64,000 nucleotides of DNA, taken from assembly GCA_022539475.1 (NCBI GenBank), contig VCMS01000108.1:124001-188000 (forward strand). Reading direction: 5' to 3'. Of this stretch, positions 1 to 64,000 are shown piece after piece (the stretch's first letter is position 1; each line of letters starts with the position of its first letter). Made by a program: the position numbers and the translations under genes. Source of the DNA: Gracilaria domingensis (Eukaryota; Rhodophyta; Florideophyceae; Gracilariales; Gracilariaceae). Under the pieces are notes generated by a model. It had not been told where the DNA came from, ran no database searches, and saw nothing but the letters and a program-made list of their open reading frames with translations.

Positions 1-1605
1 TTCCGGAATGGAACTACGACGGCTCCTCCACTGGCCAGGCTCCCGGCGATAACTCGGAGGTTATTCTCAAGCCCAAGGCCATCTACAAGGACCCGTTCCG
101 CGGCGGCGCTAACATTCTCGTCATGTGCGACACGTACACCCCGGACGGCGATCCGATTGAAACCAACACCCGCGCCGGTTGCGAAACCGTCATGAGCAAG
201 GCCAAGGACTCCGTGCCGTGGTTCGGGCTGGAGCAGGAGTACTTCCTGTTTGATCCCAAAACCAACAAACCGCTTGGTTTCCCGGCAGAGGGTCAGCCCG
301 CTCCCCAGGGCCCGTACTACTGCGGAGTTGGCGCTGAGAATGCGTTCGGCAGGGAGATCGCCGATGCTACCTGGCGTGCTCAGCTCTACGCCGGCCTCAA
401 AGTTGGTGGCATCAACGCCGAGGTTGCTCCTGGACAATGGGAGTTCCAGGTCGGTCCCTGTGTCGGTATTGAAGAGGGCGACATGATGTGGATGGCGCGC
501 TACATTTTGGAGAGAGTAGCAGAAATTGCCGGCGTCATTGTCAACTATGAACCCAAGCCCATCACCGGTGATTGGAACGGCTCTGGATGCCACACTAACT
601 TCTCCACCAAGGCCATGCGCGAAGATGGCGGCTATGAGAAGGCCATTTTGCCGGCGATGGTTCCCATGGAGAAAAATGCTCAAGAACACATCAAGGAGTA
701 CGGAAAGGGCAATGACCAACGCCTCACTGGAAAGCATGAGACCGCTCCGATTGACGAATTCCGCTGGGGTGTGGCTGATCGTGGTGCCTCAGTTCGTGTG
801 GGAGCTAACGTTGCCAAAGACGGAAAGGGATACTTTGAGGATCGCCGCCCGGCTGCGAACTGCGATCCTTACATAGTTACTAAAATGCTTGTGAAGACAG
901 TTTGCAACGTGTCTGAATAGGCTCATAACATACACGCTGGATCCCTCCTTGTCTTGATCTCAGCGAGAGCGATAGGCTCGCACGAGCTGGAGATCAAGAG
1001 TTTTACGGCGCCCAGATCATCATGTCAATAACGAACACACGACTTTTGCTTATGTCTTGAGCGCATAAAAGTCTGGATACGCTTGCTACCAAAGTTTTGC
1101 GAGCATAACCAGAACTAAACTGTGCCTTGCAAATGTCGGAAAACGTCAACATAGCTTCCCATCGAGATTCTGAGCATACTGATTTCCATAATACATTATT
1201 ATCTTTTTCTGTGAGTGAGCCCAATAGTGTGAGTTCTCGCAGCAGGAGACGCGAGTCTCCGACAGATTTCAATGTCAGTCAAGAGTATTTCGTTCAAAGC
1301 GTTATCCCATGTATCCATAGTGATAACAAACATAAATCATTGCACACTACTGCGCTGGTTCTTATCATGAAAGCCCCAGTTGCGTGCATGGGATGGTGCG
1401 GCGCACACTGTCAGCATCGCGATCTTATGAGCTGAGCCTGCTTTAGAGTGACATGCGACGCGGATTATCTATGTCCTGGTCCATTCAGTTTCGTCTTCTT
1501 TTCAATAATCAATAGAAACAGTGAACCTCATGCGAAAGTTCTTATTCCCAGAGACGGAATTGTTCTTGTTTCGTTATCGTAGCATTCGATCGACACTGCA
1601 CGTGT
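1..1605 (+). repeat. Segmental duplication, copy A (GS 3' part plus 3' flank)
   Basis: Bases 1-1605 match 29281-30885 in the same orientation at a constant offset of 29,280 bp. I see no insertion or deletion between the copies and only scattered substitutions. Similarity stops abruptly at about 1605, after GACACTGCACGTGT. It covers the GS coding region plus about 685 bp of 3' flank. The left end lies outside the window. Confidence 0.93.
3..920 (+). CDS. Glutamine synthetase type II, C-terminal ~305 residues (5' end outside window)
   Basis: Cytosolic/plastid-type GSII, which makes glutamine from glutamate, ammonia and ATP. The frame is open from the window edge to the TAG at 918-920; the ATG at 123 is internal. 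Visible family motifs are [11 protein letters not shown] at the start, the metal-binding [22 protein letters not shown] with its Glu intact (codon 441-443), [14 protein letters not shown] (glutamate site; Trp codon 573-575) and the ATP-side [16 protein letters not shown]. Unusual points: the usually conserved ANRGAS reads ADRGAS, and the tail ends KTVCNVSE. The N-terminal beta-grasp domain lies left of the window. The copy at 28652-30200 shows that its 5' part may be fused to an RPA1 N-domain. No intron is seen. This is the better preserved of the two copies. Confidence 0.92.
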
Positions 1606-2577
1606 AGCAAACTGGTTATCAACTTGTGTGTTTACTGGAGTCTATTGGGAAAGACGTCGACGATCCTCCTTTCTACTGACTGCGCCGCCGTTCGAGCGCC
1701 GCATTTATCCCGATCCAACTAACGGTTGTTGCCCGGTCCGTCTCGGTACGCCTCGTGTCCACGCACGGTTTTGAACCGATACGAAGAGCGTTTGCTCCTA
1801 TCGTTACCGTCATCCTATCGATAGCTTTGCTCCAGTCCATTTTCAATCTGAACTTTCCAAAACCTTCCCACTCTGCATACAGTCTGAGCAGACACATAGA
1901 CCTAATAGCGACATTTGTTGCACCATTATCTTCCCTGGTGTTCATTTCAATAATTCCTTAATGTAGATGTTTCAATAAATTATGTTTAACAATATAGTCT
2001 CTAAAGGCCTTCACGTCAAAGAAGAGTGTATCCCGCGTGGAGTACACAACCTGTTCGAAAGCGTGGAGGATGTACATTCGACAATTATGCTAATCGCTCT
2101 GTTGTACGGCTAAAAAGAAAAACAGCACGATAAAAAACACCATCAATCATAAAACAGTATTGAAATCTATACGACCCTTTTATTAAAGATATCTTATATA
2201 TTACTTAGGTACTGCAAGCACTCTAGCACTTGAATCAAATTCCAAGAGCATTTTCAAACCATTCAGACTTGTATATTCTTTACCCAAACAGTTTTGCCAC
2301 CCTTCTGATGGTCTCATGCCCGTTTACCACCCCATCAAAAAGATATATTGCTGCTGCTGAGTGGTTGTTTCCCTTCAAATTAACTGCAAAAGTTTTCATT
2401 TCATACATAAAACTATCATTGAAAGCATTTTTCAAAGCAACGACAAGACTTGTTTTTAACTCGATGTGCTTTTCAACAAAAACTTGCGTCCCACTGTTTC
2501 TTGTTAAACAAATGTCTGCTATGTACAGTTTTCACCTTAAGGGTACGCAACCAAGTTCGGAAAGGATGTCAACACTT
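1606..2577. other. No recognisable gene
   Basis: AT-richer sequence between the GS duplication and the HAD phosphatase fragment. A 68-residue hydrophobic frame (1755-1961, plus) has no recognisable homology. On the minus strand, 2230-2577 holds short stretches that could be the decayed 3' half of the phosphatase, for example a stretch with HSAAAIYLFDG at about 2330-2370. They are in shifted frames with stops. Confidence 0.4.
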
Positions 2578-3045
2578 TTAAAATACCGGAGTTAACTTTT
2601 GTTTTCCACTTCGACAGTCCATTGTACGTGAAGTGAGGAAGCCACTGTATTTTATGGTGCTCACAACTGCTTGTTGACGCTCTTCATGAAGTCCGTGCGA
2701 TTCATTTAAGGAGAGTGCAAGTCTCTCAAGTTCGGCTGCACATCTTTCATAGCCTTCCCTGTCAAGGCCCTGATCAATTTCGGTACCATTGGATAATCTC
2801 ACCCGTGCGCCTTGGTTTCCAGAGATGCCAAAATTGTAGCCCCCACGGTGCTCCATGAAACTCTTGGCATCCTCTATATCTCGCAGAGTATCAATTCCGA
2901 AACCAACGCGTGCATTGATGTACTTCATGCATTTCACTGTTTCGGCAGGAATCTTGTCCCTAGCTCTTTTCAGAGTACCGTCAATATCACTAATCACGGC
3001 GTAGCCATTTTCGAATATTTCGTTAGCTAGCTGCTGAAGAGTTAC
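2578..3045 (-). pseudogene. HAD-family phosphatase fragment, trehalose-6-phosphate phosphatase type
   Basis: The frame runs from just after a stop near 3045 to 2578. It contains the HAD nucleophile motif VISDIDGTL (DxD), then a region resembling the ISGR...GNHGAE segment of trehalose-phosphatases: GFGIDTLRDIEDAKSF followed by FGISGNQGARVRLSNGTE. The canonical SGR triplet is replaced. No ATG lies upstream in frame; the first possible start before the motif is a GTG (2997-2995), and a stop precedes by about 18 codons. The cap and the C-terminal GDDxTDE motif are missing or survive only as out-of-frame traces at 2230-2577. This is a truncated gene or an exon of a decayed gene. Family assignment is moderate. 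Confidence 0.55.
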
Positions 3046-3717
3046 TTCTTAGGCTCTAATTTCTGAGTTATACATGTTTTGAAAGTTTTCGAAAGGGTTC
3101 GTTTTGGAAATGAGTGTGGGTATACGAATGAGAATGATGTGAATGATGTTCACAAGGTGTTCTGTAGTATATAAACAGTCTAAGAACGACCATATACGGG
3201 TATTGTAGTACTGTTTCAATACGTTACTAGTACGAGAAGCTTTTGCATCGATTTGCAGTAAGGAAAGGAAGATTTAGTTATAAATTATATGTAAGGGTTC
3301 AAGTGGGTAAAGAAAACTATGTATATCTTCAACATGAGCTTAGAAATCTAGGAGAGTAAAACGACCTCCATTAGGGGTTGAAACCCATAACAGGTTTACC
3401 TTACTTTATACGGGTGCCCCAAGTATATTGCAAAGGCTTACCTCTTCAGAAATATCACAATTTTTGTACTTGTTTCGTTACTAGTATCGTGCACTTTAAT
3501 GATATGGTATGATCCTTTTCTATCTAGCAAAACTTAGCCAGGTATTAGTGAGAAAGGATGTAGGTTTTAAAAGAGCATATTTGAACCGCAGAAAGACGAA
3601 CAGTATAAGTAATCTAATAGGAACAGGTCATTTAGATAAAGTATATTTTACTATCTTTAAAAACTTCGTCCGCACATCAATAAGGTCTAGAACACGGAAA
3701 AGTCATGTGTTCTAACC
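3046..3717. other. AT-rich intergenic, nothing recognised
   Basis: Low-GC sequence 3' of the reductase-like gene and 5' of the phosphatase fragment. It has no frame with family motifs. A 68-residue plus-strand frame at 3509-3715 looks like chance. Confidence 0.35.
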
Positions 3718-4734
3718 TCAAAGCTGGGGGAATGGGGAGGGAGATAACTTTTCCTTAACAACGTTGACGTAGTTTGTCTGAAAAGGAGCGGGGTCATCGC
3801 CTACGATGTTTCTTTCTTGGCGGGAAAAGTAGTAGAAATACGCGTTCCTAAACTCAAAGTCGGAGAAAGAAGTAGGGAAGCCAACCAGAGTTTTCCCATA
3901 TGCAAGAAGTCTCCGAACAGTCCCTTCCAGGTTGAAAGTGGTACCTGTCTTAAGCGAAACTATCTTCAACAGCTCTTTCATTATTGTGACCACAACCGTA
4001 CTGCACTCCGTTGCGACTACGTGCATAGAAATGAAACCTCTTGAGGCCCCGAGGATGTTGAACGCTGACAGCCACACGAGCTTCTCATAATAGCTTAAGA
4101 GATATGTGTCTTCGTCGACAACCCCGCAAGTGAGACCCATAGATCTAAACCTGTCTGCAACGTTGGAGGCCCACTTTCCTGTTGCGACAGTGAAACCATC
4201 CGGACTTTGAGGAGTGACACCATCCTGCGGCGCTGCGTTTCTTGAGGGGACACCGAGGTATAGGACAACTTTTGAACATTTGTCCACACCGAGCTTCGAA
4301 AGCAATGGTATGATGTCTCCATTCTGGAAGAAAACGGGATTCTCTCTCAGCGAATAAGGGCAACCCTGAATTACGGTCTCGGGGGTGTTCGTTCTTCCAC
4401 AAACTAGTATCGGTACATCAGAAAGATGAGAGGTAGCAGCCATGATGCAGAATTCTTGTGCGGAAATGACCATATCTTCTTCGTTCGCCAGCATGGCACC
4501 TATACGACCCCTTCCAGCAATAACGGCTCGAATACTTCGAGTCGGAGATGAGGCCTGAGGGACGTCAGAGTATCTGGGACTCAGAGGCGGAGTCGGAGGC
4601 ATGTCGGACTTGGAGTTCATTGCAAGTGTTCGATTGTTTTTGTGTGACGATAAAAATGGAAGATGGGGCGGAGAACTGATGGGTAAAGAGTGATACTTAA
4701 GTACAAACGGTGGGTAAGCAGAGAACGCGAACAT
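3718..4734 (-). CDS. Ketopantoate-reductase-like NAD(P)-binding protein
   Basis: Intact 338-codon frame with ATG at 4734; ATG 4620 (MNSKSDMPPTPP) is an alternative start that removes a 38-residue leader. A Rossmann motif AGRGRIGAML sits near residue 71. It is followed by PILVCGRTNTPETVI, then VFFQNGDIIPLL, then GKWASNV and YEKLVWLSAFNILGA, and a late FRNAYFYYFSRQ. This order resembles the plant/diatom/cyanobacterial ketopantoate-reductase-like family (6-phosphogluconate-dehydrogenase-like C-terminal helices). The true substrate of that family is uncertain, so pantothenate synthesis is not claimed. The Ser/Pro-rich N-terminus could be a targeting peptide. The gene is divergent from the epimerase, whose TATA box is about 290 bp away. 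Confidence 0.6.
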   Translation of the reverse strand: MFAFSAYPPFVLKYHSLPISSPPHLPFLSSHKNNRTLAMNSKSDMPPTPPLSPRYSDVPQASSPTRSIRAVIAGRGRIGAMLANEEDMVISAQEFCIMAATSHLSDVPILVCGRTNTPETVIQGCPYSLRENPVFFQNGDIIPLLSKLGVDKCSKVVLYLGVPSRNAAPQDGVTPQSPDGFTVATGKWASNVADRFRSMGLTCGVVDEDTYLLSYYEKLVWLSAFNILGASRGFISMHVVATECSTVVVTIMKELLKIVSLKTGTTFNLEGTVRRLLAYGKTLVGFPTSFSDFEFRNAYFYYFSRQERNIVGDDPAPFQTNYVNVVKEKLSPSPFPQL

Positions 4735-5052
4735 GTTTCACCTTGTGAAAGTGAGCGAAATGTATGATATGTGACTGTACTGAATGAATGATAGGGCTTC
4801 TATGAGACGACAAGCCACAAAGTGTGATGATGTTTTATGAAAAGTAGGTGGAAGAGTAGAAAGTGTACAATGAATGAAACTGATTTCGAACCTGAGTTGT
4901 ACAGTACGAGTTACGGAGAGCTTGAATACAGAATGAAAGGAGCCATTTTAGATTCATAAATGACGTGAACGGGTTCTATAACTTCACTCGGATTGCCGTA
5001 ATCTTCTTTTTTACTGAGGTATAAAAGGGGTGTATGTCTGGGAGCGAGAGGT
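4735..5052. promoter_or_regulatory. Divergent promoter region; TATA box at 5020-5027
   Basis: The 318 bp between the reductase-like gene (leftward) and the epimerase (rightward) contain TATAAAAG at 5020-5027 on the plus strand, about 77 bp before the conserved epimerase sequence. A start site near 5050 would be expected. No clear TATA box is seen for the leftward gene. Confidence 0.5.
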
Positions 5053-5781
5053 TTGGCGTTACTGAAGTTATCGTTGTTCACTTTCGATTCTGGTTTAATT
5101 ATAGCGCCATCAATTTTGGCTTCAGACTTTGCTCGCCTTTCAGATGAAGCGAGTGCAATGGAAGAGGCTGGAGCAGAGTGGCTGCATATAGATGTAATGG
5201 ATGGTCATTTTGTGGCGAACCTTACTGTTGGAACGCCTGTTGTGAAAGCGCTGCGGAGGCATACGAAATTGTTCTTGGACTGTCATCTGATGGTACCAGA
5301 TCCTGGGCGATGGATAGAAGACCTTGCAGAAGCAGGCGCAGACGGAGTTACATTTCATATCGAAAGTGTAGCTATAGGACTAGAAAAGTGCGAGGTACCA
5401 ACTGAGGAGGAGAACATGGTGTTGAAGGAATTATGTAACGCAATTAAAAGGATGGAGATGCAAGTTGGAGTTGCGTCGCGCCCGAATACGTCTATAAAGG
5501 TCGTAGAAGCACTTATGAAGGAAGGAGTTGTAGACATGTTATTGTTGACGACGGTGGAGCCAGGGTTTGGAGGACAGGCGTTTATGGAGGGTGTTCTTGA
5601 TAAGGTGCGACACGCAAGGGAGTTGTACGCAAGAATAGGGATACAGGTGGATGGGGGTATTGGACTGAGTACTGTGAAAGAAGTAGTGAAGGCCGGTGCA
5701 AACATTTTAGTTGCAGGATCTGCCATATTTGGCTCGAGTAACCCAGCTCATGTCATAGCTGGTTTTCGAAAGGTTAGTTAG
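5053..5781 (+). CDS. Ribulose-phosphate 3-epimerase (start uncertain)
   Basis: Interconverts ribulose-5-P and xylulose-5-P in the pentose phosphate and Calvin cycles. The (beta/alpha)8 barrel signatures are complete: APSILASDFARL at the N-terminus, WLHIDVMDGHFVANLTVG (catalytic Asp), DCHLMVPDPG, GADGVTFHIES, TTVEPGFGGQAF and IQVDGGIGLSTV (second catalytic Asp), then ILVAGSAIFGSS. The family core starts at 5101 and gives about 227 residues, the usual length. No ATG precedes it in frame: the frame opens at a TTG (5053) and the first in-frame ATG (5158) would delete beta-strand 1. TTTAATTATAG at 5094-5104 could be a 3' splice site, but I found no upstream ATG plus GT donor in the matching phase. 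A non-AUG start, an undetected short exon or decay of the 5' end are all possible. Confidence 0.85.
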   Translation: MALLKLSLFTFDSGLIIAPSILASDFARLSDEASAMEEAGAEWLHIDVMDGHFVANLTVGTPVVKALRRHTKLFLDCHLMVPDPGRWIEDLAEAGADGVTFHIESVAIGLEKCEVPTEEENMVLKELCNAIKRMEMQVGVASRPNTSIKVVEALMKEGVVDMLLLTTVEPGFGGQAFMEGVLDKVRHARELYARIGIQVDGGIGLSTVKEVVKAGANILVAGSAIFGSSNPAHVIAGFRKVS

Positions 5782-6673
5782 AGATAGTAGCATAAACTTA
5801 TTGTTTATTACATTGTTACCTTTACGTGTTATCACAACTATATTCTCCGTTTCTATTGGAGATGTATTTCTCCTGTGTCACAACCGGGAAAGGATGAGAG
5901 ATGTAGTATAGCTCGGCCAGATCAACGGGGGCTCTACAAGACCAAGTGGTGACGTCACGGGCTCCCGGGCACGTGTGTCTACTGTACCACGTGGGACGCG
6001 CAAGCGCAGGCTTGGACAGGACTAATTAGTCTATTTTCGTTAATTTAGAATTAATATTTACTAGGTAGTGTAGATATGTGGCCGGGGTGGTGCACCACAA
6101 ATGCACCTCCCGGTGGACCACGTGGCACTAGGCCCGTGAGAGCCGGAGGGGCGCTCGGGTGTACTAAACCCCCGAGACGCCAACCTCCCACACCAAATGG
6201 TAAAGTCAAGCACCAACTAGGCTAATTTGACACCAGTTCGGTTCTACAGTCACCAATTGGTAAGTCTAGTAGTCCTCTAATAGTTTTGCTGACCTCGAGG
6301 GTTATACGTGCCTGCCGCACACCAGTGCAGGCGTATTTACCACTTGGTCACCGTGCACTATAGGCAACGGCGGGTGCTGCCGACCTATTAGGTGTCACGC
6401 GTTTCACTCCTCCGCCGGGTCGAGCCCACGCAGGGCTCCCCACTAGCAGCTCGCACCGATCGGTTATACCACAAGAGAGAACATCAATATATCCCCAGTG
6501 GATGTTGAGAGGGAGAATGGTCTACTCTACGTGCTATCATTATTACCCATCCGGTGTCGAGTGGTGACATATTCCTTTTTTGTCACAACCCACACAGGAT
6601 GTGACAGAAGAAGAAGATGCCCGCAGTCGAGACGGAGGGTGAGCTACTCTAAGTACAATCACTACTCCCCAAC
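5782..6673. other. Non-coding, repeat-like sequence downstream of the epimerase
   Basis: No protein homology seen. TGTCACAACC occurs at 5876-5885 and again at 6581-6590 in direct orientation. GC-rich motifs such as CACGTG-containing boxes and CACCAATTGG lie between them. This may be an old LTR-type repeat, but no target duplication or PBS could be assigned. Confidence 0.3.
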
Positions 6674-7403
6674 TTGCCTCCACTGGTGATATCTTCCTGT
6701 GAGGTTATGGCGGAAGAGAAAAATATCGCCGGTCGAGGCGAGGTGGGTGGGGACTATGTGAGAGCAAAAAAGGGGACAGAGGGGTGGCGCTTAAATAGTG
6801 GAAGGTGCGGAGGTGTATGTGGTGCAAAACCCCGCAAAGGGAGAAGACACGAAAGGCGTTCGGTAGCTTCCCTCGAAGAGGTAACCTCAGCAGATAGAGC
6901 GCTCCCAAGAATGGTGCAACGAGTCGGGTGTAAGCCGAGACCAAACCGTCACGACGGGCGTAGGGAGCTCAAGAGAGTCGGCCTAGAAGTCGGGGGATGT
7001 TGTGTAGACAACGGCGATGCCGGGCGTGAAGTGTCACGAGACAGACACACACACACTGATGTGGCACGGGCCGCGACGAGCGGGGCGAGCCACCAGATTA
7101 ACAAAATGGGGCAGACAGAAACACCGGCACACTGGTCGTGCGTACCTGTTAAGTGACAAATAAAAAAATACACACAATACCGGCGGAAAGGTCCACAAGG
7201 AGGATGATTAGTCCCTCACCAGGTAGTGACTCTCCGCGAGGAGACTATCACGCTCCAGAGGTTCCTGAGTCAGAGCCAACACTTGCTTGGTGCGTTTACT
7301 TGCCCAGTGTGGGTCGAGCTCACCTACCTAAGTAGGGTGGCCGACCCCACTGTCAGGGTGAAAATTAGTAGAATATTCTAAATATCTAAAACGTTAGAAA
7401 TAA
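6674..7403. repeat. Tandem block A (LTR flank plus R-U5 of a gypsy LTR)
   Basis: Matches 7675-8396 almost base for base, beginning TTGCCTCCACTGG and ending AAACGTTAGAAATAA. It contains 144 bp of non-LTR flank ending in GTGTA and then the terminal part of an LTR beginning TGTGGTGCAAAACC. Because the flank outside the LTR is also duplicated, this arose by local duplication or recombination, not by two independent insertions. Confidence 0.85.
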
Positions 7404-7569
7404 GTCTGAGAATCAGCAGCTGTGTTACCGACCGTGCCTCGCCGGATCTGAGGCCATTCGCAAGTTTGGCGTTCCGCGCAGTCTAAAGAGCTACCCTCGA
7501 CTGGTACCACAAGCGATACGTCAATGATTCGCTAGGCTGTCGACTTGTTGAAAGGCGTTGGCTCTTACA
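6818..7569 (-). repeat. LTR of a sister gypsy element (LTR Y), divergent U3
   Basis: Bounded by TG...CA on both strands (plus-strand start TGTGGTGC, end GCTCTTACA). Its R-U5 part (6818-7403) is nearly identical to the LTR of element 1. The U3 part (7404-7569) is different in sequence, sharing only short blocks such as GTAGCTCTTTA read on the minus strand. Inside it, on the minus strand, is a purine run TTAAGGGGGGATA like a polypurine tract. It is therefore the 3' LTR of a minus-oriented element whose interior has been lost apart from 7570-7674. Confidence 0.7.
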
Positions 7570-7674
7570 TATCCCCCCCTTAAGCGGGCGTCCACGCGAG
7601 CAAATTCCATCCGTTCGCGGAGTAGGTATAAATACTTCACTGTCTTGTTGAGTCGGGCCGAACCACTCGGATTA
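7570..7674 (+). promoter_or_regulatory. Remnant of an antisense-gene promoter beside LTR Y, TATAAATA at about 7627-7634
   Basis: About 105 bp of internal sequence next to LTR Y. It aligns with 8615-8693 of element 1: a shared CATATCCCCC-CTTAAG start, GCGAGCAA, TCCATC, TTCGCG, then a TATAAATAC box about 58 bp from the LTR edge. The downstream gene is absent; the sequence joins directly to block B. Confidence 0.6.
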
Positions 7675-8396
7675 TTGCCTCCACTGGTGATATCTTCCTG
7701 TGAGTTATGGCGGAAGAGAAAAATATCGCCGGTCGAGGCGAGGTGGGTGGGACTATGTGAGAGCAAAAAAGGGGACAGAGGGGTGGCGCTTAAATAGTGG
7801 AAGGTGCGGAGGTGTATGTGGTGCAAAACCCCGCAAAGGGAGAAGACACGAAGGCGTCGGTAGCTTCCCTCGAAGAGGTAACCTAGCAGATAGAGCGCTC
7901 CCAAGAATGGTGCAACGAGTCGGGTGTAAGCCGAGACCAAACCGTCACGACGGGCGTAGGGAGCTCAAGAGAGTCGGCCTAGAAGTCGGGGGATGTTGTG
8001 TAGACAACGGCGATGCCGGGCGTGAAGTGTCACGAGACAGACACACACACACTGATGTGGCACGGGCCGCGACGAGCGGGGCGAGCCACCAGATTAACAA
8101 AATGGGGCAGACAGAAACACCGGCACACTGGTCGTGCGTACCTGTTAAGTGACAAATAAAATACACACAATACCGGCGGAAAGGTCCACAAGGAGGATGA
8201 TTAGTCCCTCACCAGGTAGTGACTCTCCGCGAGGAGACTATCACGCTCCAGAGGTTCCTGAGTCAGAGCCAACACTTGCTTGGTGCGTTTACTTGCCCAG
8301 TGTGGGTCGAGCTCACCTACCTAAGTAGGGTGGCCGACCCCACTGTCAGGGTGAAAATTAGTAGAATATTCTAAATATCTAAAACGTTAGAAATAA
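7675..8396. repeat. Tandem block B
   Basis: Second copy of the block at 6674-7403, about 1,000 bp away. Relative to block A (and, where comparable, to the distal LTR at 19082-19903) it lacks single bases at several doubled or homopolymer positions: GAGGTT/GAGTT, GGGGAC/GGGAC, GAAAGGCG/GAAGGCG, GTTCGG/GTCGG, CCTCAG/CCTAG and a shorter A run near 8157. Confidence 0.85.
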
Positions 8397-8614
8397 TACT
8401 AGTTCTCCCTATGAATGGGCCTGGCAAGCACTACACGTGTGTGAAGAATCCAGCAAAGCTGTGTACACGACCGTGACCAATTCCCATTGTAACCATTCCC
8501 AAGTAATTGGCGAATCCGCGTACAAGTCATAAAGAGCTACACCTCACCTCCGTACCGGAGCGATTAGTATGAATCGCATAGGCGACAAACTTCCGCGAAA
8601 CGCGTTGCTCTACA
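7817..8614 (-). repeat. Element 1 3' LTR
   Basis: 798 bp. The plus-strand left edge is TGTGGTGC (after the GTGTA target copy); the right edge GCTCTACA is followed by the polypurine tract complement TATCCCCCTCCTTAAGG. Same orientation as and clearly homologous to 19082-19903. Confidence 0.9.
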
Positions 8615-8693
8615 TATCCCCCTCCTTAAGGAGCGAACCGACCGCGGGAGCAATCCTCCATCTCGCTTCGCGAGAGTATAAATACGCACCGCG
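8615..8693 (+). promoter_or_regulatory. Polypurine tract (minus strand) and TATA promoter of the antisense gene
   Basis: Plus-strand pyrimidine run TATCCCCCTCCTT is the complement of the element's polypurine tract at 8615-8627. TATAAATA follows at about 8671-8678, some 57 bp inside the LTR edge, pointing toward the antisense gene. Conserved flanking words (AGCAATCCTCCATC, TTCGCGAGAG) recur beside LTR Y and, more diverged, in element 2. The ATG at 8694 is only about 16-20 bp from the TATA box, so the transcript may start after it and use ATG 8878 (MNHQYNQQNQ) instead. Confidence 0.6.
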
Positions 8694-10655
8694 ATGAGCG
8701 GGGCGATACCGACTTCTCGTATTCGTACAGCACCTGCGCGCATTTCTCCCTCGCCTCCAGCGATACCTCGAGTCTCCTCGCCTTCGAGCTCAGGACGCGC
8801 TCACGCGAATCGTTCTTCTCCTCAGATACCTCGGGTTATATCCGCGCCTGCTTTGCCGACTCCGTCCGCCAAGGCGATGAACCACCAATACAACCAACAG
8901 AACCAGACCAACCAGGGAGCTGGGTCTAGTCAACCGAACGTCGGGAACGCACCTCCGCAGGCTGCGGGCGCCAATGCACCTGCGCCACAGGGTTACTTCT
9001 CCGGCTTTCGCTCCGCGCCTCTTCCCCAAGCTGGGTATGTTCAACCAACACAGTACCACCAGCCGCCGATTCAACCGTGGAACTGGGGCTTCTCTGCCAT
9101 GCAGGCTCCGCCGATGTTCAATCCGGGTCCCGGTAACTGGGCCTCCTATGAAGAGCTAGAGGCCGTGAATCCTGGAAGGAATCCGTCTCCGTATCTCCGG
9201 GCGCCGTGGTTTCACCCTCAGGAGGCTAGTCGATCCAACCTCGTTGAGGCGTATGCCGACGGCAGTGGCCTGTTACCAGGAGGAGTTCACGTCTTCGTGA
9301 CGATGACGTTCGACTGGAAACACCGGATTACCGTTCCTAACCAGGCTATCGTCCACAGTCGTGGGGAGTCCGATGCGTCCGCTCGAGCGGGGCTACTTCA
9401 CCTGGCTCACCAGCGTCTTCACCGTACGTACTCGGAACACCGGGTGCCGGGAGAATACCATTTTCGATGTGGCCTTCTACCGCACGATGGGCGAGATTCC
9501 CTACGGGGATAGCTTGGCTCGGATTGCGAGTTCGATTGGACAGTACCAAGGTTTTGGTGTTCACCAGAATCTCCTGTTGTGGACGCGTCCGCTTCTGCGT
9601 GCTGAGTTCCGGTACCTCCCGCATCGTTCGCGGTCTGACTACCTGCAGAACATGATCGGCTTTGAGCGTCGTAGCCGTTCCCGATGGGGATATTTGATTC
9701 CGTTTCAGAACTCTGAGGCGAACCGACTTCGTCCGAACCACATGCGTAGAAGGTATGTACCACTCCCATTCATCTGGGGATCTCTGGAAGTGTGCCGTGG
9801 ATGTTACGTGGGGCTGCCTCCGTGTATGACGTACGTAGGGAGCCGACTCCTTGCTGACCGGTTCTCGGGATGGTGGGTCGTTGTTATCACGGAGTGGGCT
9901 GCCCGCACGCCGGTTTACATCCTCCAAGAGGCGTACGACCAGTATCGGCTGTGTTTCATTCCTCCGCGTCTGCGTGGCAAGATTCGATCTCTAGATCTTT
10001 CGGTTCCGCTTGGCGGTGATGGAAACTTTTCCGAACTTCTGTCGCTGCTGCGAGTCATCTAGAATGTCGTGTCGACTGGACCCAGGTTCCTATGCAACAG
10101 AGCCGTCGTGAGGACGGGGATAGCCCTACGGACAGATCTACGGGGCGTCGCGCTCCCTTCGCGGGCGACTACGTCTTTTACGACCCGTGGACACGGACGA
10201 TTATCAGCTCAGCTGAAGCCGATGTAATCCGGCATGCCGAGAGATATGTCTCTGTTGTGCACCCGGTCGGCTTCGTCATCACCGATGAGTTCTTCCACCC
10301 CGTCGGGGACGAGGATCCAATGTTGGATGACGCGCCCAAGGTGGAAGTCGTACAAGACGAGGTCGAAGCTGACGCGACTCCTGTTCCAGGTCCTTCAAAC
10401 ACGCCGATGGCGGTGCCAGCGGTCACTCTGAATACGAGCGCTCCTGCAAACACAGTCGCCGCAGCGAGCGGGCCTACTGTTGGAAACATCTCCGATGCGA
10501 AGCGTGCTGCAATTATCGCCCAATTCCTGAATGATTCGGGGGTGCAGACGCCTGGTTCGGGGAATGTCACGCAGTTGCGGGATGCCCCCCAGAGCCACTT
10601 CCGTCAATCGAGCAACACTTCGGGGCCCGACGGTGCTGGGGGTTCGTCCTCGTAA
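8694..10655 (+). pseudogene. Antisense accessory ORF of element 1 (aORF1), function unknown, two frameshifts
   Basis: Not recognised. Reads opposite to gag-pol. N-terminal ~150 residues are Pro/Gln/Asn/Ser-rich low complexity. A conserved core starts at about 9140 (NWASYEELEAVNPGRNPSPY, then LPGGVHVFVTMTFDWKHRIT) and continues through RTYSE, GEIPYGDSLARIA, LLLWTRPLLRAEFRYLP, SRWGYLIPFQN, EVCRGCYVGLPPC (CxxC plus Cys), WAARTPVYI, YDQYRLCFIPPRLRGK and GNFSELLSLLRVI. After a linker with DYVFYDPWTRT and HPVGFVITDEFFHPVGDED, a last conserved motif AAIIAQFLNDSG sits near 10500-10540. The frame moves at about 9460 (frame of 8694 to frame of 9361) and back at about 10065. Element 2 carries a homologue (23717-25378) with strong identity across core, linker motifs and C-terminal motif. 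That argues for past protein-level selection. Confidence 0.8.
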
Positions 10656-11078
10656 GAGTGGACTGTGGTAATACTCGCTTGGCGATCTAAGTACCGAGTA
10701 CCGGGTTAGATCATAAATAGTGTACCAGTAAAACTGTGCTTTTACTTAAACCAGATTCTTCTGTATGACTCTCTTCACTTCATCTTCCTTTCCAAGGATT
10801 TCCAAATTCTCCCTTCCAGGGGTTTCCAAATTCTACATCTATCTTCTTCTTCTCTCTCTTTCTCTCGATGTTCTTCTTCCTCACCAGAGTGTTGATCCCT
10901 ACGGAGAGTTCCCTCCTCTCGTTCGAAACATTCATTCCTCTTTTCGAGTGTTCATTCCGATCCCTCAAAGGGGGGCTGATGGCGTACACAGCACAGTTCC
11001 GCGCTAGAGCGGTCGTTCCTCGCTGGTCGCGACGCTGTTCACCGGCAAGAGCTTACCATCCGTCCATCGACGTGCACA
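10656..11078. other. Pyrimidine-rich spacer between convergent pol and antisense gene
   Basis: Separates the 3' ends of the antisense gene and pol. It is rich in CTTC/TTCC on the plus strand (purine-rich on the pol strand) and has the repeated unit TTTCCAAATTCT (10797-10808 and 10825-10836). The corresponding spacer of element 2 (23191-23716) is also purine-rich on the pol strand. It may serve termination, 3' processing or as a second polypurine tract. Confidence 0.45.
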
Positions 11079-14000
11079 CTACCCTACGAGGGCCATGTCA
11101 ATGTTGCGTGGCAAACCCGTTTTGATACGGCGATGGTAGCGCACGATTTGAGATCGGGGGAGGTGTTCAACCGGTTCTTCCGTGTCTCTAGACAGCGGCC
11201 AGCCATACCAGCGAACACGGTAGAGAATTTTCCCTCTTGGGTTGTGTCTGTGTCCCACAATGTGGTCCATCACGAACTCCTTCGGATACACTTCCCGAAC
11301 GGTGTCGTCGTTCTTACCCTGCTCCTCAGTAGAGTGTAGCGGTGTGTCAGGCGCTTCCGCGAGTTTCTCGGGAGCTTCCAACGCCTTCGGCGGTTTAGCC
11401 ACGCTCGTCCGAGTCGGACTAGTGAGGGCTAGGCTGCGCATCCCAGTACATTGGGCGGAATCCGCGAGTACGCGTGAACTAGCTCGCGCTCTTCCTGACG
11501 ACAAAGTCAGTGAAGGCGGATCGGTTGCCACGGCGCGTGCCGGTTCACGTGATCGGACACAACGGTTGGCGGGGGTATCACTGTCTGACAGTCGAGCTGG
11601 CCCACTGAGTGATGTGCCTTGTGCGCCAAGTGCCACGCTGCGCAACGGCTCTCCTGCAGGAGTAGTGTTGGTAATCCCCTCCGTGCGGCTCGGATCTGCC
11701 CCTCCAGGTGATCTGGGGGTCACGTCGTGGCGGCTAACGTCATCGCGACGGTTCGGGGGTGAACTTCCCGCGAGCGGGTCAGTGTCGATACATACTAAAC
11801 CCTTCTCGGGGTGAGAAAATTCCACCTCACTGTGTGTTGCACCGTCCTGTGGAAGAGTGCTAACTGTACCGGGATCCACCGTGACTTGCTTGCTTCGCGC
11901 GACACTGCGCGGTGCGTCGCAAGCGTCAACGACGGTGGACGACGGCGGAGCATCCGGTGCGCTTTCAGATTGCGTTACCAGGTGTCCTGTGTCATTACTC
12001 AGCCGAGGCGGCGGGTTTTACAAGTCCTTTGCCCGCTGTACCGAGCGAGCTTGGCGAGAGCGATCATTTGACGACTCCTGCGTGTCAGGCAATTGAACGG
12101 AGTCTTCCGGCGATACTTCCCTGGTATGGTGAGTAATACCAGTTTGCTGAGGCAGAACCTTGTCCAAAGACGTGTGAGTACGAGCGCTGACGCGACTGCT
12201 GTCCTCTGCAGAGGGGTGGGCCGTTTTCCTGACATCAGCACGCGTCTGCGAATCTGCCGACCAGAGAATCGGTGTCCCCTGAACGTAGCAGTCCTGGACG
12301 GAGCCCAGAAGCGATTCTACATCATTATTCCGTGTGCCGCGTGCGTTTGACGACGGTTGCGACACCGGAAGTACATCTTTAACGCCAAGGCGGGCATTCT
12401 CCTCCCCCTCCTTAGGTGAAGCGACGGAATTTGAAAGCACGTCAGTAGGCGGTGTAATCTCCGCAATAAAGCGAGAATGAATTAAACGGTGGGAGTCCGA
12501 AGACTCGGGAAATTGCGACGATAACATCGGAAGGTCTGATAGCCCTCTCGAGAGGTGCGGAACACTACGAGCATGAAAGGCTTCAGCCTCTGGCGAGTGC
12601 GCTGTAGATTGACGGTCTTCCGAGACAGTACTGGGAGCGACAATCTCCGTAACAGGGGTGGGACCTTGTAGGACGCGATCGCGGGAAAACCGCTCATGTT
12701 GATCACCAACTTCCAGTACAACTGTGTCCTGTTCTACAGAGATGATCTTGTAGGGCCCGTCCACAATTGGGGATAGTTTGTGACGATTCTCCTTTTCAGG
12801 ATTATAGTATTCTTTCCTTACCAAGGCGAATTGTTCCTTCTCCAAGGATGGTAGTGGCCGACGGATTCGGGCATCAAAGTTTCGCCTATATGAGAGTTGT
12901 ACCTTCGCCCTCGAAGATTTCGCAAAAGGTACCATAGTAGCGAGCCACGTTTTCCAACGGAGATAGTGATCGACCGTAGACGGGTACCTGTCCAGCGTCG
13001 GCTGTGGTTCGACTGCCACAGGCGGTGGAGGCCGCCAGAGTACCAGCTCAAACGGTGAGATGCCAATTACTCTGTGTACCTGCGTATTATACGCGTAAGT
13101 TACGGTGTCCGTGTACAAGTCCCATGTCTTGGGGTGATTGGCAGTGTACGCACGCAATGCGGACAACAACGTACGGTTGAACCATTCCACCTGCCCATTG
13201 CATTGGAGATGGTACGTCGTTGTGAACAAATTCTTCACATCGAGTATCCGACAGACATCCTGGAAGAAACGCGCAACAAATTGCGGGCCATTATCCGAGA
13301 GAAGGTTGACCGGTGGACTGTAGACGAAAACCGAGTCCTTAACGAAAGCTTCCGCAACAGTTTGTGCGTCAATTTTCTTCAACGGAACGGTCCGGACGAG
13401 TTTAGAAAACCTATCCGTAATGACGAGCAAATAGCGGTTTCCACGGGGAGTCCGGAGGAACTCGCCGAGTACATCGATAGCAACAAATTCAAGAGACGCT
13501 CGTGCGGGGAACAGAGTAAGCTTTTTCGCATGGCGACGAAGTTTCACTCGTTCTCGAGCACAGTTCGTACACGTCTTGACGGTAGCATAACAGTCAAGCG
13601 CTAAGGCGGGCCAATAGAAGTCCCGACGAAATGTCGTGTAAAGCTTCCTGGCACCTGGGTGAGCAGCAATCCTCGAGTAGTGCGAGAGATGCAAAACTCT
13701 TGATTGAAGGGAATGGGAAACCACGATTTGTAGGTTAGATCGAACCAGCCTAACCAAGTAACCTTGTGAGTTAACTCCGAAGGGAATCTTCGCACCGCCA
13801 TTCAGCTGGGCGCGTACCTTCGTACAAAACGGGTCTCCGTGCTGTTCACGAATTAACTCCTTGGGATTGATAGGGGCAAATGCGCCCGGACCGGGATCGA
13901 TACCGTTTGCAACGAGTATGTCATCGCATATATCATCCGAGAAAAACTCGTAGTCATTTTCATCCTCATGGAGTAAGAAACAGGGAATATCCTCATCGTC

Positions 14001-16541
14001 GTCGTCGACAGGAAGGGCTTCACCATTCGTTCCCAAACGGGAGAGAGCGTCTGCTTGGGTGTTCCAAGTTCCCTTCTTGTAGGTGACGTCGTAATCGAAT
14101 TCAGCTAGCCGAAGTCGCCAGCGCATTAATCGACCGGAAGGTTCCGTGATAGACATCAGCCAATGCAACGCAGAATGATCCGTGTTGACGGTAAAATGCA
14201 CACCCATAAGATATGGACGTAGTGTCTGAAGAGCCCATACCATGGCAAGACATTCCTTCTCTGATACAGAATAGTTCCGTTCATGAACGTTGAGTGTCCT
14301 AGATCAATAACCAATTGGTTTGCGTTCCCCATCGGGTGTGGTTTGAAATAAGGCACAGCCGATTTGGTGGGCACTCGCATCCGTATCTACGGCGAATGGT
14401 GATCCATTCTTTGGCAACGATAAGATCGGTGCTGAGGTAACTGCCTCTTTGAGAGAGTCGAATGCTTCCGCTTGTGCGGGAGCAAGAGGTTCCCGTGTTG
14501 GTGGTTGTCCCTTCCTAAGAAGGTCGTTGAGAGGTCCTGCGATCTTCGCGAAGTGCGGAATAAACCGTCGGTAGACGTTGCATAGCCCTAAGAAGGAGCG
14601 TAGCTCCATCTGAGTTGTAGGGTGTTTAGCCTCCTTGAGTGACTTCACACGAGCTTCCTCGATCAGCAGCAGTCCAGGACGAATAACCTGTCCCAGATAC
14701 TTGACTGAGTCAGCGAAAAACTCACATTTCCTCAACTTGAGTGTTATTACAGCATCACGTAGCGTGGCCATGATCTCCCGAACATGTTCGAGGTGATCAT
14801 CCAAGTTATTGAAGAAGACTATGATGTCGTCCAGGTAGACGAGGCAACTTTGCCACTTAAAGCAGGCGAGTAGGATATCCAGAGCGCGCTGAAAAGTAGT
14901 GGGGGCATTCGTCAGCCCGAATGGCATACGCTTGAAGCGGTATAACCCTGAATGACAGGTGAAGGCTGTCTTATCACGGTCTTCCGGACGAACGAGTACT
15001 TGTCAGTATCCCCAACTCGCATCCAACGTGGAGAACATGGTCGCGTCGCCCAGCGAATCGATATACGCATCCATACGTGGAATAGGGTACACTTCTTTGA
15101 TGATGACATCGTTAAGGTGACGATAATCTGTGCAAAAACGCCAGGACCCATCGGGTTTTCGAGCCAGTACAGCTGGAGATGCCCATGGTAACTAAGCGGG
15201 CTCAATCACGCCTGCGCGGAAAATTTTATCCACTCGGAACTGTTCTTCCTCCCGTGACTTCGGGCCTGCCCTATACGGGTGTTGAGCTATCGGCTTCGTA
15301 TCTGGCAACAGATCAATCAGATGTTCGGTGGTAGAAACCTCTCCGAGGGCTCCATCCCACATTGGTGTGAACTCACCCAACATCTCGCGTAACTTCTCAG
15401 GGTGTGAATCCGGTACGTGACCCAAATCTAACTGTTCTGATTCCTTGAGAGGATCGAGTGTGTCAAAACTCGTAGAAAAGTCCTTCCTTTCCGAATCCTT
15501 CGGGTTGTTACGCTCCACTGAAGAAGGCGATAAGAGGACACCCTCCACCCCCTCCTTAGAGGAAGTAACTGCATTTGCGGGTTCGAGGAGGCCCAGAACT
15601 TCGGCAGCAGAAACCTTAGTAGGAATAAGGGCGGTAGGGTGCGGGAGCACCGTGCCGACAACTTGATTCTTCATAAGATACTGAGCCTTCTTTCCGAAGT
15701 TTGCGACCATAACTCGAAAGGGGCGTCCATCAGAGATCTGAACAACACCGTTTGCAAGCGCGAGCTGGTACTTCTCGTACAGAGACTGGAGTGGTTGAAC
15801 AACTCGTAACCCACGGGGTGCGGCGATGACGTCAATACAAACCTGCGAGCCAGGGGGTACAAGAACAGGTCGCACGACGCGAAGTTTGGGAGACTCTTTC
15901 GAGGGTATTGAGTACTGTAAAGGAGCTGGCAGTGGTACTAGTTTCGCTGTCGCCCTTCTCAGTGAACGACGAACAATCGGTACAACCGAACCATCTTCCA
16001 TTTCTACTTCACGCATACGCGGCTTGATTGACTCGACATAACGGTCGCAAAAGTCACCTCCCAGGATGACAGGGGCAGCAAGCGTCTTACAGACGATAAA
16101 ATCGAGCTGTGAAACACAGTTGCCGATTCTGATTAGGATCGTGACCATTGCAGCCGTCTTTAGCGTGTTATTATTAGCGTCCGCCACGTCCATGACGGGT
16201 CCTTGTCGAGCTCGACAAAGGATTTCCTGTGGGGAAAACTATTCGACAATGAAATTGAGACCGGTACCTGTATCCAATATGGACAGATGTCGCACCATAT
16301 ACTGCGTGGATAGGCCAAGATCTGCAAAAACCTTGTAGTTCCTCTTAGCCATCACCATGACTCGGTCCGGGATCCGGTTGTTCCTAAACCGTATCCACGG
16401 GCGACGCAACACACCAACGGTAGTAGAGTCCACGTCTAGGTTGGCCTGTTTCCTTGAAAGGATTGTCACCGGGGAGCGAGGCGGCGACGCCTCGGGCGCC
16501 TTGGGCCTCACATTGGGCGCCTCTTCGTCGGAGACTCCCTA
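11079..16541 (-). pseudogene. Element 1 pol: protease, RT, RNase H, integrase, chromodomain
   Basis: One continuous frame of about 1,820 codons interrupted by stops near 16539-16541, 16239, 15192, 15006, 14304 and 12018. Aspartic protease SILDTGTGLNF is near 16265. RT shows PFGLTNAPTTFQ and the active-site LVYLDDIIVF around 14830-14930. RNase H follows, with KGTWNTQADALSRLG around 14050. Integrase has the HHCC zinc module (HPGARKLY...CTNCARER), the first Asp in FVAIDVLGEF, SDNGPQFVARFF and NGQVEWFNRTLL with the catalytic Glu, then a GPY/F motif KLSPIVDGPYKII. A long Ser/Pro-rich linker leads to a C-terminal chromodomain: DHIVGHRHNPRGKILYRVRW. Each stop fits a single CAG/CAA to TAG/TAA or TGG to TGA change relative to the family. 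Confidence 0.92.
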
Positions 16542-16543
16542 AC

Positions 16544-16556
16544 TCAGTTTAACTGT
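16544..16556 (-). other. Candidate -1 ribosomal frameshift site at the gag-pol junction
   Basis: On the minus strand the gag frame ends CAG TTA AAC TGA. The heptamer G TTA AAC (16553-16547) immediately precedes the stop and fits the -1 slippery pattern (GUUAAAC is used by some nidoviruses). A -1 slip enters exactly the pol frame: the distance from 16547 to pol codon 16511 is a multiple of three. In this copy pol meets a TAG two codons later. Confidence 0.5.
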
Positions 16557-18564
16557 GCTCCATCCGTTCTAACGGGAACGGCGTCCTGTCCTCCAGGGAT
16601 CCGCGAGGATTCCTGTGGAACTGTAGTCGGACTACCCGTAGCAGAGGTTGCCGCTACGGCTTGAGCCGATGAATACTTAACCTGGGGAGAACCAGAGTGT
16701 CGCAACTCAGCAATTTCTGCATCCGAAATCCTTCGTGGAAATTCTGTCTTAGCGCGCAGATATGCAGTCACGGGCACTAACGCCTGCTCTTCCTGACTCA
16801 TTGATTCGTAATTCACCACTACTTTGGGCATTTCCTTCAACGTGAGGCTGCAGTTTGGTGCTGCATGCCCATAGCTGTGGCAAGTATAACAGATCAACTT
16901 CGGGGTTTTCTTTCCGACGCTTCGTGGGTCTTGCACCTTCACCGTCCGCGATTCTACCCAACCAGGTCGCTGGTAGCGGCTACCGGCGTAGGGTATCTGC
17001 GCGGCTCGAACACGAGGGTGGTCTGCATAAAGCAGTTGGGTGTCCGTCACCATTGAGCCTTCGGTCGTGGACGGCAACTTCATTGTCGGAACAGAGACCA
17101 GGTCCTCCTGTGCGAAGTGCAAGTTATCCACTTCGTGGCCAAGATGATCCTGCTGAAGCAGTGACACCGACGATGGCGCTCCTTTGACATTAAGCGCCTT
17201 GGATGGAACACGCTATCCGGAGCGAGCACGCAGCGCGTCGCCTTCCGCTTTCGCGTATTGCACTAACTCAAGATACGTAATCTTCCTCTTGTCCTCCCGT
17301 CTTTGGGCGACTAGAGTGCGAATGGCCGGACTAAATCCGTTGATCAGCAGCCTTCAACGTTCATTAGGGGGGGAAACATTGGCACAACGGTGGAAAACCT
17401 TATTCAGACGAACTGAGAATTCGGTTTCCGATTCCTTCGGGCGTTGCTTCGTTTCCCGCAGCGTGGTAACGGCTTCCTCATGGCGCCATTAGTCGCGTAC
17501 GAACGGAGTAGATACTGTACGGCTTCGGGCCAACAGGTGACCCCTCCTTCAGAGACTCGAGAGGAACCTGTTACAGAGTTGAATTGATCTTCTGCGAGGC
17601 CTCGTAGGAAGTACTGCAGGGCGACGTAAGCCTGACCTTCACTAATTCCGAGGATGTCTGCTTCTGCGACAAAGCGTGAGAGAAACTCCAGCACTTGGAT
17701 AGGATCTTCCCCAGTAAATAGCTGGTTGCGAAAGGACAGTGTCATCCTTTTGATGCAGTCCTTGACTTTTTCCATACCCCGGGCTGTCCGATTCAAACAA
17801 GCGGTAGTACCGATAAGACAAAAGCTTCTTGAAAAAGGGATTGGTTGGCTCCAGTTCCTTCAAAGCTGAATGCTTCCTCCACTTCCTTCGGGTTTGGATC
17901 TCACCATAAGTGGGTGTCGAACGGCGCGTCCGCGATGAGCGAGCACGGCGTCCTCCCTCTATTGATGAGTCCGATGAGGACGACTCCACAGAGCGATTTG
18001 AATTCACCGATGACCGGGACGAGTCCGAGTCATAGTCTTGGTCTTACCTCTTCCTTGAGTGGGGTTTCCCGGACTTCCGGTTACCAGCGCGAGACGAAGT
18101 CACCGCAGTTGCGTCGTCTCAAGACGGCCGAATATCCGATTGAACTTCGTATCCACCTCTTCGGTAAAACCGACGTAGCCTCCAAGAACCTCAAGTAGAG
18201 AGTTAACATCCTTCTGAACAATACGTAATACCTCTGATACATCCTCGTCCGAGGCGGCGTCAACCTTCAAACGAAGTGTATTGACCTCGCTGAGGAGAGC
18301 AGGATGAGAACTTCTCATGACCGCCGTTTGAGCCTCAAGGGTTCGAACTTGAGCCTCTAACTCCACAACGAGCGCATCACTCACCACAACAGCGGGCGTT
18401 GAAGGCCCAGCTACTGGGGTGTCTAACGACTTGGGTGCTGACTTCCGGATTCCGGACCTTCCATTCGATCCCACCGGTGGTTCCGGGACGGACCGCGGTC
18501 GCGGAGGTAATTCCGAACCAACTGATCGCGCCTTAGACGGACTAGACTTCTTGCCTGAGCCCAT
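16544..18564 (-). pseudogene. Element 1 gag (capsid and CCHC zinc knuckle), frameshifted
   Basis: ATG 18564 (MGSGKKSSPSKARS) opens a 155-codon N-terminal part with a predicted coiled coil (LVVELEAQVRTLEAQTAVM; later EVLRIVQKDVNSLLEVL). Ser/Arg-rich sequence around 17900-18000 continues in another frame. A capsid-like segment (LFTGEDPIQVLEFLSRFV, then GQAYVALQYFLRGLAEDQF) lies at 17540-17730. A final frame at 17167-16544 holds the zinc knuckle CYTCHSYGHAAPNC (CX2CX4HX4C) near 16880. At least three frame changes break it, so it cannot be translated whole here. Confidence 0.85.
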
Positions 18565-19081
18565 CGTCACTGACGAGAACGAGAGAAAGCCCGAACCTGC
18601 TGGATATCAGCTGACAAACAGATAAAATAACCTTCTATGAGTGTTCCGTCTCCACAATAGTGAGTTGCAGGCGCAATAGAAACCACCGTACCGACGGGAA
18701 TCGCACACTACGGAAGTAGGAGAGTTCTATCGGCACAGCCGGGACAAGATTTTTCTCGGAGAAACAACCACCGTACCGACGGGAATCACACACTACGGGA
18801 ATAGGGTAGAAGTTTCAGCGGAAAAACCTTATCTGCGCAGTAACTCTTGCGGAAAACAACACAGCAAACGACACCAGAATCGAGACGGAGTCACAGTCCG
18901 ATGACTACGAATAGTGGTCCTCCCATTCAATTGTGCGTTCTACACTTCCACAGCGGAATGAATCCAACACGACGTCGAATTGTCGGAAACAATCCAGGAA
19001 ACCTGTGAACTTCAGAGTCACCCACGACAGCGAGTCGGAAGCCCTTTGTACAGGCTCGACTTCTAAGTCGGGAGACAGAAA
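18565..19081 (-). other. Element 1 5' leader between LTR and gag, with a ~40-bp direct repeat
   Basis: Contains two direct copies, 18681-18720 and 18766-18806, sharing AACCACCGTACCGACGGGAA and then TCACACACTACGG (one base differs). A palindrome CGACTTCTAAGTCG lies at 19057-19070, 11 bp from the LTR edge. No canonical TGG-type primer binding site directly follows the LTR on the minus strand (it reads TTTCTGTCTCCCGACTTAG). The primer tRNA cannot be named. Confidence 0.6.
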
Positions 19082-19903
19082 TGTGGTGCAAAACCCCGCA
19101 AAGGGAGAAGACACGAAAGGCGTTCGGTACCTTCCCTCGAAGAGGAAACCTCAGCACATAGAGCGCTCCCAGGAATGGTGCAACGAGTCCGCTGTAAGCA
19201 GAGACCAAACCGTCACGACGGGCGTAGGGAGCTCAAGAGAGTCGGCCTAGAAGTCGGGGGATGCTGTGTAGACAACGGCGATGCCGGGCGTGAAGTGTCA
19301 CGAGACAGACACACACACACTGATGTGGCACGGGCCGCGACTAGCGGGGCGAGCCACCAGATCAACAAAATGGGGCAGACAGAAACATCGTCACACGGGT
19401 CGTGCGTACCTGCTAAAAAGTGACACAAACAAGAAAAACAAGTAAAACAATACACACAATATTGGCGGAAAGCTCCACAAGGAGGATGATTAGTCCCTCA
19501 CCAGGTAGTGACTCTCCGCGATGAGGCTATCACGCACCAGAGCTTCCTGAGTCAGAGCCAACACTTGCTTGGTGCGTTTACTTGCCCAGTGTGGGTCGAG
19601 CTCACCTACCTAAGTAGGGTGGCCGACCCCACTGTCAGGGTGAAAATTAGTAGAATATTCTAAATATCTAAAACGTTAGAAATAACACTAATTCTCCCTA
19701 TGAATGGGCCTGGCAAGCACTACACGTGTGTGAAGAATCCAGCAAAGCTATGTACACGACCGTGACCAATTCCCATTGTAACCATTCCCAAGTAATTGGC
19801 GAATCCGCGTACAAGTCATAAAGAGCTACACCTCACCTCCGTACCGGAGCGATTAGTATGAATCGCATAGGCGACGAACTTTCGCGAAACGCGTTGCTCT
19901 ACA
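19082..19903 (-). repeat. Element 1 5' LTR
   Basis: 822 bp, TG...CA, followed on the right by GTGTA (19904-19908), the second target-site copy. Longer than the 3' LTR mainly because of an AAACAAGAAAAACAAGTAAA-type stretch around 19425-19450. Confidence 0.9.
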
Positions 19904-19908
19904 GTGTA

Positions 19909-20070
19909 CAGTAGATGTTTTGGCGGGAAATGGGATGATAGAAACAGGGACAATCATGGTGCTGGATATAGCCCGTGTGGTTAGAAAGTGGGGGTGGACA
20001 GCACAGCTTAACTCGATTGCACTGTATCGCAGCGAAAACTTCGATCCATCTACTACTTCTTCTTCTGAAG
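19909..20070. other. Short region right of element 1, nothing recognised
   Basis: Before the insertion this sequence continued from the GTGTA at 7812-7816. No coding signal or repeat boundary was recognised. The coiled-coil ORF begins at 20071. Confidence 0.3.
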
Positions 20071-21106
20071 ATGTCGAACGGATACCTGAAGGATGAGGAG
20101 CTGTTAACGCTGTTGGAGGGGAAGGAGGAACCGCCGACGCCGTCACCAAGGCGGGAATAGGACGTGATTACGGCGGCTGGTCGGATGTCGCAGAAGAAAA
20201 AAGTGGCCGATGAAGGAAAGAATTGTGAGGCGAGGAGAGGGGATGGTGATAAGGTGGAGAAGGGGGTAGAATTGGAGGTGGAGGGGGTCGCAATGGAGAG
20301 AAGGGGTGCGGTGCATCTGAGTCAGTTAGAGGTTGGAGACCGGATAGAGAGTGGGGGGGGAGAGGGTGACACGAAGATGCGGTTTGCCGTGGAGATGAAG
20401 GCGAGGGTGGGGATGTTGGGGTTGGTAATGAAGGAGCGACTGGACGATGGCATTGTGGAGATTGTAACGGAAATAGGCGGTGTGGTGCTGAGTGGGGGTG
20501 GTAGTGGTGTTTCGGTTGAGGCGATTTCGAGCCTGCGGAATTCGTTATCGGTATTGGGAGTGGAGATGAGGAATCATGTGTATAGGATAGTGGAGTGTGC
20601 GGAAAGGGAGGTTGGAGAGTTGCGGGAGGAGAATAGGGTTCTGAACGAGAGGTTGGACGTGCTGGAGAAGGAGGTGAAGGAGCTGGGCAAGAGGCAAAGA
20701 TTGGTGGAAGAGGACACGGTGAAAGGAGGTGTGGAGGGAAAGACGGAGAAGGGAAGTGGGGGAAGGGTGGCGATGCAGAAGGGGTCCCCTGTGACACCGG
20801 AGACAAAGGGTGGTGGGGTTGGGGATGGGAAGAGCCGTCTGAAGAAGAGGCGTAAGGAGGTGAAGAAGGTGGTGGAGGAGGGGCCGCGGGAGGGAGTCGG
20901 GGCTCCGTTGTTGACTGGGTTTAAAAAGTGCGACAGAGGTAACGTGGACGGCGAAGGGGATTCTGAGGGGACAGGAGGAGAGAAGGATGGGAGGGATGTG
21001 AAGCCGTTTTGGGGCGAGGCGGGTATACGAGAATGTCGAGAGTTGCCCACCTGACTTCTACGAAATGACGTTTGCGGAGACGGAGAGGGAGCATGCGAAC
21101 GCGTGA
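20071..21106 (+). pseudogene. Purine-rich coiled-coil protein gene, interrupted (unrecognised)
   Basis: ATG 20071 (MSNGYLKDEELLTLLEGKEE) reads 29 codons to an in-frame TAG at 20158. The same frame then stays open to 21054. The middle is Gly/Glu/Lys-rich with a heptad coiled coil (REENRVLNERLDVLEKEV near 20620-20680) and a basic stretch KSRLKKRRKEVKK. Near 21020 a +1 shift gives a sensible acidic tail (VYENVESCPPDFYEMTF ... ERE) ending TGA at 21104-21106. About 340 codons in total. The plus strand is strongly purine-biased for about 1 kb. No family recognised; it may be a gag-like or ORF1-like protein of another element. The minus-strand Pro/Ser frames are low-complexity shadows. Confidence 0.45.
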
Positions 21107-21469
21107 TGGGCGAAAAATGGGTAAAGAGTGGGGGTGATATGGAATGGGAAGAAATGATGGGATGATTGAGGTGGGATGAGTTGCGATTGGCATTGCAACA
21201 TGGGAGAAAATGGAAACGCAAACTAGCACGAGCGCAGTTTTGAGAGAGGGTCGCGGAAAAGAGGGGATGGGGTCGTGCGGCGAAGTAGAACCTCTACAAA
21301 ACCTAGGAGACCGAAGAATTAAACTGCGCGAGATGGAATTTAATATTCCAAAATTTCTTAATTTTTTGAGTGCCAGCCTCTGCCACCCCCTCGCGCGCCC
21401 CAAATAGCCCAAAAACCAGCCTACTTTCCAAATCGAACAGACTATATTCCACTTTGCAGAACACAGACG
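21107..21469. other. Junction region, nothing recognised
   Basis: Between the coiled-coil ORF and the point (about 21470) where element 2 integrase homology starts abruptly. No LTR or target duplication was found, so element 2 is 5'-truncated here by deletion or rearrangement. Confidence 0.35.
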
Positions 21470-23190
21470 GTAGAACACCTAGCCTTTGTCAGGAAAGAAT
21501 GTTATAACCCTGAAAAGGAGAGGCGTCACAAGCTTTCATCCATCGCCAACGGCCTATACCGCGTTATCACCGTGAATCAGGACACAGTCGTATTGGAAGT
21601 TGGTATCGCTCATGAGCGTTTTTCCCGCGATTGCCTTGTAAAGGGCCCGACCGTTCATACGGAAGTCGTTTAGGATGCACAGCAAGAAGCTGGACAGGCA
21701 GAGAACCGAGAAACCTCGTCGCAGAACGCTACACCCACTGGGGAGCTCCCTCACTTAACAAGGGGTCTCGCAGAAGTACCGATTATATCGTCGCAAGCCG
21801 AGTTATCGGAACACCCACTGTTGGTGAAATCACGTTTCACAGCGTCAACTGTACCGTCAACAGACGTGATGACTGCTCTTCGTAACGTTCCAGCTATGGA
21901 GGGGGAGGGGGACTCACGCGTCGTCGCGGAAGAAGAATCACCTGTGTCACCGTCGCAGACATCCCGTGGTTCACGGAAGAGTAGGGAAGAAGAGGCAGAG
22001 TGGCCTCAGGACACCGCCGAAGACGTAGTTGCTACGGATGACGCTGATAGTGAGAAGAACCGCCCGCTGTCGCGTGTGGAAGTCGAGAAGGATGAGCCGC
22101 AGTCGGTCGCTGTCGCGCAGAACTCTGCGGAAGATACGCAACCTTTCCCGAAGGATAGCGACCTTCGAGAAGGACGCCGCACGCAACGAACGGACTCAAG
22201 GTTGTCCCGGAATACTGGTAATGCTCACCCATACGGGGAATTGTCGCCGGAACACGCGCCCATCGTCACAAGGACGCAGCACGCGGAGCATGCTCTCGTT
22301 CGCAAAACTTTCCACGGCAAGGCCGGAAGTTGATCAAGAACACCCGACTTCTCGGCAGAGCAAGGCTACAGCGAAGCTGGATACTGTATCACGAAGTACT
22401 TCGGACGCGCGTTCGTTGCAAACCGTCGCTGGCGACGGCTGCGAACCGCCTTCGCAGGCGCACGCAAAGGAAGTCATGGCAGATCCCGGTGTCCTTTACA
22501 CTGCGGAGCAGGAAGAAGAGAAGGCGCTGGCTGAAGCGAAGACCAAGCACCCGGGTTCGGGTAGTGGTAGTGTACCGTTGTAACCAACCGTGGGGAAGTC
22601 GCAAGTCGCACGTCATAACGTTCCAACAAGCCATGACGGCGCACCGCTCGTTGGAGATACGGATTACAGCCCTGATTTAGGGATGACGCATATTGCTGCC
22701 GCAGGAACGCCTGCTCACCACAAATCTCGTGGCGCGCAACGCACGCCACACAGTGGGCCAATCATAGAGCGTGGCAGCGCCACCACCGCGAAACGTCGCC
22801 TGTCCGCAGGTGAACCGGCACGTGGCGTGGGAAAAAGTCCGCCTCCGCGTCCGCCATCACCACCGAGACGAGAATTCCCGCATGAACTAGCCGTTCGCGG
22901 ACCGGCCGAAGCGGCGAAGCTGCTTAGGAACACCTGGAGTCGGAAAGTGGACACTCAACAGAGGACACACTTACCGCCAAAGGCGTCAGCTCATCATCAC
23001 AGCAGCGCTGGTACCGAAGTCACGGAACCGCCGCAGCGCGCTGACGACCCTTCGCAGGAAGAGCTCGAACGGGGCGTATACTCGAAAGATTTTGTCCTAG
23101 AACACATCTTGGGGCACAGTTGGAACCCGAAGGGGTATGTTCAGTACCAAGTACGTTGGTATGGCTATCCGACGTCGCACTAACACGGCG
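21470..23190 (+). pseudogene. Element 2 integrase C-terminus, linker and chromodomain
   Basis: Starts EHLAFVRKECYNPEKERRHK, matching the corresponding element 1 integrase segment. It continues through the GPY/F-type ANGLYRVITVNQDTVVLEVG to a TAG near 21670, then a disordered linker in the same frame with GELPHLTRGLAEVPIISSQA and SRFTASTVPSTDVMT. After a frame change the chromodomain reads YSKDFVLEHILGHSWNPKGY and then VQYQVRWYGYP, and stops before its end (23181). Strongly homologous to element 1 pol but decayed. Confidence 0.85.
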
Positions 23191-23716
23191 TTGGCGGCTA
23201 ACCTACACCAGGAAATGTGCGGTTAACACACGTCGTTGGAGACGGAGGCTTGTCGCGTACCGCGCACGAACGGTCCTACGAACTACGACCATCATTCGAG
23301 GAGAGCTGCGACCTCCAGAGAAGTAAAGTACCGCCACTCGCGTGGCAAAGATACATCTGTGAAGAGAAAAGTTGACGTTCGAACAGTTATGCCCTCAGGA
23401 AGAGGAGAAGTTAAGAACCTCTCGTAAGAGGAAGAAGACTCAATGAAGAGAAAATGGAAACTCAGAAGAGAAAGAAGCAGTAGTAGGAGGAAGATGAACT
23501 CGTAAGAGGAAGGACCACTCGTAAGAGGAAGATCACCCCGGAAGGGAGAAGTTAAGAAGTATACACCTTGGCAGAAGGGAAGAAGTCTGGAGATCAAGAG
23601 AAGTTCATAGTTTTACTGGTCGTTGTTACTAGGTTGTGGCTCGCTAGTCGAGCACACAACGGCGAAGTTATTGGGTATCAGCTAGGAAGGGCTCCTTGGA
23701 GGGAAAGCTGCCCGAG
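23191..23716. other. Purine-rich spacer with CTCGTAAGAGGAAG repeats
   Basis: Lies between the converging 3' ends of element 2 pol and its antisense gene. CTCGTAAGAGGAAG occurs at 23421-23434, 23499-23512 and 23518-23531 within a GA-rich stretch (23330-23600). Counterpart of 10656-11078 in element 1. Confidence 0.6.
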
Positions 23717-25378
23717 TTACTCGGATTCTTGCTGGTCTTCCATACTCGCAAGCTGCGCTATCAGCGCGTCGCGCATCTGCGAGACGTCGCCAGATGCCGC
23801 GTCGGAGAGACCAGCCTCGCTGAGGAACTGAGCAATCACGGCAGCCCGTCCTTCGTTGCAGAGTCCCGCGTTCACGGCTTCGTTCGGCGTAGCTGACGCC
23901 GTCACCGCAGGCGAAGCAACAGTCTCCGCTGGAGTTGGGACCGCCACAGGCGTAAGAATCGGAGCTACTACGGGCCCAGGAACCGCTAGAGGCGCAGAAG
24001 GAACATTCACCGGAGTCGGGAGGGCCGCTTTAGCACTCGCTTGGGGACCTGGCACTGCTGGAGCAGGTACTGCACCCTCCACAGGAGCTACCGCGAAGTC
24101 GTCATCGCCGTACTCGTCACCGTCATCGGGAGCATCATCAACCATGATGTTCTGATCCCCAACAGGGTGAGAGAATTCATCAGTTAGGATGAAGCCCGTA
24201 GGGTGCCCCGGAGGGATGACTCGCTCGGCATCCGGAAGAAGTTCCGCCTTGGCGTTAGTAGTCGGCACCCGTGTCCAGGGGTCGTAATAGATGTAATCAT
24301 GGGACAGTGGGGACCTGCGACCCGGAGACCGGTCAATGGCGAGGTCGCCTTCGGCTCGCGCGCTTTGCGAACGAGGAACCTGGTTCCAGTCGACTCCTTC
24401 AATCACTCGCAAGAGGGACATCACTTCCGAGAAATTTCCATTACCGCCAAGAGGGATATTGAGATCCAAGGTTTGCATTAGTTGCCGCAAGCGCGGGGGA
24501 ATGAACCACAGTCGATACTGGTCATACACGTCGTTGCGGAGATACACCGCTTTTCGCGCCGCCCATTCCGTGAGGACGACGCTCCACCACCCCGCAAACG
24601 AGTTTGTCACCAGCCTACTGCCTAAATATGTGAGACAGGGTGGGAGTTCCACGTCACAACCACGGCAGACTTCCACCGACGCCCCCACAAACGGGAGAGG
24701 AACGTATCTCCCACGCATGTGGCGCGGACGGATCCGGTTTGACTCCGTGTTTTGATACGGGATAGGGTAACCCCATCGGAATCGGGCACGTCGCTCGGGA
24801 TGGATCATCGTTTGAAGGTAGTTGGACCGCGGCAAGCAGGGAAGATATCGAAATTCAGCAGGCAGGAGCGGACGGGTCCAGCACAGGAGATCTTGGTGAA
24901 CGGGGACGTTCTGGTAACGCTCCACCACAGCGGCAAGCCGGGCAAGATTCACTCCGTACTGAATTTCGCCGAGTATTCGGAAGAAGGACACGTCAAAACG
25001 GAAGTTCACTGGAATGGAGAGCTCTGAGTATGTGCGAAACATTTGCATGTGCGCTACGCGAACCATGGCCGGTCGAGCGGAGTTGTGGCACTGACCACGA
25101 TAGTAAACGAGCGCGTTGGTAGGCACGGTAATCCGGTAATGCCAGTCGAACGTCACCGTCATCCAGACGTGCACTCCGCCTGGGAGGTGACCGCTACCAT
25201 CGTCATAAACCTGAACGAGGGAACGGTTGGTCACGCCTCGCGGATAAAACCAAGGAGCCCGTAGGAACGCTGTAGGATTGCTGCGAGGGTCGAAGTTGTC
25301 GAGTTCGTCATATGACGCCCAAGCGCCCGCATGCGGATTGACTACCAGTTGGACCGGGACAGCAGGAGCGATCCAGTT
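23717..25378 (-). CDS. Antisense accessory ORF of element 2 (aORF2), function unknown
   Basis: Not recognised as any known family. About 553 codons are open from a TAG at 25379-25381 down to 23717; homology to aORF1 is visible across the whole stretch. Shared landmarks: WASYDELDNFDPRSNPTAF, LRAPWFYPRG, GSGHLPGGVHVWMTVTFDW, RTYSELSIP, GEIQYGVNLARLA, LCWTRPLLPAEFRYLP, RWGYPIPYQNTESNR, EVCRGCDVELPPC, YDQYRLWFIPPRLR, GNFSEVMSLLRVIEGVDW, DYIYYDPWTR, a Pro/Ala-rich linker and the terminal AAVIAQFLSEAG. The original protein began further upstream: Gln/Pro-rich sequence continues in the same frame to about 25660 but carries two stops (25379 and one near 25570). No ATG near the start of the open part; the first likely in-frame initiator is a GTG at 25234. 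No signal peptide or membrane segment seen. The long intact core in an otherwise decayed element implies selection before inactivation. Confidence 0.8.
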   Translation of the reverse strand, partial: NWIAPAVPVQLVVNPHAGAWASYDELDNFDPRSNPTAFLRAPWFYPRGVTNRSLVQVYDDGSGHLPGGVHVWMTVTFDWHYRITVPTNALVYYRGQCHNSARPAMVRVAHMQMFRTYSELSIPVNFRFDVSFFRILGEIQYGVNLARLAAVVERYQNVPVHQDLLCWTRPLLPAEFRYLPCLPRSNYLQTMIHPERRARFRWGYPIPYQNTESNRIRPRHMRGRYVPLPFVGASVEVCRGCDVELPPCLTYLGSRLVTNSFAGWWSVVLTEWAARKAVYLRNDVYDQYRLWFIPPRLRQLMQTLDLNIPLGGNGNFSEVMSLLRVIEGVDWNQVPRSQSARAEGDLAIDRSPGRRSPLSHDYIYYDPWTRVPTTNAKAELLPDAERVIPPGHPTGFILTDEFSHPVGDQNIMVDDAPDDGDEYGDDDFAVAPVEGAVPAPAVPGPQASAKAALPTPVNVPSAPLAVPGPVVAPILTPVAVPTPAETVASPAVTASATPNEAVNAGLCNEGRAAVIAQFLSEAGLSDAASGDVSQMRDALIAQLASMEDQQESE

Positions 25379-25381
25379 CTA

Positions 25382-25849
25382 CTGCGATACAGTCGCCGGA
25401 GGCGGAAGTTGACCACCGGTCTGGAGAAGCGGCGCTGTGTGAAATCCCGGATTGACCGGTTGAGGAAACGGAACACCAGCGGAAGATTGCTGTGTTGGAG
25501 GCACTCCAGAAGAGGAAGGGTGTGAAGCTTCCACGAGACCCCCAAAGTATTGGTAATAAGGCCCGCCAGGTGGTTAATTGCTACCCTGACTCGAGGTCAG
25601 CATCGCAGAAGCGGAGCGCCGAAATGAAACAGGCGGAAAGGGAGGAGGAAACCGTGAACGCAAAAATCAACGAAAAGGTGTCGGTGGAGAGACAACCGTT
25701 GTGTGCGTGAGGATTGAGCGAACTCAGTAGTTGTAAACAGAAATCGGAGAGGCCCGATTGAAAGTTGCCATGGCAAGGTCTTAAGTACACTCCAGAGAAG
25801 ATGAAGGATTACGCTTGCGGGGTCGTTGCGCAACCTATGGAGGGAGAGA
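25382..25849 (-). promoter_or_regulatory. Decayed 5' part and promoter region of aORF2
   Basis: On the minus strand from the LTR edge, CTCCCTCCAT, then CGACCCCGCAAGCGTAATCC, then TTCATCTTCTCTGGAGTGTA aligns with the element 1 region carrying the TATA box. At the TATA position element 2 has GTACTTAAG instead of TATAAATA. Gln/Pro-rich coding remnants follow toward 25379. Confidence 0.5.
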
Positions 25850-26659
25850 TGTAGTGCACCGCGTTCCCTGGAAGCTAGTCTCTATCGCAATTCATATTAT
25901 ACGCGGCGATTCCAAGAAATGGTGACTCTTAATATGAAGAACTGGTAAGATTCACCCATTCTTGGGTGTATTACATACTTGAAATAGTAGATATGATGTG
26001 CAAGACAAAGCCGGTGTCACACACTTGTAAAAAGTTTGCACCCATTCTTCGGAGTATTTAGATATTTATTGTAGAATATCTAATGCACCAAATTTACAGT
26101 AGGTCAACCGGCTGCAATATTTAGCCGGTTGATCTCAAACCAGTGTTGGGGAAGTAAACGGAACAACCGAGTGCTCGGCTCTGATCATACACCCTTGGTG
26201 TACAGTAACCTTCATCGGAAAAACTCGCACCTTGTGTAGGGAGCATCATCCGCCTCGAGACAACTCAGACAGTACTAAAGCTATTGCATGTTTCTTTTTG
26301 TGTGTATTTTTCGCATTTCTGGTTCTTTTCGACAGGTATTGCGTGTGCGCGTTCTGGTATTTACCTTGATTTGGCGCGACCACTCACGGAGCTTCTTTCC
26401 GCTACTGCGGGCCGTTTCCAACCTCGTGAGCGTACTTACGCACTAGTGTGACGTCATTTCTGAAATTATCGTGTTTGTCCTACAGCTGAACGCGTCTTCT
26501 TTGCTGCTTCGTTCTGTCCGACATCCGGAAAAGTTGACCCCGGAGTTACGTACGGCCTAGCCGTGTAATGCTGTGAGGGCGCGCTACTGTTGCGCAACTC
26601 TAAAAGAGAGAGGTCTGAACCGCCTTTGTCTGTCATTTCCATCGATGGGTTTTGCACCA
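25850..26659 (+). repeat. Element 2 3' LTR
   Basis: 810 bp. Starts TGTAGTGCACCGCGTT (compare TGTAGAGCAACGCGTT in element 1, minus strand) directly after a polypurine tract and ends GGGTTTTGCACCACA, the same end as element 1. Internal similarity includes TTTAGATATTTA, GTGTTGG..AAGTAAACG and TTGTGTGTATTTT. Confidence 0.8.
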
Positions 26660-28200
26660 CAGCATCGTCAGTTTCACGGCAGGAAATAAAACGAACCGTA
26701 CGCGACAGTCTATTCACCCATGTGGAAATGGCATCAAAGCCTTGCGCTGTCCGAGGCAGTTTGAAAATATAATCGGTAGCCCACTGCCGTGTAAGAAGCG
26801 ACAGAGGCCTAGAAACATTCAAACGTTTTCCTTTAGCGTCCTTGTTCTATTGGCAAACTATACATCCATCACAATAGCGTTGAACGTCCTTTTTCTTGTG
26901 AGTCCAATGAAGCAATTGAAGCTCTCGTAATGTTTTGGTAAAGACAAAGTGCCTACCTTTCTTCACTTTATGGGCCACTTCCAAAACAGCAAGTGCACCT
27001 TGGTACGTAAAGCCTGTTTTCCTAATAAAAAAGCCCGTCCTCACAGCGAAATGAAGGTCGAAAAGTTTCGAGCCGGTTTTTGAGCCTTTCGAGATTCTGA
27101 AGTGCCTTTGCAGCTCGCGTAGAATCGGGCCGACGCTTTGACCGCTCTGACAATCCCCAATTATCTCTTAGAAAACGGTTAAGAGTCAAAGCTCGGCACT
27201 CAGCCTCAACAGCTTGCAGCGAAATTAATGGAGGAATCTGTAAGAACATGTCCCCGAAAACATGTTATCGGCCGGGCTGTAAACAAACGTCACAAATGTT
27301 GAACGAAGGTTATAATTGTAGCCGTCTTGCTTCCCTTCAGTTGAATTTCTTCTTCGAAGTGAAGTTTTTCACCATCTGATTGTCAATTAGCACATCAAAT
27401 GTGTTTTCTTCAAGATAGCAAGGGAAGCGTCAAAAAGAGAAAACGTATTCCAGCAGTTCTCGTTCATTCGTGGTATCGTTCTGCTCTGCAGGACTCATTT
27501 TTCTAGACATGTACGTGACAACTCTGTCATTATCACTATTGTTCAGTTGAGTCACCGTAGAGCTTACAGCATATTGAGATGTATCAATATTGAGGGGAAA
27601 CCGTTTTGACTAATCTGAGGGAATCAATATTGGTGAAGTTGTCAAGACCTGCTTCGATTCGTTAAAAACCTCTTGAGCGCTATCATCCCAAGCACTGAGA
27701 ACCTTAATTTTCTGCATCAAGGAACAGAGTGACGCTGTTCGACTCGAAAATCCTTTTACAAAGCGTCGGAAAAACTGATCTAATCCCAGGAAACTTTGTT
27801 ACTCTGTCAAACTGCGTGGTTTTGGCCAATTCTGGACGAGTTTATCCTTTGCAGGTTTTACACGCAGCTCTTCCTCGCTGACCTCCAATCCTAGGGATTC
27901 TGTTTTTTTCTTCATAAAAGAACACTTTTTCGGTTAAGCGTAGAGCTGATGGTGATGCAGCCGCTGTAGAACTGGACGAATATGCTGAACATGTTCTTCT
28001 CGGGTTGCGCTACTTATTAGGAGGTGGGCAATATAGACTACCAGAAAGCGGTCAAAGTAGTAATGTAGCACTCTATTCATGAGTCTGAAAGGTTGCAGGA
28101 GCATCAAGCGGGTTGATCAAGGAGACGGAGAAATCGTGAGCGACCGCAAGCTCATACGGTTCTCGCGGGGAGAATTGCACGTGTGTCACGGCCTGGTCGT
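26660..28200 (-). mobile_element. Old Ty3/gypsy remnant (RT, RNase H, integrase), truncated by element 2
   Basis: Minus strand, many stops and shifts. From 28170 downward: a DAPATFQ match to the RT LTNAPATFQ motif; the RT palm remnant FDRFLVVYIAHLLISS; EEHVQHIRPVLQRLHHHQLY; a connection region QNWPKPRSLTE, then SFLGLDQFFRRFVKGFSSRT; an RNase H part VVTYMSRKMSPAEQNDTTNE near 27500; and an integrase zinc module LLHWTHKKKDVQRYCDGCIV then CQ near 26850-26900. The catalytic-domain start QWATDYIFKLPRTAQGFDA ends at 26660 against the element 2 LTR. A lineage different from elements 1 and 2. Confidence 0.8.
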
Positions 28201-28651
28201 GGCGATGTGCCGCCACTTTCTGAACGTGCTTCCATTTGGTAAGCTGTCGCGGTTAGCCAATTGCACGCGGGGCGTCTTTTTCTGCACCGGCAACGGAAGG
28301 AAAGACTCGGCCATGCTCTCGAGGGCTGCTGACCACGCCCTTAGCGGGCGCACCGCTGCACTGGACTCCGGTGACCAGAGGAATCAAAGATGGCGAGCGG
28401 CACGACGGCGAAGCCCCGAGTCTTCCGTTGTGCACGTGATCCAGATCAAAATACATAAATGGATCGCCGGATGCAGAGACAGTTTCCGCCAAAACCAAAC
28501 GCACCGTATGCAAACAAAAGCGCAGCCGGAGGCACCGCGCCTCCGCCCCGAGAGAAGGCACTCGACGACCGCGACCTCACACTAGCAGCGCCGCTCTCCT
28601 CCACGTTCCCGGCCAACAGCCCTGACAACAGCTCCCGCCGCGTAGCCCCCC
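28201..28651. other. GC-rich 5' region of the RPA1N-GS gene copy
   Basis: Base composition changes sharply from the AT-rich gypsy remnant to GC-rich sequence at about 28230. A long plus-strand frame starting 28459 overlaps this region and the GS gene but is a shadow without homology. A weak TATA-like word ACATAAATGG lies at 28452-28461. Confidence 0.35.
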
Positions 28652-30200
28652 ATGTCTCACCAGATGCAACTGGACACACGGCGCTATCGCCGAGATTCAC
28701 CGCACCGGGAAGGCCATGGGCGAGCCGCTGCTGCAGGTGGTCGACTTCAGGCCCATCGCGCCTGCCAACGCCGCTAACGGCAACACCCCTCGCTATCGCT
28801 TCTGTCTCAGCGATGGCGTCCACTTCATGCAGGCCATCTCCGCCTCGCAGCTCACCAACCTCATCACCGATGGCCATCTCAAGTCGCTGTCGCTCGTTCA
28901 CGTCAAGGATTTCATCAGTAACAACATCAAGAACCAGTGCATCCTCATCGTGCTCAACCTCACCGTGGTTTCGCAGATGCCCAACAAGATTGGAAACCCG
29001 GTAAACGCTTATGCCGCGCTCGGTCAGCATCAGAGTCAACCAACCGCGCGGCCCAATCCGTTCTCGCGCTCGCTTGGCGGCCGTCGCGCCGTCGCCCCCG
29101 CTTCTGCGCCGCGCGCCTCCGTGAGCGCTGCCTTCGGCCCGAATACAGAGCTCGGCGGTCTGCTATCGCTGCCGCTCCCGGACTCCGTCGTGCAGGCCGA
29201 GTACGTCTGGCTGGACGGCTTCTTCAAGCTCAGATCGAAGGGCCGCACCGTCGACGCCGGCATCACCGATCCCGCCGACCTTCCGGAATGGAACTACGAC
29301 GGCTCCTCCACTGGCCAGGCTCCCGGCGATAACTCGGAGGTCATTCTCAAGCCCAAGGCCATCTACAAGGACCCGTTCCGCGGCGGCGCTAACATTCTCG
29401 TCATGTGCGACATGTACACCCCGGATGGCGATCCGATTGAAACCAACACCCGCGCCGGTTGCGAAACCGTCATGAGCAAGGCCAAGGACTCCGTGCCGTG
29501 GTTCGGGCTGGAGCAGGAGTACTTCCTGTTTGATCCCAAGACCAACAAACCGCTTGGTTTCCCGGCAGAGGGTCAGCCCGCTCCCCAGGGCCCGTACTAC
29601 TGCGGAGTTGGCGCTGAGAATGCGTTCGGCAGGGAGATCGCCGATGCTGCCTGGCGTGCTCAGCTCTACGCCGGCCTCAAAGTTGGTGGCATCAACGCCG
29701 AGGTTGCTCCTGGACAATGGGGGTTCCAGGTCGGTCCCTGTGTCGGTATTGAAGAGGGCGACACGATGTGGATGGCGCGCTACATTTTAGAGAGAGTAGC
29801 AGAAATTGCCGGCGTCATTGTCAACTATGAACCCAAGCCCATCACCGGTGATTGAAACGGCTCTGGATGCCACACTAACTTCTCCACCAAGGCCATGCGC
29901 GAAGATGGCGGCTATGAGAAGGCCATTTTGCCGGCGATGGTTCCCATGGAGAAAAATGCTCAAGAACACATCAAGGAGTACGGAAAGGGCAATGACCAAC
30001 GCCTCACTGGAAAGCATGAGACCGCTCCGATTGACGAATTCCGCTGGGGTGTGGCTGATCGTGGTGCCTCAGTTCGTGTGGGAGCCAACGTTGCCAAAGA
30101 AGGGAAGGGATACTTTGAGGATCGCCGCCCGGCTGCGAACTGCGATCCTTACATAGTTACTAAAATGCTTGTGAAGACAGTTTGCAACGTGTCTGAATAG
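28652..30200 (+). pseudogene. RPA1 N-domain / glutamine synthetase fusion, disabled copy
   Basis: The first ~115 codons encode a replication protein A 70-kDa N-domain (RPA70N, a protein-interaction OB fold): [63 protein letters not shown] and the diagnostic [10 protein letters not shown] Ser/Pro/Ala linker follows (28999-29150) and then a full GSII from [18 protein letters not shown]. The likely start ATG 28652 (MSHQMQL) is one base out of frame with GAIAEI, so there is a frameshift near 28672; ATG 28716 is the next in-frame start and lacks the first RPA strand. GS carries two lethal changes relative to copy A: QWEFQ to QWGFQ (codon 29721, a metal-ligand Glu) and GDWNG to a TGA at 29853-29855. 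The frame continues after the stop to 30200. A clear pseudogene of a chimeric gene. Confidence 0.85.
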
Positions 30201-30885
30201 GCTCATAACATACACGCTGGATCCCTCCTTGTCTTGATCTCAGCGAGAGCGATAGGCTCGCACGAGCTGGAGATCAAGAGTTTTACGGCGCCCAGATCAT
30301 CATGTCAATAACGAACACACGACTTTTGCTTATGTCTTGAGCGCATAAAAGTCTGGATACGCTTGCTACCAAAGTTTTGCGAGCATAACCAGAACTAAAC
30401 TGTGCCTTGCAAATGTCGGAAAACGTCAACATAGCTTCCCATCGAGATTCTGAGCATACTGATTTCCATAATACATTATTATCTTTTTCTGTGAGTGAGC
30501 CCAATAGTGTGAGTTCTCGCAGCAGGAGACGCGAGTCTCCGACAGATTTCAATGTCAGTCAAGAGTATTTCGTTCAAAGCGTTATCCCATGTATCCATAA
30601 TGATAACAAACATAAATCATTGCACTCTACTGCGCTGGTTCTTATCATGAAAGCCCCAGTTGCGTGCATGGGATGATGCGGTGCGCACTGTCAGCATCGC
30701 GATCATATGAGCTGAGCCTGCTTTAAAGTGACATGCGGCGCGGATTATCTATGTCCTGGTCCATTCAGTTTCGTCTTCTTTTCAATAATCAATAGAAACA
30801 GTGAACCTCATGCGAAAGTTCTTATTCTCAGAGACGGAATTGTTCTTGTTTCGTTGTCGTAGCATTCGATAGACACTGCACATGT
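29281..30885 (+). repeat. Segmental duplication, copy B
   Basis: Partner of 1-1605 at a constant offset of 29,280 bp. Homology ends at about 30885. The true left end of the duplication is left of window position 1, so it is not known whether copy A also has the RPA1N fusion. Confidence 0.93.
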
Positions 30886-31305
30886 GAGAAGCCAGCAAAA
30901 GGCAGTTTCTCCTCTTATCGCAGTTTCTGTCGGAGCTGTGTTTCTACCCTCACCAATGACTACTAATTGGCCTGTGAACGCGCTTGTTCAGACAGAAACA
31001 TGACGTCAACAATACCTTGCTGAAAGCTCTCCCAGCGAGATTCATCGAATTTTTGACAAGCAAAAACCCCCCTTTGGGCCATAAAAGCAGGATAGACCTG
31101 AGACCCATCAGGCCTGAGACTCGCAGGCCTGAGAGCGCTAGTCTTTCACGACAGGGTGTGCCATACCATCTCGCTCGACGTCAAACAACATAGCGATCAG
31201 CACGAGAAGGTTTGCACACAGTAGGATCCGCCGCTTCCTCGTCCAGTTCAACTTTTGCGGGATCATCTGAGACTGAAGGTTACCTGAGGGTTGTCAAATC
31301 CCACG
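30886..31305 (+). promoter_or_regulatory. Upstream region of the mutarotase gene, TATA-like CATAAAAG at 31080-31087
   Basis: CATAAAAG lies about 225 bp before the ATG. It is followed by a short direct repeat AGGCCTGAGA (31110-31119 and 31125-31134). The promoter assignment is inference from position. Confidence 0.4.
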
Positions 31306-32124
31306 ATGGAGACAAAAACGATCACAGCGGCCGGAGAGTCATCGGTCACAGCATATCATTTTGGAGCTCATGTCACGAGTTGGAAGAATGCGGCTGGAAA
31401 AGAAATGATTTACACATCTCCGACCGCAATCTTGGATGGCACCAAAGCAATTCGCGGAGGAATTCCGATTTGCTTTCCTCAATTTGGGAAAAAAGGAACC
31501 CTTCGTCAGCATGGGTTTGCCAGGAATTCGTTATGGACCTACGATGAAAGCTTCAGTTCATCGGATGGAAGCCCAGCATTAAGATTTGTTCTATGCGATA
31601 CCGAAGAAACCCGAAAATCTGAGTGGGGTCATGCGTTTGAGGCTGCCGTGAACATATCACTGTCACCAGATGGTAACTCCTTAACGGTGAAGATGGAAGT
31701 GAAAAACAACAATGCGTCTGAGCCGTTTTCCTTCACAACAGCGCTTCACTCTTATTTTTGTTGCGAATCAGAAGATACCGTATTGACTGAGTATTCTGGT
31801 CTCACCTACGAAGACAACATAGAGTCTGGTAAGTCTAAGATGCAGAACGGTGACATTCATTTCGGGAAGGAGGTTGATCGGATCTATATTGGCACCAAGG
31901 ACGTCCTATCTATACCAACAGCAAATTTGAGTATCAGCAAAGAAAACATGCCCGACGCTGTCGTTTGGAATCCTTACATCGAGAAGGCCGCAGCCTTGTC
32001 AGATATGCCGGATGACGGCTGGAAAAACTTCATCTGCATCGAACCAGGGCGAATTGCAGAACCTGCTATCGTGCTGCCAACGGGCATATGGACAGGCTCC
32101 GTCACATTCCGTTCCATCGCGTGA
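31306..32124 (+). CDS. Glucose-6-phosphate 1-epimerase (D-hexose-6-phosphate mutarotase)
   Basis: 272-codon intact frame, ATG 31306 (METKTITAAGESSVTAYHFG); a TTG five codons upstream is not needed. Aldose-1-epimerase superfamily, YeaD/YMR099C type: interconverts alpha and beta anomers of glucose-6-P in the cytosol. Landmarks in order: GAHVTSWKNAAGKEMIYTSP, KAIRGGIPICFPQFG, RQHGFARNSLW, the catalytic His in TALHSYF (about residue 145) and the catalytic Glu near the C-terminus in ICIEPG. Family-typical length, no intron. Flanked upstream by the GS duplication. Convergent with the WD40-like gene. Confidence 0.9.
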   Translation: METKTITAAGESSVTAYHFGAHVTSWKNAAGKEMIYTSPTAILDGTKAIRGGIPICFPQFGKKGTLRQHGFARNSLWTYDESFSSSDGSPALRFVLCDTEETRKSEWGHAFEAAVNISLSPDGNSLTVKMEVKNNNASEPFSFTTALHSYFCCESEDTVLTEYSGLTYEDNIESGKSKMQNGDIHFGKEVDRIYIGTKDVLSIPTANLSISKENMPDAVVWNPYIEKAAALSDMPDDGWKNFICIEPGRIAEPAIVLPTGIWTGSVTFRSIA

Positions 32125-33051
32125 CGTACTAGTGTGAAACATGGTTCGAGAGAAAACGGCATTCAAGAAGTGCCCCGAGGGAACTATTAGCTGTGGACCC
32201 ATCTGCTTTCGCTGGTTAGAAAGCTAACTTTTCTAACCGTCTCATCTTTCTGCGCCATGCAGTATCGCCACACACAGAGTTGGGTTTCGAGCACTTATGA
32301 GAAAGTGTTTAGTTTTCGGCGTTAGCAATTTCAACAGAGGGTTTCGATACTAGAAGATCAAACGTACAAATACATGCGAGTATTATTGTACATTCTATGA
32401 CGCATTTGACGAGGTATTACACCAAAAGTAAACTACAGGCACAATCCAACTTTCAATGCCACAACATTACGTTGTGATGTCTGCTGGAGTACCGACGGTA
32501 CAAAAAGTACCAAAGGTTACAACTGTCAGCAGCAGCGAAACATGGAGAGTCTCCATTGGAGACACACCAGTTTCATTATCTTTGGTCACTGTAGCTGCAA
32601 GTGCAGACGATACAGCGCAAATATGCCCGATCGAACAAGGCCGTAAGGGCGAGTAATCTGCCGGGCCGCCTTCCACACCCAGGCTTGGCTGCGGTGGAAC
32701 CATCTTGACGTTTATAAGGCTTTCCAATATTTGGGCACGACTGCTTCCGCCATGCACTGAACTGGATATCTCACAGTGACATACAACAGCCCCTGCCAGG
32801 GGCCCCCTGGGGCGAAAACCACTGTCGATTTCGAGGTTTCGCAGTGGAATCCGTAACGCTGCTTCCGTCTAGGGTTTCGAACACCTTGAAAAAGATACAA
32901 AGCCAGCTCAGGTTTCCGCGGTATAGCGACCATGTGATGACAAGTCTTCTCTCTAAGCCGTGTGCCTTCATGCTCACGGCACGGAAATATAAGATTGCAC
33001 ATGAAACTTGATACAACCGCAAAATTATGTTCCACATGAGGTTGAGATTCG
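32125..33051. other. Intergenic between convergent genes, nothing recognised
   Basis: Short frames on both strands (for example 32456-32656 plus, 32771-33037 minus) lack homology and look like chance. This is the shared 3' region of the mutarotase and the WD40-like gene. Confidence 0.35.
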
Positions 33052-34767
33052 CTACAACGGGGTGGAGATATCCAATTCAATTCCGTCTTGGGTAAGTTCC
33101 CAGCACTGGAGGCAGCCGTCGATGGTGAAAATCCAAAGTTCTGCACAGTATTCTGCGATATTCTCACCAGGCCGCTCAATAACACACGTTCCGGCCACCG
33201 CCATGTGGGCTGGGATAATACGCTCAATGAACAATGACGGTTTGTCAATGGATGAATCTGACACTGCGCGTAGGATCCGAACAAGCAAGACTCCAGTGTT
33301 CACGGCAGTGCACACGAGCAGGCTTAATGCGGTGACTTCGATAACCTTTGTGAACATGAATTGAACTCCCAGATTGGAAGCATTGGATTCCAGACATAGC
33401 GTGTCGAGCTTCTGAATCTTTGGGGTAATGCACTCATTTAATGCATTATGGGCACGGTGGCCGGGCACGTGGTAGAGTTCTAGTTTGCGTTCGTAGCAAA
33501 CAAGAAGCAAATTGCCCTCTGCATATATGTCAACAGCGTCTGGTAGCAACAGAGAAGATGACTGTTTCGCAAAGAACGGCTTTTGGTTGATCGCGTAGAC
33601 GGACGTTTTTCGCTGTTCTTCTGCGGGGTTGTCAAAGAATGCAGCAAGGTCGAATTCAAACTCTCCAAAGGAATGGGGATGTGATGGTGATGGTCTATGA
33701 TGGTGTGGTGGGGAGGAGTCTTCTAATAATTGATTATCATCATAGAATACTTTAGTTTGCGTGCGGTATACAGCATAGTTATGTCGATCGAGCAAAGGCG
33801 GAATGGAAGCCGTTGGAGAGAGCACAGGATGCCACACATGGGTGGTCTTTCTCTGAAGCGTCTGGAAGCGGAAGATGTCATCTTCTTTCGACACATATTG
33901 TACGGTGGAAGGACAGATCCAATGTGTTTGCCAGCAACGCTCTCGTTGTCGCGAGAAGTCATAGTTGGACGACAGTGGCTGCTCACTCTGATACACCCAC
34001 GGTCGAAACGACGACTGCAAGTCCTGCACGGAAAAAGTGCAATCAATGGACGCACACGCGAGCATATGACCAAGCGGGTGAAAGCTGACACACGGCAGAT
34101 TGTTGCGATGCAACTGGCGGAGCAGAAAACGGTGCTCCAAGAAAAGCGCCTGTAGCTGATTGACGTCCGCCGGCGGCTCCGTGACGCTGGCGTGGGCGAC
34201 AAGCGCAGCGGCGCCGCGCTGAGACGGCGGCGACGAGCGGCGCGACGACGCTGGGCGAAACGAGTAAATGACGGAGCGATACGAGTTGGTACTAATGGCA
34301 ATCTGCGGCAGACACGGGTGAATGGACAGCCCCCACGCGCTGTGTGTGCGGGTGGAGTACGCCTTGGCCACCGGCGGCGGTGCCTGAGCGGACGTCTCGT
34401 GCTGCGCGGAAAGCGGCAGGAACACAAGCGCGCCCGAGTCAGGCGTCTGCTCAGAGCCGGCGGTCATGATCAGCGAGCGCGCGCCGGGCGCCAGGCCGAA
34501 GGGGGCGACGCGCACGTTGTTGACGACGGTGGGCGGCGAGATGGGGGCGGACGGAAGCGGCACGAGAAGCGGCCCGTTGCTGCGGCGGATGAGGAAGCGG
34601 GAGATCTCTGTGGACGACGCGACGACGTAGAGCACGTCCTCGTGCGCGGCCAGCAGGTTGAGGCGGTACAGCGGCGGGGAGAGCGGCGGGCCGGGCGGGC
34701 GGGCGGACGGCAGCACCCGGTGCGCGGCCAGCGGCACGAAGGGCGCGGGCGGCGGGCGCGAGACCAT
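33052..34767 (-). CDS. WD40-like beta-propeller protein, possibly CRT10-like
   Basis: 571 codons, ATG 34767. The Pro/Ala-rich N-terminus is followed by blade-like repeats: LNLLAAHEDVLYVVASSTEI, then SAWGLSIHPCLPQIAISTNS with SVIYSF, then NLPCVSFHPLGHMLACASID with CTFSVQDL, then a long insert containing RCWQTHWICPSTVQYVSKED, and late blades ADAVDIYAEGNLLLVCYERK-like and CVIERPGENIAEYCAELWIF. WD dipeptides are degenerate. The spacing resembles fungal Crt10-type regulators, but that is a guess. The 5' third is very GC-rich (CpG-rich 34.4-34.9 kb). No intron seen. Confidence 0.6.
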   Translation of the reverse strand: MVSRPPPAPFVPLAAHRVLPSARPPGPPLSPPLYRLNLLAAHEDVLYVVASSTEISRFLIRRSNGPLLVPLPSAPISPPTVVNNVRVAPFGLAPGARSLIMTAGSEQTPDSGALVFLPLSAQHETSAQAPPPVAKAYSTRTHSAWGLSIHPCLPQIAISTNSYRSVIYSFRPASSRRSSPPSQRGAAALVAHASVTEPPADVNQLQALFLEHRFLLRQLHRNNLPCVSFHPLGHMLACASIDCTFSVQDLQSSFRPWVYQSEQPLSSNYDFSRQRERCWQTHWICPSTVQYVSKEDDIFRFQTLQRKTTHVWHPVLSPTASIPPLLDRHNYAVYRTQTKVFYDDNQLLEDSSPPHHHRPSPSHPHSFGEFEFDLAAFFDNPAEEQRKTSVYAINQKPFFAKQSSSLLLPDAVDIYAEGNLLLVCYERKLELYHVPGHRAHNALNECITPKIQKLDTLCLESNASNLGVQFMFTKVIEVTALSLLVCTAVNTGVLLVRILRAVSDSSIDKPSLFIERIIPAHMAVAGTCVIERPGENIAEYCAELWIFTIDGCLQCWELTQDGIELDISTPL

Positions 34768-35007
34768 CGCGGCGGCGCGGCGGCGACGGCGGCGCGCGGC
34801 GGGCGCGGGGGGGCGGGGGCGCGTTGCGCGGGCATGCGCACGATCACGCGCGCATGATGCGCGTAGCTTTGTAGCGCACGCGCGCTGTTACCACGCGCTG
34901 TATGCCGCCACGTGTGCGGTTTTTTTCGCGGGAGCGAGAGCGCGCGTGTGACGAGAAGTTGGTTTACGTGAAGGTGGGCGGTGGAGGGGGGTAAGGAGCG
35001 CGCCGCG

Positions 35008-35398
35008 CTAGACGAAAGAGCTGGCCGACGGCGGAGCGACGGCAGAGCGGCGGGCGGCGCCCGGGGTTATGTTACAGCGGCGGGGAGGGCGGGAGGGCGG
35101 GGGAGGGCGGGGGAGGGCAGCGGCAGGCGCAGCGGAGCGGTAGCGGTACAGCTTGCGCTTGACGATGTTCTTCGGGCGGAACCTGTTCTTGAGGCCGTGC
35201 CTGCCCATGAAGTGATGTCCCAGAAACTTGCGCCGAATTTCGTGCTACGCGATCGGAGGGGAGCAAGGAAGAACGAACAGGCCGGTGTCAGAGCGGGGTG
35301 GTGGGTACGGCGCGTCGAGCGGCGGGCAGGCGGCGGCGGGCGGGGGGGGGGGGATGTGGACAGGCTGCACTTACCTTGATGGCGCAGCGTAGACTCAT
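35008..35398 (-). CDS. Small basic protein with one 130-bp intron (unrecognised)
   Basis: Exon 1 is 35398-35375 (ATG AGT CTA CGC TGC GCC ATC AAG). It is followed by the consensus donor GTAAGT at 35374. The acceptor is a TAG ending at 35245, with exon 2 at 35244-35008. The joined product is 86 residues. It starts MSLRCAIK, then HEIRRKFLGHHFMGRHGLKN and RFRPKNIVKRKLYRYRS, followed by a low-complexity Ala/Pro/Arg tail. The basic, His/Arg-rich core is compatible with a mitochondrial ribosomal or other RNA-binding protein, but I do not recognise a family. Support: perfect donor, phase-0 join and a conserved-looking core. Only clear intron in the window. Tandem with and upstream of the WD40-like gene. 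Confidence 0.55.
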
Positions 35399-35775
35399 GT
35401 TGCGAGCAGCAGGAGCGGCGTGAAGGCGGCGACGGCGGCTGGAGAGGGCGCTGAGGCGTGGCGGGCGGGTTCGGCGAGGTTGGCGGAGGTGTGCGGCAAA
35501 GTCGGGGGAGGTGCGCCTCCGCTCTTATGCGCGCGCGGCAACGCCGCGCGCCGCATGGCCACGTGTTGCGCGTCACTGCAAACGCGCGCACGCCGCCAAT
35601 GGGCGCTTTTCAAGTGCGCTGGCGAATGGCGGCCGCGCGCCGCTCGCCTGCACTGGCGCACGCGCGCGCCGGCCCTCGTCCAAATTGCGCCCGCGTGCCA
35701 ACTGCGTCGGGCACATGGCCGCGCTTACAACTGCGGTCCTTCTCGCTGCTACACGTCCCGCCGCCATCGCCGCCA

Positions 35776-35827
<52 letters not shown>

Positions 35828-37086
35828 GTGCGACGCCAAGAGGTATCCCTGTAGCCTTAGCCTGACATGCGGCAGCGGCCGACGCCCAGCAAGGCGTCCA
35901 GTCGGCGCCGACGCTTGGCGTGTGTGGCCGCGCCCGCATTGGCACGTACCAGCTGTACAAGGATCCCATACCATGATCGCCGCACTTTCAGCGTCTTCAC
36001 TCCGCGCCTGCCTTCAGTGCCGCCGCTTAGCGTAGAGGTTCAAGATGAACCTCTGTCGGCGCTGCGCCCGCGTCATTGCAGCACGGCTCTCGCCGCTTCC
36101 GAGCTCGCGTCGCACTGCCCTCTTCTCTCGTCGTTTGCACCGGCACCGTCAGGGACGGCGTGGCCTGCGTCCACTCGACTGCTTGCTGCGGTGCCTACCA
36201 CCGCCATTTAGTACCCGTCGCTGTCGCCCAATTTATCAGCCTTGTCGCGCAATTGCGCGTACAATGGTACCGCACTGCCGTGCGCATCGTGGCAGTCGTG
36301 CAAATCGCCGTCGCGCTGGCTCCTTGACACTCAACATCGAGTCGTCTCTTCCACCCCCGCGTCCTCTCGCGTTATTACCTGCGTCCCCGTCGCTGTCCTG
36401 GCCAGTCGCATTGGCTGTTGTAACCGAGCACTGATGTGACCAATTCAGTCATGCACTTGTGCATTACAAGACTTGTACGCGAGAGCACGACATGGTGTTT
36501 GAAGCGCACTTAGCGTGTTTCAAACACCATGTCGTGCTCTCGCCCGCCTCCCATCGCAGCTTCTTGTCCTCCACCGCAAAATCTCAGTACTGGATTTCTC
36601 AGCCACTTGCATTATCGGAGCGCAAGTTACTGAACATCAGGCTCACTTCTGTGTGACGAAATCGCCTCACGCAATCATCTTATCGCACTGCACGTGTATT
36701 CTTCATTGTGTGCCTCCGAAGTTTTATGCACTGTGTATCAAACCGCGTCCTATCGTTCGCTCTATGCCAATTATCTTGGCTCAATAACCTCCTGCAGATA
36801 CAAAATTGTAGATACGCGATACAACAGCTGCAACCAGCTCCGTTTCATTTTGCACTGTGATCGCTTATCAAATCATGTGTCTTGAAGACATTAATTCGTC
36901 ATCGAAATGGAACCTAGAGTCCCCACCGTGGCTGCCATCCTTGTACAGGGCAGTATGTTCTTCTAGAAGACAAACTTGGCGATGGTGCACCAACCGTCAC
37001 GCTAACCAACCAGTCAAATGAGTCCCCTCACCGGCCACAGAATCACACAGTCCAAACAATGTCATTCAGCCCGAATACCGTTTCCC
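35399..37086. other. GC-rich gene-free region with a GCC microsatellite
   Basis: Very CpG-rich up to about 36,400. Long overlapping frames on both strands are composition artefacts. A (GCC)n tract of about 15 units lies at 35781-35827. A perfect hairpin is annotated separately. From about 36,600 composition returns to AT-richer sequence with nothing recognised. Confidence 0.6.
36479..36543. other. Perfect 25-bp hairpin with 15-nt loop
   Basis: Arm 36479-36503 (starts GCGAGAGCACGACATGG) is the exact reverse complement of 36519-36543 (ends GTCGTGCTCTCGC). The loop is GCGCACTTAGCGTGT. It lies in gene-free sequence. Could be a small-RNA precursor, a recent inverted duplication or the residue of a palindromic insertion. 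Confidence 0.7.
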
Positions 37087-38145
37087 CTACGCCATATCTA
37101 GAAGCTCGTTTGCTACTTCAAACATGTCCAACTCATTTTCATTTTCTGCGTCCTTTCTCATTTGAGGCAGCCAGTATAGAACGCACTCAACAATCACCAA
37201 ACACAACAGCGTTCTCATATCTATGCGCAAATGTCCATCTTTCACCCCGATTGGCACCACCTGTTTCCTTTCAAAGCACGTAGCTTCTTGCAGTTGCGAA
37301 TGGATGCTGAGGCCCAATCGCAGCGCCTCATTCTCTCCTTTCCCTTGTTCTATGGCGTTGAAAACTTCTCGAAGAACCGTCAGTCCAGTTCTCCTACGGA
37401 CTAGAAAAAGGTTGATTCGTCTTCTTGGCATGGATGTCATAATGTATGTGTGTCCGTCGCTGTCCGTCGTGACACTGGTGATAGATGAACAGTCAACGTT
37501 ACCTGCGGTGCAGAACTGATGCAACCGCTCCAGATCGTGTTCGTACGCATGTGCCGGACCGCTATAGCTCTCATTATCGACAGTCAACTTTCCGTATAGT
37601 ATTCTGTTCGATGGCGATAGGCACGAGTACTGCTTAGTTTCCTCGTGGTGCACGGCCGGCACGTACTGAACCGCGGTAAACCCATTGGCAGCTTTCCACG
37701 ACCGAGAACAATTTGAAGCTTCGTACATAACAAAGTTTCTCATATCCACTTCTGTACCGTTGAAACAATTTCTCGAAAGAGTCGGTCTCTCCCGCCGATA
37801 GATCACGGGGCAGGTATAGCGACCATATCGTTTTTCGACTCGAAAATCAACGTTCCAAAACCAGAACCGCACAAAGATGGCGATGATGGCAAAACATGCT
37901 ATCTTGTCACGCAGTAGCGCTCTGGTTTGAAGTAGCCACGTTGCGGACCTGAGCCGAGCAAGCTTTCTGAAAAGATCTTTCTCTATCCGAGACGCGTAGT
38001 ATATATTTCCTAGCAGAAGGATGACAAGAACTGTAATCAGAAGCTTAAGACCCAGAGGTTTTGAGGTCCTGATGAGTAGGACTGGAAGGAATTGGGCGTC
38101 ATTAAACTCCCAACACCACCGTTGTTTATCGAAGCATGATACCAT
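37087..38145 (-). CDS. Predicted multi-pass membrane protein, unknown function
   Basis: 352 codons, ATG 38145. Hydrophobic helices at about residues 31-51 (KLLITVLVILLLGNIYY), 82-97 (IACFAIIAIFVRFWFW) and 305-322 (LLCLVIVECVLYWLP). The central ~200 residues between helix 2 and 3 hold several Cys and NxS/T sites (NGT, NCS, NES), which suggests a lumenal or extracellular loop. The acidic tail is ENENELDMFEVANELL. No family recognised. The single intact frame and clean topology argue for a real gene. Confidence 0.55.
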   Translation of the reverse strand: MVSCFDKQRWCWEFNDAQFLPVLLIRTSKPLGLKLLITVLVILLLGNIYYASRIEKDLFRKLARLRSATWLLQTRALLRDKIACFAIIAIFVRFWFWNVDFRVEKRYGRYTCPVIYRRERPTLSRNCFNGTEVDMRNFVMYEASNCSRSWKAANGFTAVQYVPAVHHEETKQYSCLSPSNRILYGKLTVDNESYSGPAHAYEHDLERLHQFCTAGNVDCSSITSVTTDSDGHTYIMTSMPRRRINLFLVRRRTGLTVLREVFNAIEQGKGENEALRLGLSIHSQLQEATCFERKQVVPIGVKDGHLRIDMRTLLCLVIVECVLYWLPQMRKDAENENELDMFEVANELLDMA

Positions 38146-39182
38146 GATTTACGAATAGATGACGCGGTACCTTACCTTTACGTCACACCTTCTGCGGGTT
38201 CAAGAGGTATAGTTTCGTGTTACACGTCGTTTCTAATTGATATGTCCAAGTTAAAGTGAATCTCTTCCATTGCTTCAACAAATATGCTTGGAAGTAGCCA
38301 TTGGGACACGCATTACCGAGTCTTGAGAGTTCTTTCTAGCTGGATGAACCAACGCCGTACACCTGAAATGTGCGAGGCAAGGTGTCATATCTCGACTAGG
38401 GCATCCTTCAAAGCTCATGTTAACAGAAGTTCAGTACGTGTATATCATTAGAGGAGGATCACATGATGACATGTAGTGTTCGGAGATGGGATCTCGTTGC
38501 GACGTCCAGTTTTGAGGGCCCACCTTGAGACCTTTCAAAGCGAAGCAATTCTTTACGGAGAGGGATTTGCTTCCGTTCTACCCTTGGGTACACGCGGAGT
38601 GTCCTCTTTTTGTCTAAAACAACACGCAGAAAAGTGTTGCGACAACCAATCTTCTTCCATGCTTCGTTTCTCTTCTCCTATTGGTTCTTCCAGATGAAGT
38701 TTGTCTCTGTAAACGTTGTACACGTTGTATGACTTTGCACATGTAGTACAGCGTGCGTAGTGGACCACCGGTATGCCAGCAGTGCATGACTTCATGAGCT
38801 AGAGCATGGGGTAGAAGGCTACCTCTGGAATTGCAATCCCCCCACGTTTCCCATCATAGATCCGGATTTCTTGTGACTACTATCTACCGACGGTACTTAC
38901 GGTAAGATTCAACCGTTCCTGACAATGAGATTCTACGGAATGGGAAAGAGGGTTAACTCTCTGGATCTGTAGTTCTGAGAGCTTCCTCATCTATCTAACA
39001 TCTTGCTCCTTTTTGCTTCAACTTTGTAATCGCCAGCTCACTGAATTGTCTTCAAAGCCTCAAACTGACAGGTCACGCTTTTGCTATCTTCAACTGTTTT
39101 TTTGCTGTTTTCGGCAAGGCAAACACTTGTGCAGTAGCCCCGTTCTTCACCTGTATTCCTCTTCTGAGACCAAACGCAATAG
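38146..39182. other. Intergenic, nothing recognised
   Basis: Divergent upstream regions of the membrane-protein gene and CSN1. Only short frames without homology. No clear TATA box before CSN1. Confidence 0.35.
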
Positions 39183-40538
39183 ATGGAGGACGAAGGGCTC
39201 ACTTTCGACTTGGATGTGTATGCCGCGCGGTATAGAGGGCGTGGAAAGATCCATCGCATGCAATTCATAGCGAAGAAGTGCCCGTCTTTGCGTACCGATG
39301 CGTTGCGTATCGCCATCCATGAAGCAATGATGGGTCGCGACACTCTCCAATACAAGACGATAATCAGGGAAGCCGAGGGGCTCATCGGGGAAGAATTTGA
39401 ACTCGATACCGCTTGGATCGAAGAGAATGACCGTTGGGCGGCACAGGAAATGGAAAAGCTACACAGAGCTTTGGAGGATAATCGCCAACAACAGAACAAA
39501 GAGGTCATGAGGAACATTCACAGCGACTTGGGAGATTTCTATCACATGCGAGGCAAACTACAGCATGCAAGAGGAGATCACATCAAGACTCGTGATTATT
39601 GTACTCGGGCTGAACATAACATTTATATGTGCTACAAGGTCATTCAGGTTGGTATTGAGGACTCTGATTTTGGGCATGTTGAGAACCATTTCCTCATGGC
39701 CGAGAACACACCCGATGCGGACAAGAACTCCCCTGATATGGCCAATATGCGCGCGTGTGCAGGCTTGGCCAATATGGTCAGAGGCCAGTACGCCCAGGCT
39801 GTGAAACGATTTGTGGAAACAAATACCGACCCAAGTGAAGCCAGCATCGCCGCATTGTCGCAAAAGTTTGGAGATATGATTGCTCTGGAGGACGTTGCAA
39901 TGTATGGAGGGCTTTGTGCGATGGCTACGAGAACAAGGGAGCAGCTTATCAAGGAAGTCATCAACAACACTGCGTTTGCAAATTTGCTCGAACTTGTTCC
40001 AGATATGCGCGAGATTATCCACGATTTCCATAATTCCCGCTTCACACGCTGTCTTCAGACAATGGAGAAGATACGGCCCGAGCTGTTGCTGGACATGTAC
40101 CTCGGGTCACAAAATCATGTCGAGGATCTCTTTCGCATGATTCGGCGAAAGGCAATTGTGCAGTACACAACGCCATTCACATCTGTGCTATTGAGGAGAA
40201 TGGAATCTGTTTTCAACACAACGGCCGAAGAGCTAGAAGAGGAGCTGCTAGCATTGATAGAATCGGGTGCGATTGAGGCGCGAATCGACTCTGAGAATCA
40301 CGAGTTGCTTGCCAAGAAGGCACGGCCGCGTGCTGAGGCCATCAACAGTGCGTTACGAAAAGGCCGAGACGTATTCGATGAAGCAGAGGCGATGTTATTG
40401 CGTATGACGTTGTTGAAGAATAATTTGCAGATTGAACAAGCTGGCCACCCGGTCGGGTCGATGGGGCCAAGGGCTGGAAGCATCAGTTCCGTCGTGGACA
40501 ATGTGGAAGACAGAGGGCGACCTCTTCGTCACGGGTAG
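39183..40538 (+). CDS. CSN1: COP9 signalosome complex subunit 1
   Basis: 451-codon intact frame from ATG 39183 with no intron. CSN1 (GPS1/FUS6) is a PCI-domain subunit of the cullin deneddylase complex in nucleus and cytosol, paralogous to proteasome Rpn7. The N-terminal helical-repeat region starts FDLDVYAARYRGRGKIHRMQ, a CSN1-type opening, followed by HSDLGDFYHMRGKLQHA and TRDYCTRAEHNIYMCYKVIQ. The PCI part spans about residues 265-385: LELVPDMREIIHDFHNSRF, LLDMYLGSQNHVEDLFRMIR, then RRKAIVQYTTPFTSV and IESGAIEARIDSENHEL (winged helix). Length is close to family CSN1 proteins (about 440-500). CSN1 is preferred over Rpn7 because of the YxGRGKIxR opening. Confidence 0.9.
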   Translation: MEDEGLTFDLDVYAARYRGRGKIHRMQFIAKKCPSLRTDALRIAIHEAMMGRDTLQYKTIIREAEGLIGEEFELDTAWIEENDRWAAQEMEKLHRALEDNRQQQNKEVMRNIHSDLGDFYHMRGKLQHARGDHIKTRDYCTRAEHNIYMCYKVIQVGIEDSDFGHVENHFLMAENTPDADKNSPDMANMRACAGLANMVRGQYAQAVKRFVETNTDPSEASIAALSQKFGDMIALEDVAMYGGLCAMATRTREQLIKEVINNTAFANLLELVPDMREIIHDFHNSRFTRCLQTMEKIRPELLLDMYLGSQNHVEDLFRMIRRKAIVQYTTPFTSVLLRRMESVFNTTAEELEEELLALIESGAIEARIDSENHELLAKKARPRAEAINSALRKGRDVFDEAEAMLLRMTLLKNNLQIEQAGHPVGSMGPRAGSISSVVDNVEDRGRPLRHG

Positions 40539-41376
40539 ATTTCCCGAGGCGTGTGATAGGGCACAGCCTCATAACCTAGCATTTACTTTACGACGTTTGG
40601 AGCGGTCAAGGGTTCAGCTATCAAGTTTCATGGACAGTGAGTGCTTTTGGTGTAGAGCATCAATAGCGCCTCTTCGCTGTTCCCCAAGCTTGTACAAGAC
40701 CTACGGGCTTTCTCAGGATTCAAGAAATCATGTGCATGGATTATGTTGCGAGCGTCGGCTCCCATGAACGTGCGATTAACTACTGAGCATGAGGGTTCAG
40801 CAACATAAGATGACATCTATAACTTAATCCGAAGACTGGTGCAAGTTTTTGGGCTACTAGGAAAAGCACATGAACGACCTTGGAATTGGTTCCTGGCTAT
40901 TAGGATTTCAGCTTGTGCTTCAACAGCTTGATGTGAAATCTCATGATTGAAGTTCATCAATCTTGACAGTTCTGAGAAACACCCCACTTCTGGAACGCGT
41001 GGATTCAATTTTCGTCGTGAATTGGAGAATACTGTCGGGTAGGCTAAAAACTTGAACAGCTTTTCGCGGGCAGGGGGGAATCTACCTTTCAAAAAAGGCT
41101 AATTCTGGAAACAGTTTAATTCTGGACACATTGCTTCTTCTTTAAATGACTTTCGTCAGAGTACTTCTTTTCCTAATCTGTAACAATAGGAAAGATCTCC
41201 TTCGAAAGACGAAGAGATCGATACCCAAAAGGGCGCCATATTCAAACTCAATCGGCAGCAATGCGCCCATTTTCTTGCTCTTCATGAATAAAATGAAGAC
41301 TTTATCCAAAGGTCTCATGACCACTGCCGCCGTAAACGCCATTCCTAATGCCTGAAACGCTCACACACAACTCGTC
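40539..41376. other. Intergenic, nothing recognised
   Basis: 3' flank of CSN1 and left flank of the pogo-like transposon remnant. No convincing terminal inverted repeat of that transposon was identified here. Confidence 0.35.
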
Positions 41377-43435
41377 ATGGCGTTGTCAATACGTCGGCAG
41401 GCACTGCGAATTCGGAAACGCCGCGTCACAGCTTCTGAGCGCTGTGAACGAAAACAAAAATCAGTAGCGATTATGCGAGAATTCCCTGAACTGCCATTAA
41501 GAACAGTAGCAGAGCACTCAGGGTTGAGCAAGTCCACTATTTTTGACCTCGAAGAGATGCTACAGAGCAAAAACCATTCGGCTCTACAACTCCAAACACA
41601 AGATGCGTCCTGTTCTCAGGTCGGTAGACGGCCAGTGTTGACAAATGGCGAAGAACTTCTGATTATACAGCGCGTCATGGAAGCTGCCGAACGCGGTTTT
41701 GCAGTCCACAACGATACTCTGCGACATGTGATGGCATCAGTGGCTTTCGATGGCCGAGCAAGCTGAAACAATGGCATGCGTTCCAACGATGCAATCAGAT
41801 CATTTTGCAGGCGCCACAGCAAAACATTAAGCTTTCGCAAGTTTTATCTAAAAGAGAACGCCAAGCTAAAAGGCAAAAATTACGAGCACGTCAAAGCATT
41901 CTTCGACATTGCTTAAAAACTTGGAGAGCAGCACGACAGCTTTCTGCGTGACCCCGATAGGATATGGAACATGGATGAGACTGCCGTCGACGCTACCTGG
42001 GGAAAGGCAAAGAAGGCGTATGGTCCGACGAAGTCGAAACATGGTAGCGGTTGAGTGCAGCAGAACACAAATAGTATTCACAAACATGTCACCGCAGTTC
42101 TTGTCTGCTCTGCCTCCGATCTCAAAACGCGGCCGTTTTTCATTGTTGCAAAAAAAACAGCCATGTCCGGATGGCTTGCACCCTTATCGAGGATCTATCA
42201 TGAGTCCGAGTGCGTGCCAGCAATATTGCAAGCCGCATTTGATGTGCGAAGATTCTGTTATTAAGTGTACAAAGAACGGAGCAATGGACAAAGATACACT
42301 ACATACGTTCATAAAACATGTCAATCTTTTCGTCCGCAAGCATGTTCTTTCATCCACGTTTAATTTACTTACATTGGATGGGCATCCTTCTCGATAAGGA
42401 ATTGAATGGGTGGAAGAGTGTGAAAAAGAAAAGTGTTTAAGGCTTTTCAGTTCAGCAAACACGTCTCACTTCTTGCAGCCCTATGACCGCCGCATTCACA
42501 TAACGTTCAAACAATCAATGCGTTTTCTTCGAGATGAGTTCCACAAAGCCGTTATTTCGGATACTCGTAACTCGCAATTCAATCTTGTCCCTGCTGCGTA
42601 TGCCAACCTTTCTATCATAATTGCCAATATTAAGAATTCCTTCGCGGACACTGGCTTGTATCTGTTTGACCCTAGCTTTTCGGATCGATTTAAAAAATGC
42701 GAACCGGAAAAAAGCGTGGTGAAAGTGGTAAAGACCTTGTCAATTGCCTTTAGGTTGTCATCTGTGCGCTTGCAACAAACAGATGCCCAGGTGGTCAGCA
42801 AGGCTGTTAAGATTTTGCAAAGCAGTTCCAGCTCTTTCATAAAAGTGAAACATTTATCAAAGCTTCTCGGGAATGCTACGATCGCATACAGTATCATCCA
42901 CAAGGCCATTGCTCCGGTAAAGACGGCAAGAGAGCTTCTTAGAGATGAAGCGCACGGAGCAATTGCTTCTCCCGTACCATTAGATTGTGGTGCTTCCGCG
43001 GAGCGTAAAAAAGTCTCCAAGATGCTGCGGGAAAAGAAATAGAAACGAATGGAGAAGTTTTTGAAACAGCTGGACGCTGAAGCCGCGGCTGCGGCGAAGC
43101 AGCAGCACAAAGCGGCAAAAGAAAGAGAACGGGCAAAGGTTGCAAGGTAAAAAGCAAATCAGCGTAAGGCAGCCCGTATGTTAAACCAAAGACAGGTTTT
43201 GCAAGGTCGAATTGCGAAGATGTGTGCCCGAAAGCACCGTACATTGACGAAAAAAGCGCGCAGAGAGATGAGCAGTGAGGCACAGTGTCGCTACGATTCG
43301 ATTGTGTGCAACATTGGAGAGCTGGTGGGGGAAATAGTTTTTGATGTTGGTGGCTTGATTGTTGTTCATAATGAACCTGAAATGCCGATCAAGAGGGTCA
43401 TCGTCTGCAGATCAAAATTGCTGGGGTGGTGCTGA
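41377..43435 (+). mobile_element. Decayed pogo/CENP-B-like transposase (DDE_1 superfamily)
   Basis: Plus strand, several stops and frame changes. A helix-turn-helix region occupies 41377-41766 (REFPELPLRTVAEHSGLSKS). The DDE catalytic core follows with RIWNMDETAVDATWGKAKK near 41970, HVTAVLVCSASDLKTRPFF near 42090, LTLDGHPS near 42370 and the characteristic SSANTSHFLQPYDRRIHITF near 42440-42510. The C-terminal part (42410-43042) stays open. It is followed by a Lys/Ala-rich charged tail to 43435. No intact open reading frame spans it. Ends not found. Confidence 0.8.
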
Positions 43436-44120
43436 ATGAACACAACGCATTGCGCAGCGACATTTTCTACTAGACAGAAGAGACCCTAATGAGTTCATTG
43501 CGTGCATTGTCAGAGGCCAGAAATGAACGGTTCAAGAGTAATTAAAGCTGTTGCGAAATGTTATCCAAAATTGACCTTTTATGGACGGTACAGCACGTGA
43601 GGCAAGTGTCCAAACGCTGCAGAATCCTCCCACCGCAGAGGTGGGATCCTCGCGAACCGTTTCCGTTAGGACCTACCCAATGGCATCGATACAAGTAAAA
43701 CATCTTTATAAACGACCGCCCCAATTGGTCAGATCCTTATGGAAACGGCGCAACCGCTCAAACCAGCGAAACACAACTTCATTAAATTTTCTCGCTAAGG
43801 CCATCCACACCGGTTGGATGATGATCAAAAACTGGTTTTTTTTTTATCATCATCCACCCAAAAATGCCCGCACCGGTGATGGATGATGAAAAAATCTTCA
43901 ATTTAACCATCACTATCCTGATAGAAAACCCCCCCTTTTCCATCACGCCGATGATGGAAACCAAACCCCTTCACAACCGCGGGAAACTCTCCCGCCATTG
44001 CGCGTTTCAAAACTCTCCATTGCCGCCCAACATGTTCGACACACCACTGTAAAAGTAACATGTCTCCGGCCCACAACTTGCCATCCTCACCTACAGAAAC
44101 AGTTTCTGAATAGCACCACC

Positions 44121-45262
44121 ATGGCAGTTGGCAAAAAGTGGACGAACGATGAGCGAGCCTTTCTATCCCGAGCGTGGATATTTGTCTCTACGGATCCAAT
44201 TGTCGGAAAAGACCAAACTAGTAAACGCTTCTTTCAAACCGTTCATAGCAGGTTTATATCAATTGCACCACAAAACGAAAAAGCCAGATAAGCTAGTTCA
44301 TCAATGGAAAGCGTACGCCAAAAGTTTTCTGAGATATCTGCAGACTGCCAGAAGTTTAAATTAGCTATTCAGAGGGTGACTAATGTTAAGCCGACAGGTG
44401 TCGGCGTAGACGAAACTATTTCAATGGCTGTTGCCATTCACATCTTTCGCGAAACGAAGATGAACTACGAGCAGAAGGACTTGCGTCATGATGTAAGGCC
44501 AAATGTTCGTGCGTGGAAGGTGTTGCGGACTTGTCCCAAATGGGAGTGTAACTCACTCGCGTCTACTGTTGACGCCAATACCACCATTTCAGAGACCGGC
44601 ACACTCGAGAACAAATATACTTTCTTTCACCGTCACAGACATGCAATAGGGAGGTGAAGGTGGATATTAATGCAAGTAATACCTCTCCCAAACGTAAAGC
44701 AGTGGATGGAAACGCTGTAGGTCTTCCAGGGGGTGCCAAAGCCAAAGCGTTGCGTAAAGAAGAGCAGCGTCATAAAGCTATGAACTATATTGCGATGGCA
44801 TTGAAGAAGAAGATTGATGCGCTCGAAGAGAGAAATTCTATTTCGTTGTTTCAGTGCGAGGATTACAATTTTGCTGACGAAGAAGACAAACGCGTCCGCA
44901 CTGAGTACTTGTACATGTCTCGTCTGTTCCACTTGGAGAGATTGAAGAAACGTGTTAAGAACCTTTCTGGGGAAGAGAAAATCGATGGCAAACCTGGGCA
45001 CTGCGGGGGTGGCATTGGTTCTTCTTCAGGGAAGAAAAAGAGGCGAAGACCGGCGAACGAAGAAAAGGTTGAGGCCAATAAGCAGCAGAAGATTACTGGA
45101 AACAATGTGTTGGACGTCTTTTCATCTGCTGCGGAGAAGGTTGCAGTCGATGCGCTCGTGCGCAAGGGTGGCCTGGAAGGAGCAATCGGTTCTCATATTA
45201 AAAATCGCGGCGCGGATTTACGCTCGCCGCTTGCGATTTTCGATTGGAATCGATTGCTTTAA
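44121..45262 (+). pseudogene. Harbinger ORF1 (Myb/SANT-like, NAM-associated type)
   Basis: ATG 44121: MAVGKKWTNDERAFLSRAW, then STDPIVGKDQTSKRFFQTVH. The plant-like pattern is W...E...L..AW....DP.VG.DQ....FW. An in-frame TAA at 44289 precedes SSMESVRQKFSEISADCQKF. A frame change near 44650 leads to GAKAKALRKEEQ, a charged coiled region ALKKKIDALEERNSISLFQ and a basic GKKKRRRPANEE. The Harbinger ORF1 protein normally binds DNA and carries the transposase to the nucleus. Confidence 0.75.
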
Positions 45263-45306
45263 TGTCTGCGTGTGTCCCAAATGTGCTGCTCCAAGTCTTT
45301 CTTCTT

Positions 45307-46569
45307 CTAAAAGTGCCAATACCTGTCCGTCAAGCTCATTTCGCGGGAGAGTAGCTGGGCTGCTAAGCTGTTATCTGAAAGAAGTGCCCCGTCTTGTGTT
45401 GTGTCATTAAACCACTTGAACGCATTCAATTCCACATTTCCCCGTAGCTCCTCGTCCAATGATTCCTTGCTGTCCTCACAGTATGTGTCCCTCCTGCTCT
45501 CAACGACCATGTTATGCAGACAAATGCAGGTCCGCATTACAATCGAAAGGTCAGACGTTTGCCAAAGCCTAGCAGGGCGGTCAAGAACTTGGAAGCGCTG
45601 CACCAAAACACCAAAAGCGCGTTCAACATCCTTCCTAGCTCGTTCTTGAAATGTGGCTTATGTCCTTTCCTTCTTTGTCTTTGGTTGCTGAATTGTTTTT
45701 TGAAGACAGTACCAGTCTGGATATACGCCGTCTGCAAGATAGTAAAGAGTTTCATGCGCTTGTCTATTTACCATGTAGGTCATCAGAGGCGGAAACTCTC
45801 CTGCCAGTAATGCTTTCACTGTTGGTGATGTGTCAAGAATGTTTATGTCATTCAAAGAGCCTGCATAGCCAAATGACATGTGCCATATCCACAACTCACA
45901 ATCACTTATTGCTTCGAGAGTAACCGCTGGTTTGCCTTCTTTTCCACAGTACATTCCTGCATACGCAGTGGGGCTCAACTTCCACTCCCATCTTTTGCAA
46001 TCAATGCAACCTATACATCCCGGAAATCCTCTACTCTGATACAAAGTCATAATTCGTTTTAAGTTCTCTTCATTTGGTTGTCTCAAATAGATTTTGCCAA
46101 AGACATGTAAAACTTCTTTGCAGAACGCTTTAACTGAAAGCAGTACTGATGTCTCCGACCTTTGCGTATACTCATCGAGAAAGTCCGCAGCAACACCATA
46201 CAATAAAAATCGGAGTGCAGCTACTATGTGCTGCAACGGATGAATTCCTTGTTTCTTTGCTGCATCTGTGGGCACTCGAAATATGTCCCTTCCAAGGAGC
46301 GCATGATACGTATTGTCAAATACTGGCTTTAGAAGTCTAAATCGACGCTCGAACTGTTTGATATTGTACTTGGGATTATCGCAGAAGTTGTCTGAGATAA
46401 TGGTATTGTACGCACTAGCAAAGTTGCGCGCGACATTTGGGGCTTTCGGCCGCTTTGAGAGGGAAAGTTGAGATTGCTTTTGACGGTCAAGATGCGATAA
46501 AGTTGCTATGAAAAGGTTTGCAATGGTGTCATCATCGCCGGAGTCGTCCGAGTTGTCTACGGAAGTCAT
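45307..46569 (-). pseudogene. Harbinger transposase (DDE_Tnp_4), one frameshift
   Basis: From ATG 46569 (MTSVDNSDDSGDDD) the frame is open to 45658. Plant/animal Harbinger transposase features: FERRFRLLKPVFDNTYHALL, HPLQHIVAALRFLLYGVAAD, GFPGCIGCIDCKRWEWKLSP (first catalytic Asp), ISDCELWIWHMSFGYAGSLN with DINILD, and YYLADGVYPDW (second Asp). A shift near 45657 continues into FQERARKDVERAFGVLVQRF (catalytic Glu region), then ARLWQTSDLSIVMRTCICLH and NMVVESRRD. Nearly complete apart from this one shift. Confidence 0.85.
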
Positions 46570-47460
46570 GAGAGCGAGCAAATGTCAGCACATATGCAGA
46601 TTACGCGATCCTGTTGAGTACCTTTCGTCGTTGATCATCAAACCGGTGGGCGCCGCTTTGGCACCGACGATGGATGGCTTCTGTGTTTCCATCAGCCAGG
46701 CGGCTAGCGCCACTTGGCCGAATAAAATCCCCGAATTTTCCATCATCCATCAAACCGGTGGAGATGGCCTAAGCCCTTGTCACACCGGCCACTGCAAAAT
46801 TTTTCTCTGTCAGAGGCGTCTGCTCCTTTTCCTGGAAAACTTGAATGGGTGAATGCAAAAATTGCTTGAGCGCCAGAGCGCCAAGTATTGGTAGGTTTCA
46901 AAAACGAAAGTAGCTTATCGCCTTTTTGGCGAACCGAAGTTACAGGCCATATCAGTCAGAATAGTTCCGAAAACGGTCAAACCCTCATTTGCAGCAGAGA
47001 AAGGGCTTTACAACGGTGGTGAAAGAAACAACAATGCTCATCAAATACCAAAAATATGACTTTTATGTCGGAAGGTCTTGGCTATTGACCCGCTAAGCGC
47101 GGCGGCACTTTATTGTCGTTTATTTCACAAATAAAGAGAGTTTCATTTTTTTATATCTCGAGACTCGTGGTTTCTGTTTTAGTTATGCTACTGTTGCTTG
47201 ACGTCCATTTAATCATCAAGCCTGACCAATCGAATCTCACGATCGCCAGCTTCCCAGCAAAGTGCAGAACTCAAATCGCTCCAAAACTGCCATAAGCTAC
47301 TTTTGTTCTTGGAACCTACTTATATAGGCCAATCAAAAGGCCCAAATTTTGAATGAAATGGCACTAAATCGGCCTATCTGGAGCGGGCTTCACAAAGGCT
47401 TTTCAGTTCTCCAACTGTAGCGCCAAATCCCATTACGTCTCGTCTCATCACGAGACTGCC

Positions 47461-48653
47461 ATGGAGGCCATGACGGGCAGTCAGAAGTCCGCTCTATCAC
47501 CGGCAATTGTTGCTTTCTTCGCCTCAATGAGCGTCTTCAAGATTATACGCAAACCGTCCCGCTTCTATAAATGTGCCTTTGACAGCCCACATGTGAAAGG
47601 AAAGGCTCTATTATACCCCTTCTCTTCCGAAAACACCTCTTCACAGCTTTTGCTTCAAGGCGATACAGATGATAACTTTCTTATCACCACCAACTTTTTT
47701 CAGAGCGTCTTTCTCAACGACTTGCTTCCATTTTTAATGAAAAGCGCAAGCACACTAACTGGTAGTCCACACTGTCGTGGTCCGAAAACACGAGGCGTAA
47801 ACAGCGGATAAGATCAATCGATTTTCTCGGCCTAAATTTATACTACCTCAAATCTGACAAATCAATTAACAGCTTTTGTCCATTCTTCGGTATTGTGCTC
47901 AGCTCTCTGAGTGTAGAGCTTGATTACAGTGTTCTTGTTCTGAACCGAGTGGCAACTAGCAAAACTGACATAATGGTTTCTATTCGGTGGCCTATCATCG
48001 ATGAAATGAAAGACTTCAGCTTCCTTCCGCAGAACAATCGCAAACTTGGGCCGCTCCTGAGAGAAGTTTTTACATTGACGGATTGGGGAAGATTTTGTTG
48101 TCAGAATTATGGAGACCTCAACTTGCAGAACGCCTACTATGAGGAATATACGGAACAAGAAGAGGTAAAGAATCTGTTTGTCTTCAACTGCAAGGGAGAA
48201 GTAGTGCATGCCGCTACAAACTTCCCGGGAAGCTGGCACGATACCCGCCTTGCAGGGCTCTCTGGCTTATACTACCCTAAGCTTTGAGATGAACACACGT
48301 ACCAGGGAACGGCAATACTGGGTGATTCAGCTTTCGTTAACAATAATAACATGACGAATGGGGAAGTCATTAGAGCGCGTAAATCGAACGAAACGAAAGA
48401 TATACTGAAGTCTGCGGAGCTTGCGGCAATTGATCTCATCATGCAGCTTGTTATGCCGAGTGAGCGGCAGAGCGCAGACTGGAGCATTCGCACGATAAAA
48501 GCACCATTTCAACGGCTAAAAACGATTTTACTTAAAGATACGAAGAGAAGAGAGATAATTATAGAGAACTGTGTTCGTTTCTTCAACTTCAGAACACGCA
48601 CAATTGGGCAAAATCAGATACAAACCGTTTATCGCAATCCAACCACAACGTGA
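47461..48653 (+). pseudogene. DDE_Tnp_4-type transposase of the second element
   Basis: The N-terminal part 47461-47811 (MEAMTGSQKSALSPAIVAFF) is in one frame, the catalytic part 47880-48653 in another. It includes VSIRWPIIDEMKDFSFLPQN, a region YGDLNLQNAYYEEYTEQEEV corresponding to the DLQNAxYN motif of oomycete/fungal DDE transposases, VVHAATNFPGSWHDTRLAGL, then GTAILGDSAF after an in-frame TGA (48285) and SADWSIRTIKAPFQRL (Glu position changed to Asp in this copy). Related to but clearly distinct from the transposase at 45307-46569. Confidence 0.75.
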
Positions 48654-48743
48654 GCGCGGGTCAACTGCCCGAGGAGCGAAGTCCGCGAATGCGAGCTTGC
48701 GAGCGGAAGCTCAGAACCCACTGAGCAACGCTGCAATGGTTTG

Positions 48744-49586
48744 TTATTCTTCGTGACGCGTCGGGGCTGGATCATTGAGCTTCTGCGAGAGCTTCATTAA
48801 GAAGCTCTTCATGCTATCCATCACCACTCTAGTCTCCTGTAGGCCTTCTTTCACCTCGCTCTTCACTTCTGCAAGCTCTCGCTTGAGGTCGCTCTCTACT
48901 AGAGCGACGTTTTGGGGGTCGTAAGACGTATGCGGGCTCGTAGACTCGAAGGATTTGGAAATCATCCCAATGAAGCCTTTAATTTCGCCAACATGGTCCA
49001 CTAACACGTCCTCTGCTTTTTGCTTCTTACATTTCGTACCTCCTGCTCCAATGCTGCGACGCTTTTCCTGCTGTCTTACGCACTTTTCTTCGTTACCCTC
49101 TTCTTGCTGTTCGGTTCCTTCATGTGAATCATTTCCCTCCCCATCTTCGTCATCCTCGCCGTCACTGAGAACCATTGCTGCGATGTTGCCGTGTATATCT
49201 CGCGCTATGTGTTTCGCTCGGCGAACGTCGAGTGGACATGACGAGTCTCCCGTTTTCTTCTTTGCATTGCAAAGCTTATCAAATTTGTTTTTTAGAGAGT
49301 CTTGGTCTCTTTTAAGACGCTTGTTAGAGACACTCCATTCATCATACTTTGTTGCTACAAGAGCCCACATGTTGGCTCCAATTGGCTCAACTTCCTCGAC
49401 AATGTCAAGGAGAGAAATCACATCATCCCCATTGTAGTTTGGAGAGCCTGATCGGCCTTTCTTCCCCGATGCTTTTTCCTTCGACGTTGTGCTTTGCTGA
49501 GGTACGGACGCTGGAGTGGGAGTTTCGGTAGCGTTTTCTGTGCTCGTGATAAGCAGTGCCATACTGCTCGGAGTGGAGCCAGACAT
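48744..49586 (-). CDS. SANT/Myb-like accessory protein of the second element
   Basis: 280 codons intact, ATG 49586. The central region (DDVISLLDIVEEVEPIGANM, then WALVATKYDEW, then LKRDQDSLKNKFDKLCNAKK, TGDSSCPLDVRRAKHIARDI) matches the SANT-like module widespread in oomycete transposon ORFs (DUF6818 type). It is followed by an acidic stretch, a basic GGTKCKKQKAED and a C-terminal coiled coil VESDLKRELAEVKSEVKEGL. Probably the DNA-binding ORF1 partner of the transposase. It is the only apparently intact transposon gene here. Confidence 0.75.
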   Translation of the reverse strand: MSGSTPSSMALLITSTENATETPTPASVPQQSTTSKEKASGKKGRSGSPNYNGDDVISLLDIVEEVEPIGANMWALVATKYDEWSVSNKRLKRDQDSLKNKFDKLCNAKKKTGDSSCPLDVRRAKHIARDIHGNIAAMVLSDGEDDEDGEGNDSHEGTEQQEEGNEEKCVRQQEKRRSIGAGGTKCKKQKAEDVLVDHVGEIKGFIGMISKSFESTSPHTSYDPQNVALVESDLKRELAEVKSEVKEGLQETRVVMDSMKSFLMKLSQKLNDPAPTRHEE

Positions 49587-49834
49587 GTTTAAGCTGCTTT
49601 GGGACGGTTCTGAGTTGTGGACAAAGATCTAGGGAGGGCAACATTGTCTTGTGCAGGAACATGGTGTTCCGGTTTTCCGCGCTTTGGCGCCATTCACCGT
49701 GTTTCCATTCTCGGCGCCTTATCTGTATTGCCGCCAATTTTCAGGCCTACTGGCGGCCTAGTTGAACGCCTATTTCCCGAACAGCGCCAGTTTTTTGGCG
49801 ATTTGGTTCCGACGAATTCCTGCATTCACCCAAT

Positions 49835-51457
49835 TCTAAGCAAAAGTAGAAAAGATCACAAAGTAGTCTCTAGCATGCATTTACGGGGAGGTTTAACCTT
49901 GAACTAGTGACCTGCTTAAACACCTTAGAAGTCCAAAAACCAGTTTCCAGCTTTTGACAAAAATGACAGCTCCCAGTTGACAGCATACCAAGCTCTATAT
50001 CAGCAAAGTTCGCACAAGTTTGCAGCACTAAATTGTAACTGTAAATCTTATCTCATCGTACGCCATTCAATCGAGTTTTTCTACGCGTGCTATCTACAAA
50101 ACGGTTCCTGTCATTAAAACAATCTTCTCTCTGTGGCCTATGACTTTCGCAAACACACTCGACGAACGTACTCTGCATACTATCTAGAGACAATCACATA
50201 CGTAATGGAGAAAGAAGACCCCAATGTTCCCGAACAGTGTACATCCCAACCAACGAAGCCTCGGACACGCCTTCTGTCAATAACAAATCCAGATGGGCCT
50301 TTCAACATTCCTCTCTATCTTCCGGGTCTCGTACGCAACAACAAACGCAAGTGTAAACGCAAGGCTCTTTCATCACTCTGTCATTCTGAAAGCCATTGTT
50401 TGTCTGACACATGGTACGTTGTTTCTGTCATACAAAAGTCTCTTCGTTTCGCTTCTAACTCTTAAAACGTTGAAGCTCCTCTCACATTGCTTCTTTTGTA
50501 CAGTGCGAGAAGAACCTCTCAAGCGGGTCCCAACCAACCCTATGAGAAATTTTTGGAAAAAGGGTAGTGCAATTTGAGGTTGGATGGCACCAATAGATGA
50601 CACATGGATGCCAAACGGATGGCTCATTGAGTGCGAGCAATGTGCGATTGGAGCCTAATTTCGCGGTGTCACATTGGAGGACGGCCGCTAAGCACATGGA
50701 GGGCACTTGGAGTGCACGCGATACATGTTGCACTTCATCTGCGCCCACGTTGTCCGTACTTTGCCACCCACGATCTCAGTTTGCACTCCACGTGCACTCA
50801 CAATAATGAAATAAACTATTAAAAAATTAAAATGCCCTGCCAAGGGTGTCATATTGGAACGCGGATGGTGTACAGGCGGAGTGCAGTTGGAGGCTAAACA
50901 CCCGGAAAGATGCACTCCACTTGCATTCACAAAAATGAAAAATTTTCTTGTAGAGCAACTGTTCCAAGTTTAAGCGAAACCGTTGGTGTACCTCACACTC
51001 TCGATTTGCAGTAAACTGTGCCGAGCTACAATGTTCCTGTGTTCCTTTGTCCAATTCATTCGTAGAGGTCTTCCGTTACTCAGCCGTAACTTCAATTGTA
51101 CAAACAAAAGTTTGCCATTGTTCCGCTTATCTTCACACTTGTTGAGACCAGATAATGGCTCGATCGTAGCCAGCACGTGTTCTGGGTCGGCACCATCGGC
51201 TTCTGTGGAACACACTTTCACGCGTGCTTCTTCAGGACGATGCATCCCTCGAGTCCATTCCAATCTTACTGTGAGCAGACACACTGCTTCATCAAGCACA
51301 CGATCTGTGATTGGCAAAAGCCCCGGTCCGGTTTCTGACGAATTCAGCTGTTCGAGATTTCTGCCCTTAGAGTTCGTACTACTCGGCGACGTTAATGATA
51401 GCGACTGACGTGTTGACGCGGTCAGCATAATTAATGCCGTAGCAGACTGCGCACAGT
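49835..51457. other. Unassigned region with two uncertain frames
   Basis: Plus-strand frame from ATG 50206 (MEKEDPNVPEQCTSQPTKPR) to 50465, and minus-strand frame 51428-50970 (MLTASTRQSLSLTSPSSTNS). No homology recognised for either. The span 50580-50960 is dense in diverged TTGGA(G/A)...GCACTCC words, suggesting a decayed repeat. The minus-strand frame ends 30 bp before the MITE. Confidence 0.35.
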
Positions 51458-51849
51458 CCCTATAAGAATTTTTTCAAAATTGTGAACTTAACATGAAGGC
51501 GATTGGATGTTGTAGACCCTCATAATACATTCATTAAACCTTCTGCGCGACCTCCATTTTGGCACGGTGCATATTAAATTATCAATTTTTTCAATTTCGT
51601 GAATGTCATATGAGGGTGTGCTGAGGTTGTTCTCATTGCATGGTAGGCTGTTGTGAGTGCTTTACGACACTTGCACTATCCTTTCCCACTTCTCTTACAC
51701 TCACAGCACCTTCCCTTTTGGCACCCTCAATGAGGTCATAGGAGCCGATTTTAATCATCCATTCCACCACATAGTGCGCTCCTATTTTTGAAAAACTATC
51801 CAATTTACATCCGCGCATCATACGCAAGCCGCAAAAATTTCTTATAGGG
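51458..51849. mobile_element. MITE, TIR CCCTATAAGAA, 3-bp target AGT
   Basis: 392 bp without coding potential. The left end CCCTATAAGAATTTTTT and the right end AAAAATTTCTTATAGGG are near-perfect inverted repeats. AGT flanks both sides (51455-51457, 51850-51852). Inner subterminal inverted words (TCATAATAC, ATGAGG) are also present. Confidence 0.85.
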
Positions 51850-51852
51850 AGT

Positions 51853-53480
51853 ATGACCATCAGTCTAGTGTCCATCTTTTACCTCTCGCTCTCGAGAACC
51901 GCCGCCGTCTTCGAGTCGCAACTGCGTGCCAAATCTTACCACCCCCGAAATGATATACCCTCACTGGACGCCGCGCTACTCCTGACTTTGAAGCTACTGC
52001 ACATGCATGCGTACCTTCAAGCTCCGAGCTCGCCTTGCCGCAAGTCAACGTTTTTCGTCCTATCTCAATCCTTTGCATTCAAGGCCGCCCCTTAGCTTCG
52101 AATATCAGATTTCAGTAACGATAGCTTGCTAGTAAACCAATTGCAAAGACACTCCCTAGAATCTGCTCATCCGATATAGACTCTACCCGGATTCGCAACA
52201 GGGCGCGAAGTTCTCTTGGTATAGTAGCCAATCTTGGATTGGGCAGCCCCGCTGTTCTTTTCTCACGTAGCGTCATGTTTCCGCAATTTTTGTTAGAACA
52301 CTGGATCGGTGGTTGAGGACTCGAGTCGATGGTTGAGAACGTGAACGATGGTGACTGCCGAGGAGAAGTCGGGCAGTCGACCAGGGTTTATATGGAGAAT
52401 TGAACCTTCGAAAATAAGATCGCTAACGCAGATTTCTAGAATATCCCTCAAACTAATCTGTCTATGAGTACTGGCCCTTGCGTCGGAACTAGTGTAGAAA
52501 CTGTGCGTAGAAATCGACAGTGGAGTCTTCTAGAAGCTTCTAGAAGTTCCAGCAACGTGTCCATTTGTAGAAGTTCCTGCAAGGCATCGAAACTATGAAG
52601 TCAGTCATGACGTCAACTGATGTGCCAGACATCACACGTGACATGTCTTGGTAACATTATGACAACTAATGTCAAACAAAGACTCTGAGGATCATTAGGC
52701 TATCAAATCGGTTCGCTAGATCACGGGGAATTCAAAGAAAGCATCAAAACATTGAATGACTAAATAAAAGCATAGCAAATATAACAAATTCAAATAAGAA
52801 CATGACCAGAATTGACGAAATCCTAACAATTTTGCTCCAACACGTCCTAGTTACTACTGACTAACAGTGTGTTACCCGCCTTCCGCGAGCAGCTGCCACT
52901 GGCTGGAGCGTGTACTTCGAAATCAGCGGCCGTCGCTACTACCGAAACCCTACCACCAACTGCACCACATGAACCCATACGTTCCTGCAGGTGCCTGCCC
53001 CACCCTGGTCGCCCCAGTCTGGCCTCTCCATTCCGCGGCATCCTTCCCGCGCCATTTTGCCCTCTTGTTTTTTTGCGAAATGCATCAGTTCACTGCCTTC
53101 TCATCTCCTCCGCCCCTTTCATCGATAAAGCACCGCAAAAATCTCTCCAGCTGTCCGCGCGTTATGTCTCTGTGGAGATATAGGCTATGGCAGCACATAC
53201 GGGCTTGTGCGGGCGATGTTACCAATCCCACGGCGTTTTCGTCGCAGAAGCTAACTACAATTTCTGTCGTGATGTTGTGTGTTGACGGCCAGGAAGGGTG
53301 GACCCTCTCGACATTGATCTAGCAGCTCTCCTGCGAAAATCCGCCCTGTAACTATGTCCCTATATCCCTCTTTCAGCTTCCATAAGTTACAAGACCTCTG
53401 TTTCTTTTCCCAAGTATGAACACAAACCCTGCAGTCATCGTAAAAAACAGAAAGACACACACATAAGCCAACCTTGCGAG
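51853..53480. other. Gene-free region with a heat-shock-element-like palindrome
   Basis: No recognisable protein. TTCTAGAAGCTTCTAGAA at 52528-52545 gives four alternating TTC/GAA units at 5-bp spacing, a formal match to a heat-shock element. TGTAGAAGTTCCTGC lies 22 bp downstream. No gene start was identified nearby; it could belong to an unrecognised repeat promoter. Confidence 0.4.
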
Positions 53481-55840
53481 CTACTCATCGAAAAGACGGC
53501 CCATAATCCCAGAATGGTGAGGCTCCGCATTGTCTTGTTCATTTTCAAGGTGAGAAAACGCTGATTCAATGAAAACTTCTGCTATCGACTCGTCGTCATT
53601 GACTTCCTCATTGCGTATCTCAACACTCGGATCCATCTGAAAATAAGAAACAAAGTGTTCACAGCTTATCGGACTCGCTACGGGCTCTCCCATGTATGCC
53701 GAGCTTGTGTGATCTGAACTGTCTGGGGCTCTGGGTAGTTCAGCGGCACTGTGAGTAGACCTCAATGTTTCGTTCTGACAGCTTTGCTTCAGGGACGTCA
53801 ATGCCCGATTGAAGGCACAGAATATCATCTTCTCGACTTTGAGCGGGTGAAGCCTGTTCTTAGATGGAGTTCAGATCCTCCCCTGGAGACTGAAGCTACG
53901 TTCTACACTTGAGGAGGACGGACTCACTGATAAAATTCGAAGAGCAAACTCTCTTAGCCACTTAATTCCTCTAAACTGCATCCAATAAACCACAGTAATG
54001 TTCTTGAAGACCATTAGTGCTTCCCTTCCCGTAGGATTGTCTGCCTGCGATCTCCAAGACAACCGCGTGAAATTAAATTCCTCGAACAGCTTTTGAACTG
54101 CATGATCAATACTGCCCGAGCTCGGGAGCTTCTGAGATGGCGGCAACACGTTAGAGGTAACTTACGAACGTATTTGCTTCATTAGATGACCATTGAAGCT
54201 TGTGAGGTCCTCATTCAGGCTTATTATATCTAAACAGTACGACACAATGTGTAGGCAGTTGAGGAGCTGTCTTTTTCGACAGCCCTCCTTCAATCGCCTT
54301 CGTAAAACATTCAGAACTGCATACCTTCTCTCTGCGGTGAAGAAAGACGTCAGTGGTAGAGTCTGTAGCTTCTGCTCGATCTGCTTCCGGGCAGGGTACA
54401 ACTCCGAAATTAAGGAACTGTCGTCTTCAAATATGCTGAGGTACTGTCGCATAAGGCGAAGTACATAGTAAATGTCCAAGCATCTCTCATATATTGAGTT
54501 TTCGCTTACAGTTGCTTCGAATTAGTCTCGCCGCTGAGCGTTTTTATCTCCGTATAGGTCTTGTGAAAATCCACACAGTCTACTAGCTTTTGATAAACGG
54601 GCTTACCTCTTATGAAAGAATATAACATACCTTCTGAGCTCGCAGAACGAGTGAGTGCCATCTTCATAGGCAGCGTTGCGGTTCGAATCGGAACAATACT
54701 TCCATACTGGTTGAACTCTCTTTCTCTCGTGACGTAACCGCTGTTCGGCAAACTGATATTGAACTGGTCCTTCAGTTGCTTAAAACGTAATTATAGCTTT
54801 GAAGGCTTCCGTAGATCATTAACAACCCCTGACACTGTTGATATTATATCGCCGACCCATTGCAGTTCACCAACATCCTGCATTAGGAGGTTGGCGGCGT
54901 GTGTTTGATCCTGGCCAGAGATGATGTGGTTGTTTTTCTCTTCAAAATCTTCTTTTGACTTCACGCATGAAGCAGTATTGTCACTCACGACGGCACTCAT
55001 TCGTGTCATATCGCTGAATTCCTGGGAAACATATTGAACAAGGTCAGAGTAAAGGACGGCGTCGCAGCTTGTAGAACCATTGTATACTGATCGTAGGAAA
55101 TAGATAATTCGTGAGCGATCAACTCCGGTGATTTGCAAGGGGCATATTTACGACATTCTCGGAATTGGAGTCTGTCCAGCCCTCAAATATCAACGTGCCA
55201 AATGTTTGCAGCAGCGCAGAAGTTATCGACGTCTTCACCAAATTGAGCTGCTTTGAATAGTATCCCTCAATTTTCTTGCTCGCAATTCGCGCGATCGTTG
55301 GAACATGTCCCTCTAGACGGAGCCAAGCAGCTTGATAATCAGAATGAGCTCATTCTGGCCTTCTTTTCTACTTAGAATCAAAACCGGGAACATATTGTGA
55401 ACTATTAATCGCGTGAGTAGGCCGTGGAGTTTAGATGCCTTTCGTGCCATTTTCTTCTCAGTATCCTCTTCATGTCGCACAGTCTTTAGATCATCTCCTC
55501 TGTCTGCAGCGGCATTTCTAGGTCTAGTTACTTTAGAGGGTTCGAGTCGGTCACTTACTTTTACTGGTGTGATAGGAACGTCATGGCACTGAGAAAATGT
55601 TCCCATTTCGCAGTAGACCCGCAACAGCGAGGGAGACTGGAGTAGTCTCGTTAGCGTCTCCGTAGAGGTAAATTCACACTGCAAAAGGTGTTGCCCAAAC
55701 TATGTTGCGTTCATAGTTTCCGCCTGCGTTTGCCACCCGCAGCCGTTGCACGTGGTGTACAAATTTTTAGTGGCAGATACAGGGTCATTGTATTGTTGCA
55801 AAGCAACACATTCCGTAGGCCACCAGCTACGTTTGCGACC
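53481..55840 (-). mobile_element. Decayed hAT transposon coding region
   Basis: Minus strand, multiple stops. A BED-type zinc finger (CNGCGWQTQAE ... stop ... HLLQC) is near 55660-55750. The central part at 54791-55138 has MSAVVSDNTASCVKSKEDF and then HAANLLMQDVGELQWVGDII, the SDNAxN...aHxlNLlxkDi pattern of hAT/DUF659 transposases. The C-terminal dimerisation region at 53871-54149 has KWLREFALRILSVSPSSSSV then ERSFSLQGRI. An acidic tail extends to 53481. Terminal inverted repeats and the 8-bp target were not found. Confidence 0.8.
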
Positions 55841-57478
55841 TTTTCTTCACGATATGGAGGACTGTGACTGATGAGCGGCGGAATTGTTATTAGTGGACAT
55901 AGTGAACTGAAGTGCGATCAGCTGCTTGGTGCCGATCAATGTACACCCTGATGAACGCCGAAGATATTGAATGAGTTAACATAGGTGTGCTGTGAGAGGT
56001 GTCTGAAAGTGCAGCGACTACGGGTGGCACTGAAACGTGAAGGCAAATCTCCAGATGGAGTGGCTCAAATTGGGAGAGGCTAAGAAACTGAAAAGGGCGT
56101 CAAAGATATGTTGTTGGGAGCGGCAGTTGTTGGAGTACCTATCAATTTGGCGCGAGCGCACAGGCATGCAGATCACAGAAGTAAACTTTGTTTCGTAATG
56201 TTGTGGAATCCGCATAAAACGCGATAGAACATCGCAACGCGGATGTTATGGCGCGTTTTATGGGAGCGCTCTTGAAAGTCTTCTGGTACTAGCGAGCAGT
56301 GTTGTCAAGAGTCTCGACTTACGAGTTCCTTCCCTCTGATTGTGTTTCGTTGCAAAAATGTATTGTTGCCTCTCAAGCGCAGAATCTGAAGCTTTGAATA
56401 CCAGTGGTATGCAATGCGGACATGTAAACTACCAACAAAAGGTATGACTCATTGCATAATATTAGACGTCTGTCTCTTACGGTCACGCATGAAGCAGACA
56501 ACAGCAAGGCCGAGAAAATGTTCTCCAGAGGCAATAAATTGAATCAAGTCGTGTTTCGCTGGCCCGAACAGCTCGGCACGTCTTGGCATAGCGTCAGCAA
56601 TGCCACGACGTATCTGACGCTGTCAGAAGAGCCGACATGTCGGTGCCCGTACCGCTAACTGCCCAAAACTCATCAGAATGAAATTGTCCTGTCAGATAAG
56701 AAGAGTTGCAAACACGAATTCGAACTTTCGAAAGAGCCCAGTTTTTGGGCGATCCAATTGCCAGTTGAGTGCTTCTCACATTCCATGGGAAGTACTTCCG
56801 CGGCAATCTCGCAGATTCGTATTGTTTTTCTTCTGCGATAGAAGTGAAACTCACTTTGTTCATCCCTGTCGCACTCTTTTGCGCCTAACCACCGGAAAAT
56901 TTTTAAATTTTTCTCGGTCTCGCGACACTGAAAACATCAGGCATCACGGACTGAAGCACACTGTTATGGAACTCGCGCGACTGCCGAAGCACCTGCGAGA
57001 TCACGGGCAATTTAGATAACTGTTCTCTACTCGACACGGCTTTGCGGCCCTTGCCTTCTTCCGTTTCATCTGTGAATTTATAAAGCTCTTCTTATATCTT
57101 TTCAAGCTCTGATCTACTTCCGAATACCTTGAAGGTTTAATGTGGCTACAGTAATTTTTAAACACGCCAATGAGTATGGTCTTGATGAAAGCCAATGTCG
57201 TACTGCACTCATTGTGATGGTATCGCGCTTACTGAATGCGCCGCTGGCGTTTCGGCTACATTCTGAGTGCCATAATGGCTGCCTCTTGTTCCCAGTGCGA
57301 ACAGAAATATTTGGTGGCATGCAGTTGAACATGGTTTTATGATACTGTGCTTCATTGGTTTACCAATTCTGCTGCTTCTCATACTATTACTGGTAGGTAT
57401 GACATACTATTGCGTTTCCATATTCTACGACACTGAAGCTAACTAGACTGCACTTGTGGACGTAATGCATGTGATGGT
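55841..57478. other. Unassigned, nothing recognised
   Basis: Short frames only. A minus-strand stretch at 57114-57332 could be a decayed continuation of the ORF at 57479-58270. CAGTGTTGTCAAGAG at 56298 resembles a hAT end but has no partner. Confidence 0.3.
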
Positions 57479-58270
57479 TCACTCCTTTATTCCTGTGTAG
57501 TGCTTATTAGGATTATCTACGATACGTATTGCACGATCAATCGCGCTTGAGACTACATTAAGAAGACTTGCGCCCGCACTTCTATTACCATCTTGTGTAT
57601 TCCGCAAAATGCTGCGGTTAAGAACTTGCCCTTCAGTAGAATCTTTGGAACTAGAGCATCGCGATTTCTTTTTTTGACTGGACTGGTTCTGCTCGAGGTG
57701 GGATCTTTTCCTGCGCCGTTGTTTGGAATTTCCACTGTTAGGATTGTGAACAATTGGCGCAGTACTCGTCACGTTCCGAGATGGCCCATCCAAAACGGAG
57801 CTTCCCAAAGGCTTTTGTGTCAATGATGTCGGCGTTTCTAACTCGCTGTAAGACGTAAGTTGCCGTGCACTCAATTGCACTAAGCCACATTCGAGGAACG
57901 TCTTGAGACTACTCAGCGCTTCTCGCCCCTCCCCATCAGCTATGCGATGCATTTGATCGATTAATGCTCTGCAATCGGACGACGAATTGTACTTTTGTAC
58001 ATCCCTTTGACTTTCTACTTCTATGTCATCAAGGAACTGTTCCAGAGATTTTCCCCCGAGTACCTCCTTTATATCGGAGTCATATGTGTTTGGATTGCTT
58101 GCGGGTCATTCTTGTTGCTGTTGGTGTATTTCGGTAGCAATCTGGCTACTTATGGAGCCCATTTTGCTGCGAAGATCTATTATCTCGTTAATGCTCTATT
58201 GCCTCTGGTCTCTAAACCAGTAATGGAACCAAAGATTCTCAACACGAAAGCGATGTCCGACTACTGACTG
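57479..58270 (-). pseudogene. Unrecognised interrupted ORF
   Basis: A single minus-strand frame with two internal stops (near 58200 and 58110). It encodes RWPEMQSVVGHRFRVENLWF, then SKMGSISSQIATEIHQQQQE, SDIKEVLGGKSLEQFLDDIE, then DQMHRIADGEGREALSSLKT and a Ser/Lys-rich basic tail with KQRRRKRSHLEQNQ. It looks like real coding sequence that has decayed, perhaps a transposon DNA-binding ORF. No family recognised. Confidence 0.4.
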
Positions 58271-58394
58271 CATCTCTGGCCATCGCTGACACAATTCGGT
58301 TTAAACTGTTCCTACTCGCGTTAGGTGCCAACACGGGAACGCATCAGAGCTGAACCGCGGACAGGTGCAAACCGCGTTGAAAATATTCGTGTTC

Positions 58395-58774
58395 TATCTA
58401 GATTTCTTTGTGAATAACAGAGTGTGTTGTGTCTCCATTACGTTCGAACGAGTGGGAATAAATTCAGGGGTAACGATGGCCACCCAGTGATGTCAATCGA
58501 TTCCGAGATCCTCAGGATCCACCTCAAACATGCGCCAATCCGTATCCATGGAGCGAGAGAGCGACACATTTGTTATTGTATATATTGGAGCCCATTTAAC
58601 GCTCGTTTCCAGAAAGTTGCGAAGCCCGTACGGGGTAACGTGCCTTGCAAGATCCTCACGGTGCTTGGATGGAAGTGGAAGCGGATACGTTGCGAGTTTG
58701 TTGGATAGCGCGGTCTGATCTGCCGCGTTTCTTACGCGTCGCTCCTGCTTAACTCGAGCTGTTTCTCTGCTCAT
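58395..58774 (-). pseudogene. Unrecognised small ORF with one in-frame stop
   Basis: ATG 58774 (MSRETARVKQERRVRNAADQ) runs 93 codons to a TGA at 58493, then the same frame continues HHWVAIVTPEFIPTRSN to about 58395. Upstream of, and on the same strand as, 57479-58270; the two could belong to one decayed gene. Confidence 0.35.
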
Positions 58775-61169
58775 CTAGACTAGAACCTCCGAAAGACGGA
58801 TGAGACGCCCTAAGATCAGTTTCTGGTATCGGCAATTTGAGGATTCGGTGTACCCAGTACCTTGAGAACCGAAACGTCTCGGAAGATACACCAGCTTATA
58901 GCATAGAATAATCATGGACGGGTAGTGTGATTTCTTTGCGTAACTGACACAAGAATAATGGACCTATTGGAGAGTTGGTGAACGAGAAAACCGCGTGTGG
59001 GGAAAGAAAGTTGTGTTTGCTTGCATGCGTATTAAAAAACTGCTCACGCTAGTGCCGGAGAGTGGGGAAGGAATGATGGTTTGAACATAAGGTGTGCGCG
59101 TTCTCGGAACGCAAGGTTAGATTCGCAACTTTATGAGCGAGATGAGCGATAAATAGGCTTTGGAAGACTTTGCTTCTCACGTTGGTGGGTGAGAGAGTGT
59201 GCAGAAGTCATAGATGGTTGTATCTTCCCTGCGTGAAAGATATTTGGACTGTGGGAGTGCGAGTTTCTGGGCTTCAGGCGTGTGATTTGCGCGGAGCAAA
59301 AGCTGTGAAGTTTTGTCTTAATCGTTTTAGGCGTTTGTTTGCGCCACAAAAGAAGCTTTGGGGCTTTGTAGAGGTTGTCGTGGACGTGTGTGAGACACAT
59401 CAGCTGCTGTCAAGCAGCACTGAGGTCAGATCCCGATGCATTCAAGAAATTGTTCTTGACAACGACCGCAACAGGGCTGGTTACGACAGAGCAGTAAGCT
59501 AATTCCTCCGGAGTGCAATTGCCTTCTGCCAGTTCAGTACCCCACAGCCCTCTTAACCTTTGCGCCAAAAGTGAAAACCATTTTCGTAGAAAAGCCAAAA
59601 TGATAGTCTCTACTACCAAGCTTGAAACTGTGCGTGAGAAACAACAAATTAAAAAATAAAGCTCGTACACTCTAAAACCCCAAAGCAGGGTCACTGTAGT
59701 TTTCATAGGCTCACATCTTGGAAGATACATATCAAAGAAAAAGTGCATTCAGCTCTTTTAGAATACCAACAGTTTCACTTTTCGAACTCCAGATACGAGC
59801 AGTACCTGGCTCAATGAATGTATTGACTGCAGCTCCAGAACCTCCGTCCTGGCCATAAGTGCTTTGATTGGCGATGTTTTGAACGTTAGAGTTTTCTGCA
59901 GCCCTATAGCGGGCTACAGGACGAAGCGCAATCAAAGAGCGAGGAACAATGACTTCATCGCCTAACTACTGATTACGGTGCAAAGCTCTTTGAATCGTGT
60001 TGACCTCATTTGGAGCGCTGCGCTGCGCCACAACCTCTCGCTGCGCAACCTCCTCTCCCTTTTGCTTTTCTTTCTGCGCAGCATAACCACTGCAAAGCTT
60101 TTCTGTTTGCCTCTTATTGAGATTATGAACAGCGTCGCAAGTAAGAACAACACCCTTACTGCTGTTCTGAAATCCACTCATGCCCGCTCTCGCCGATACT
60201 AGTGGATCTTGGGTGTTCTGTATGCGCTTATGGCTCCATAGAAGAAACACAACGGTTAAGCACGGGGTATGTACATGTTTATTTAGAAAATTATGAGTTC
60301 AAAATGACAGTCTACCCCATGCACTATCCGCGCACATCTCGATTCTGAACATTTAATTTTCATCTGGACTCGTGCGCACCCCGTATTCACTCTACGCCAA
60401 AATGATTCTACTAGGGCGCAAAGCTTCTAAACCATTTCATACACGTCAACTCCACATACTTCTCTGCGCTTCGGGGATGAAACTCACCCAACAAGTGCAG
60501 CTCCTACAGTGAACAAAAACTCGTCTTTAGGAACCTACTACGATGTCGGGCGTCATTGCTGGGTTGTAAGCCTCCAATATGATTTTGCTGATACCGAGCA
60601 CAGCCGGAGTTCTATCTTAGAGCGGCAATCCTTAAACACAGTATGAATTCAATTCACAAAATTACAAATTCATCTAAGCAACCCCAGTGTCAGGGTGCCA
60701 AAAATACACAATCGTCGAAAAACGAGCATCCTAAAATGTCCCGTTCTCAAACGTTTTCTACAAGTTTTCTTTTCACTTCATTTTTATGGAACATTTGCTA
60801 CACGTACACGTGTACACCAGTGTGTCACCTGTGCCACGTTTATTAACGTCTACAACAGTTTTTCTCCAGTACCATACAGTCTGAAGAGAAGGCCAGCATG
60901 CGGCCCTCAAAAATAACGCACGGGATGTGCGCATGCGTTGAATCTCCTGAGATAGGCTCGCTATGCCTTTGAATGTCTGCCCTTGCAGAGGCAGCAGTGA
61001 AAACTTGTGGAGGAGACAAAAGAAGTTGAGGCGCGAGCATAAATAAGTATTGGTCACAATGGAGGGATAGGGAGCTCACTGTACCTATCGGGCGTTAACG
61101 CTCAGGCGCCCAACAACAAAAACTGTCGAAATTGGGCTTTCTGCGCATACAAGCCACCGCACACAGTTT
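58775..61169. other. Gene-poor region, nothing convincing
   Basis: Several short frames without homology. 59170-59502 (plus) is the longest but starts without ATG. GATAAATAGG at 59148-59157 is TATA-like. No repeat boundaries recognised. Confidence 0.3.
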
Positions 61170-62050
61170 TTGGATTACACCGTGTTCTCTCCTTTGAAAA
61201 ACAAGTTCCGGAACCTCCTGAACGAACGTAAGCCCTCAAGCAAGGAAACCAAGAATGATATATACGCTTTTTGTGAGATCCTGAACCATTCCGATGACTA
61301 CGCTGTTTGGTACAACAAATCGTCAATGTGTTCTCGTCGTATGACACATGGGACGCGCAAAACCAAGCACCGAACCACGGGGTCAATACCGATAACGATA
61401 TTACCAACATTGGGGAGCATCGAGACCACCATGATGCACACTGCTCTTTCCTCAAACTGGTCTACGCGTTTGTCAATAACATCAATACGTTGGTAGCATA
61501 CCATGAAATAATTGAAAATGAAACTGTCAACACTCGCAGCGGTGCACTGCTTACGAGCGAAAGTACGTTGAACTACTTGAAGCAGCGCGAAGAAGCATAT
61601 CGGAAGCAAGAAGCACAAGGTGCTGCGCAGGCCGCTGACCGAGAAGAGCAGTGAAAGAGGAGAGAAGAGGAGGCTGCAGCCAGAGTCTAGCGTTAGGTAG
61701 AACCCGTGATTGCTGGTTCGGCGCGCAGGACGCTGCAGAAGGCTACTGTTCGACAGTGTCAACTTGATCACCATGCCCGAAGCGCTGCCGACACGAAATG
61801 GTGCGAAGAAAAAGAAGCAGGACGAGAGCGGAAAACACGAGCACGAGCAAGCAATGAAGCAGAAAAAGAGCAGATCGAACTGTCCGTGCCCCTGGGAAGG
61901 TAGCTGCGAAAGCGCAAAGAGAAAAGGATGAGAGGCGCTCCTTGGTATGGCTGGCAAAGCAAGCCGAGCGTTAGCTGCTTCTTGGTCGAAGGAGGGCTAA
62001 GCGGCGTGAGCGCGCGCGGCTACGAGTGTCTTGCCAAGAGGGCGCCACGC
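61170..62050 (+). mobile_element. Fragment of a DDE_1/CENP-B-like transposase tail
   Basis: SPLKNKFRNLLNERKPSSKE (61170 region) resembles the segment after the LQPxD motif of pogo-like transposases. A charged Glu/Lys/Ala-rich coil follows in shifted frames to about 61900 (LKQREEAYRKQEAQGAAQAA), similar in character to the tail of the element at 41377-43435. Heavily decayed. Confidence 0.4.
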
Positions 62051-62690
62051 CAGCTTAGACTTATCCAAAGTAGGTCCCATCGCCGCGCGCCTGCGAGGTT
62101 ACGAATGCCCTGCAGAACAGCGGGATACTGGAGTTGGCTGTTGTTTGGGTCTGCAAAAGAATAATTTTATGCCTTATTTTTGTCCCAGTAGGACCCCAAA
62201 CTGTGATGGATACGGGACTCGTCTCGGTGGTCAATGTCAACCTTCGCTCGTAAACGTCGGTTTTTATATTCTGTGGGCGTGAGCTTGACACAATAAACTT
62301 TTTTCATGAAAGCTGTCAACGAATTTGAGGAGAGCATTACGATTCGTCAAGCGCGGATGGTTTCGGCCAGTGTGCGACTTCGGGTCAGGGCAACCCATCC
62401 GGCAGAACGCAGCTTTTATTACGCGCTACCGTCGGCCCGAGATTTCGATCTAGAACGGTAACCGACAAATACTTAAAGCGGCCAACCTCGCAAATCAGCG
62501 CGCTACCATTATCTATTGCGTGGTTTTTTGTGTTGGGGCCACTCCATGAGCGACGTGCATTTCACACCTTTCGTCAACACAAAAGAGTTCTCCTTGCTCG
62601 CATAAACAAAGTAATATCAATGCCAATTGCCAGTAAACTACCTTAATAAGTAGACAGTAACCACAAACTGTTAATGTGTTATAAGAGTAG
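62051..62690 (-). repeat. Likely 3' LTR region of the copia element
   Basis: On the minus strand a purine run AAGATAGAAGGAGAAAAGAA (62695-62716) is followed by TGTTCTACTCTTATAACAC starting at 62694, as expected for a polypurine tract and the start of a 3' LTR. The left end of the LTR was not located, so the span is approximate. No other feature recognised here. Confidence 0.4.
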
Positions 62691-62693
62691 AAC

Positions 62694-64000
62694 ATTCTTT
62701 TCTCCTTCTATCTTCTTGCACATACATCTTTCAGACTCGCAAGGCGTGGCAGCTTATTTCCAAATTGGCAATCACGTGAACAAAGCATCATCTTAAGACA
62801 TAATTTCAGTGGCTCTGGTAGAACATAAAACCAAACAATCGGTATCACCAGCAAAATCTATAAAAAGGACCCGGATGCATGACAAAACCCAGTGGGAAAA
62901 ATTCACGACATCTCTGGGAAAAATGTAACACAGGGAAGGATTGCAATCACGAAATCCATATACGCAAAAGAAAACAAAATAGTAGCGCACAAATCACGGC
63001 ATAACAAGAAAAAACCTAATCATGAAACATCGCAAGACAAAACAAAGGAGAATGGTATAGGAAGAAGTTAGTTCAAAGCGTAAATGTCAGATAAAATGAC
63101 GATTGGTTTCTCACAACCATCAAGGCGAAGAATCATCATAAAGATCCTCATGACCTCGTATGACACGGACTTTGTCAGCATATCGGCCCCTTGTTCGGAG
63201 GTGTGAGTCTTCTCAAAATAAAGAACAAGTTGCAAATATAAGTCACGAACGTTATGAATCTTCAAGTCTATGTATTTGTTACTTGCGGATACATGCAAAT
63301 GATCGGTTAGAGAGATGGCCGCCGAATTGTCGACTTTAAGCTACGTCGCATCAAACCAAAGTTCCTCATTCCATGTTTAGATGTGAGCGATTTCCCTAAA
63401 TAGTTTTCTTATCCACACGATTTAGTTACCAAAAGAAAAGAGCGCGATGTATTCGGCTTCGGCCGAGAAAAGCGGTTACTGTTCGCCTTTTCGACTTCCG
63501 CATCACGGGTGCCTCGTTCAGGGCGATAATAAATCGTGTGGTTGATTTCTTAGAGTCCAAACATCCCCCCCACTCGGCGTCAGGGAATGCACTTAGTGAT
63601 ACGGTATTCATCTCAATACTTGCGGAGAAGTGCAGACCATGCTCCAAGGTTCCCACAAGGTACCTCAATACTCTCTTAAGGAGGGTAAAGTGCCGAGTGC
63701 AGGTTTTCTGCAAGTGTTTAGAACGAGAAGAGATCGCAAGCAAATGCTCAGGTCTTGTTGACACGGCTTCTTAAAGAAATCCACCAATAGCCAAGCGATA
63801 AGTTTCGTGGTCTGTGGGGTTGAGTCACTTCTCGGAATCTTTTGTAAGGGTGATGTAGGCAGATTCCGGTAGTGGTGTTCCAACGGCTTTTGCGTATTGC
63901 ATTCCAAACTTTTTCATTAGTTGTAGAGCGCATCCATATTGTGTAACCTTGGTTCCCAGGTGCAGGCGCTGTATACTCCATCCAATGTATGGTTTGAGGT
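62694..64000 (-). mobile_element. Ty1/copia retrotransposon 3' end (RT tail and RNase H), decayed
   Basis: Minus strand, continuing past the right window edge. QYGCALQLMKKFGMQYAKAV near 63900 is the copia RT connection; TRPEHLLAISSRSKHL, then KRVLRYLVGTLEHGLHF, then DAEWGGCLDSKKSTTRF lead into RNase H. FSAEAEYIALFSFGN follows at about 63440 after a shift, then SASNKYIDLKIHNVRDLYLQ and HTSEQGADMLTKSVSYEVMR at 63080-63290. Several stops; inactive. The untranslated 3' part lies at 62720-63067. Confidence 0.85.

Follow-up and report, generated by a model that had tools for sequence, protein, structure and literature searches.

What is the long gene that lies opposite to pol, beside the 3' LTR, in two related retrotransposons of the red seaweed Gracilaria domingensis, and what might its product do? 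A sequence-only reading of the 64,000-nucleotide stretch of DNA analyzed here (the window) had described it as a conserved antisense accessory gene of a Gypsy chromovirus lineage, belonging to no known family, and our analysis supports that description. As far as sequence can establish it, an old protein-coding gene has persisted here in decayed form; a clade of chromoviruses in the Gracilariaceae carries it in antisense orientation, immediately internal to the 3' LTR.

Anatomy of the two antisense copies

The first copy resides in a minus-strand Gypsy chromovirus, element 1, which spans from its 3' LTR (7817–8614, with TG..CA ends) to its 5' LTR (19082–19903). The two LTRs are 93.8% identical by BLASTN, and the target-site duplication GTGTA flanks them on the left (7812–7816) and on the right (19904–19908). 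Its pol, also on the minus strand, comprises a reverse transcriptase part (14304–15002, an open reading frame with a YLDD motif recognized by eye), a segment with RNase H, the integrase zinc-binding and core domains, and linker (12018–14303; Pfam PF17917, PF17921, and PF00665), and a tail of linker and chromodomain (11079–12017, an open reading frame in which the chromodomain, ..LYRVRWYGW..EPVEHLPRS.., was identified by eye). The protease region and gag (15192–18606, minus strand) are broken and were assigned by position; a candidate zf-CCHC knuckle within 16544–17212 scored E 0.26, below the Pfam cut-off. Element 1 is old, as the ∼6% difference between its LTRs and the disruption of its gag, pol, and antisense frames show.

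The antisense gene of element 1 (8694–10655, plus strand) lies in the interval that separates the 3' LTR from the chromodomain end of pol; its ATG (8694) is 80 bases away from the LTR end. This copy is broken: its homologous frame shifts at two places, near 9.46 and 10.06 kb, leaving frames at 8682–9512, 9307–10062, and 10020–10655, and intact relatives were found among genomic loci L009–L028. On our reading of the sequence, several families have in common an internal Met ahead of an N/P/Q-rich stretch (8877–8879, plus strand), which may be the true start of the protein, since in the family of the genomic copy L012 constraint is weaker on the codons that precede it.

Adjoining the 3' LTR of element 1 on its inner side is AAGGAGGGGGATA (sense strand; 8615–8627, minus strand), which by its position and purine content probably serves as the polypurine tract. 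The motif recurs, slightly varied, in 11 of 11 upstream regions compared, and a 24-mer made of this tract and the LTR start occurs 420 times genome-wide with at most 3 mismatches, against 0 for the reversed control. The internal spacer holds a TATA-like box (8677–8684, plus strand) 17 bases before the first ATG of the antisense gene; it is a putative promoter element and is present as TATAAATA, TATTTAAG, TATAAGTA, or TATACATA at the same place in L012-like copies, L030, and element-1-like copies, and none was seen in L039 and L040. An upstream motif, CTACAT.TCCCCC, was rejected as a shared promoter element, being the LTR end plus the polypurine tract. To the left of element 1 there is a second LTR-like copy (6674–7700), in which 6674–7403 is 98.9% identical to 7675–8396, flank included. 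After this segment come the diverged end of an LTR, a polypurine tract, and a TATA-like box (72.6% identity to 8493–8685). We read this as a probable local tandem duplication fused to the 3' end of a related element.

Element 2, on the plus strand, is a remnant truncated at its 5' end and runs from 21477 to 26661. It begins with a pol tail containing linker and a chromodomain remnant (21477–23178, plus strand; 85.6% identical to L012 by BLASTN), to the left of which BLASTN found no gag, reverse transcriptase, or 5' LTR match to L012, and it ends with a 3' LTR (25850–26661, plus strand, by BLASTN against L012; left edge approximate). Its antisense gene is a 553-codon open frame (23717–25378, minus strand), and the N terminus lies outside this frame, continuing upstream through two in-frame stops. 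The position first proposed for the gene in both elements, between the chromodomain and the 3' LTR and on the strand opposite to pol, was thereby confirmed, and the motifs named for it (CRGC..LPPC, FIPPRLR, and AAIIAQFL/AAVIAQFL) are present and align in both window copies. A long antisense gene is likewise real in both elements, but both window copies proved to be old and broken, and neither is intact.

Copies and relatives of the antisense gene

We searched the species' own assembly (77,892,253 bases in 680 contigs) with the element 2 protein and found at least 90 matches (78 of 1265 candidates scored). Twenty-five of these 90, the window's own included, were full-length and stop-free over all 553 residues. 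Of 20 copies retrieved from the upper end of the ranked match list, 18 had the same 721-codon frame, with 681 residues from the first ATG; pairwise, these intact reading frames differ by 0 to 93 bases of 2043. The element family appears to have been active recently, because the LTR pair of one copy, with the duplication TTCAA, shows 0 mismatches in 818 aligned bases.

Relatives of the antisense protein were found in Gracilariopsis chorda and Agarophyton chilense. Two distant database relatives were also used as queries against the genome. P0003 gave 78 matches, most of them broken (17 were stop-free in the matched part), and P0005 gave 83, of which 32 had a stop-free 610-codon frame, in a list that overlaps that of the element 2 query. 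At all four distant loci that were fetched (L039–L042), the opposite strand bears a pol tail in which integrase and chromodomain motifs were identified by eye; the tail is in one frame in L039 only. A 444-residue protein from a 19-kb ENA contig, P0010, was matched at E 3.7e-4, with an hhalign probability of 95 and 25% identity over 137 columns, and is possibly a remote relative.

The association with pol is regular. Downstream of 32 of the 59 pol matches covered by a capped scoring, at 1.46–2.37 kb, lies an antisense gene match, in 32 of 32 cases on the opposite strand; the other 27 comprise 17 with the filler described below and 10 others, among them element 1 of the window, gene-bearing but unscored, so that 32/59 does not give the exact gene-bearing share. 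Overlap with pol was ruled out as the cause of the open antisense frame, as in L012 the pol stop and the antisense stop face each other about 500 bases apart.

Among six loci, identity in the antisense core was 0.71 between L012 and element 1 and 0.40–0.62 in the other 14 pairs, and identity in the integrase stretch was 0.75 and 0.61–0.75, respectively. The two divergences are roughly correlated (r = 0.74 for the 15 pairs, as a raw coefficient). The sequence-only reading had noted that the pol linkers are more diverged than the antisense core. We found the same: with L012 (86% identical to element 2) standing in for element 2 against element 1, the linker is 34% identical over 439 residues and the core 71% over 202 residues. 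An alignment of nine family members contains 64 invariant columns.

Selection on the antisense protein

The 153 pairs of the 18 intact copies gave a mean dN of 0.0109 and a mean dS of 0.0494, with a dN/dS of 0.22, which is biased down somewhat because copies with open frames were picked among the highest-ranked matches. Between L012 and other subfamilies, dN/dS was 0.15–0.29 (core, 0.10–0.28), and looser values were obtained for L033 versus L034 (0.35) and for the decayed pair of L029 and element 1 (0.47). Conservation had been the central claim about this gene, against which a ratio near 1 would speak, and the ratios obtained sustain it. In the comparison of L012 with element 1, the middle part of the antisense gene gave 0.16, integrase-linker pol 0.23, and reverse transcriptase pol 0.08; the reverse transcriptase part is tighter than the antisense core.

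Codon changes found in at least two copies were 56 synonymous and 31 non-synonymous, against 22 and 35 for singletons (Fisher p = 0.0035); in the core alone, the ratios were 21:7 and 15:20 (p = 0.012). This contrast is as expected if the gene is needed during element replication and is free to decay after insertion. Along the gene in the L012 family, pN/pS was 0.42 for codons 1–53, 0.21 for codons 54–160, and 0.16 for the core; the C-terminal tail gave 1.05 with very few changes. Since a dN/dS of 0.22 and 64 invariant columns require selection on a protein, these comparisons demonstrate, at the level of sequence, that replicating lineages keep the antisense gene as a protein under purifying selection. 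The dN/dS among the intact copies, the 90 matches in its own genome, and the relatives in other Gracilariaceae also indicate that the gene is not a chance open frame.

Lysine avoidance

Over its 681 residues, the antisense protein is lysine-free in 16 of the 18 intact copies, and the other two have one lysine each, both singleton variants. L012 contains 0 lysines and 51 arginines in 681 residues, and its gene has 0 AAR codons versus 34 AAY codons (P about 1e-8 given third-base composition); no lysine deficit was found in pol, gag, or one host frame of the window. Base composition therefore does not explain the missing lysine. The same codons number 0 and 23 in L029 (P = 1.9e-6).

Distant members are lysine-depleted, not lysine-free. 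L039, L040, L041, and L042 have 2, 8, 5, and 7 lysines (P = 0.004, 0.004, 0.0006, and 0.1), the deficit in L042 alone not being significant. The ratio K/(K+R) is 0.04–0.16 in these four and 0–0.24 in P0001–P0009 (0 to 8 lysines), versus 0.29–0.35 in pol and gag.

We compared changes to lysine in replicating lineages (0 of 360) with those among decayed copies and singleton variants (11 of 268); the p value of 7.6e-5 is a guide only, because the pairs overlap and are non-independent and unpolarised, and decay may run from G/C to A/T, making lysine codons. In pol the same contrast gave 12 of 260 and 19 of 404. Lysine itself would seem to be avoided, because AAR is missing with AAY normal and decaying copies gain lysines. 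The sequences of the intact copies indicate firmly that the L012-like lineage keeps its antisense protein lysine-free. According to the available text of PMC10665810, a lysine desert is a run of at least 150 lysine-free residues or 50% of a protein, and such deserts occur in fewer than 10% of eukaryotic proteins; with 0 lysines in 681 residues, 16 of the 18 intact copies are lysine deserts.

A sister subfamily without the gene

From the 27 pol matches without a scored antisense gene we fetched four, L035–L038 (C33, C476, C26, and C176). All have about 2.1 kb of unrelated, stop-rich DNA in the gene's place, a non-coding filler nearly as long as the lost gene. These sister elements are 91–95% identical to L012 in the LTR and about 93% in the pol tail, and in the replaced stretch they match L012 only over 57 bases round the polypurine tract and 131 bases on the pol side. 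Their mutual identity is 98.3–99.6%, and an 801-base piece of the filler matched 40 times, with identity rounding to 100% in 17 cases; by these sequences, the subfamily is recently amplified. Given that the gene occurs in element 1 and in the distant families, the simplest reading is that the filler state is derived.

Since the sister elements amplify without it, the antisense gene is dispensable in cis, and an essential role in cis was ruled out. The filler elements may depend on the gene in trans. Alternatively, because their own pol frames are long and open, with 1851 codons in three of the four loci, they may not need the gene at all rather than borrow its product.

Properties of the antisense protein

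No significant Pfam family match was obtained for the antisense protein, and at E values up to 10 neither TRP28 (PF04195) nor any other family matched in six members; identity with TRP28 was thus ruled out. Among 14 members, weak matches appeared in one member each, to a zinc ribbon (E 0.011), a PWWP-like domain (0.11), and DEC-1 (0.31). The best PDB sequence matches, E 2.5 for query A1 and 0.14 for query A2 (ribosomal L7/L12), were both treated as chance, and Foldseek with a core model of moderate quality returned no significant match, viral or PDB. The earlier statements that the protein belongs to no known family and is unlike the Retand-type antisense proteins hold in these searches.

The protein is arginine-rich, with short RRR/RKR runs in some members, and models predict a mainly helical core with P/S/A-rich, low-confidence tails that are probably disordered. 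With Pfam, no E3, F-box, SOCS, or DNA-binding domain was recognizable, and there was no significant match to F-box, BTB, SOCS, DCAF, or RING. The maximum 19-residue hydropathy in 11 antisense proteins was 1.52, below the usual cut-off of 1.6 for a transmembrane segment, and none of the 11 is likely to have such a segment. An Env-like protein was ruled out on this ground and because sense orientation would be expected of it.

Comparison with known systems

Antisense accessory genes are a known kind. Those termed aORF-3R, in the Grande (gene23), RIRE2, Retand (ORF4), PvRetro13, and Boty elements of plants and a fungal element, are antisense open reading frames between pol and the 3' LTR that are present in many copies and conserved about as well as other element proteins, and their role is given as unknown in the available text of PMC7264820. 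The seaweed gene resembles them in position and orientation, lying antisense in the interval from pol to the 3' LTR (all 32 scored neighbours and all four distant loci), and, by the dN/dS comparison, in being conserved like other element proteins. It differs in that its protein has no Pfam match to the domains that the same text reports for aORF-3R and in that its host is a red-algal chromovirus, with a lysine-free protein in one lineage and a gene-replaced sister subfamily. From Retand it differs further, as no PF04195 match was found in six seaweed proteins and as Retand elements are non-chromoviruses, whereas the seaweed elements have a chromodomain (element 1, L012, and L039–L042, by eye).

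VANDALs are DNA transposons, in contrast to the LTR retrotransposon that hosts the seaweed gene. The likeness to VANC of the Arabidopsis VANDALs, element-encoded accessory proteins that act on related copies (PMC5735166, seen in part), would lie in the proposed role only. The retroviral HBZ and ASP genes are similarly antisense at the 3' LTR end (PMC10186651, in the text available); the seaweed gene differs in having no overlap with pol and, in part of the family, a TATA-like box in the internal spacer. Long lysine-less stretches are common among components of the ubiquitin system, with San1, Slx5, VHL, SOCS1, and mycobacteriophage proteins as examples, and are thought to prevent ubiquitylation or pupylation (accessible parts of PMC10665810 and PMC10169902). 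The seaweed protein is instead retrotransposon-encoded, has no recognizable ubiquitin-ligase domain, and in the L012 lineage is lysine-free throughout, not just over a stretch. Chromoviruses were already known from red algae (PMC3605345, in part). Among the entries listed (8 to 20 for each query, of up to 947 found) in the open-access literature searched, no title or abstract opening names an antisense gene of a red-algal retrotransposon or a lysine-free retrotransposon accessory protein; within those entries there was no precedent for the protein family, its occurrence in red algae, its avoidance of lysine, or a sister subfamily in which the gene is replaced.

Possible function of the antisense protein

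The reading that we favour, at a probability of roughly 0.4, is that the gene encodes a trans-acting, ubiquitin-evading accessory protein whose most likely task is counter-defence. The gene would be transcribed from its own promoter at the edge of the 3' LTR and polypurine tract, convergently with pol, and the product would be a soluble intracellular factor acting in trans on copies with the same LTR; action in trans would explain why the sister subfamily could drop the gene and yet amplify. The lysine desert would let the protein persist against the ubiquitin system or work with it. Most likely, the protein would eliminate or disable a host factor responsible for silencing or restricting the element, in the manner of retroviral accessory proteins and VANC proteins. 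A more specific version, which we regard as unlikely, is that a lysine-free adaptor docks on a red-algal ubiquitin ligase and delivers a silencing or restriction factor of the host for proteasomal degradation, with the sister subfamily benefiting in trans; the lysine-free state would keep the adaptor from being ubiquitylated along with its target. Viral hijackers of ubiquitin ligases often lack the domains sought above, and lentiviral Vif and Vpx are adaptors that work by the same logic, which a non-infectious LTR element of a seaweed would, by analogy, have reached independently.

A nuclear regulatory protein of the Grande/Retand kind, which would bind the LTR/polypurine-tract region and so tune how its own element is transcribed or integrated, is possible though doubtful. 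It would share genomic position and orientation with the plant aORF-3R genes (PMC7264820, in part), and the arginine richness and RRR/RKR runs would fit it, with lysine depletion as an incidental result of, for example, arginine preference for nucleic-acid binding. The Pfam searches of six members, in which neither TRP28 nor another family appeared, weigh against it, as does the absence of AAR with normal AAY and the gain of lysines in decaying copies, which point to avoidance of lysine itself. We consider a structural or packaging role, as a second Gag-like or particle-entry protein, still less probable than this, and improbable in its own right: the predicted disordered tails round a helical core are in keeping with it, but gag-like frames, recognized by eye, are already present upstream in the element, no viral or PDB match reached significance with Foldseek, and the sister elements amplify without the gene.

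Gene capture is reported in plant LTR elements (PMC7264820, in part), and a host gene captured once had been set against the idea of a conserved accessory gene. We hold capture by one element, with hitch-hiking thereafter, to be very unlikely here: the gene recurs in distant families at 40–62% core identity and in other Gracilariaceae, its divergence roughly follows that of pol (the same raw r of 0.74), chromovirus pol adjoins it on the opposite strand at every distant locus fetched, and no host-like copy was seen among the matches examined, a minority of all matches. Slimmer still is the chance that the antisense RNA and not the protein matters, convergent transcription yielding double-stranded RNA by which the element limits itself. 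The convergent layout, with stops about 500 bases apart in L012, would suit such control, which is discussed for other retroelements (PMC7264820 and PMC10186651, each in part); however, the dN/dS and the invariant columns require selection at the protein level, and the sister elements keep just the 57 bases near the polypurine tract and the 131 bases on the pol side. Antisense RNA as the sole function is therefore disfavoured by the sequences.

For the role of antisense genes, the family offers several handles, namely many intact recent copies, a gene-less sister with nearly the same LTR and pol, and distant families. Lysine avoidance, which shows up when replicating copies are set against decaying ones, adds a biochemical clue. 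If the protein does counter a host defence, the question arises of how red algae silence transposons.

Other features of the window

Positions 1–300 and 29281–29580 form a direct repeat, 99% identical and 29.3 kb apart, which is probably another transposable element. Between the two elements, 20161–21054 is of low complexity with long open frames on both strands, and the GC skew over 20001–22000 is 0.36. The G+C content is 70% at 34001–36000, with CCG and GGGGAGGGCG repeats, versus about 45–50% over most of the window. An intron-free frame resembling ribulose-phosphate 3-epimerase, identified by eye, is located at 5002–5781.
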